From: Candidatus Dormiibacterota bacterium
GTDB lineage: Bacteria; Vulcanimicrobiota; Vulcanimicrobiia; Vulcanimicrobiales; Vulcanimicrobiaceae
Direction of reading: 5' to 3'
NCBI GenBank assembly: GCA_035532835.1
Contig: DATKQG010000017.1
Span: 1-35,363 of the forward strand
Length of the DNA stretch: 35,363 bases
In this document: piece after piece, positions 1 through 35,363 of the stretch
Layout of the letters: every line of letters begins with the position of its first letter
Position numbering within the stretch: position 1 is the first letter of the stretch
Program-made: the position numbers and the translations under genes
The notes under the pieces: generated by a model
Told to the model about the DNA's origin: nothing
Seen by the model: only the letters and a program-made list of their open reading frames with translations
Databases searched by the model: none

Positions 1-141
1 GAGGACCGGCTTCGCCGCATCAAAGGGGCGATGCTGCCGTACCTCGAGTCGATCGAACGCGCGGTCGGGCGGCTCAAAATCGAACTCTATCAACCTATTG
101 GAGCGGAGCATGCCGTTTCTGGCCGTCGTTCATCTGCGTGA
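1..141 (+). CDS. C-terminal end of an unidentified protein (partial)
   Basis: Frame 1 is open from the first base to a TGA at 139-141, giving about 46 residues. They are rich in charged residues with spaced hydrophobics (around LPYLESIERAVGRLKIEL), consistent with an amphipathic helix near the end of a protein. The reading frame overlaps the start of the next gene by 32 bases, and that gene's ribosome-binding site lies inside it. I do not recognise the family. The last dozen residues are low in information, and the fragment is too short to rule out a chance open frame. The GC-rich third positions fit a real gene. Confidence 0.45.
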   Translation, partial: EDRLRRIKGAMLPYLESIERAVGRLKIELYQPIGAEHAVSGRRSSA

Positions 142-385
142 AACCCCCTGTAAGACGTGCGGCGCGCTCCTGGCGCAGGCCGGCGCGCGGTCGTTCGTCG
201 TCGATGAAGAGCGGGAGCCGCTGTGGTTTGAGGCGGGCGCCGTCCCGGAAGAGATGACGCTAGTCATCACCTGCCCGAGCGGGCATCCGGAGCAGTTCTT
301 CGTGCCGAACGAAATCGGTGCCGAGGAAACGCTGCTTACGCCCGAGGACGCGCCGATCGGCCTGGACGCGGTGTTCGTGCCATAA
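110..385 (+). CDS. Small hypothetical protein with CxxC and CPSGH motifs
   Basis: A 91-residue acidic protein. ATG at 110 is chosen because GGAG at 99-102 sits about 7 bases upstream; a TTG at 98 in the same frame is the alternative. Near the N-terminus is PCKTCGALL (a CxxC pair) and in the middle TCPSGHPEQFF. The three cysteines plus a histidine could bind a metal, in the way of small zinc-ribbon-like proteins, but this is inference. There is no signal peptide or membrane segment, so it is probably cytoplasmic. It overlaps the partial upstream frame and ends 57 bases before the carboxypeptidase gene. I cannot assign a function. Confidence 0.6.
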   Translation: MPFLAVVHLRETPCKTCGALLAQAGARSFVVDEEREPLWFEAGAVPEEMTLVITCPSGHPEQFFVPNEIGAEETLLTPEDAPIGLDAVFVP

Positions 386-442
386 TTCTGGCCTGCAGGG
401 CCGCGAGCCCTAAGCGACAATGCATTCGCGGTGTTGTATTCT

Positions 443-1981
443 ATGAAACCGCTGCGCGTGGTGCTTGCCGCCGCGCTCGCAGCTTCGTGTATCGGCCCGG
501 CCTTTGCCGCCGACGCACCCCAACCGCCCAAGGCCGCTAAGCCGCCGCAAGTCTCGGCGGGGGCGCCGGATGCCGTCACCCACCATTCCATCTCGGTGAA
601 CGGCAAAACGCTGAACTACACGGCACGCGCCGGCACGATCACGCTGCGCAACAACGCGCAAGAGCCGACCGCGCGGATGTTCTACGTCGCCTACACCCTC
701 GACGGCGTCAGCCCGGCGGGGCGTCCGGTGACGTTCTTCTACAACGGTGGCCCCGGCAGTTCCACCGTTTGGTTGCACATGGCTTCGTTCGGACCGATGC
801 GTTTGGACGCACCCAACGCGCAAGCCGCCGGAAATCCGCCCTATAAACTGGCTCCCAACCCGTACACGCTGCTCGACAAGACGGACGAAGTCTTTATCGA
901 CGCGCCGGGCACCGGCTTCGGGCGCTTGATCGGTGCCGGAAAGCCGAAAGAGTTCTATGGCGTCGATCAGGACGCGAAGGCCTTCTCGCAGTTCATTCAG
1001 TCCTACCTGACCAACTTCAATCGTTGGAATTCGCCGAAGTTTCTCTTTGGCGAGAGCTACGGCACGACGCGCTCGGCGGCGCTTTCGAGCGTCCTCGAAG
1101 ACGCGGGCGTTCAACTGAACGGCATCGTGCTGCAATCCTCGATCTTGAATTTCGATCTGGATTGGGCGACGAATTTCTCGCCGGTTTCGATCGGCGGCGG
1201 CGATTGGGCGTACCCGCTCTATCTGCCTTCGGAAGCCGCGATTGCGTGGTATCACAACGCGCTACCGAACCGGCCGGCTAACCTGCCCGCGTTTCTGCAG
1301 CAAGTCCAACACTTCGCGATGACGGAGTATCTGCAGGGCCTTGCGGAGGGCGCGCAGCTGCCGTCCAACCAATTCAACGACATCGTCAATAAACTGCACC
1401 AATACACGGGCCTCTCGACGCAATACATCCGCGATTCGAATCTGCGCATTCAGTACGGGCGTTTCGAATCGCAGCTTTTGCGCAACCGCGGGGAAGTGGT
1501 TGGGCGCTTGGACGCGCGGTATAAGACGTATACGCTCGACGGTGCCGGCGGGTCGCCCGCGTGGGACCCCGCCGATGTCGCGATGACCCCGATCTTCACC
1601 GCGCTCTTCAACAGCTACGTTCGTAACGACTTGCAGTACCACCCCACGGTGCCGTACCGTATCGTCAATTACGGGCAAGAACTCCGTTCGTGGGATTTCA
1701 AGCACAACGGTTCCGAGCCGACCAACGTCGCCCCGGATCTGGCCCAGGCGATGACGCAAGACCCGCACCTGCACGTCTTCTCCGCGAACGGATACTACGA
1801 TTTAGCGACGCCGTATTTCGCGACGGTGTACACGCTCGATCACCTCAATCTCAACCCGCAACTGCAGAAGAACATCAGCTACGGCTTCTACCAGTCCGGA
1901 CACATGATCTACATGAACACTCCGGCTTTGGCGAAGTACAAGAGCGATCTCGATGCTTGGTACGATCGCGTACTGCGATAG
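443..1981 (+). CDS. Secreted S10 family serine carboxypeptidase
   Basis: A 512-residue protein of peptidase family S10 (alpha/beta-hydrolase fold), which removes C-terminal residues from peptides. The ATG at 443 begins a clear signal peptide (MKPLRVVLAAALAASC... ending at AFA-AD), so it is exported; an in-frame GTG at 431 would only add four residues. The substrate-binding loop NGGPGSS is present. The catalytic serine is Ser205 in GESYGT, the aspartate is Asp453 in NGYYDLATP, and the histidine is His487 in SGHM, giving a complete triad in the right order. Length matches bacterial secreted S10 enzymes. It faces the large BNR protein tail-to-tail across a strong palindromic terminator. Physiological substrate is unknown; extracellular or periplasmic peptide scavenging is the likely role. 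Confidence 0.9.
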   Translation: MKPLRVVLAAALAASCIGPAFAADAPQPPKAAKPPQVSAGAPDAVTHHSISVNGKTLNYTARAGTITLRNNAQEPTARMFYVAYTLDGVSPAGRPVTFFYNGGPGSSTVWLHMASFGPMRLDAPNAQAAGNPPYKLAPNPYTLLDKTDEVFIDAPGTGFGRLIGAGKPKEFYGVDQDAKAFSQFIQSYLTNFNRWNSPKFLFGESYGTTRSAALSSVLEDAGVQLNGIVLQSSILNFDLDWATNFSPVSIGGGDWAYPLYLPSEAAIAWYHNALPNRPANLPAFLQQVQHFAMTEYLQGLAEGAQLPSNQFNDIVNKLHQYTGLSTQYIRDSNLRIQYGRFESQLLRNRGEVVGRLDARYKTYTLDGAGGSPAWDPADVAMTPIFTALFNSYVRNDLQYHPTVPYRIVNYGQELRSWDFKHNGSEPTNVAPDLAQAMTQDPHLHVFSANGYYDLATPYFATVYTLDHLNLNPQLQKNISYGFYQSGHMIYMNTPALAKYKSDLDAWYDRVLR

Positions 1982-1995
1982 CTCACGCACGAGTT

Positions 1996-2039
1996 GAACG
2001 AAAAAGGACCCGGCCGATCGGCCGGGTCCTTTTTCGTTC
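1996..2039. terminator. 44-bp perfect palindrome, bidirectional intrinsic terminator
   Basis: Bases 1996-2039 form an uninterrupted palindrome centred on GATC (2016-2019). The arms read GAACGAAAAAGGACCCGGCC and its complement. On each strand a GC-rich stem is followed by TTTTT, the form of a rho-independent terminator in both directions. It lies between the converging carboxypeptidase (stop 1981) and BNR protein (stop 2055) genes. Confidence 0.92.
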
Positions 2040-2054
2040 GCTCGGTCGGCGAGC

Positions 2055-5000
2055 TTAGCGCGGGCGTTCCATTGCCGCGAGCTTCGCTAGCGTGGCAGCG
2101 AGGGTTGCGTCGAGCTTTGCAAACGCCGTTCGCATGTCGCGAGTCGGAGCCGCATCGGCACTCTCCACCTGATCCTGCAATCCCCCGAACGCTTGCGAGA
2201 GATACATGAAGCTGGTGAAATCGTGCGAGGGTTTGCCCACCGAGTCGTCCGGGTCGGCCGCCGGCGCGATGCCGATGATCTGTGCCTGCAGGATGCGTTC
2301 CTGCGAGGCCGATAGCGCGGGACGCTTTGCAAGCGCGATCGCTCGCTCGTTCGCCACGGTAACCTGCCCTTCGCGTTGCGATATGTCCATCGCTAGCGCA
2401 TACTGCGCGCGCAGATCGGCATCGCTTGCGGTAATGCGAGGGTCGCGCACGATCGCGAACGGCTGCTCGAGCTGCATCCCGTCAACCGCAAGACGAACCT
2501 TATACGCGCCGGGCGGCGCGTACGGTCCTTGCTTCGTATCGACCGCAAAGTTCCAGACGAAGCGGTGCGCTCCGGCGCCGGTTCCCGGAACGGGCGGCGT
2601 CTTGAGCCAGTAGGCGGGAATATCCACCGTGTTGGGATTCACAACGTGCGGGGGCACGGCGCTCGACCAACTGCGCAGCACCTTCCCCGTGCCGTCGAGG
2701 ATATCGATCACCACCGGCGTCGTTGCCGCATGCGCCAAGGTGTAGTCGATGTAGACGCCCGGGACGCGGTTGTCGGCTTGCGGCTCGTCGAGCGGAAGCG
2801 GCGTGCCCTCTTGGCTACCGGGCCGAACGCGAATCGCGGTCGCCGGCGCAAAGAGGTACGCGCGCGCCGCAGCGATGCGAGCGCTCAATGCGCGCAACGG
2901 CGTGATATCGTCCATGATGTAGAACCCGCGCCCGTGCGTGGCGATGATCGCATCGTTGTCGTGAATATCGATATCGCGTACCGAGGTGACCGGGAGGTTG
3001 CGTTGCAGCGACTGCCAGTGGTCGCCGTCGTCGAACGAGACCTCGACGCCTTTCTCGGTTCCGGCGTAGAGCAATCCCGCGCGATCGGGATCGGCCCGGA
3101 CGACGTTGATGAACGAGCCGTACGGAATGCCGTTAACGATCGCGGTCCAATGCGCGCCGCCGTCGTGCGTGCGGTAAATATACGGAGCGTAGTCGTCCAG
3201 GCGATGTCGATCGACGGCGATGTACGCCGTGAGCGGATCGCGCGCCGACGCTTCGATGGTGCCGACTTTCGACCAGGGCGTGAGGGCTTTCGGCGTGACG
3301 TTTTTCCAGTGCTTGCCGCCATCGTGCGTGACCCAGACGTATCCGTCGTCGGTACCGGCCCAAATGAGGTTGGCATCGCGCGGTGACGGCGCGAGCGCGT
3401 AGACGACGCCGCGCTTGGGCAAACCCGAGCTGTCGGCAATCGTTGCCGGGTCGAGATTCGCGGGATGGTTTTCATCCGCGCGCGTGAGATCGGGGCTGAT
3501 GATGCTCCAGTGATGCCCGCCGTCGTGCGAGAGAAAGATCTTCTGCCGCGCGGTATAGAGCGCGGTTGGGTCCGCCGGCGAGACGACCAGCGGCAGCGTC
3601 CACGTGTGCCGCCAAATGTGGCCCGGGTAGGCGGTGGTCGGATCGATGTTCTGCTCCCAACCGGTCGCGACGTTCTCGGCCGTGACCGTGTCGGAGCCGC
3701 CGAAAATCGTGCCGGGATGGCGCGGATCGGTTGCGATGTAGCCGTTTTCGCCGCCCGAATCGATCGGGTGGAAATCCTGTTGCGAGAGCGTCGCATACTT
3801 GCTGGAACTCGGCGTCATCGCCGAGCCCGAATCTTGCTGCGCGCCGTAGACGTGATACGGAAACGCGTTGTCGGTGGTGACGTGGTAGAACTGCGCGGTG
3901 TTTTGGTTGTACCACGAACTCCACGTCTTGGCGTCGTCGACGCTGACGATCACGCCCTGGTCGCTGCCCAGAATCATACGGCTCGGATCGTTGGGTTCGA
4001 TCCAGAGGGTGTGATAATCGTCGCCGCCCGGCGCACCCTTGATCGCGACGAACGTTTTGCCGCCGTCGGTCGAGCGATACGTCGAGGTATCCATCACGTA
4101 GACGGTGTCGGGATTCTTTGGATCGGCCGTGATGCCGCCGAAGTACCAGCCGCGCTGCCAGATGCGCACCTGGTCGCGTCCGCCGGCCATGTGCTTCCAA
4201 CTCGCTCCTCCGTCGTCGGAGCGGTAGACGCCGCCGTGCTCGATATCGCTATCGACCTGCGCGTACACGCGCTGCGGGTCGGCGGGCGAAACGGTAACGC
4301 CGATGTGCCCGACGTGTGCGGGCAAACCGTCGGTGAGGTGCGTCCAGGTCTTTCCGGCGTCGGTGGATTTGTAGAGGCCGCTTCCCGGCCCGTTGCTCGG
4401 CGGATAGACGTTCCACGGTGGACGGCGCGTCTGCCAGAGCGATGCATAAAGGACCGACGAATTGCTCGGGTCCATCGCGAGGTCGATCGCACCGGTGTTG
4501 TCGTCCTTATAGAGGACTTTGCTCCAGGTTGCGCCGCCGTCGGTCGTCTTGAAGACGCCGCGCTCGGCATTCGGCCCGTATGCATGCCCGAGCGCCGCGA
4601 CGTATACGACGTTCGCATCGTGCGGGTCGACGACGATCGCGCCGATCTGACGCGTGTCGGTCAGCCCGATGTGCGCCCACGTTTTGCCGCCGTCGGTCGA
4701 GCGATACATGCCGTCGCCATACGCGATGTTCGAACGCATGTCGGCTTCGCCGGTGCCGACGTAGATCGTCGAAGGCGCGCTCGGCGCAACGGCGATCGCA
4801 CCGATCGAGGCGACCGGTTCTTTATCGAAAATCGGCGTCCAGGTACGGCCGTCGTTGAGGCTCTCCCAGACGCCGCCGTCGACCGCGCCGAAATAGAAAT
4901 GGTCCGGCTGCCCCGGGACGCCGGTAACGGCCAGCGCGCGGCCGCCGCGGAACGGGCCGATCGAGCGCCACGAAAGATCGTTAAAAAGGGATGGTTGGAG

Positions 5001-5093
5001 GTGTGAGGGGCCGGGATTCGCCGCCTGCGCTAGCGCTGTCGCGCTCGTAAGGGCAAAGAGAACGGCCATCACACCGTGAAGCAAACGTCGCAT
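2055..5093 (-). CDS. Large secreted BNR-repeat (VPS10/sortilin-like beta-propeller) protein
   Basis: A 1012-residue exported protein. It has a signal peptide (MRRLLHGVMAVLFALTSATALAQA) and then a long series of Asp-box/BNR turns: STDGGKTW, TTDGGATW, STDAGKTW, SDDGGASW, STDGGKTF, SHDGGHHW, THDGGKHW, THDGGAHW and SFDDGDHW. Such repeats build the seven- to ten-bladed propellers of sialidases, xyloglucanases and the sortilin VPS10 domain. The last ~300 residues look like a beta-sandwich followed by a short helical tail, as in many proteins annotated 'glycosyl hydrolase' or 'sortilin N-terminal' in bacteria. No catalytic residues can be assigned, so an enzymatic role is not supported. It is the last gene of the minus-strand series and ends at the palindromic terminator. 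A paralogue lies at 20622-23618. Confidence 0.88.
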   Translation of the reverse strand: MRRLLHGVMAVLFALTSATALAQAANPGPSHLQPSLFNDLSWRSIGPFRGGRALAVTGVPGQPDHFYFGAVDGGVWESLNDGRTWTPIFDKEPVASIGAIAVAPSAPSTIYVGTGEADMRSNIAYGDGMYRSTDGGKTWAHIGLTDTRQIGAIVVDPHDANVVYVAALGHAYGPNAERGVFKTTDGGATWSKVLYKDDNTGAIDLAMDPSNSSVLYASLWQTRRPPWNVYPPSNGPGSGLYKSTDAGKTWTHLTDGLPAHVGHIGVTVSPADPQRVYAQVDSDIEHGGVYRSDDGGASWKHMAGGRDQVRIWQRGWYFGGITADPKNPDTVYVMDTSTYRSTDGGKTFVAIKGAPGGDDYHTLWIEPNDPSRMILGSDQGVIVSVDDAKTWSSWYNQNTAQFYHVTTDNAFPYHVYGAQQDSGSAMTPSSSKYATLSQQDFHPIDSGGENGYIATDPRHPGTIFGGSDTVTAENVATGWEQNIDPTTAYPGHIWRHTWTLPLVVSPADPTALYTARQKIFLSHDGGHHWSIISPDLTRADENHPANLDPATIADSSGLPKRGVVYALAPSPRDANLIWAGTDDGYVWVTHDGGKHWKNVTPKALTPWSKVGTIEASARDPLTAYIAVDRHRLDDYAPYIYRTHDGGAHWTAIVNGIPYGSFINVVRADPDRAGLLYAGTEKGVEVSFDDGDHWQSLQRNLPVTSVRDIDIHDNDAIIATHGRGFYIMDDITPLRALSARIAAARAYLFAPATAIRVRPGSQEGTPLPLDEPQADNRVPGVYIDYTLAHAATTPVVIDILDGTGKVLRSWSSAVPPHVVNPNTVDIPAYWLKTPPVPGTGAGAHRFVWNFAVDTKQGPYAPPGAYKVRLAVDGMQLEQPFAIVRDPRITASDADLRAQYALAMDISQREGQVTVANERAIALAKRPALSASQERILQAQIIGIAPAADPDDSVGKPSHDFTSFMYLSQAFGGLQDQVESADAAPTRDMRTAFAKLDATLAATLAKLAAMERPR

Positions 5094-5126
5094 GCACGCT
5101 GCTTACGAGCGCACAATGGCGTGCCC

Positions 5127-5142
5127 TGCACCCAAGGGTGCA
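5127..5142 (-). other. Short hairpin between TPM and BNR genes
   Basis: TGCACCC and GGGTGCA flank a two-base centre, a compact stem just after the TPM gene's stop. There is no following T-tract on the minus strand, so it is at most a weak pause site or mRNA processing/stability signal between two co-directional genes 62 bases apart. Confidence 0.35.
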
Positions 5143-5155
5143 AAGCGGTAGGCGT

Positions 5156-6181
5156 TTACCAGCCGCCCCCGCCGGAATCCCCGCCGCCGAAGCCGCCGCC
5201 CCCGCCGAAATCTCCGAAGCCGCCGCCGCCGAAATCGCCGGCGCTGCCGCCGCTCATATCGGTTTGCCCGGCGTCGTTACCCCAGCCGCCGGCATCGCCG
5301 CCGTTTGCGCCCCAGCCGCCGCCGGCGTCGGGCGGGCCGCCCTGCATCATGCCGCCGCCGAAGCCGCCGCGATTGCCGAACATTTCGTTACCGAGCCACG
5401 CACCGCCGAGTCCGCCGAGCAATCCGCTCCAGAAGCTACCGCCGCCGCCGAACCCACCCATGCCGTATCCGCCGCCCATCGGGTATCCGCCCGGCGCCAT
5501 CGGCGCTCCGGGCATCGGCGTTCCGGGCGCACCCGGCTGGCCGGGCGTGCCTTGCACCGGCGGATAGTACCGCGGCGCGGAACGGGCCCGCATAATCGAG
5601 CGAACGATGAGGAACCCGAGCCCTATGATGACGATCCACCAGAACATGCCGATGTGTACTCCCCCGCCGGAACTTGCTCCGGCGTTTGCGGCAACCGCAT
5701 TCGTTGCGCCGCCGCGTTGTAAGCTACTTAAATGCGAGCGATAGATCCCTAAGATGTTGCCGACCGCGGTAGTGATACCGCCGTCGAAATTTTCAGCCTT
5801 GAACTGCGCTTCCATCGCCTGACGAATCGACGCAACGGTATCGCGCGTGAACCAACCGGCTTGTACTTCCGCGCGTCCGGGAAGAATGATGTCGCGCCGG
5901 TCGTTCTTCGCGATGTAGACGATGACGCCGTTGAGCCCTTGTTGCTGCGCGGCCGCACTCGCGGCCGTGGAGATGTCCGCTCCGTTGAGGGCCGGCACCG
6001 TGACGACCAATATTTCTTTACCGGTCTGCGCGTTGAAGTTGCCGATGCGCTGGTTCAGCGCCGCAACGGTTGCGGGCGAAAACATTTGGGCTTGGTCTTG
6101 AACGAAGTCGCGCGCGCTCGCGGGAAGGGCCCAAGCCAGGGCTGCCGTGGCAAGCACGAAGGCCGCTGCAAAGCGTTTCAT
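5156..6181 (-). CDS. TPM-domain protein with membrane anchor and glycine-rich tail (YgcG type)
   Basis: A 341-residue protein with a signal peptide (MKRFAAAFVLATAALAWALPASA), then a TPM/YgcG domain (about residues 24-160). That domain begins with the family pattern DFVQDQAQMFSPATVAALNQ and includes a KEILVVTVP strand and a WFTRDTVASIRQAM segment. A transmembrane helix (MFWWIVIIGLGFLIV) follows around residue 180. The final ~130 residues are almost only Gly, Ala, Pro and Phe, ending GGDSGGGGW. Family members are envelope proteins; in plants a TPM protein (TLP18.3) helps photosystem II repair and has phosphatase activity, but most bacterial ones have no proven function. The Gly-rich tail is typical of the group. 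It follows the small membrane protein by 50 bases and precedes the BNR gene, suggesting one transcript. Confidence 0.85.
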   Translation of the reverse strand: MKRFAAAFVLATAALAWALPASARDFVQDQAQMFSPATVAALNQRIGNFNAQTGKEILVVTVPALNGADISTAASAAAQQQGLNGVIVYIAKNDRRDIILPGRAEVQAGWFTRDTVASIRQAMEAQFKAENFDGGITTAVGNILGIYRSHLSSLQRGGATNAVAANAGASSGGGVHIGMFWWIVIIGLGFLIVRSIMRARSAPRYYPPVQGTPGQPGAPGTPMPGAPMAPGGYPMGGGYGMGGFGGGGSFWSGLLGGLGGAWLGNEMFGNRGGFGGGMMQGGPPDAGGGWGANGGDAGGWGNDAGQTDMSGGSAGDFGGGGFGDFGGGGGFGGGDSGGGGW

Positions 6182-6231
6182 GGTCTAGCGTATTCCTCCG
6201 GTGGATACTATCGGGGAGCGACGACGGTGTT

Positions 6232-6387
6232 TCAATGCCCGGCGATGCTGGCGCCGATGACGAAGATGCCACCCACCACGGTGAGGCTGAAGATGCCGAT
6301 GAAGATCCAGACCCCGAGTTTGAGCAAAAAGCTCCGGCGGGTTCGAACGATCTTGGTTTCGTGCACGACGTGGGCTCGTCTACTCAT
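6232..6387 (-). CDS. Small single-pass membrane protein (51 aa)
   Basis: The reading frame starts with ATG at 6387, overlaps the rsfS stop codon as ATGA, and ends with TGA at 6232-6234. The product begins MSRRAHVVHETKIVRTRRSF (strongly basic, cytoplasmic by the positive-inside rule) and continues into one long hydrophobic stretch (roughly residues 21-47, including GVWIFIGIFSLTVVGGIFVI) before a short SIAGH end. The stop/start overlap implies translational coupling to rsfS. I know no named family. It is too short for many gene finders, but the overlap, the single clean helix and the GC-rich wobble positions favour a real gene. Confidence 0.68.
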   Translation of the reverse strand: MSRRAHVVHETKIVRTRRSFLLKLGVWIFIGIFSLTVVGGIFVIGASIAGH

Positions 6388-6719
6388 GATGATCCCTGCG
6401 CCTGGCGCTTCTCGACTTCCGACCAGAGCCGTTCGAGGTTGTAGAACGCGCGCTGCTCGGGCGTGAAGACGTGGACGATCACCTCTCCGAGGTCGATCAG
6501 GATCCAGGTGCCGTCCGCGTACCCTTCGGTTCGAGCGACTTTGTGCCCGGCTGCTTCTACCGCTTCGGAGATGGCGTCGGCGATGGCACGGGTCTGAATT
6601 TTCGAGCGCCCGGTGACGAGCGCGAAGGTATCGGCGATAATCGTGCGTCCGCTTACGTCGATCGCTACGAAGTCCTCGCCTTTTTTATCGAGCGCCGCTT
6701 CGCGCGCGATGTCGATCAA
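6384..6719 (-). CDS. rsfS: Ribosomal silencing factor RsfS
   Basis: RsfS (Iojap/YbeB family) binds ribosomal protein uL14 on the 50S subunit and blocks subunit joining when nutrients are short. The family core is plain: KKGEDFVAIDVSGRTIIADTF, then TGRSKIQTRAIADAI, then TEGYADGTWILIDLGEVIVHVF and the ending YNLERLWSEVEK. Length (~111 aa) is normal. The start is uncertain: the frame has no nearby ATG or GTG. TTG at 6719 is the first usual start, but the strong GAGGAGG site (6736-6742) is 7 bases before an ATC codon at 6728 and about 16 before the TTG. It overlaps the yqeK stop by 4 bases and the small membrane gene by 4 bases. Confidence 0.9.
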   Translation of the reverse strand: MIDIAREAALDKKGEDFVAIDVSGRTIIADTFALVTGRSKIQTRAIADAISEAVEAAGHKVARTEGYADGTWILIDLGEVIVHVFTPEQRAFYNLERLWSEVEKRQAQGSS

Positions 6720-7387
6720 TTCCGCGATGGTAGTGCCTCCTCGTTGGTGAGCCCGAAGGCTCGGGCGGCCGCCGCGGTTTGCGGGGCGACCGGGATTCCC
6801 TTCCGGTGTAAATACGCGAGCGACGAGGCAAGGGTTGCGCGCATCGCCGCGTTGAGATCGTTCTGGGCGAGCGCCCAATGAGCCGCTCGCTCGGGGAAAC
6901 TGCGGGCGGGTTCGAGCCCGTCGGCCAGATATAGCACGCAATCGAGCGGCGACATCGTTTCGGCCGCAACCGTGTGTTTCGCGATCGCGTCCAAAATGCT
7001 TTGGTCGCAAACGCCGAACGATTCGCGGGCGATGATCGCGCCCAACCGCGCGTGCAAAACGATCGGGTGGGCTCGCTCGAATGCGTCGATCGGCATACGC
7101 CGCTCCTCGCACTCGCGCACCAGCTGCTCCGCGGAGTACAGCCGGGCCAGGTCGTGGAGCATTCCGGCTAAGCGTGCCTTGCGCGTATCCAGCCCGTGGC
7201 GCCGGGCGAGCAACTCGGCGCACCGCGCGACGCGGACGGTGTGTGCGTAACGATGGCGCTGGCCGAGGTGCGCACGAACGCCGCGCGCGAGTTCCGCATA
7301 CCGCAGCCGCGCTACCGCTGTTCGAAACGCGATCGGAGCGCGCGGAGGCGGCTCCGGAAAAACTCGCCTTTGAGATTGCCGGCCCAC
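6716..7387 (-). CDS. yqeK: YqeK-like HD-domain phosphohydrolase (Ap4A hydrolase)
   Basis: An HD-superfamily metal-dependent phosphohydrolase of the YqeK type, which in Firmicutes splits diadenosine tetraphosphate symmetrically to ADP. Metal-binding motifs appear in order: RYAHTVRVA, GMLHDLAR (the HD pair), HARLGAIIARE, IAKHTVA and a final YLADGLEPAR, where YqeK proteins usually have ADKIEP. It sits directly before rsfS, the common bacterial yqeK-rsfS order. The first available start is GTG at 7387, which overlaps rimI by 76 bases. No other ATG/GTG/TTG lies before the first conserved histidine, so the N-terminal ~25 residues (Pro- and Arg-rich) are uncertain. Confidence 0.85.
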   Translation of the reverse strand: MGRQSQRRVFPEPPPRAPIAFRTAVARLRYAELARGVRAHLGQRHRYAHTVRVARCAELLARRHGLDTRKARLAGMLHDLARLYSAEQLVRECEERRMPIDAFERAHPIVLHARLGAIIARESFGVCDQSILDAIAKHTVAAETMSPLDCVLYLADGLEPARSFPERAAHWALAQNDLNAAMRATLASSLAYLHRKGIPVAPQTAAAARAFGLTNEEALPSRN

Positions 7388-7854
7388 ATAACCAGCGCGT
7401 TCTCGTTATTGTCGCTGTAATAGCCCTTGCGCGTCGTGACGGTCGTAAAGCCGTATTTCCTATAGAGCTGCTGGGCTGCGACGTTGCTCTCGCGAACCTC
7501 CAGCGTCATCCACGCGGCGCCACCCTCGATCGCGCGATCGAGTAAGTACAACAGCATCGCTTCACCGAGTTTACGGCCGCGATAGACCGGATCGACCGCA
7601 ATCGTCGTGACGTGCGAATCCTCGAAGATCACCCAGATGCCGCCGTATGCGACGATTCGGCCGGCGACGCGCCCGACGAAATAATACGCGAGCTTGTTGG
7701 TGTGGAGTTCGTTATAGAACGCGTCGGCCGGCCACGTGGTGCTGAACGAGGCGCGCTCGATCTCCATCACCGCGCCGATATCGGCCAGCGTCATCGGCGC
7801 GATCTCCATGCGCGTGGGCTCGGGCGCGGACGCGCGTTCCAAATCGGCTTTCAC
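7312..7854 (-). CDS. rimI: Ribosomal protein bS18 alanine N-acetyltransferase RimI
   Basis: A 180-residue GNAT acetyltransferase. The RimI pattern is visible: a domain starting near residue 16 (MEIAPMTLADIGAVMEIERASF), the acetyl-CoA pyrophosphate loop VDPVYRGRKLGEAML, then LEVRESNVAAQQLYRKYGF and a terminal RKGYYSDNNENALVMW. RimI acetylates the N-terminal alanine of S18 using acetyl-CoA in the cytoplasm. The GTG start at 7854 overlaps the tsaB stop as GTGA. The gene set tsaE-tsaB-rimI is a frequent bacterial operon and supports the specific RimI call over other GNATs. A second Met at residue 16 could be the true start. Confidence 0.9.
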   Translation of the reverse strand: MKADLERASAPEPTRMEIAPMTLADIGAVMEIERASFSTTWPADAFYNELHTNKLAYYFVGRVAGRIVAYGGIWVIFEDSHVTTIAVDPVYRGRKLGEAMLLYLLDRAIEGGAAWMTLEVRESNVAAQQLYRKYGFTTVTTRKGYYSDNNENALVMWAGNLKGEFFRSRLRALRSRFEQR

Positions 7855-8513
7855 GCGCGAACCACCGGATGCGGCATGGTAACGGCCGGCCGTTCGCCGT
7901 AATCCGCACGCACCGCGTGCGGGCTGCGCGCGGGCTGCGCGCGCTCGCCGAGAAGAGCGACGGCTATGGCGGCGTTGGAGGCCGCGGGAGAGAGCGATTC
8001 CACGATATAGCCGCGTTCGGCGAGGGAGCCAAGCACGTCCTCCGGGGCGCCCACCACGCGCAACGATTCGTCGAGGGCCGCCGGGAGCACGGCGTTCAGC
8101 ACTTCGGCCACCCAGCCGGAGGCGCGAAGCTCGCCGTTCCCGGAGCGGTAGCGGGCCGAGATAACGCCTTTGCGGCCCACGACGACGGTGAGCAGCGGCC
8201 CGGCGGGGACGAGATATTCGAGCAGATCGTACGAAGAGATCGCGGCTAGCGGCAGCTGCCAGCCCAGCGCCAGCGATTTTGCGTAGCTCAGCGCGATACG
8301 CAGGCCGGTGAACCCGCCGGGGCCGCTCCCGACGGCGATCCGGTCGAGGGCCGCCCCATCGACGCCAGCCGTATCCAGGACGGTACGGATGAGGCCCAAC
8401 CCGGATTCCAGCGCGACCATCCCCGAAGCGGACGCCGATGCGAGCACCCTGCCGTCCTCGGTGACGGCGGCCGAAAAGGCCCCTAGCGCTCCGTCGATGC
8501 CGAGCACTCTCAC
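7851..8513 (-). CDS. tsaB: tRNA t6A37 biosynthesis protein TsaB
   Basis: TsaB is the catalytically inactive ASKHA-fold partner that dimerises with TsaD and, with TsaE, installs threonylcarbamoyl on A37 of ANN-reading tRNAs. The sequence opens VRVLGIDGALGAFSAAV, has the diagnostic GSGPGGFTGLRIALSYAKSLA about 65 residues in, and is 220 residues long, which is usual. GTG at 8513 is chosen because it overlaps the tsaE stop (GTGA) and directly precedes the conserved LGIDGA strand. The same frame stays open upstream to 9053, but that stretch overlaps tsaE and has no family similarity. TsaD is not in the window. Confidence 0.92.
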   Translation of the reverse strand: MRVLGIDGALGAFSAAVTEDGRVLASASASGMVALESGLGLIRTVLDTAGVDGAALDRIAVGSGPGGFTGLRIALSYAKSLALGWQLPLAAISSYDLLEYLVPAGPLLTVVVGRKGVISARYRSGNGELRASGWVAEVLNAVLPAALDESLRVVGAPEDVLGSLAERGYIVESLSPAASNAAIAVALLGERAQPARSPHAVRADYGERPAVTMPHPVVRA

Positions 8514-8971
8514 GGGCGGTACTCCACGCTGACCGTCCGCGGGCCCGGGCCGGCCCCCTCGATGGCCACGTCGTAGCGGCCGTTGGGCATCAGCTGCGGG
8601 GCCCGGCTCCACCACTCCACCAGCACGATCGAATCGCCGGAGAAGGCGTCCTCGAGCCCGAGCTCGGCGAGTTCCGCCGGGTCTTCGATGCGGTAGAGAT
8701 CCAAATGGTCGATGGCGGGGGCTTGCGAAAGCGGCCCGGCCGGGGGAAGGTAGCGATGCCAGAACGTGAAGGTCGGGCTCGATGTGGGGTCGTCGCCATG
8801 GAGCGCGCGCACCACGGCGCGCACGAAGGTGGTCTTTCCCGCGCCGAGCGGGCCGCTTAGGGCGACGGTATCGCCCGCGCGCAAACGTGCCGCGAAACGC
8901 TGCGCGAAGGCGACGAATGCGGATTCGGTTGGGAAAGTGGCGTGGAAGGGCGCGGCGAAGGTATCGGGCAT
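8510..8971 (-). CDS. tsaE: tRNA t6A37 biosynthesis ATPase TsaE
   Basis: A 153-residue P-loop ATPase that drives turnover of the TsaBD complex in t6A synthesis. The Walker A motif GPLGAGKTTFVRA is at about residue 40, followed by the family's SSPTFTFWHRY and the HLDLYRIEDPAELAELGLEDAF block, then VLVEWWSR. The ATG at 8971 gives a normal-length N-terminus. The same frame runs upstream to 9205, but that extension is Ser/Arg/Gly low-complexity and is antisense to a plausible small gene. It heads the minus-strand series tsaE-tsaB-rimI-yqeK-rsfS. Its start codon lies within the same CATG tetranucleotide as the start of the opposite-strand ORF. Confidence 0.9.
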   Translation of the reverse strand: MPDTFAAPFHATFPTESAFVAFAQRFAARLRAGDTVALSGPLGAGKTTFVRAVVRALHGDDPTSSPTFTFWHRYLPPAGPLSQAPAIDHLDLYRIEDPAELAELGLEDAFSGDSIVLVEWWSRAPQLMPNGRYDVAIEGAGPGPRTVSVEYRP

Positions 8972-9230
8972 GGATTTCGAGGCCTCTTTCGAGGCAAAAC
9001 TCCAAGAGCATCTGCGGGCGGTCGCGGCGGCCGCGAACGATGCCAAGGAGCATATCCGCCTGGGAGTGGGAGCGCAGCGCCCGCAGCCGGAGGAGCGCCG
9101 GGCCGAGCCCGAGTGGGCGCCGCCGCCCCGCCCGCAGGCGGCCGTTTCATTCGACGATCTCTCGGACACCGCCGTCCCGAGGCCGGAGGTTGACGACGAG
9201 GGCATCCCCGTGTGGGAAGACCCGCCGTAA
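8970..9230 (+). CDS. Small acidic hypothetical protein upstream of gyrA
   Basis: An 86-residue frame beginning with ATG at 8970, with GAAGG about 9 bases upstream. The first half is predicted helical and charged (MDFEASFEAKLQEHLRAVAAAANDAKEHIR); the second half is Pro/Glu/Arg-rich and ends DDEGIPVWEDPP. There is no signal peptide or membrane segment. It runs in the direction of gyrA, whose start is 75 bases downstream, so the two may share a transcript. The charge pattern and the non-random acidic C-terminus look like a real, possibly lineage-specific protein. It must share its start region head-to-head with tsaE, which weakens the case. Function unknown. Confidence 0.5.
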   Translation: MDFEASFEAKLQEHLRAVAAAANDAKEHIRLGVGAQRPQPEERRAEPEWAPPPRPQAAVSFDDLSDTAVPRPEVDDEGIPVWEDPP

Positions 9231-9305
9231 ACCTCGAATCCTTAGGACTTGAAATAATCGCGACGGTTGGCACGAGCGCCAGCCATATTTTTTGTAATCG
9301 AGCAG

Positions 9306-11813
9306 ATGAATAACGATATTATCCAACGCGTAAACGTCGAAGACGAGATGAAGGAGAGCTACCTCTCCTACGCCATGTCGGTCATCGCGTCGCGCGCCTT
9401 ACCCGACGTTCGCGACGGCCTCAAGCCCGTGCAGCGCCGCATCTTGTACGCGATGCGTGAGATGGGGATGGAACCGAACAAGCAGCACCGCAAGTGCGCC
9501 GGTGTCATCGGAGAAGTGCTCAAGAGCTACCATCCGCACGGCGACAGCTCGGTGTACGATGCGCTCGTTCGGCTAGCGCAGGATTTTACGCTGCGCTACC
9601 CGCTCATCGACGGCCACGGTAACTTCGGCTCGATCGACCCCGACTCTCCGGCCGCCTATCGGTACACCGAAGCGCGTTTGGCCCGGCCGGCGACCGATAT
9701 CCTCGCCGATATCGATAAAGAGACGGTTCCGTTCGTCAATAATTTCGACAACCAGGGTACCGAACCGACCGTATTGCCCGGGCGTTTTCCGCAGCTCTTG
9801 CTCAACGGCTCGAGCGGCATCGCGGTCGGCATGGCGACCAACATTCCGCCCCATAACCTCAACGAGATCGCGGATGCGATCGTGTTGCTGCTCGACGACC
9901 CCAACGCCGACGACGACGCGCTCTGCGATATCGTGCACGGCCCCGACTTCCCGACCGGCGGCACGATCCTCGGCCAAGAAGCGATTCGACAGGCTTACAA
10001 AACCGGCCGCGGCTCGGTCGTGATTCGCGGTAAAGCCGAGATCGTCGAAGAGAAGGGCCGCCACAAGATCGTCATTACGGAAATTCCGTATCAGGTCTAC
10101 AAGGGGCGCATCGTCGAAGCGATCGCCGAGGCGCACTCCGAGAAGCGCATCCAGGGCATCGCGCGCTTGGACGACGAGTCGAACCGTAAGGGCATGCGCG
10201 TCGTCGTCGAACTGCAGAAGAGTGCGACACCCAAAGTCGTGCTCAATCAGCTTTTCAAGCACACGCCGCTGCAATCGAGTTTCGGTTTCAATATGCTGGC
10301 GCTGGTGCCGGTGGGCGAACCGCGTGCCAACGGGACGGTCGCGCTCGAGCCGCGGGTGCTCTCGCTCAAGCAACTGCTCGAGTTCTTTATCGGGCATCGC
10401 AAAGACGTTATCACGCGCCGCACGCAGTACGATCTGCGCAAGGCCGAAGAACGCGCGCATCTGCTCGAAGGCTACCGCATCGCCCTCGACAACATCGACG
10501 AAGTCATCGAAATCGTTCGTTCGAGCCAGACGACCGACGAAGCCAAGACCCGGCTTTCGGAACGCTTTAGCCTCTCCGATATCCAGGCCCAAGCGATCGT
10601 CGATATGCGTCTGCGCACGCTCGTCGGCCTCGAGCGGCAGAAGATCGAAGACGAATACAACGAGTTGATGAAGACGATTGCCGATCTGCACGACATTCTG
10701 GGTAACGAGCGCCGCGTCGCGCAGATCATCAAGGGCGAAACGCTCGAAATCAAAAAGCGCTACGGCGACGACCGCCGCACCGACGTGCAGCCCGCCGAGA
10801 ACGAAATCTCGATGGAGCAGTTGATCCCGAACACCGACGTCGTCGTGACGTACACGGTGGGCGGATACATCAAGCGCGTATCGGTCGATACGTTCCGCAC
10901 GCAGAATCGCGGCGGACGCGGCGTCACCGGCATCTCCAACCTCAAGCGCGAAGATGTCGTACGCAATTTCTTCACCACCAAGACGCACGATCACGTGCTC
11001 TTCTTTACGAACAAGGGACGCGTCTATCGCTTGCGCGGATACGAGATTCCCGATACCACGCGTCAAGCGCGCGGCACGGCGCTCGTCAATCTGCTCACGC
11101 TGCCTCCGGGCGAGCACGTCACCGCGGTCTTCCCGATCGACAAGTTCGAAGGCGAGAAGAACCTGGTGATGGTGACCGAGCAGGGCGTCATCAAGAAGAC
11201 GCGACTCGACGAGTTTGCCAACGTCCGGCGTAACGGCCTCAACGCCATCAACCTCGATGAGAAAGACGACCTATTGGCCGTCGATCTCTCCGATGGGTCG
11301 CGCGATATCATTCTGGGCACGCGCCTTGGAATGGCGGTTCACTTCAACGAAAAGAACGTCCGCGCGATGGGCCGCAACGCACGCGGCGTCAAGGCGATGA
11401 CGCTCGAGAACGGCGATACCATCATCGCGATGGATATCGTGGAAGACGAGCGTAAGGAAGTCTTGCTGGTCACCTCCAAGGCGTTCGGTAAACGCACGCC
11501 GATCGAAGACTACCGTCACACCTCGCGGGGAGGCAAGGGCGTCAAAGCCTTCGCCAAGGAGCGCGAGGACATCGGTACCGTCGTCGACCAGATCATGGTC
11601 GCACCGGACGACCAATTGCTGATGATCACCAGCGGCAATCAGGTGATCCGCCTCAAGGTCGGCGACATCCGTAAGGCCGGTCGCTCCACCAAGGGCGTTC
11701 GCTTGCAGCGGCTGGGCGAGGGCGACGAGGTGATCGCCATCACGAATATGGGTAAGCAAGCAGAGCAGATCGAGGACATCACGGGCGAAGAGATCATCCC
11801 CCCGGCCGAGTAG
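9306..11813 (+). CDS. gyrA: DNA gyrase subunit A
   Basis: GyrA, the DNA-breaking and wrapping subunit of gyrase (A2B2), introduces negative supercoils using ATP hydrolysed by GyrB. At 835 residues it is full length. The N-terminal winged-helix/tower part begins [19 protein letters not shown]. The catalytic tyrosine is Tyr120 in [10 protein letters not shown]. The [17 protein letters not shown] loop follows. The C-terminal pinwheel has several [12 protein letters not shown]-type repeats and a slightly degenerate GyrA-box, QNRGGRG, which argues for gyrase rather than topo IV ParC. ATG at 9306 fits the family N-terminus; a longer frame from 9267 adds non-conserved residues. A GC hairpin overlaps the stop codon. 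gyrB is not in the window. Confidence 0.96.
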
Positions 11814-11820
11814 CCGGGGG
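11799..11820 (+). other. GC hairpin over the gyrA stop codon
   Basis: CCCCCGGC (11799-11806) pairs with GCCGGGGG (11813-11820) around a six-base loop containing most of the TAG stop. No T-run follows, so it is not a standard intrinsic terminator. It may partly separate gyrA from the thioredoxin gene 71 bases downstream or protect the mRNA 3' end. Confidence 0.45.
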
Positions 11821-11884
11821 TGCCTCGAAACCCTTGCAAGCGGACCACGGGTTCGAACTACTGGAGGTAAGAAATACCAATTTT

Positions 11885-12211
11885 ATGAGCGCATTGCCAG
11901 ACGTCACCCAGAGCACGTTCCAAGCCGAAGTACTCCAAAGCAGCCAGCCGGTGCTGGTGGACTTTTGGGCTCCTTGGTGCGGGCCGTGTAAGATGCTTTC
12001 CCCGGTCGTCGAAAAAGTCGCCGCCGCCAACACCGGCAAGGCGAAATTCGTCAAGCTGAACACCGACGACAACCCGAGCCTAGCCGGGCAGTATCAGGTC
12101 TCCGGGATTCCGTGCCTGATTCTCTTCAAAGACGGCCAACCGGTCGATCGCATCGTCGGGTACGTTCCGGAGAACGCGATCTCTTCGATGCTTTCCAAGC
12201 ACGTCGCGTAG
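11885..12211 (+). CDS. trxA: Thioredoxin
   Basis: A 108-residue cytoplasmic thioredoxin with the redox motif WCGPC inside VDFWAPWCGPCKMLSPVVEK, the conserved cis-proline segment VSGIPCLILFKDG and a normal length. It reduces disulfides in client enzymes using electrons from thioredoxin reductase. The ATG at 11885 gives the standard N-terminus, although the obvious GGAGG (11863-11867) is 17 bases upstream, longer than ideal. An upstream in-frame start within 11834-11885 would add residues not typical of the family. There is an extra cysteine next to the cis-proline (IPC rather than IPT). It sits 12 bases before selA, which suggests shared transcription. Confidence 0.93.
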   Translation: MSALPDVTQSTFQAEVLQSSQPVLVDFWAPWCGPCKMLSPVVEKVAAANTGKAKFVKLNTDDNPSLAGQYQVSGIPCLILFKDGQPVDRIVGYVPENAISSMLSKHVA

Positions 12212-12223
12212 GAAGCACGCAAC

Positions 12224-13561
12224 GTGCAGGCGCTCCGGGAGTTGCCCGCGGTGCACCGGCTTCTCGACGATCCCGCCATCGCGCCCTACGAGGCTCTCGT
12301 AGGGCGCGATGCATTACGCGACGCAATTGAGCGCGAGCTCCGGCGCGCGCGCGGCACCCGCGCCGTGCCCGCATATGCGGAGCTGGTCGCGCAGATCGGC
12401 GTTCGCCTCGAAGCGCTGGCCGCGCAGTCGCTGCTGCCGGTCATCAACGGCACCGGCATCATCCTGCACACGAATCTCGGGCGAGCGCCGCTCGCTCGCG
12501 AGGCGCTCGACGCGGCGCGCGAAATTGGGAGCGGCTATTCGAACCTGGAGTACGACTTGCTCGAAGGGGCGCGCGGTTCGCGTTACGCTCGCGTAACGAG
12601 CCTGCTGCGCGAAGCGAGCGGCGCCGGCGACGCGCTCGTCGTCAATAATTGCGCGGCTGCCGTGCTGCTGATCCTCGATACGTTTGCCAAGGGATTGGAA
12701 GTGATCGTATCGCGCAATCAACTCGTCGAGATCGGCGGCGGCTTTCGGCTCCCCGACGTCTTAGAACGCAGCGGCGCGACGCTGGTCGAGGTCGGCGCGA
12801 CCAACAAGGTGTATCTGCGCGACTTCGAGCGAGCGCTTTCGCCCAAAACGGCGCTGATGATGCGCTCGCATCCCTCCAATTACTCGATCGAAGGCTTCGT
12901 CCACGACGTAGATGCCGCCGAACTTGTGGCGCTGGGCGGACGCGTCGGCGTTCCGATTGTGGAAGATCTCGGCGGCGGCGCGCTCGTAGACCTCGGCGAA
13001 TACGGTTTGCCGCGCGAACGTACGGTGCGCGATGCGGTCGGCGCGGGGGTAGCGTTGGTCGCCTTCTCCGGCGACAAGCTGCTGGGCGGCCCTCAAGCGG
13101 GCATCATTGTCGGCGCCGCTCCGGCGGTTGCGCGTTTACGCAGTAATCCGTTGCTGCGCGCGCTACGCGTCGATAAGCTTACGCTGGCGGCACTCGCGGA
13201 GACCCTGCGGCTTTACCGATCCCGCGAGTCGCGCGAACGCATCCCGTTTTACGCGATGCTGGGCGCGTCGCTGGATTCGCTGCGCGCTCGGGCCGGCGCT
13301 TACGTTGAGAAGATCGCCTCCGCGCAGATCGTGGAGAGCGAAGCCTTCGTGGGCGGCGGAGCGCTCCCGAAGCATGGGTTCCCTTCGATTGCCGTCGCGT
13401 TGCCGGTTGCGTCGCCGCAGAGCGTCGCGGCTCGCCTGCGTGGGGGAAAGCCGGCCGTCGTCGCCCGCGTCGACGAGCGCGGCGTCCTCATCGATCTGCG
13501 AACGATCGCTCCGGACCAAGATGTACTCGCGATCACCGCCCTGGAAGGTGCGTTACGATGA
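12224..13561 (+). CDS. selA: L-seryl-tRNA(Sec) selenium transferase SelA
   Basis: SelA is a PLP enzyme that converts Ser-tRNA(Sec) to Sec-tRNA(Sec) using selenophosphate. At 445 residues it has the expected length. Visible marks are the N-terminal LPAVHRLLDDP helix, the conserved PVINGTGIILHTNLGRAPL, the YSNLEYDLLEGARGSR segment, NNCAAAVLLIL, and the PLP-lysine Lys285 in FSGDKLLGGPQAG. The start is GTG at 12224 with GGAAG just upstream. A striking 16-bp perfect stem-loop occupies codons ~18-30. The 3' end overlaps the aldehyde dehydrogenase start by four bases (ATGA). selB lies 2.8 kb downstream in the same series and a tRNA-Sec fragment is at 33516, so this is a genuine Sec locus. Confidence 0.95.
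   Translation: MQALRELPAVHRLLDDPAIAPYEALVGRDALRDAIERELRRARGTRAVPAYAELVAQIGVRLEALAAQSLLPVINGTGIILHTNLGRAPLAREALDAAREIGSGYSNLEYDLLEGARGSRYARVTSLLREASGAGDALVVNNCAAAVLLILDTFAKGLEVIVSRNQLVEIGGGFRLPDVLERSGATLVEVGATNKVYLRDFERALSPKTALMMRSHPSNYSIEGFVHDVDAAELVALGGRVGVPIVEDLGGGALVDLGEYGLPRERTVRDAVGAGVALVAFSGDKLLGGPQAGIIVGAAPAVARLRSNPLLRALRVDKLTLAALAETLRLYRSRESRERIPFYAMLGASLDSLRARAGAYVEKIASAQIVESEAFVGGGALPKHGFPSIAVALPVASPQSVAARLRGGKPAVVARVDERGVLIDLRTIAPDQDVLAITALEGALR
12277..12311 (+). promoter_or_regulatory. 16-bp perfect stem-loop inside the selA coding start
   Basis: CATCGCGCCCTACGAG (12277-12292) and CTCGTAGGGCGCGATG (12296-12311) are exact complements separated by only three bases (GCT), about 50 bases after the selA start. 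A 16-bp uninterrupted hairpin is far beyond chance for coding DNA. In mRNA the top reads AGGCUCU. Escherichia coli selAB mRNA is known to carry a SelB-binding SECIS-like hairpin near its start, so an analogous feedback role is possible, but this is inference. Confidence 0.5.
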
Positions 13562-14976
13562 AATTTCCCGTGTTTGTTGCCGGCGAAGAACGCGCCGGCG
13601 ACGGAACGATGGCCGTGCACAGCCCCTACGACGGCAAGGCCGTGGGAGAGGTTGCGATTGCCGGTACCCGCGACATGGAGGATGCGATCGCCTCCGCAGT
13701 CCTCGCGTTCAACGATTGCCGGCAGCTTCCGCGCTACGAACGTCAGGCGATTCTGCGGCGTATCGCGGCGGCGCTCCACGAACGCTCGGACGCATTGGTG
13801 GACCTGATGATTGCCGATTCCGGCAAACCGCGGCGCTTCGCCCGCATCGAAGTGGAGCGCGCGATTTCGACCTTCTCGCTCGCCGCGGACGAAGTGACGC
13901 GCGGCGCGGGCGAAGTGCTCCCCTTGGACGTCGCTCCCTCCGGCGTCGGATATACGGCCATCGCTTCCCGTCGCGCCATCGGGCCGATCGGCGCTATCTC
14001 GCCATTCAATTTTCCGCTCAACCTCGCCGCGCATAAAATCGCGCCCGCGATTGCGGTGGGGAACCCGATCGTACTTAAGGTTCCTCCACAGGCACCGTTG
14101 AGCACGCTCGAACTCGCGCGCATCGTCTACGCTTCGGGTTGGCCAAAGATGGGATTTTCGGCCATGCACGCACCGGTCGAAATCGCCCAAGCGCTGGCGA
14201 CCGACGAGCGGATCGCGATGCTCTCGTTTACGGGGTCGAGTGCCGTGGGATGGCACCTCAAGAGCGTCTCCGGGCGCAAGCGCGTGGCGCTGGAACTAGG
14301 CGGCAACGCGGCCGCGATCGTTTGCGACGATGCGGACATCGCGTGGGCGGCACAGCGTTGCGCGCTCGGTGCGTTCGCGCAAGCCGGACAAGTCTGCATC
14401 AAAGTGCAGCGTATCTACGTGTTGCGTAACAAATACGAAGCGTTTCGCGAAGCGCTGCTGCGCGAAACGCGCGCGCTGGCGTTCGGCGATCCGAACGACG
14501 AACGAACGATGGTCGGCCCGGTGATCGACGCGCGCTCGGCCGAACGCATCGCCGATTGGGTCGCACAAGCGATCGCCGGGGGAGCCCGCGTGCTCTGCGG
14601 CAATACGTGGGAGAGACGCGTGATGGCTCCGACGCTCTTGGAGGATACGCAGCCTTCGATGTGCGTCGAATCCGAAGAGGTGTTCGGCCCGGTCGCCACG
14701 CTGCGTCCCGTCGATTCGCTCGACGAAGCGTTCGAACGTACGAACGCCACCCGGTTCGGCTTACAGGCGGGGATCTTTACGCACGACGTGCGTACGATTG
14801 CCGCCGCATTCGAACGCCTCGACGTGGGCGGAGTTATCGCTAACGATTATCCCACGCTGCGCATCGACAATTTTCCGTACGGGGGCGTGAAAGAGAGCGG
14901 TTTTGGGCGCGAGGGCGTTCGCTACGCCATGGACGAGATGACCGAGATGAAGTCGCTGGTCATCCGTTATCGGTGA
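13558..14976 (+). CDS. NAD(P)-dependent aldehyde dehydrogenase
   Basis: A 472-residue aldehyde dehydrogenase superfamily enzyme oxidising an aldehyde to its acid. Features in order: AIGPIGAISPFNFPLNLAAHK (cofactor-binding region with the conserved Asn), LSFTGSSAVGW (the Gly-rich turn), the general base Glu246 in ELGGNAA, the nucleophile Cys280 in AGQVCIKVQ, EEVFGPV, and the ending YGGVKESGFGREG. All catalytic residues are present. The overall form resembles lactaldehyde/succinate-semialdehyde-type members; the substrate cannot be read from sequence. It overlaps selA by four bases and the permease by four bases, so all three are probably co-translated. The catalytic residue is an ordinary Cys codon, so this is not a selenoprotein. 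GGAAGG lies just before the ATG. Confidence 0.93.
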   Translation: MKFPVFVAGEERAGDGTMAVHSPYDGKAVGEVAIAGTRDMEDAIASAVLAFNDCRQLPRYERQAILRRIAAALHERSDALVDLMIADSGKPRRFARIEVERAISTFSLAADEVTRGAGEVLPLDVAPSGVGYTAIASRRAIGPIGAISPFNFPLNLAAHKIAPAIAVGNPIVLKVPPQAPLSTLELARIVYASGWPKMGFSAMHAPVEIAQALATDERIAMLSFTGSSAVGWHLKSVSGRKRVALELGGNAAAIVCDDADIAWAAQRCALGAFAQAGQVCIKVQRIYVLRNKYEAFREALLRETRALAFGDPNDERTMVGPVIDARSAERIADWVAQAIAGGARVLCGNTWERRVMAPTLLEDTQPSMCVESEEVFGPVATLRPVDSLDEAFERTNATRFGLQAGIFTHDVRTIAAAFERLDVGGVIANDYPTLRIDNFPYGGVKESGFGREGVRYAMDEMTEMKSLVIRYR

Positions 14977-16382
14977 AGCACCTCTTCGCACGGCAACCCC
15001 TGGCGTGGACGCAGAGCGATCGCGACGGGCCCACCTTACGCCGTTCGTTGGGGTGGCCGGCGCTTACGGCGATTGGGCTGGGAACGATGCTCGGCGGGAT
15101 TTTTCCCACGATCGGCGCGGGAGCGCATGCGGCGGGTCCGGCCGTCATCCTCGCATACACGCTCTCGGGATTGGTGAGTTTATGCGTAGCGCTCTGCTAT
15201 GCCGAATTCGCTTCGATGGTTCCGGTCGCCGGGAGCGCCTACACGTACGCGTACGCAACCCTCGGTGAAGCGGTTGCGTGGGTCATCGGTTGGGACTTGA
15301 TCTTAGAGTACGGGCTTTCGGTTGCCCCGACGGCATCGTCGTGGTCGGATTACGCGCAGCATCTCCTCGCAAATGTCGGCGTCGTGTTGCCGGCGTGGGC
15401 GCAGAGCGGCGCCATCGGCTCCGGCCGGATCGACGTGATCGCCGCGCTTACCGTGCTTGCGGTGACGCTCTTGGTGGCTATCGGCATTCGCGAATCGGCG
15501 CATTTCAACGGCGCGCTCGTCGTGTTTCAAGTCGTGACGATGGTGGTGTTTCTCGCCGCGGTTCTACCCGCGGTGCATCTTTCCAACCTCCATCCGTTCG
15601 CACCCCACGGATGGCACGGCATCGTCGCCGGAACGGCACTCGTCTTCTACGCATACATCGGCTTCGACACCGTCACGGTTGCGTCGGAGGAGGCGCACGA
15701 TCCGGTCAAACACGTTCCCCTGGGCATCATCCTCGCGTTGGTCATCGGCGGACTGCTCTACGTCGCGATCGCGTTTGCCACCGTCGGCGCCATTTCCGTG
15801 GGAAAGCTGAGCGACGGCGCCGCGATGCTCGATGCGCTCGAGGCCGCAACCAAGAATCCGATCGCATTTTGGCTCGTAGCCTTGGGCGGCATCGCCGGGA
15901 ATACGACCGTCATGCTCACCTCGCTGCTCGGCCAAGTGCGCATTTTCTACGTGATGTCGCGCGACCGGCTGTTGCCGCATGCGGTTGCCGCGATCCATCC
16001 ACGCTTTCGCACGCCGGTCCGGATGACGCTTATCACGGGCGGATTGGTGGCGGTTCTCGCCGCCACGTTGCCGCTGGCGGCACTCCTCGACTTCGTCAAC
16101 ATCGGCACGCTGAGCGCCTTTGCAATCGTCTGTATCGGCGTGTTGGTTCTGCGCATCGTACAGCCCGACGCGCACCGCCCCTTTCGGGCGCCGCTCGTGT
16201 GGGTGTTCACGCTGCTGGGCGCCGCCTCGTGTCTCTATCTGATTACCGGCCTCTCGTTGCCCACGTGGATTCGCTTTCTGGTCTGGTTCGCGGTCGGCAT
16301 CGCGATCTACGCGGTTTACGGATATAGAAAGAGCCATCTGCGCGCCGCCATGACTTCCGCTTCAAAAACGGGAACGAGCTGA
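14973..16382 (+). CDS. APC superfamily amino acid permease
   Basis: A 469-residue inner-membrane transporter with about twelve hydrophobic segments. The first helix region LTAIGLGTMLGGIFPTIGAGA carries the family's unwound Gly-rich substrate site. TLSGLVSLCVALCYAEFASMVPVAGSAYTY is the classic APC signature of helices 2-3, and the middle segment FYAYIGFDTVTVASEEAHDP is typical of the cationic amino acid/YfnA-like group. The substrate is therefore likely an amino acid or polyamine, exact type unknown. The GTG start at 14973 overlaps the aldehyde dehydrogenase stop (GTGA). Only 7 bases separate its stop from selB. The short hydrophilic N-terminus and a basic C-terminal tail are cytoplasmic. Confidence 0.92.
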   Translation: MKHLFARQPLAWTQSDRDGPTLRRSLGWPALTAIGLGTMLGGIFPTIGAGAHAAGPAVILAYTLSGLVSLCVALCYAEFASMVPVAGSAYTYAYATLGEAVAWVIGWDLILEYGLSVAPTASSWSDYAQHLLANVGVVLPAWAQSGAIGSGRIDVIAALTVLAVTLLVAIGIRESAHFNGALVVFQVVTMVVFLAAVLPAVHLSNLHPFAPHGWHGIVAGTALVFYAYIGFDTVTVASEEAHDPVKHVPLGIILALVIGGLLYVAIAFATVGAISVGKLSDGAAMLDALEAATKNPIAFWLVALGGIAGNTTVMLTSLLGQVRIFYVMSRDRLLPHAVAAIHPRFRTPVRMTLITGGLVAVLAATLPLAALLDFVNIGTLSAFAIVCIGVLVLRIVQPDAHRPFRAPLVWVFTLLGAASCLYLITGLSLPTWIRFLVWFAVGIAIYAVYGYRKSHLRAAMTSASKTGTS

Positions 16383-16389
16383 GCGGCAT

Positions 16390-18264
16390 ATGCACATCAT
16401 CGGAACGGCCGGACACGTCGATCACGGCAAATCATCGCTCGTCGCAGCCTTGACCGGCACCAATCCCGATCGCTGGGCCGAAGAGCAGTTGCGCGGTATG
16501 ACGCTCGATCTCGGGTTCGCGCATCTGCAACTACCCGACGGAGTCGAAGCCGGCATCGTCGACGTGCCCGGCCACGAACGCTTTCTGCATAACATGCTGG
16601 CGGGCGCATCGGGCATGGAACTCTTGCTCCTCGTGATTGCAGCCAACGAGGGCGTGCGCCCTCAAACCGTCGAGCACGTGCAGATCCTGCGCTATCTCAA
16701 CGTGCAGCGCACCATCGTCGTATTAACCAAATCCGACTTGCTCTCCGCGGAAGAACTGGATCTCGTCGAGAGCGACGTACGCGCCGCGCTGCGCGACACG
16801 CTGGCCGCCGATGCACGTTACGTCCGCGTCTCGAGCGCGACAGGCGACGGCTTGGATACATTGCGCGCAGCCATTGCAAGCGAACTAGGCCGCATCGCGC
16901 CGCGCAACGCCGACGCGCCGGTATATCTGCCGATCGATCGGGTCTTTACGTTACCGGGCCGCGGGACGATCGTAACCGGGACGTTGATGCAAGGGAGCCT
17001 CGCCCCCGGAGACCTCGTCGCGATCGAACCGCGCGGCAAGCAGATGCGGGTGCGCGGCCTCCACGTATTCGGCCACCCGCGCGAACGCGCCACCGGCGGC
17101 ATGCGCGTCGCACTCAATCTTCCCGGGATCGAAACGGCCGAGCTCGCGCGCGGCGACGTCGTCGCAAGCCCGGATTTTGCCTCGCAATCGAGTTTCTCCG
17201 TTCGTTTTCGTCCGCTGGAATCCGCACTAGCATTGATGCGCCGCCGCATGCCCGTGCGCGCGTACATCGGCGCCGCGGAGATCATGGGAACGCTCGTCTT
17301 CGAAGGCCCGCCGCACGATGCGAGCGAGGTCACCGCGCAACTGCATTTGCGCGAGCCCGCACTCGCCTTTCCCGGCGTGCGCTTCGTCGTGCGCCGCCCG
17401 TCGCCGAAAACGCTGCTCGGCGGCGGCGAAGTGGAGGGTGCCGGCGTCGCCACAACGACCGCCGAGGCTCCGAACGCCATCGAGAATATGTTGTTGACGA
17501 TCTTGCGCGGGCGCGGCTTCGCGCCTTCGGAGATCGGACAGATCGCGTTTTTGGCCAATCTGCGCGAAGAGATCGCCGCCCCGGCGCTGGAAGCGCTCGC
17601 CCAACGCGGCGAACTCTTGCGGATCGAGCGTCCGAACGCGTTCATCGACGCGACGGCCGCCCGCGAGATCTTGAGCCGCGTGCTGGAGCGCCTGGCCAGG
17701 GGAGAAGCGGAGGAGCCGTGGGCGCTCGGCTTAACTTCGCTCGCCCTATCGCGCGAACTCGATATCCCGGAGTCGCTCCTCGTGCGCACGCTGGCAGCGT
17801 TCGCAGAAGACGGACGCATTGCCAAACGCGCCGGATATTACGCGACGATCGGCCACCAGCCGTCGCTCACCGACGCGCAAAAAGCCTTTTTCGACCGCGC
17901 CGTCGCGATCGATCCCGAACGCCCGCTAGTCCCCGGTCCCTACGACACCCTAGCAACGGCCCTAAAATCATCGAGCGTCCCGGGCGTCGCAAAAGCATAC
18001 GAAACGTTGCTCGCGCGAGGTGCGCTCGTCAAGGTCGGCGACGATCTCTACCGAGGCTCGCAAATCGCCACGATCCACCAGCGCATCGCGGCCTGCATCA
18101 ACGAGCACGGCCGCATGACGATGGCAGAATTTCGCGACGCGATCGGAACGTCGCGCAAATATGCGGTCCCGCTACTCGAATGGTTCGACGGCCACGGCAT
18201 TACGATCCGCAACGGCGATTACCGCACGCTACGCCGAAAAGGCGAGACTCCGACGGCCGTATAA
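16390..18264 (+). CDS. selB: Selenocysteine-specific elongation factor SelB
   Basis: SelB is the GTPase that binds Sec-tRNA(Sec) and the SECIS hairpin to recode in-frame UGA. At 624 residues it is full length. The G domain starts at once: GTAGHVDHGKSSLVAALTG (G1), RGMTLDLGFA (switch I), DVPGHERFLHNM (G3) and VVLTKSDLL (G4). Domains II/III follow with DRVFTLPGRGTIVTGTL, and the C-terminal ~270 residues hold the winged-helix repeats that bind SECIS RNA, including TMAEFRDAIGTSRKYAVPLLEWFD, the classic last-domain sequence. It follows the permease by 7 bases and precedes the deaminase by 9. Separation from selA by two metabolic genes is unusual. Confidence 0.95.
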   Translation: MHIIGTAGHVDHGKSSLVAALTGTNPDRWAEEQLRGMTLDLGFAHLQLPDGVEAGIVDVPGHERFLHNMLAGASGMELLLLVIAANEGVRPQTVEHVQILRYLNVQRTIVVLTKSDLLSAEELDLVESDVRAALRDTLAADARYVRVSSATGDGLDTLRAAIASELGRIAPRNADAPVYLPIDRVFTLPGRGTIVTGTLMQGSLAPGDLVAIEPRGKQMRVRGLHVFGHPRERATGGMRVALNLPGIETAELARGDVVASPDFASQSSFSVRFRPLESALALMRRRMPVRAYIGAAEIMGTLVFEGPPHDASEVTAQLHLREPALAFPGVRFVVRRPSPKTLLGGGEVEGAGVATTTAEAPNAIENMLLTILRGRGFAPSEIGQIAFLANLREEIAAPALEALAQRGELLRIERPNAFIDATAAREILSRVLERLARGEAEEPWALGLTSLALSRELDIPESLLVRTLAAFAEDGRIAKRAGYYATIGHQPSLTDAQKAFFDRAVAIDPERPLVPGPYDTLATALKSSSVPGVAKAYETLLARGALVKVGDDLYRGSQIATIHQRIAACINEHGRMTMAEFRDAIGTSRKYAVPLLEWFDGHGITIRNGDYRTLRRKGETPTAV

Positions 18265-18273
18265 CCACACCGC

Positions 18274-19275
18274 GTGATCGATATCGCGCATTTACCCAAA
18301 GCCGAACTGCACGTCCACATCGAAGGCACGTTCGAACCCGAACTCATTTTCGCGATAGCGGCCCGCAACGGCATCGCCGTTCCGTACGCCGGCGTCGAAG
18401 CGTTGCGCGAAGCCTACAACTTTACGGATCTGCAATCGTTTCTCAACGTCTATTACGCCGGCATGAACGTGCTGCGCACGGAGAACGATTACTACGATCT
18501 GGCGACCGCATACTTGAAACGCGCGTCGAGCCAAGGCATCGTCCACGCCGAACTCTTCTTCGACCCGCAAGCGCACACCGATCGCGGCATCGCATTCGAA
18601 ACCGCGATCGACGGCCTGACGCGCGCCCTACACGACGCGCGACGCGACCTAGGCATGACCGCGCACCTCATCATGTGTTTCTTGCGCGACCGGTCCGCCC
18701 AATCGGCGATGGCGACGCTCGAAGCCGCGCTACCCTATCGCGACCGCATCGTTGCCGTCGGGCTGGACTCCGCCGAGCTCGGCAACCCGCCCTCGAAGTT
18801 CCAAACGGTCTTCGACCGCGCTCGCGCCGAGGGTTTTCTGACGGTCGCGCACGCCGGCGAAGAAGGCCCGCCCGCCTACGTATGGGAGGCGCTCGATCTG
18901 CTCAAAGTCTCGCGCGTGGACCACGGCGTGCGCAGCATGGAAGACCCGGCGCTGGTGGAACGATTGCGCCGGCAGCGGATTCCGCTCACCGTCTGCCCGC
19001 TCTCGAACGTCAAGCTGCACGTCGTACCCGCTCTCGCCGGCCACCCGCTCAAACGCATGCTCGATGCGGGATTGGTCGCAACGATCAACTCCGACGACCC
19101 CGCATATTTCGGCGGATATATCGACGCGAACTTCACGCAAACGATCGCGGCGCTAACCTTAACGCAGGACGAAATCGTAACCCTCGCCCGCAACTCCTTC
19201 GAAGCCTCATTCATCGACGACGCACTGAAGCAACGCTATCTAGCACGAATCGACGATGCCCTCGCTGCGCGTTGA
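18274..19275 (+). CDS. Adenine deaminase (adenosine deaminase family, Add/AAH1 type)
   Basis: A 333-residue zinc hydrolase of the adenosine deaminase superfamily. Metal ligands are His13 and His15 in KAELHVHIEGT, the histidine of VAHAGEEGPP (with the catalytic Glu), the histidine of VDHGVRS, and the aspartate pair in NSDDPAYFGG. Several segments (YYAGMNVLRTENDYYDL, FFDPQAHTDRGI, VGLDSAELGNPPSKF) match what I remember of the adenine-specific branch (yeast AAH1, Pseudomonas PA0148) better than true adenosine deaminases. Adenine to hypoxanthine is therefore the favoured reaction, in purine salvage. The GTG start lies 9 bases after selB. The last six codons are part of the left arm of the 178-nt palindromic element. 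Confidence 0.88.
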   Translation: MIDIAHLPKAELHVHIEGTFEPELIFAIAARNGIAVPYAGVEALREAYNFTDLQSFLNVYYAGMNVLRTENDYYDLATAYLKRASSQGIVHAELFFDPQAHTDRGIAFETAIDGLTRALHDARRDLGMTAHLIMCFLRDRSAQSAMATLEAALPYRDRIVAVGLDSAELGNPPSKFQTVFDRARAEGFLTVAHAGEEGPPAYVWEALDLLKVSRVDHGVRSMEDPALVERLRRQRIPLTVCPLSNVKLHVVPALAGHPLKRMLDAGLVATINSDDPAYFGGYIDANFTQTIAALTLTQDEIVTLARNSFEASFIDDALKQRYLARIDDALAAR

Positions 19276-19435
19276 AGGGCTAGCAGTGTTTGGGGAACGT
19301 GTGATTTTTGCACAATCGACAGGATGTCGACTTCCTTTGAATGTTGTGCAAAAACGCACGAGTAGGAAGCGCGCAGGATGCGCGCTGACGAACGGTTCCC
19401 CAAACACTGCTAGCCCTTCAACGCGCAGCGAGGGC
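19258..19435. repeat. 178-nt structured palindromic element, copy A
   Basis: Outer arms 19258-19298 and 19395-19435 are 41-bp perfect inverted repeats containing GGGCTAG. The 96-nt centre holds a nested fold. TTTTTGCACAA (19305-19315) pairs with TTGTGCAAAAA (19344-19354) and encloses TCGACA-GGA-TGTCGA (19316-19330). A second hairpin, AGCGCGCA-GGA-TGCGCGCT, lies at 19368-19386. It covers the end of the deaminase gene and the whole gap to the convergent RMD1-like gene. The T- and A-runs could let it end transcription from both sides. The same architecture and length recur at 29309-29486. Confidence 0.85.
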
Positions 19436-19452
19436 GAGGACGCAGCAAGCCC

Positions 19453-20541
19453 CTAGTGCTTCAGCAGCGTCGCGACGCCGACAATCAACTCCAGCGCAAT
19501 CAGCACGATGACGATCGTTTCGAGGAACGCGTCCCGGCGGCCGCGCGATTGATCGATGAAGAAGCGATACATGTCTTCGACGCTCGCGAGCTTGGTATCG
19601 ATCTGCTTCTGCCAGTCGGCCAGGCCCAGGCGCGCGGCCGCCGCGCGATAGATGCGCGCGTAGTAGGCATCGCCGACGATCTTAAGCGCGTTGCTGGAGC
19701 GATCGATGATCTCTAGGACGTCGACGATCGTGTAGCGCAGCCGCGCGGCTTGGTCGGCTTCGCGGCGTCCGAGCATGGAACTCCCGACGCCGCCGGGCTG
19801 AAGCTTGTAGATGACGTCGAGTTCGCGATCGAGTTGGGCGTCGTAGGTGCGCAACTCGAGCAACTGCGAGTTGGCGAACTCGAGGATGTCTTGGATCGCA
19901 TCGCTGCTTTCGCGCCGGTCGAAGACGAAGGCCGTGTCCCATTGGACGATGGTGAGATCGTCGGCAAAGTACGAAAACCGCACGCGTAAGGTCTCGTCGA
20001 TTTCGGCGCGAGCGAGCTCCGAGCGTTCTCCGAGCAACAGATTCGCCAGTCGGGCCGGATGCTGGGCGAGGAGCGTCTGTGCATCGATCGGCGGGGCGCA
20101 ACGCTCGATGTCGATCACTTGGTAGTCTTCCATGAGGATGTCGTGCGGATCGTCGAGCGCTTCGCCGAGTTCCTCGCAAATGCGGGTGGTGATGCGCTGC
20201 GCGTAGGCTGCGACGACATCGTCGTTGCGCAGGCGCTCGGAGAGCGCGGCCATGCGCTCCCAGTCCCCGCTCGCGTCGAACGAAAGGCGCAGTGAGATTA
20301 CGCCGTAGTCGAATAGCTTCACGCGTACGCTGCAGCGCAGATCGCCGAGCTCCGCATCGGGCAGCCGCGCGACGAGCGGTGGAACTTCGAGCCTTAGGTA
20401 TGCGCTCGACGCGTGCGGACGCAGGGGAATGTCGGCGGGGGCGAGGCCCTCGCCTTCGATCGTGCGCAGGGTGGCTAAGTCGATGGTGTCGGCGACGTCG
20501 AAGAGGTAATAGGCGCGAATCGATCCCGTGACTATGTCCAT
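19453..20541 (-). CDS. RMD1/YagE (DUF155) family protein, C-terminal membrane anchor
   Basis: A 362-residue protein. Starting at ATG 20541 it opens MDIVTGSIRAYYLFDVADTIDL, has a mixed alpha/beta middle, an acidic helical region (IQDILEFANSQLLELRTYDAQLDRELDVIY), and ends in one hydrophobic segment (ETIVIVLIALELIVGVATLL). This plan, especially helices followed by a single C-terminal membrane helix, matches the DUF155 family that includes yeast RMD1/RMD8, whose biochemical role is poorly known. The frame stays open upstream to 20778, but that extension is Arg-rich and unlike the family. It converges with the deaminase gene across the palindromic element and diverges from the second BNR gene 80 bases away. 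Confidence 0.75.
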   Translation of the reverse strand: MDIVTGSIRAYYLFDVADTIDLATLRTIEGEGLAPADIPLRPHASSAYLRLEVPPLVARLPDAELGDLRCSVRVKLFDYGVISLRLSFDASGDWERMAALSERLRNDDVVAAYAQRITTRICEELGEALDDPHDILMEDYQVIDIERCAPPIDAQTLLAQHPARLANLLLGERSELARAEIDETLRVRFSYFADDLTIVQWDTAFVFDRRESSDAIQDILEFANSQLLELRTYDAQLDRELDVIYKLQPGGVGSSMLGRREADQAARLRYTIVDVLEIIDRSSNALKIVGDAYYARIYRAAAARLGLADWQKQIDTKLASVEDMYRFFIDQSRGRRDAFLETIVIVLIALELIVGVATLLKH

Positions 20542-20621
20542 ACTGTGGCACCGTTCGGCAACGCGCAGCTCCGGCCCGCCGCGAACAAAGGTTTTGCGCG
20601 CTTTGCCCGTATGCTCCGCAT

Positions 20622-23618
20622 ATGAACGGTTTACGCGTTGCCCTCCTTGGCATGACCGCGTTGGTTTTGCCGCTGTGTACTCTGACCACCGCCAGCGCGG
20701 ATACGGATTCGGCTGCATTTGCAGCGTTGCACTATCGAGCGATCGGCCCCGCAATTGCGGGCGGTCGCGCGACGGCAATCGCAGGCAGCGACACCGACCC
20801 GATGGTGTATTATGCCGGAGGTGCCGGCGGCGGCGTCTTCAAATCGACGGACGGCGGCGTGTCGTGGCGTCCGGTGTTCGACCGGCAGCCGGTTGCGCCG
20901 ATCGGTGCGATCGCGGTCTCGCCGAAAAATGCGAACGATGTCTGGGTCGGCACGGGTGAGGCCTATCCGCGCAACACGTCCGAGAGCGGTGACGGGCTCT
21001 GGCATTCGACCGACGGCGGAAAGACGTGGCACCATGCGGGCCTCGCGTCGTCGCAACGGATCGCGCGTATCTCGATCGACCCGCGCGACACGCGCACGGT
21101 AGCGGTAGGCGTTCTCGGCAACCCTTTTGCCGACAGCCATTCCCGCGGCGTGTACGTCACGCACGATGCCGGCGCGCATTGGGCGCATACGCTGTATGTC
21201 GGGCCTTCGAGCGGAGCGTCGGATCTCGTGCGCTCGCCGGACCATCCTTCAACGCTTTTTGCCGGTATCTGGCAGTTCCGCCGCTCGTCGTGGCACATGA
21301 GCAGCGGCGGACCGCTCGATGCGATCTATCGCTCGACCGATAACGGTGCGACGTGGCAGAAACTGACCGGCCATGGATTGCCGGGCGGCGTTATCGGCCG
21401 CATCGGCCTCGCTGCAGGCACCTCGAACCGCGTCTATGCGATCATCCAAGCCAAACACGGCGAACTCTGGCGATCGGATAACGAAGGCGTCACCTGGAAG
21501 GCGATGCCGCACAATCCGTTGCTGGGCGCGCGTCCGTTTTACTTCAATCGCATCTACGTCGACCCGGCCGACCCGAACCGGCTCATCAACGTCTCGCTCG
21601 TTCTGTCGATGACGACCGACGGCGGCAAAACGTTCAAGCCCGTTTCGCTCGCGGCCGGCTGGGATTATCATTTCGTGTGGTGGTCGCACGATGGGCGACG
21701 CGTGGCGATCGCGAGCGACGAAGCGGTGGTGATGTCCAACGACAGCATGCAAAGCGTGTGGCAACCGTACGATCTGCCCTTCGCGCAGCCATACCGCATC
21801 GGCTTCGATCACACGTTGCCGTATTACAACGTGTGCTTCGGTTTGCAGGACGATAATACGTGGTGCGGACCGTCGAGTTCCACCAACGGTGTCGGCGTGC
21901 TCAATCGCGATTGGTACACGATTGCACCGGGTGACGGCATGTGGGCCGTATACGACCCGAAAGATCCGAACCTCGTCTGGTCCACTTCGACGGCGTCCGA
22001 TACCGGGCAGGTCTTCTTGAGCGACGTTCGCACGCTGGATGCGCGCGAAGTCTCTCCCGATGCGGAGATCAACGGCGATGAGGCCGCATCGGCTTTGAAG
22101 TATCGCTTCAATTGGGAATCACCGATCACGTTTACCAACGACGGCAAGGCGCTCGTCGGCGGGAACGTCGTCTTCGAGAGCGCCGACCACGGCCAAACCT
22201 GGACGGCGATCAGTCCCGATCTCACGCGCAACGACAAGTCGCACCAGCGGCACACCGGCGGCCCGATAACGCGCGACGAATCGGGTGCCGAAACCTCGGA
22301 TACCATCCTCGACATCGGCGTCTCGAAACTCGCCGACGGACTGATGTGGGTGAGCACCGACGACGGCGTCGTGCAGCTCACGCGCGACGGCGGGGCGCAC
22401 TGGACGAACGTCACGCCCGCGGCGATGCCGTCGTTCGGGCGCGTGCCGACGATCGAGCCGGGCCACTATTCGGCGGGGACGGCCTATATCGCGGTCGATC
22501 GCCATATGAGCGGCGACGACCATCCGTATATTTTCCTCACCGACGATTACGGCAAAACCTGGAAATCGATTGCGGGTAATTTGCCGCCCGACTTCTTCGT
22601 GCGGAGCATACGCGAAGACCCGGTCGACCCGAACCTGCTCTACGCCGGTACGCAGCGCGGCGTGTTCGTTTCATTCGATCGCGGTGGCCATTGGCACTCG
22701 ATGCGGTTGAATATGCCTGCCACCGCCATCTACGACCTCGAGATTCAGCCCGATGCGGACGACTTATTGGTGGCGTCGCACGGTCGCGGTGTCTGGATCT
22801 TCGACGACCTGCGCCCGCTCCAAGAGTGGGCCAAAGCGCGGACGACGGCGATGACGCTCTTCGCTCCTCGCCCAACCTATCTCACCTGGACGGCTTCGCC
22901 GATCCATACGTTCACCAAGCCGCCGCTGCCGAGTAACGATTTCATCGGAACCAATACTCCGTACGGCGCCTTGATCACGTACTATCTCGCGCGCGCTCCC
23001 AAGCACGCGGCCATCGATATCGTCGATGCAAACGGACGCGTCGTGCGTCATCTCACGGGTAAGGACGTACCGATGCACGTCGGGATGAACCGGACGTCGT
23101 GGGACCTGAACGAGGACGCTCCGACCCCGTGGAAGGGCACGTTCCTTGCGAATCAACCCTCCCCCAACGCCGGAGCACGCGTGGTGCCGGGAACGTATAC
23201 CGTGCGCCTCACCGTCGACGGAAAGACGACGACGCAACCGGTCGTCGTGAAGCCCGATCCGCGGACCGGCACGTCGCCGGTTCCCTACCAAGAGCATTAC
23301 GCGGCGGTCTCGCAACTCAATAGCGAGTTGAGCGGGATCGATGCGATGCTCAATTCGATCGATGCGCGCTTAAAGCACGCGCGCGGCCAGGAAGCGGCGG
23401 GGCTCCTCGCGTTCCGCCACCGACTGACGCTCGACCCGAAGAACATCGAGGACCTTGAGGGGCCGGCACAACTGCGCGAGCGCGTTCTGGACTTGCTCTC
23501 GCGCTTGAGCAGTTCGTACCAAGGCCCGAACCAAGCCCAACAGCAAGAAGCGGCATCGATCGCCCGCGCGTACGCGGCGATCGGTGCCGGCTTCAAACGG
23601 ATCGCTGGGGCCCGCTAG
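20622..23618 (+). CDS. Second large secreted BNR-repeat (VPS10/sortilin-like) protein
   Basis: A 998-residue paralogue of the protein at 2055-5093, with the same plan. A signal peptide (MNGLRVALLGMTALVLPLCTLTTASA) is followed by YRAIGPAIAGGRATAIAGS (compare WRSIGPFRGGRALAVTGV in the other). Asp-box/BNR turns come next (STDGGVSW, STDGGKTW, THDAGAHW, STDNGATW, SDNEGVTW, TTDGGKTF, SADHGQTW, TRDGGAHW, TDDYGKTW, SFDRGGHW). The shared HGRGVWIFDDL junction leads to the C-terminal beta-sandwich and a helical tail. The blades form an extracytoplasmic propeller, probably binding protein or glycan. No catalytic residues are evident. It lies head-to-head with the RMD1-like gene and its stop is 10 bases from the convergent yceI gene. 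No clear ribosome-binding site precedes the ATG, so it may be leaderless. Confidence 0.88.
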   Translation: MNGLRVALLGMTALVLPLCTLTTASADTDSAAFAALHYRAIGPAIAGGRATAIAGSDTDPMVYYAGGAGGGVFKSTDGGVSWRPVFDRQPVAPIGAIAVSPKNANDVWVGTGEAYPRNTSESGDGLWHSTDGGKTWHHAGLASSQRIARISIDPRDTRTVAVGVLGNPFADSHSRGVYVTHDAGAHWAHTLYVGPSSGASDLVRSPDHPSTLFAGIWQFRRSSWHMSSGGPLDAIYRSTDNGATWQKLTGHGLPGGVIGRIGLAAGTSNRVYAIIQAKHGELWRSDNEGVTWKAMPHNPLLGARPFYFNRIYVDPADPNRLINVSLVLSMTTDGGKTFKPVSLAAGWDYHFVWWSHDGRRVAIASDEAVVMSNDSMQSVWQPYDLPFAQPYRIGFDHTLPYYNVCFGLQDDNTWCGPSSSTNGVGVLNRDWYTIAPGDGMWAVYDPKDPNLVWSTSTASDTGQVFLSDVRTLDAREVSPDAEINGDEAASALKYRFNWESPITFTNDGKALVGGNVVFESADHGQTWTAISPDLTRNDKSHQRHTGGPITRDESGAETSDTILDIGVSKLADGLMWVSTDDGVVQLTRDGGAHWTNVTPAAMPSFGRVPTIEPGHYSAGTAYIAVDRHMSGDDHPYIFLTDDYGKTWKSIAGNLPPDFFVRSIREDPVDPNLLYAGTQRGVFVSFDRGGHWHSMRLNMPATAIYDLEIQPDADDLLVASHGRGVWIFDDLRPLQEWAKARTTAMTLFAPRPTYLTWTASPIHTFTKPPLPSNDFIGTNTPYGALITYYLARAPKHAAIDIVDANGRVVRHLTGKDVPMHVGMNRTSWDLNEDAPTPWKGTFLANQPSPNAGARVVPGTYTVRLTVDGKTTTQPVVVKPDPRTGTSPVPYQEHYAAVSQLNSELSGIDAMLNSIDARLKHARGQEAAGLLAFRHRLTLDPKNIEDLEGPAQLRERVLDLLSRLSSSYQGPNQAQQQEAASIARAYAAIGAGFKRIAGAR

Positions 23619-23627
23619 GGGCGGGGA

Positions 23628-24167
23628 TTAAGCCAGGGCGGGTTGGCCTGCGCGGACGGCTTGGATGGAGAGCGCGATCTCGATATCCTCGCCGACGAGC
23701 ACGCCGCCCGCTTCGAGTGCCTGGTTCCAGGTTAAACCGAAATCCTTGCGGTTGATTTTCGCATTCGCGCTGTAGGCGATGCGATCGTTGCCCCACGGGT
23801 CCTTACCGCGTCCATCGAAGGCTGCCGAGAGCGAGACCGGCTTCGTGACGCCGTGAATCGTCAGATTTCCGGCGATCGTCATCGCGTCCGCGGTGCCCGT
23901 GACCGAGGTGCTTGCGAACGTCAGCGTCGGGAACTGCGCCGCATCCAAGAAGTCGGGTGACTTCAAATGCGCGTCGCGGTCGGCGACGTTGGTCGAGACC
24001 GAGGAAGCGTCGATCGAGGCCTTGATCGAGGTCGGAAGGTTGGTCGCATCGTCGATATCGAGATCGACGGTGAAGGCGGTAAACGAGCCGCGAACCTTCG
24101 AGAAGACCATATGGCGAACGGTGAATTCGATGCTGGAGTGGCTGGGGTCGAGATTGAATGTGGACAT
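23628..24167 (-). CDS. YceI family lipid-binding protein (cytoplasmic form)
   Basis: A 179-residue lipocalin-like YceI protein. The family opening MSTFNLDPSHSSIEFTVRHMVFSKVRG, the DAAQFPTLTFASTSV strand and the ending RKDFGLTWNQALEAGGVLVGEDIEIAL are all clear. Members bind long isoprenoid or amide lipids in a beta-barrel and often respond to stress. Unlike E. coli YceI there is no signal peptide, so this one should be cytoplasmic. The upstream region holds a fair minus-strand promoter (TTGACT, 17 bases, TAGGTT) with a 17-bp palindrome right after it, suggesting repressor control. GGAG is present 13 bases before the start. Confidence 0.92.
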   Translation of the reverse strand: MSTFNLDPSHSSIEFTVRHMVFSKVRGSFTAFTVDLDIDDATNLPTSIKASIDASSVSTNVADRDAHLKSPDFLDAAQFPTLTFASTSVTGTADAMTIAGNLTIHGVTKPVSLSAAFDGRGKDPWGNDRIAYSANAKINRKDFGLTWNQALEAGGVLVGEDIEIALSIQAVRAGQPALA

Positions 24168-24187
24168 CAGGCAGAGCTGCTCCTATA

Positions 24188-24204
24188 GCTTATGATATAT
24201 AAGC
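24188..24204 (-). promoter_or_regulatory. Palindromic putative operator in front of yceI
   Basis: GCTTAT-GATAT-ATAAGC is a 17-bp palindrome, AT-rich in an otherwise GC-rich region. It begins directly after the proposed yceI -10 box, where a bound repressor would block transcription. The form suits a MarR- or TetR-type dimer. No regulator gene is adjacent, so the cognate protein is unknown. Confidence 0.5.
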
Positions 24205-24233
24205 AACCTACAATATATTGCCTGTTAAGTCAA
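24205..24233 (-). promoter_or_regulatory. Putative sigma-70-type promoter of yceI
   Basis: On the minus strand, TTGACT (24233-24228) is followed after 17 bases by TAGGTT (24210-24205). The -35 box is near consensus, the -10 box is weak. The rest of the 137-base gap to clpB holds no recognisable CIRCE or CtsR heat-shock operator. Confidence 0.45.
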
Positions 24234-24304
24234 GCCCCCAGGTCTTGCCTTGGCAGGGTGGGCCTGCAACTTTTTCTCCAAAATAGCAGTAGAATTAAGT
24301 AACC

Positions 24305-26935
24305 ATGAACGTAGAAAAGATGACCGAGCGCGTTTCGGATGCGCTCAACGGTGCGTATACCCGCGCCTTGCACGAACACAACACCCAGACGACCCCCGAG
24401 CACATGCTCGCCGCCCTGCTCGAGCAGGAGCGCGGCATCGCGCCGGACATCCTCGCCAAGGCCGGCGCCGACCCGAAGGCGGTCGCACGCGCCGCCGACG
24501 CCGCGATCGGCAAGCTGCCGCGGCTCTCCGGCAGTAACGCCGATTCGGCCCAAGTGACCCTTTCGCCGGAGCTTGGGCGGGTGATGGCTACGGCAGAGAC
24601 CGAGGCCCAAGCGCTGCAAGACGACTACACGTCGGTCGAACACGTGTTGCTCGCGATGTCGCAGGCATCCGGCGCGGTCGGCCAACTCTTCCGCGAAGGC
24701 GGCATCACGCGCGACAAGTTGCTGCAAGCCTTGCGCGACGTCCGCGGCAACCAGCGCGTCACCACCAAAGATCCCGAAGGCACGTATAAATCGCTCGAGC
24801 GTTACGGGCGCGATCTCACGCTCGAAGCCGAGCGCGGCAAGCTCGATCCGGTGATCGGGCGCGACGACGAAATTCGTCGCATCGTGCAAGTGCTCTCGCG
24901 CCGCACGAAAAACAATCCCGTCCTCATCGGCGATCCCGGTGTCGGTAAAACCGCGATCGTCGAAGGCCTCGCGCAGCGCATCGTTCGCGGCGACGTGCCG
25001 GAGGGCTTGAAAAACAAACGCGTGGTCTCGCTCGATATGGGAGCGCTGATTGCCGGTGCGAAGTATCGCGGCGAATTTGAAGAGCGCCTCAAAGCCGTGT
25101 TGAAAGACGTCTCCAATAGCGAAGGGCAGATCGTCCTCTTCCTCGACGAGCTGCATACCGTTGTCGGCGCGGGTAAGGCCGATGGCGCGATGGATGCGAG
25201 CAATCTCCTCAAACCGATGTTGGCGCGCGGCGAATTGCACATGATCGGCGCGACGACGCTTGACGAATACCGCAAGTACATCGAAAAAGATGCGGCTCTC
25301 GAACGGCGCTTTCAGCCGATCGTGGTCGACCAACCCAGCGTTGAAGATACCATTTCCATCCTACGCGGCCTCAAAGAGCGCTACGAAGCGCACCACGGCG
25401 TTCGGATCAAGGACGGCGCGCTGGTGGCTGCCGCGACCATGAGCAATCGCTATATTACCGATCGCTTTTTGCCCGATAAGGCCATCGATCTTATCGATGA
25501 AGCCGGCGCCAAGCTGCGCACCGAAATCGATTCGATGCCGCAAGAATTGGACGAAATCTCGCGCCGCGTCATGCAACTCGAAATCGAGCGCGAAGCGCTG
25601 CGTAAAGAGGATGACCGCGCCAGCCGCGAGCGCCTCGCCGTACTGGAACGCGAACTCGCGGGCCTGCGCGAGCAACAGACCGGATTGCGCCTGCAGTGGG
25701 ATACCGAAAAGAACGCCGCGACCAAGCTGCAAGGCTTGCGCGATCGCATCGAGCAAACGAAGGTGCAGATCGAACAGGCCACGCGCCAAGCCGATTACGG
25801 CCGCGCCTCCGAGCTGCAGTACGGCGCTCTGCCCCAGCTCGAAAAACAGCTCAAAGCCGAAGAGGACGCCGCGTATTCCAACAATGGGAAGGGCCGTCTC
25901 TCCAAGGAAGAGGTGGACGAAGAAGACATCGCCGAGGTGATCTCGCGCTGGACCGGCGTGCCGCTCTCCAAACTCCTCGAAGGCGAGAAGCAGAAGTTGC
26001 TGCATCTCGATGAAGAGCTGCACAAACGCGTCATCGGCCAGAACCAGGCCGTCGATTCGGTCGCCGAAGCCGTGCTGCGTTCGCGCTCGGGCTTGGCCGA
26101 CCCCAATCGTCCGATCGGCTCGTTTATTTTTCTCGGCCCCACCGGCGTCGGCAAGACGGAGCTGGCGCGCGCGCTAGCCGAGTATCTTTTCGACGACGAA
26201 CGCGCGTTGATTCGTATCGATATGTCCGAGTATCAGGAGAAGCACACCGTCGCGCGCCTGCTCGGTGCCCCTCCCGGATACGTCGGCTACGACGAGGGCG
26301 GCCAGCTCACCGAAGCGGTGCGGCGCCGGCCGTATTCGGTCATCCTCTTCGACGAAATCGAGAAGGCGCACCCGGATGTCTTCAACGTCTTTCTGCAAAT
26401 TCTCGACGACGGTCGCTTGACCGACGGGCAAGGCCACACGGTCGACTTCCGCAACACGATCGTGATCATGACCTCGAACATCGGCAGCCACCGCATTCTC
26501 GATTACAAGGGCGAATCCGGCGGAGCCGACGAGGCGCTGATGCGTGCGACCGTGATGGAAGAACTCCGCGCACATTTCCGCCCCGAATTCCTCAATCGCG
26601 TCGATGAAATCATCGTCTTCCACGCGCTGACCGAAGACCAGCTCGGGGAGATCGTCGAGATCCAGTTGCAGCGTTTACGCGCGCGGCTGGCCGAACGGCG
26701 CATCACGCTCGTCCTCGACCAAGCGGCGAAAGTGCATCTGGTGAAAGCGGGCTTCGATCCACACTACGGCGCGCGCCCACTCAAGCGTACGATTCAAAAG
26801 GAGCTGGAAACCCCGCTCGGGCGCCGCATCCTCTCCGGCGATATCGCCGACGGCGACACGGTGGAGGTAGGCGTCAACGACGTCACCGGCGAGCTGACGT
26901 TCCGCTCGGCCGCGCCGGTTTCGGCGATGGCATAG
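24305..26935 (+). CDS. clpB: ATP-dependent disaggregase ClpB
   Basis: ClpB is a hexameric AAA+ machine that pulls polypeptides out of aggregates together with DnaK. At 876 residues it is full length. In order: an N-domain with two Clp_N repeats ([13 protein letters not shown] and [13 protein letters not shown]), NBD1 with Walker [18 protein letters not shown] and Walker B LFLDELHT, a coiled-coil middle domain (about residues 410-530, rich in Glu/Arg/Leu) that distinguishes ClpB from ClpA/ClpC, NBD2 with [16 protein letters not shown] and [13 protein letters not shown], and the sensor-2 GARPLKR near the end. The ATG at 24305 has only a weak ribosome-binding site. It is divergent from yceI and converges with arsR 17 bases away. 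No heat-shock operator of a type I know is visible upstream. Confidence 0.96.
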
Positions 26936-26952
26936 CGGATGCGGCCGGCGCG

Positions 26953-27288
26953 CTACGTTTGCGGTAGCGCTTCGACGGCCGTGAGCAGCCCGGCGAGCAG
27001 GCCCGGGAACATATCATCGATCAGCTCGCGGCGCAGGGAGAGATACTTCTTGCGCCCTTCGTAGCGAGCGGTGATGAGCCCGGCTTCGCGCAGCACTTTG
27101 AGATGGTGCGAGAGATTCTGCTTGCTCGTGACGTCGCAGAATTCATAGGGGCATCGTTCGCCGCCGATCGCCAACTGGCGCACTAACTCGAGGCGCGTCG
27201 GGTCGCTCAAGGCGGCCAATACGCCGTAGATCGTGATGTCTTCCCGTTCGGGGAACCAGTAGGTGCGAGTCGGCTGTTCGTTCGTCAT
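26953..27288 (-). CDS. ArsR family transcriptional repressor
   Basis: A 111-residue winged-helix regulator. The core YGVLAALSDPTRLELVRQLAI is followed by the recognition helix region SKQNLSHHLKVLREAGLI and the wing ARYEGRKKYLSLR. Two cysteines (ERCPYEFC) precede the recognition helix, near where some ArsR proteins bind thiophilic metals, but the classic ELCVCDL box is not present, so metal sensing is uncertain. It is transcribed away from a small gene plus a DHA2 efflux pump. The gap holds two AGTACAA/TTGTACT palindromes over the promoter, so it most likely represses both itself and the pump. The ligand cannot be read from sequence. Confidence 0.9.
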   Translation of the reverse strand: MTNEQPTRTYWFPEREDITIYGVLAALSDPTRLELVRQLAIGGERCPYEFCDVTSKQNLSHHLKVLREAGLITARYEGRKKYLSLRRELIDDMFPGLLAGLLTAVEALPQT

Positions 27289-27307
27289 ATCTTTTTGTGC
27301 GGAGCGC

Positions 27308-27359
27308 TTGACAGTACAATAACCATTGTACTATTATCCAGTACAAGATGTATTGTACT
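27308..27359 (+). promoter_or_regulatory. Promoter with two ArsR-type operators
   Basis: TTGACA (27308-27313) and TATTAT (27332-27337), 18 bases apart, make a near-consensus plus-strand promoter. Operator 1, AGTACAAT-AACC-ATTGTACT (27313-27332), fills the spacer. Operator 2, AGTACAA-GATGTA-TTGTACT (27340-27359), covers the start site and abuts the ATG at 27360. Centres are 27 bases apart. Binding by the divergent ArsR protein would shut off the efflux genes. Confidence 0.8.
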
Positions 27360-27698
27360 ATGGACGACCGGGAGACGTCCAGCCGCGGTCTCACCCCCGA
27401 CGCCCGCGCGGCCTACGCCGCGCTCGCCCGGCAGGCGCAGGCCCTTGGGCGCATCTCCGCCTCCCTTCAACAAGAAGCCCGAAGGGTATCCCGTGCCTAC
27501 GAGGCCGCGCTCCTCGAGGGCGACCATTCGGCGTGGAGCGACTTCGTGCGCGCCTGCGCCCAACTCGCCGCCCACGGCTCCAGCATCGCATCGGTGATGG
27601 AATACAGCGCGCCCGAACGTGAGGCCCAAGCGTTTTTCGAGCAGATCGCGCTCGAAAATGCCGACTTGCTCGACCAACCAGTCTTTGCCCTAGCTTAG
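27360..27698 (+). CDS. Small helical hypothetical protein under ArsR control
   Basis: A 112-residue protein (MDDRETSSRGLTPDARAAYA...) rich in Ala, Glu, Arg and Gln, predicted largely alpha-helical (LARQAQALGRISASLQQEARRV; EREAQAFFEQIALENADLL). It has no cysteines, signal peptide or membrane segment. ATG at 27360 is preferred because the promoter's start point would fall near 27344 and operator 2 occupies the region to 27359; an ATG at 27348 in the same frame is possible. Neither has a good ribosome-binding site, so translation may be from a very short leader. It lies 23 bases before the efflux pump gene and is presumably co-expressed. No family recognised; an accessory role in efflux or sensing is only contextual. 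Confidence 0.65.
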   Translation: MDDRETSSRGLTPDARAAYAALARQAQALGRISASLQQEARRVSRAYEAALLEGDHSAWSDFVRACAQLAAHGSSIASVMEYSAPEREAQAFFEQIALENADLLDQPVFALA

Positions 27699-27721
27699 CC
27701 CGCACCACCGGAAGGCTCCCA

Positions 27722-29302
27722 ATGTCCAACGTCGTTGAATACGGCGCACGCCGTGCTGCCGTCGTGACTGCCGTCATGCTCGCCGCGCTCATGCAACTCG
27801 CGGACACCACGATCGTGAACGTGGCTCTCCCCACCATCGACGGATCGCTCGGCGCTACGACCGATCAAGGCGCGTGGTTCGTCACCGCCTACATCATTGC
27901 GAACGTCATCGTGATCCCGCTCTCACCGTGGTTTATCACGTTGCTCGGACGGCGTAACTATTTCGCGCTTTCGATCGCGGGATTCACGGTGGTTTCCGTA
28001 TTGTGCGGCCTCGCTAACGACACGACGACCGAGATCGCGCTACGATTCATTCAAGGTGCGTTCGGCGGCGGATTAATGGTGCCGGCGCAACAGATCATCC
28101 GCGACACGTTCCCACCAAATCTGCTCGGCAAGAGCCAATCGCTGTTCGCGCTCGCCGTCGTCATCGGCCCCACGATCGGCCCAACCCTCGGTGGATTGCT
28201 GACCGATCAAGCCTCGTGGCGCTGGGTGTTCTTCATCAACGTGCTGCCGGGCATCGCGGCAACGATCTTGGTGATGCTATTCGTGCGCGACCCGGAGCGC
28301 CCGCGACGGATGTCGTTCGACTTCTTCGGCGTCGGACTACTCGCGGTCGGCCTAGGCGCATTGCAGTACGTCCTTGACGAAGGCGAACGCGACGGCTGGT
28401 TTAGCGATAGCAATATCGTGATGCTTGCGGCCCTCTCGTTCCTAGCGCTGCTCGCCTTCACGCTCTGGGAACTCTACGGCGCGAAAAACCCCGGCGTCGC
28501 GCTGCGCGTATTCGGCCAACGCTCCGTATGGGCGCTCGCCGTCATCAATTTTGCCGTCGGCGGCGCGATCTTCGGATTGGTGTTCATCCAGCCGCAGTAC
28601 ACGCAAGAGTCGCTCGGCTTTACCACGACGCTCGCCGGCATGTTGCTGATGGTGCGAGCCGGCACGATCGCGATACTCTATCCGATTACCACGTGGGTTG
28701 TTTCCCAACCGCGAATCGATCTGCGCGCCGTCGCTGCCGCAGGCATCTTCGTCGCCGGGCTCGCCACATGGCTGCAGACCTATCAGATGACGACCAACTC
28801 CTCATTCCTAACGTTCGTCCTCACGCAGATGCTCAGCGGGGTCGGCTTCGCCTTCGTGTTCGTACCGCTCAACGTCGTACTCTTCAAAGCCGTCGTCCCA
28901 TCAACGATTCCAGCAGCGCTCGCGCTGACGCGACTCGCCCAACAAATCGGCGCCTCGGTGGGATCGGCATATGCTGCAACGCTCCTCGATCGCGGCTTCG
29001 CCATCGCACAGAACGCGCTCGCCGGATCGGTTTCGCTCGGACGCGCATCGGTGCAGCAGTTTCTCGCGGCGCACGGCCCGCACGCACTCGGCACGTTGGA
29101 GGGGCTGGTCGCAGCGCAAGCCGCAAACATCTCGGCTGCCCAAGCCACGAAATTCTTCGCGCTCGCCACCATGTGCGCCACCGCGCTACCGTTCTTGCTC
29201 GCCCGCAGCCGAGAGCACCACGAAGCGCTTGCAACACCACCGGTAAGAACCGAACGCGGTGCAATCGACACTCCGCGCAAGCGCGTTGTAGCGACCCGCT
29301 AG
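27722..29302 (+). CDS. DHA2 family (EmrB/QacA) multidrug efflux MFS transporter
   Basis: A 526-residue major facilitator with about fourteen membrane segments, the hallmark of the DHA2 drug:proton antiporters. Helix 1 is MLAALMQLADTTIVNVALPTID, containing the conserved acidic residue and the DxxIVNVALP signature. Motif A-like LLGRRNYF lies in loop 2-3, and motif C-like VIGPTIGPTLGGLLTD in helix 5, followed by WRWVFFINVLPG. GGAAGG lies just before the ATG. It is the second gene behind the ArsR-controlled promoter, so expression should be induced by whatever the repressor senses. No MFP (EmrA) gene is nearby. The stop is 6 bases from structured element copy B. Confidence 0.93.
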   Translation: MSNVVEYGARRAAVVTAVMLAALMQLADTTIVNVALPTIDGSLGATTDQGAWFVTAYIIANVIVIPLSPWFITLLGRRNYFALSIAGFTVVSVLCGLANDTTTEIALRFIQGAFGGGLMVPAQQIIRDTFPPNLLGKSQSLFALAVVIGPTIGPTLGGLLTDQASWRWVFFINVLPGIAATILVMLFVRDPERPRRMSFDFFGVGLLAVGLGALQYVLDEGERDGWFSDSNIVMLAALSFLALLAFTLWELYGAKNPGVALRVFGQRSVWALAVINFAVGGAIFGLVFIQPQYTQESLGFTTTLAGMLLMVRAGTIAILYPITTWVVSQPRIDLRAVAAAGIFVAGLATWLQTYQMTTNSSFLTFVLTQMLSGVGFAFVFVPLNVVLFKAVVPSTIPAALALTRLAQQIGASVGSAYAATLLDRGFAIAQNALAGSVSLGRASVQQFLAAHGPHALGTLEGLVAAQAANISAAQATKFFALATMCATALPFLLARSREHHEALATPPVRTERGAIDTPRKRVVATR

Positions 29303-29308
29303 AACCTA

Positions 29309-29486
29309 TAGGCAGCGGAAAAGCCGCGGTAGGGGCTAGATTGGGAGCGTGCAGTTTTTTCGACCTGGCCCGGAGGGCCATTTCAAAACTTGTTCTGTCG
29401 AAAAAATGCTCGAGCTAAAAAATTTCACGGATGAAATTTTTTGGCGTCTCCCGATCTAGCCCCTACCGCGGCTTTTCCGCTGCCTA
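29309..29486. repeat. 178-nt structured palindromic element, copy B
   Basis: Outer arms 29309-29347 and 29448-29486 pair over 39 bp with one mismatch (a G-U in RNA) and include GGGCTAG. In the 100-nt centre, TTTTTTCGAC (29355-29364) pairs with GTCGAAAAAA (29397-29406) and encloses TGGCCC-GGA-GGGCCA (29366-29380). A second hairpin, AAAAAATTTCA-CGGA-TGAAATTTTTT, spans 29417-29442. It fills the gap between the convergent efflux-pump and typA genes. Length, nesting and loop positions match copy A, while most stem sequences differ. Confidence 0.85.
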
Positions 29487-29492
29487 AGCTCG

Positions 29493-31319
29493 CTACGTCG
29501 CCGTCTTTTCGCGGCGGCGCGCCTTGAGGCGCTCGCTCTCATCCAGGATGCGCTTGCGAATGCGGATCGTCTTCGGTGTTACCTCGACGAGCTCGTCATC
29601 TTCGATGAATTCGATCGCGCGTTCGAGCGAGAGTTCCTCGGGCGGCGCGAGACGCACGGTGTCGTCCGAACCGGAGGCGCGCATGTTGGTGAGCTTCTTG
29701 GCTTTGACGACGTTGAGCGCGATGTCCTTATCGTCGTTGGCTTTGCCGACGATCATGCCTTCGTACGCTTCGGCGCCGGGGCCGACGAAGAAGCGGCCGC
29801 GCTGTTCGACGCCGGCGAGTGCGTAGGCGGTAATCGTGCCGGTGTCGCTGGCGACGAGAGCGCCGACGTTGCGGCCGGGGAGTTCGCCTTGCCACTCTTG
29901 GTGATCGTAGTAGGTGTGCGACATCACGGCGGTGCCGCGTGTGAGCGTCAGCAGTTCGCCGCGCAGGCCGAAGATGGCGCGGGTCGGCATCGTGTATTCG
30001 AGGCGACGCGAATCGCCGACGTTGATCATGTTGGACATGATCGCCTTGCGCTTGCCGAGCGCTTCGATAACGGCGCCGGCGTAGTCTTCTTGCACGTCGA
30101 CCACGACGTACTCGACCGGTTCCCAGCGCTTGCCGTCGCGTTCCATGATGATGACTTGCGGTTTGGAGACGGCGATTTCGTAGCCTTCGCGACGCATCGT
30201 TTCGATGAGGATCGAGAGATGGAGTTCGCCGCGGCCGCGCACTTCGAACGTGTCGGCCGATTCGGTATCTTCAACGCGCAGTGCGACGTTGGATTCGAGT
30301 TCGCGCATCAAGCGGTCGCGAATCTGTCGCGAGGTGAGGAACTTGCCCTCTTGGCCTGCGAACGGCGAGTTGTTGACCGAGAAGAACATCGAGACCGTAG
30401 GCTCGTCGACCGCGACGGCGTGAATGCCCTCGGGGGCGCCGGCGTCGGCGATAGTATCGCCGATGTTCAAATCTTCGATGCCTGAGACGCAGATGATATC
30501 GCCGGCGGCGGCTTCCTCGACTTCGATACGTTCGAGCCCTTGGAAGGTGAGCATCTTGGTGAGGCGGAGGCCCATTTCGACTTTGCCGTCGCGTCCGACT
30601 TTGGCGATCGGCGCGTTCACGCGCGTGCTGCCGCGGAAGATGCGCCCGATGCCGATGCGTCCGACGAATTTGTTGTGATCGATTGCGGAGATGAGCAGCT
30701 GGAACGGCCCATCTTCGGCCGGGGCTTCGGGAACGTGATTGGCGATCGTTTCGAAGAGCGGCTCGAGATTCTCGCTCGGATCTTCGAGCGTGCGCTTTGC
30801 GATGCCCATGCGCCCGTTGGTGAAGACGACCGGGAAATCGGCTTGCTCGTCGCTTGCGCCGAGTTCGATAAAGAGGTCGAAGACCTCGTTGACGATCTCG
30901 GTGGGGCGCGCATCCTTGCGGTCGATTTTGTTGATCGCGACCAAGACTTTGAGATCGAGTTCGAGCGCCTTGCGCAGCACGAAGCGCGTCTGCGGCATCA
31001 CGCCTTCGGCCGCATCGACGAGCAGGAACACGCCCTGCACCATCTGCAGCACGCGCTCGACTTCGCCACCGAAATCGGCGTGGCCGGGCGTATCGACGAT
31101 GTTGAACTTGACGTCGCCGTGGCGAATCGCCGTGTTTTTGGCAAGAATGGTAATGCCGCGCTCTTTTTCGAGCGGGTTGGAGTCCATCACGCGGGTCGCC
31201 ACATGCTGGCCCTCGCGGAAGACGCCGCTCTGTTTGAGCATGGCATCGACGAGCGTGGTTTTGCCGTGGTCGACGTGGGCGATGATTGCGACGTTGCGGA
31301 TATCAGGACGGGTCTTCAC
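29493..31319 (-). CDS. typA: Ribosome-associated GTPase TypA/BipA
   Basis: TypA/BipA is an EF-G-like translational GTPase that aids 50S assembly and stress or cold adaptation. With the GTG at 31319 the product is 608 residues, as usual. The G domain begins immediately: [23 protein letters not shown] (G1), [11 protein letters not shown] (switch I), [19 protein letters not shown] (G3) and [13 protein letters not shown] (G4). Further on are the BipA-typical [25 protein letters not shown] and the C-terminal domain ending [18 protein letters not shown]. The frame is open upstream to 31469, but that extension is not conserved. The ribosome-binding site is poor. It converges with the efflux pump gene across structured element B. 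Confidence 0.95.
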
Positions 31320-31372
31320 GAGGGAAGTTCTACCACAGAATACGCCTTTTGCGCTACCGCCTAGCGCGCCCG

Positions 31373-32649
31373 CTAGGCACGCGGGAGCGTAAACCAGAAG
31401 CTCGTGAGCCGCTCCGGCTCGCTTTCGAAGCCGATTTGGCCGCCCATTTTGGTGACGAGTTCCCGGCAAATGTAGAGGCCTAGCCCGATCGAGCCATCGT
31501 CCAAAGCAAGGTGGCCAAACCGAGTAAAGAGCTTGCTTCGGTCCTCTTCGGCGATCCCGGGCCCTTCGTTGACCACCGCGATCGTCACCCGATCCTCGGA
31601 GCCGTGCACGTCGATGTGGATGGGGCTATCGGGATAGCTGTACTTCACGGCGTTTTTGAGCAGGTTGGTGAGAATCTGCACGGTTCGCCCAACGTCCGCC
31701 AACATCGCCGGGACGGGCTCCAGATAGGCCGCATGAAAAGTGCGCTCCGGGTGCTCGCTACGAATCCGCGCCATCGATTCCTCGAGAATCGGGACCGGAT
31801 CGACCGGCTCGACCCGCAGGGAGAGATGCCCCGCCTCCATCCGCGAAAGCAGCAAGAAGTCCTCGAAAATGGACGAGAGCCGCATCGTGGAGCTTGAAAG
31901 CACGCCTCCTGGCGTCGCTCGGCGCCCCGCGATTCAAAGTGCGTTTCGAAGAGGGCGCTCGCGCCCCGGATGGCGGCTAACGGCGAGCGTACTTCGTGCG
32001 AGATCATGCTGAAGAACTCGTTTTGAACGCGGGCGTTCTCTTCGAGGATACGGCGGCGTTCGATCTCGGCCTGATGGGCGCGCGTGTTCGCGAGCGCGAG
32101 CCCGACCAAGTTGACGAAGAGCTGCATTTTGCGCAGGGTCTCGCGAGAGGGCACCTTGCCGTCCGTAGGGGCATCGGCGGAGAGGTAGCCCAGCATCTGG
32201 CCGTCGTGGTCCGGCAGCACCAGAGCAAGCGTGTCGCGTTCGTGCCAGGCCCCGGGGGCACTCCGTAATTCATCGAGCGGACGATATCCCGTATAGATGC
32301 TTCTGGCCCAGAACGTCTCGTGCTCGGCCGGGGTGTAGTAGCAGTTGGGAAGCACTTGGGATTGTGGCTCGAGGAAGCCCAAAATGTCCTCGCGGACGAT
32401 GCGCTCGCCCAGGCGCGTGCGGACGATCTCTTCGGGAAACCCGTGGAGGACGCGGCGAAACAGATCTTCGCCCGGGGCATCGGCGGCGACGATGGTGACG
32501 TAGGTGAACCCGAACAGCTCCGAAACGGCGCGCGCGATCTGCTCGAGCGCCGGACCGATCTCCTGCGCGGCAAGAATGTCGTGCGTGATCGAGAGCAGGC
32601 GTTGGAGCAGCTCGGCCTCGGCCTGGCGGCCCTCTTTCGTCGAAGTCAT
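31373..32649 (-). pseudogene. GAF-domain sensor histidine kinase, split by a frameshift
   Basis: Two adjoining frames make one histidine kinase. From ATG 32649 come a GAF sensor domain (about residues 20-180, with SELFGFTYVTIVAADAPGEDLF), a linker helix, and the HisKA dimerisation domain with the phosphorylated His218 in SMISHEVRSPLAAIRG. That frame then degrades after FESRG. The other frame takes over at VLSSSTMRLSSIFEDFLLLSRMEAGHL and has an intact ATPase domain (NLLKNAVKYS, NEGPGIAEED, GSIGLGLYICREL). Adding one base in the CCCC run at 31925-31928 joins them. All catalytic motifs survive, so this may be a sequencing error, a recent mutation or rare frameshifting. There is no membrane segment and no adjacent response regulator. 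The cytoplasmic GAF ligand is unknown. Confidence 0.8.
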
Positions 32650-32971
32650 CGCCCTATAGGTATCGGCATAATCGCGACGCGAGCGGACGCAAGGCCCCCA
32701 CATCTTCACCGGAAAGGCCGCTGTGCTTGCCCGGACCCTGGGTTCGTGCCCGCGCTCGCGCACGCTATATTTGGAACGCGCGAGCGCCCGATTACGCGCC
32801 GCGTAAATTGCAGCAACGGAGCGTTGCGCCTTCGCGTCTTCTCAGGCCGGCCGCAGCGCTGATTTGGGCGTTCGCATCAAGTCTATTGCAGGATGGCTGT
32901 GAGGCAGCTAACAAGCTATCCTGGGATTTCCAGCCATATCGTTGCGCTACATAGCAGAGGAATTGAGTACG
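32650..32971. other. Intergenic region with 10-bp inverted repeat
   Basis: About 320 bases without a supported gene between the kinase and the DsrE-like gene. GCGCTCGCGC (32752-32761) and GCGCGAGCGC (32778-32787) form a perfect inverted repeat whose loop contains TATATTT, which could be a -10 element for either direction; no convincing -35 is visible. The 3' part (32889-32937) holds interleaved complementary segments described separately. Confidence 0.4.
32889..32937 (+). promoter_or_regulatory. Possible structured leader of the DsrE-like gene
   Basis: CAGGAT (32889-32894) is complementary to ATCCTG (32918-32923), and ATGGCTG (32893-32899) to CAGCCAT (32931-32937). The pairs interleave and share two bases, so they would form competing hairpins. 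This lies 35 bases before the gene's start. Whether it is transcribed and regulatory is unknown. Confidence 0.3.
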
Positions 32972-33463
32972 ATGAACAAACGGATACTTGCGGCCGTGGG
33001 CCTTTTACTAGGGCTCGCATTGGGCATGACGCCCAGCGCTCGCGCCGCCACGCCGACCCTGGCGCCGTTCGATTTCAATAACCCGACGTTTACGCATAGC
33101 CATCCGTTTGCGAAAGCGCATGTCGTCATTCAGGTGAGCCAAGATTCGCCGGCCGTGTGGACGCTGACGCTGAACAATGCGAAGAATCTGCTCGATTATT
33201 TCGGGCCCGAGCAAGTGCAGGTCGTCGTTGTCGCATACGGGCCGGGGCTGAAGATCCTGTTCGACAAGAGCCCCGTCGCGCAGTACATCGCATCGCTCGA
33301 TGCCGAAGGCGTGGAATTCGACGCCTGCCATAACACGTACGAAGCATTCACGAAAGCGCTCGGCAAAGCGCCGGTCCTGGTTCCCCAGGCCGTTATGGTG
33401 CCCGCCGGCGTCGTACGCATCATGCAACTCGAACAGCACGGCTTCGATTACATCCGCCCGTAA
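32972..33463 (+). CDS. Secreted DsrE/DsrF-like protein
   Basis: A 163-residue exported protein: signal peptide MNKRILAAVGLLLGLALGMTPSARA, then a DsrE-like alpha/beta domain (AHVVIQVSQDSP, TLNNAKNLLDYFGPEQVQVVVVAYGPGLKILFD). A single cysteine, Cys119 in FDACHNTYEAF, is at the position used for sulfur relay or persulfide binding in DsrE/TusD proteins. The end VVRIMQLEQHGFDYIRP is typical of the periplasmic subgroup. Its job may be sulfur (or selenium) handling outside the cytoplasm, but that is inference. ATG at 32972 has GAGG about 12 bases upstream and gives a proper signal peptide. It is followed by a 12-bp stem-loop. Confidence 0.82.
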   Translation: MNKRILAAVGLLLGLALGMTPSARAATPTLAPFDFNNPTFTHSHPFAKAHVVIQVSQDSPAVWTLTLNNAKNLLDYFGPEQVQVVVVAYGPGLKILFDKSPVAQYIASLDAEGVEFDACHNTYEAFTKALGKAPVLVPQAVMVPAGVVRIMQLEQHGFDYIRP

Positions 33464-33471
33464 AAACATTC

Positions 33472-33501
33472 AGCAACCCGCGCTTCACGGCGCGGGTTGC
33501 T
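33472..33501 (+). terminator. 12-bp stem-loop after the DsrE-like gene
   Basis: AGCAACCCGCGC (33472-33483) pairs with GCGCGGGTTGCT (33490-33501) over the loop TTCACG. There is no T-run after it on the plus strand; on the minus strand a TTTTT follows after a few bases. It is a plausible 3' end for the DsrE-like mRNA and separates it from the tRNA-Sec fragment 15 bases on. Confidence 0.6.
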
Positions 33502-33515
33502 CCATCACGGCACAT

Positions 33516-33556
33516 GGGAGCGTACGGGTCTGGTGGCTCGCACGGTCTTCAAATCC
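33516..33556 (+). tRNA. selC: 5' half of a selenocysteine tRNA (selC), truncated after the anticodon loop
   Basis: GGGAGCGT (33516-33523) suits the eight-base acceptor strand of tRNA-Sec. CGGGTC-TGGT-GGCTCG (33525-33540) forms the long six-base-pair D-stem with a four-base loop special to this tRNA. Then comes GGT followed by the loop CTTCAAA (33547-33553) with anticodon TCA at 33549-33551. After that the match ends: the anticodon stem does not close, and there is no long variable arm, T-arm (GGTTCGA) or ACGCTCCC acceptor complement in the rest of the window. The break coincides with the fall in GC content. A mobile element inserted at the anticodon loop, or a deletion, would explain it. Confidence 0.72.
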
Positions 33557-33584
33557 CCGACCAGGGATGTTGACGTATCCCATC

Positions 33585-33665
33585 TAGTGCTGGAGGCCCT
33601 TATTTAGTGCTTAAATAGGGGTAGTAATTTCCCGTTCCGTCCCAACCTGTAGTGCCTAAATCGGG
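33585..33665 (+). repeat. Three short direct repeats near the tRNA-Sec junction
   Basis: TAGTGCT (33585-33591), TAGTGCTTAAATAGGGG (33605-33621) and TAGTGCCTAAATCGGG (33650-33665) share TAGTGC(T/C)(T)AAAT. They lie 30-110 bases after the tRNA break, where tyrosine integrases often have arm-type binding sites. A small inverted repeat, GGGAT...ATCCC, sits between the break and the first repeat. The rest of 33557-33774 has no gene I can support. Confidence 0.5.
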
Positions 33666-33774
33666 CTGGTCCGTTAGACAGGCGCTAGACGGAAAACACC
33701 AGGCTTCGCAAAGAAGATCGCCGTCTCAAAATCGCTATCGTTCACTGGTTGCGTTAGCGTACTAGGAGAGAAGG

Positions 33775-34344
33775 ATGGATGCTTTCCAGATTGACGATAT
33801 TGCGCTACGTAAAGTGCTCGTCCAATTTTGTCATATGCACCTGCTTTCTTCCGAAGCCCCGGTCAAGATGCACGCCAGGCCAGCGCCAGAGGTAATGCGT
33901 TTTGTTGTGGGCGCTTTGAAAATACGACCAAATGCTGGTGAAGAGTTTAGTAAGGCGGAGCAGAAGCGCCTGAAGCGCACAATTTATCCCTTGTATCGTC
34001 GAACATGGTTGGACCTCGGTGGAAGTCCTGAGGAGCGTCCGGGGCCGGATCACAGGCGGCGCAGGCGGCACGGAAAATACAAACTAATGTGGCCAAACCA
34101 GCGGAAGCAATCGGGCCATGTTGAGATGACAGATCGTGATGCAACGATCCGAAGCCTTCGTCGGAGAATTACGCTCACGGAACGAAAAATCATGGAATCG
34201 GAAAAGGACCGTTCGACTAACATCAAGTTACTAAAGAGACTAAAAGTCGATCTCGCCAAGATGGTGGGTTCGAGTTCGTCTCAGCCGGAGAAGAAACCAT
34301 TGTCAGTCCAACTTCCTCGGCAAAACTATGGAGAAGACACGTAG
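33775..34344 (+). CDS. Hypothetical basic protein with coiled-coil region
   Basis: A 189-residue protein with an excellent ribosome-binding site (GGAGAGAAGG just before the ATG). It starts MDAFQIDDIALRKVLVQFCHMHLL, has a very basic middle (RRRRRHGKYKLMW), and a heptad-like helix at about residues 120-160 (DATIRSLRRRITLTERKIMESEKD...IKLLKRLKVDLAKM) consistent with a coiled coil, then a Ser/Gln/Pro tail. There is no signal peptide or membrane helix. The basic patch and coiled coil could suit a nucleic-acid-binding dimer, but I recognise no family. It is the first gene inside the low-GC segment. Confidence 0.7.
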   Translation: MDAFQIDDIALRKVLVQFCHMHLLSSEAPVKMHARPAPEVMRFVVGALKIRPNAGEEFSKAEQKRLKRTIYPLYRRTWLDLGGSPEERPGPDHRRRRRHGKYKLMWPNQRKQSGHVEMTDRDATIRSLRRRITLTERKIMESEKDRSTNIKLLKRLKVDLAKMVGSSSSQPEKKPLSVQLPRQNYGEDT

Positions 34345-34435
34345 TCTTCGGGGACTTAGAGGCGCAAAAACGGAAGAAACTCTCAATGAACTTTTGACCC
34401 CGATGTAGCGGTCTGTCGTGGCTGAAATGCTGGCC

Positions 34436-34711
34436 TCATTCGGTAATTAGGTCCACGCCAATTTGTTTGATATCGTATAAACTAATAAGACCACAGCCTC
34501 CACATCCCACCGTAGCGCATGCTAAGCCCACCTGAAAATCCATTTGCGATTGCGCATCTTGGGCGATAAGGCGCACAAGGTACGGAGGAGCTTGACGTTT
34601 TTCGTTCCCGCATCCCGGGCATGGGCCGAGTGCATTGAACTCCCCAAGTCGCGCTACTAATCTGCCATGCTGCTCTTGACTCAATTTCATGCGGATGTTT
34701 TCGATCTTCAT
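34436..34711 (-). CDS. Small zinc-ribbon-like hypothetical protein
   Basis: A 91-residue protein with two cysteine knuckles: PCPGCGNEKRQ near residue 30 and GLACATVGCGGCGLISLYD near residue 70. The CxxC ... CxxC spacing is that of a zinc ribbon, in which four cysteines hold one zinc. The N-terminus is helical and basic (MKIENIRMKLSQEQHGRLVARLG). Proteins of this size and pattern are common in phage and island DNA and usually have no known role. The ribosome-binding site is poor. It is transcribed against the two neighbouring plus-strand genes in the low-GC segment. Confidence 0.65.
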   Translation of the reverse strand: MKIENIRMKLSQEQHGRLVARLGEFNALGPCPGCGNEKRQAPPYLVRLIAQDAQSQMDFQVGLACATVGCGGCGLISLYDIKQIGVDLITE

Positions 34712-34840
34712 CAGATCGGTGCCTGGCGGTAAAACGCGTCACTGGGCTCTTACTCTAGGCTGAGCGCCAATTCTGTTTTAGGAAATAGGCCAAGCATCCT
34801 ATAGCCGTGAACTAGAGCCCGAGGAGCCCCTTCGACAGTT

Positions 34841-34849
34841 TGCTATAAT
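34841..34849 (+). promoter_or_regulatory. Extended -10 promoter upstream of the lipoprotein gene
   Basis: TGCTATAAT is a perfect TGN-TATAAT extended -10 element. No good -35 box lies 17 bases before it, which extended -10 promoters can do without. It would start transcription near 34857, about 70 bases before the lipoprotein ATG. Confidence 0.6.
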
Positions 34850-34924
34850 GGCGGTAGATCGTTGCGGTCGTGGGAGTTGTGGCCCATTACACGCCAACGC
34901 CATTCGTCATTGGGGATATGTGTG

Positions 34925-35363
34925 ATGCGCTTTACCAGGCCCTTATTTATGACTCTACCCTGCCTGATGATCTTCGCTGGTTGCGTTGTCAGTCGTCCCG
35001 AAATCATCGGGCATACAGCAAAGATCACGGGTCTAATTCCGTGTGCCGGAAGCGCCGAAGCCGCCGATGCGATGGATTCAAATTCGTTTGCTGGGGCGGT
35101 TGGAGCAGAGGGACAAGGCGCAGCCGCATCCGCAAACTTTCGCCAGTTAAACGCGAGTGGCGGCATTTGGCTTCAGAATGGCTGGACCGTTCGATTTACA
35201 GGGTCGCAAGATATTGGCTACCTAGATTACACTTCAATCTACGTTGAGGCTGTTCCGAAAGATCAGCAGCAATACCGGGGCGATATGTGCTGGCTGAAGA
35301 CTGACGACATTCAAACGTGGGTCGATCAGGGCGACCTGAAATATCCAATTGGTTCCTCAAGTA
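34925..35363 (+). CDS. Putative lipoprotein, 3' end outside window (partial)
   Basis: An open frame from ATG 34925 to the last base, 146 complete codons with no stop. It starts MRFTRPLFMTLPCLMIFAGC, a short basic N-terminus, a hydrophobic stretch and a lipobox-like FAGC at residue 20, so export and lipid anchoring are likely (Phe at -3 is less usual). The mature part is Ala/Gly/Ser-rich, then has beta-strand-like sequence (GGIWLQNGWTVRFTGS; YLDYTSIYVEAVP) and a second cysteine in GDMCWLKTDDIQTW. GGGG precedes the ATG at a suitable distance. No family recognised. Other frames through here (for example the plus frame from 34870) are less convincing because they lack such features. Confidence 0.65.
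   Translation, partial: MRFTRPLFMTLPCLMIFAGCVVSRPEIIGHTAKITGLIPCAGSAEAADAMDSNSFAGAVGAEGQGAAASANFRQLNASGGIWLQNGWTVRFTGSQDIGYLDYTSIYVEAVPKDQQQYRGDMCWLKTDDIQTWVDQGDLKYPIGSSS

Follow-up and report, generated by a model that had tools for sequence, protein, structure and literature searches.

The selC locus and its interruption

The window analysed here, the whole stretch of 35,363 nt, corresponds to one complete contig (C17) of a draft genome of 2.89 Mb that is 96% complete and distributed over 120 contigs. It carries intact selA and selB genes, together with the 5′ half of selC, the gene of the selenocysteine tRNA (tRNA-Sec), and a stretch of DNA of different composition beyond it (Table 1). The 38 nt of the selC half, GGGAGCGTACGGGTCTGGTGGCTCGCACGGTCTTCAAA, include the acceptor 5′ strand, the D arm, the 5′ strand of the anticodon stem and the anticodon loop CTTCAAA, and the gene is cut exactly at the end of this loop. 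ARAGORN detects no tRNA over the window. The Rfam tRNA-Sec model gives the half 19.4 bits over its full length, a score that is not zero and that stays below the cut-off of 47 because the 3′ half is absent.

Table 1. Features of the window bearing on selC and the selenocysteine system
Feature	Position	Strand	Evidence or remark
selA, intact	12224..13561	+	TIGR00474, 499 bits, cut-off 267.9
selB, intact	16390..18264	+	TIGR00475, 320.9 bits, cut-off 242.25
Native gene directly upstream of selC, 173 aa, marking the native left flank	32942..33463	+	96% identical to the gene directly upstream of intact selC in G001
Displaced native selC 5′ half	33516..33553	+	38/38 identical to nt 1-38 of intact G001 selC; upstream flank collinear with G001
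Anticodon loop CTTCAAA, putative 7-nt crossover region (att core)	33547..33553	+	G001 homology stops exactly here
Inserted element, left end, running to the contig end (right end unassembled)	33554..35363		51.5% G+C; no G001 match
ORF of 189 aa inside the element, without known relatives	33775..34344	+	no Pfam match
Open ORF of at least 166 aa, hydrophobic lipoprotein-like N terminus, truncated by the contig end	34862..35363	+	ORF listing; no Pfam match

The native state of the locus is provided by G001, a genome of the same genus. Aligned by blastn, the two contigs share 93.7% identity over 29467-32722 and 93.1% over 32871-33553, the alignment ending exactly at 33553. In G001 the shared upstream flank leads into a complete selC and not into the continuation seen in the window. 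G001 thus represents the empty site with an uninterrupted target, observed directly on the left side; this comparison is confined to the left flank, as the right flank is absent from the assembly of the window genome. The G+C content falls at the break from 63.1% in the native part to 51.5%, and no native stretch of that length is below 59.5%. The original prediction, made from the letters of the window, had described a tRNA-Sec 5′ half reaching to the anticodon loop CTTCAAA, a 3′ half missing from the window and intact selA and selB, all of which is borne out by these results. It had also located the break at the drop in G+C, correctly, but after CTTCAAATCC, whereas the homology to G001 extends through CTTCAAA to 33553.

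The contig stops 1.8 kb past the break. The DNA beyond 33553 has no match elsewhere in its own genome or in plasmids, and none above chance in 149 genomes of the phylum. Its 189-aa ORF has no relative in genome contigs or viral contigs, and only marginal matches (E > 0.003) were obtained in the 149 phylum genomes. No integrase is encoded in the visible 1.8 kb, and a search of viral contigs with a degenerate pattern of the 38-nt 5′ half yielded no free attP form. A group I intron or another Rfam family at the junction was considered and rejected, no match being found.

Elsewhere in the window, we noted an aldehyde dehydrogenase and an amino-acid permease gene between selA and selB (12224-18264), a TsaB-like protein (7851-9053, minus strand) with an N-terminal extension of about 180 aa without a Pfam family match, and two proteins of about 1000 aa, one matching the sortilin/VPS10 and BNR repeat families (20622-23618, plus strand), the other a glycosylhydrolase/Ycf48-like repeat family (2055-5093, minus strand).

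The selenocysteine system of the genome

Neither the missing 3′ half nor a second tRNA-Sec could be found in the 120-contig assembly. The 3′ half was sought with the Sec model, with a T-arm/acceptor pattern and by BLAST with the G001 3′ half and its flank, with no convincing result, and the Sec model did not detect a second intact selC. The best other match of this model in the genome (46 bits) turned out to be a tRNA-Ser, and the other strong matches are ordinary tRNAs. Moreover, the native flank downstream of selC in G001 has no DNA match in this genome, and the closest homologue of lnt, the downstream neighbour of selC in G001, is only 29% identical. Consequently, the whole far side of the break, and not the tRNA half alone, is missing from the assembly. 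The window shows the fragment and the left end only; the intact partner of this half is not in the assembly, and the far end of the island is most likely unassembled in this genome.

The four integrases of the genome were considered as possible owners of the element and rejected, since three adjoin other tRNA genes and the fourth is probably a Xer recombinase. The three tyrosine integrase genes lie beside tRNA-Leu GAG (L137:8988-9074), tRNA-Glu CTC (L138:6689-6764) and tRNA-Pro GGG (L139:6144-6221), on contigs C87, C23 and C56, which indicates that the genome holds several tRNA-linked islands.

The users of tRNA-Sec are nevertheless present. The SelD gene contains an in-frame UGA aligned with the catalytic Cys17 of E. 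coli SelD, and the formate dehydrogenase gene has a single in-frame UGA, where homologues of solved structure carry selenocysteine. Both frames are otherwise open and hairpins are predicted after both UGA codons. As UGA is retained at the selenocysteine site of two proteins and SelA and SelB are intact, a functional selC is expected, and an intact copy presumably exists in this cell. The proposal that, in the absence of a second intact selC, the selenocysteine system would be disabled or would need an unusual split tRNA is not supported, these two genes having kept UGA at the selenocysteine position; the far end simply lies outside the 120-contig assembly.

Half and intact selC copies in relatives

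Searching the 149 phylum genomes with the junction sequence revealed several genomes with two selC 5′ matches, whose loci were then read. Elsewhere in the phylum, the end point at 33553 recurs in at least 11 contigs, about 10 other genomes carrying this break, and an intact selC is found in most relatives. In five genomes we observe directly the same layout on one contig and one strand: a 5′ half cut at CTTCAAA, then other DNA, then an intact selC, the half being upstream. The distance from half to intact gene is 16.3 kb in L162, 3.15 kb in L163, 4.07 kb in L164, 1.35 kb in L165 and 1.7 kb in L166. In two other genomes (G125 and G111) half and full copies are on separate contigs, and in three (G059, G068 and G070) the half lies about 30-350 nt from a contig end, compared with 1.8 kb in the window. 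Halves so close to contig ends indicate that the selC spot often breaks assemblies. One of these genomes, G059, contains two different selC 5′ halves (L169 and L170), each ending its contig about 30 nt past the loop and followed by the same first bases, TGCGTGAAC.

In seven half/full pairs, 35-38 of the 38 positions of nt 1-38 agree, with the exception of L163 (28/38), where an indel shifts the ungapped count. Over nt 39-76, agreement drops to 5-11 of 38, and over the upstream flanks (55-60 nt) to 11-22 of 60, both near random. Thus the direct repeat is the 5′ half alone. It is seen in these seven relatives, the window itself having one assembled copy.

As for the content of the intervals, the 16.3 kb of L162 encode a tyrosine integrase (PF00589, 2.7e-26), an HTH_17 protein and type I restriction-modification genes. 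Among the complete intervals, this is the only full integrase gene; those of L163, L165 and L166 have none. In L164 an integrase remnant precedes the full selC by 83 nt, and in L173 one precedes the half by 92 nt, as expected if the islands carry their integrase next to their own 5′ half; the arrangement of L173 suggests serial insertion. In the 1.7-kb interval of L166 (6715-7390), a 115-aa ORF and an overlapping downstream ORF resemble by eye a HigB/HigA toxin-antitoxin pair, the 115-aa ORF having no Pfam match at 1e-5.

The flanks of these loci are also informative. L162 and L166 match in their left flanks. Further upstream, the flank of L166 also matches the one before the intact selC of two congeners (L178 and L179), and on the right side L162 matches DNA that follows selC in L178. 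The half and the full copy of L164 differ, and the full copy resembles the congener G009, so that serial insertions blur which copy is native. Other genomes show the usual layout, with an intact integrase just past the 3′ end of selC (L166, L174, L175, L198 and L200), and for this reason selC seems to be a general hot spot of the phylum. In L181 (offset +2339) and L183 (+2212), a direct repeat of 14-15 nt from the selC 3′ end recurs some 2.2 kb past the gene, probably marking ordinary 3′-end insertions at selC in other genomes.

A probable island using the tRNA 5′ half, its alternatives and known systems

With a probability of about 0.85, we consider that the window contains a genomic island of the tyrosine-recombinase type, or the remnant of one, inserted into selC by crossover in the 7-nt anticodon loop, with its own 5′ half and a selC rebuilt at its far end. 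According to this model, a tyrosine recombinase would exchange strands inside the loop, the island bringing its own copy of the selC 5′ half. The native 5′ half and its native upstream flank would remain as a dead fragment at the left end of the island (33516-33553), while at the far right end the island 5′ half would join the native 3′ half into a complete selC. The rebuilt gene would then be transcribed from island-borne upstream sequence; in relatives, the sequences upstream of half and full copies indeed differ. This layout is the mirror image of the usual 3′-fragment islands. For this island, we infer the class of the recombinase and the crossover point and, from sequence, the exact positions of strand exchange within CTTCAAA. 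The window would belong with the islands of its relatives by its own left end and by analogy, because its right end is unseen. The original prediction had proposed, as the first of two options, an element in the anticodon loop with the 3′ half at its far end. The element itself is well supported, since G001 has the site empty and about ten other genomes of the phylum share the break; the far end, on the other hand, is in relatives a complete selC, which we interpret as the 5′ half of the element fused with the native 3′ half. The locus thus appears to result from an uncommon but known kind of event, and not to be a broken or split tRNA gene.

Against the island stand the lack of an intact selC or 3′ half in the assembly, the absence of an integrase from the visible 1.8 kb, the placement of the other integrases of the genome, the uncertain native copy in L164 and the single full integrase gene among the complete intervals. 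The far end of the element is out of view, and the window alone could therefore accommodate tRNA-dependent integration, in which an element shares only a short core with selC, rebuilds nothing and has its own complete selC at another place on the element. This is known in mycobacteriophages, whose attP and attB have only about 10 bp in common and which supply a whole tRNA themselves (PMC10865867). We regard it as improbable: in relatives, the interval ends with the intact gene and the repeat spans all 38 nt of the 5′ half, which is what reconstruction predicts. True destruction of selC, by insertion or replacement without repair, in a strain that no longer makes selenocysteine, would explain why a 96% complete assembly yields neither an intact copy nor a 3′ half, and why the native neighbour lnt has only a distant homologue. 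It fits poorly with open selA and selB and with UGA kept at the selenocysteine sites of SelD and formate dehydrogenase in otherwise open frames, and most other genomes with halves also have an intact copy, which makes it quite improbable.

A chimeric join in a metagenome bin has in its favour the draft state of the genome, in 120 contigs, and a contig that ends 1.8 kb after the junction. Yet the same break base is found in at least 11 contigs of other genomes with different sequences behind it, and a random join would not be expected to fall just where the anticodon loop ends; we therefore hold an assembly artefact as very improbable. As to a split tRNA-Sec gene joined in trans, or a selC with a long intron, the G+C-rich stretch that follows the 5′ half, TCCCCGACCAGGG, loosely resembles the leader of archaeal split tRNA genes. 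However, the assembled genome has no separate 3′ half gene, the junction has no Rfam group I match and the window no 3′ exon, no bacterial machinery for split tRNAs is known, and relatives have an intact selC behind their islands. The chances of such a gene are thus minimal, and a split-tRNA mechanism is not needed.

Beyond this single locus, selC in Eremiobacterota could be a recurrent target of a class of bacterial islands using the tRNA 5′ half as attachment site. Each insertion would then swap the promoter of the only tRNA-Sec and place host selenoprotein synthesis under an island-borne promoter. We put forward this wider proposal tentatively, at somewhat less than even odds. Nearly all tRNA-gene islands retain the host promoter and swap the 3′ part, but in this bacterial phylum several islands seem to exchange the 5′ part, together with the region upstream, of a tRNA needed for every selenoprotein. 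With the selC islands of Eremiobacterota, nature itself thus offers a test of the ability of islands to take control of the expression of a host tRNA. They also call for caution with draft genomes, in which selC may look broken when the rebuilt copy is merely unassembled.

These properties can be compared with those of several known systems. The canonical selC islands of enterobacteria enter at the 3′ end of the gene and leave 3′ fragments. The islands described here share with them selC as integration hot spot, but the fragment left behind is a 5′ one and the crossover would take place in the anticodon loop. Mycobacterial phages with tRNA-dependent lysogeny also integrate inside a tRNA gene; they bring the whole tRNA and do not rebuild their target (PMC10865867), whereas rebuilding appears to occur in the relatives studied here. 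The pTN3-like archaeal integrative elements use the 5′ half of a tRNA gene as attB (Cossu 2017, reviewed in PMC8371274). As that review presents them, these elements resemble the selC islands in that transcription of the rebuilt tRNA has to come from sequence supplied by the element; here, the host is bacterial, the integrase does not always adjoin the rebuilt gene and promoter use is predicted.

The closest parallel is found in the Islander collection, in which 3760 islands have 3′ fragments and 159 have 5′ fragments (159/3919), with 2083 anticodon-centred sites (PMC4383910). Like the 5′-fragment islands, those described here have a tRNA gene as target and belong to the anticodon-loop attachment class, and in L162-L166 the half-tRNA precedes the intact gene in the same orientation, with the island between. 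A tyrosine integrase inside the island, which is part of the Islander definition, is present in L162 and as a remnant in L164, and is absent from the 1.8 kb of the window and from the L163, L165 and L166 intervals. They differ in that the target is selC and the phylum the uncultured Eremiobacterota, and in that several different islands appear to share this target, with the integrase missing or decayed in most. What is new here is thus not a new kind of tRNA but an example of the rare 5′-fragment kind of island at a special tRNA, apparently repeated within one phylum.
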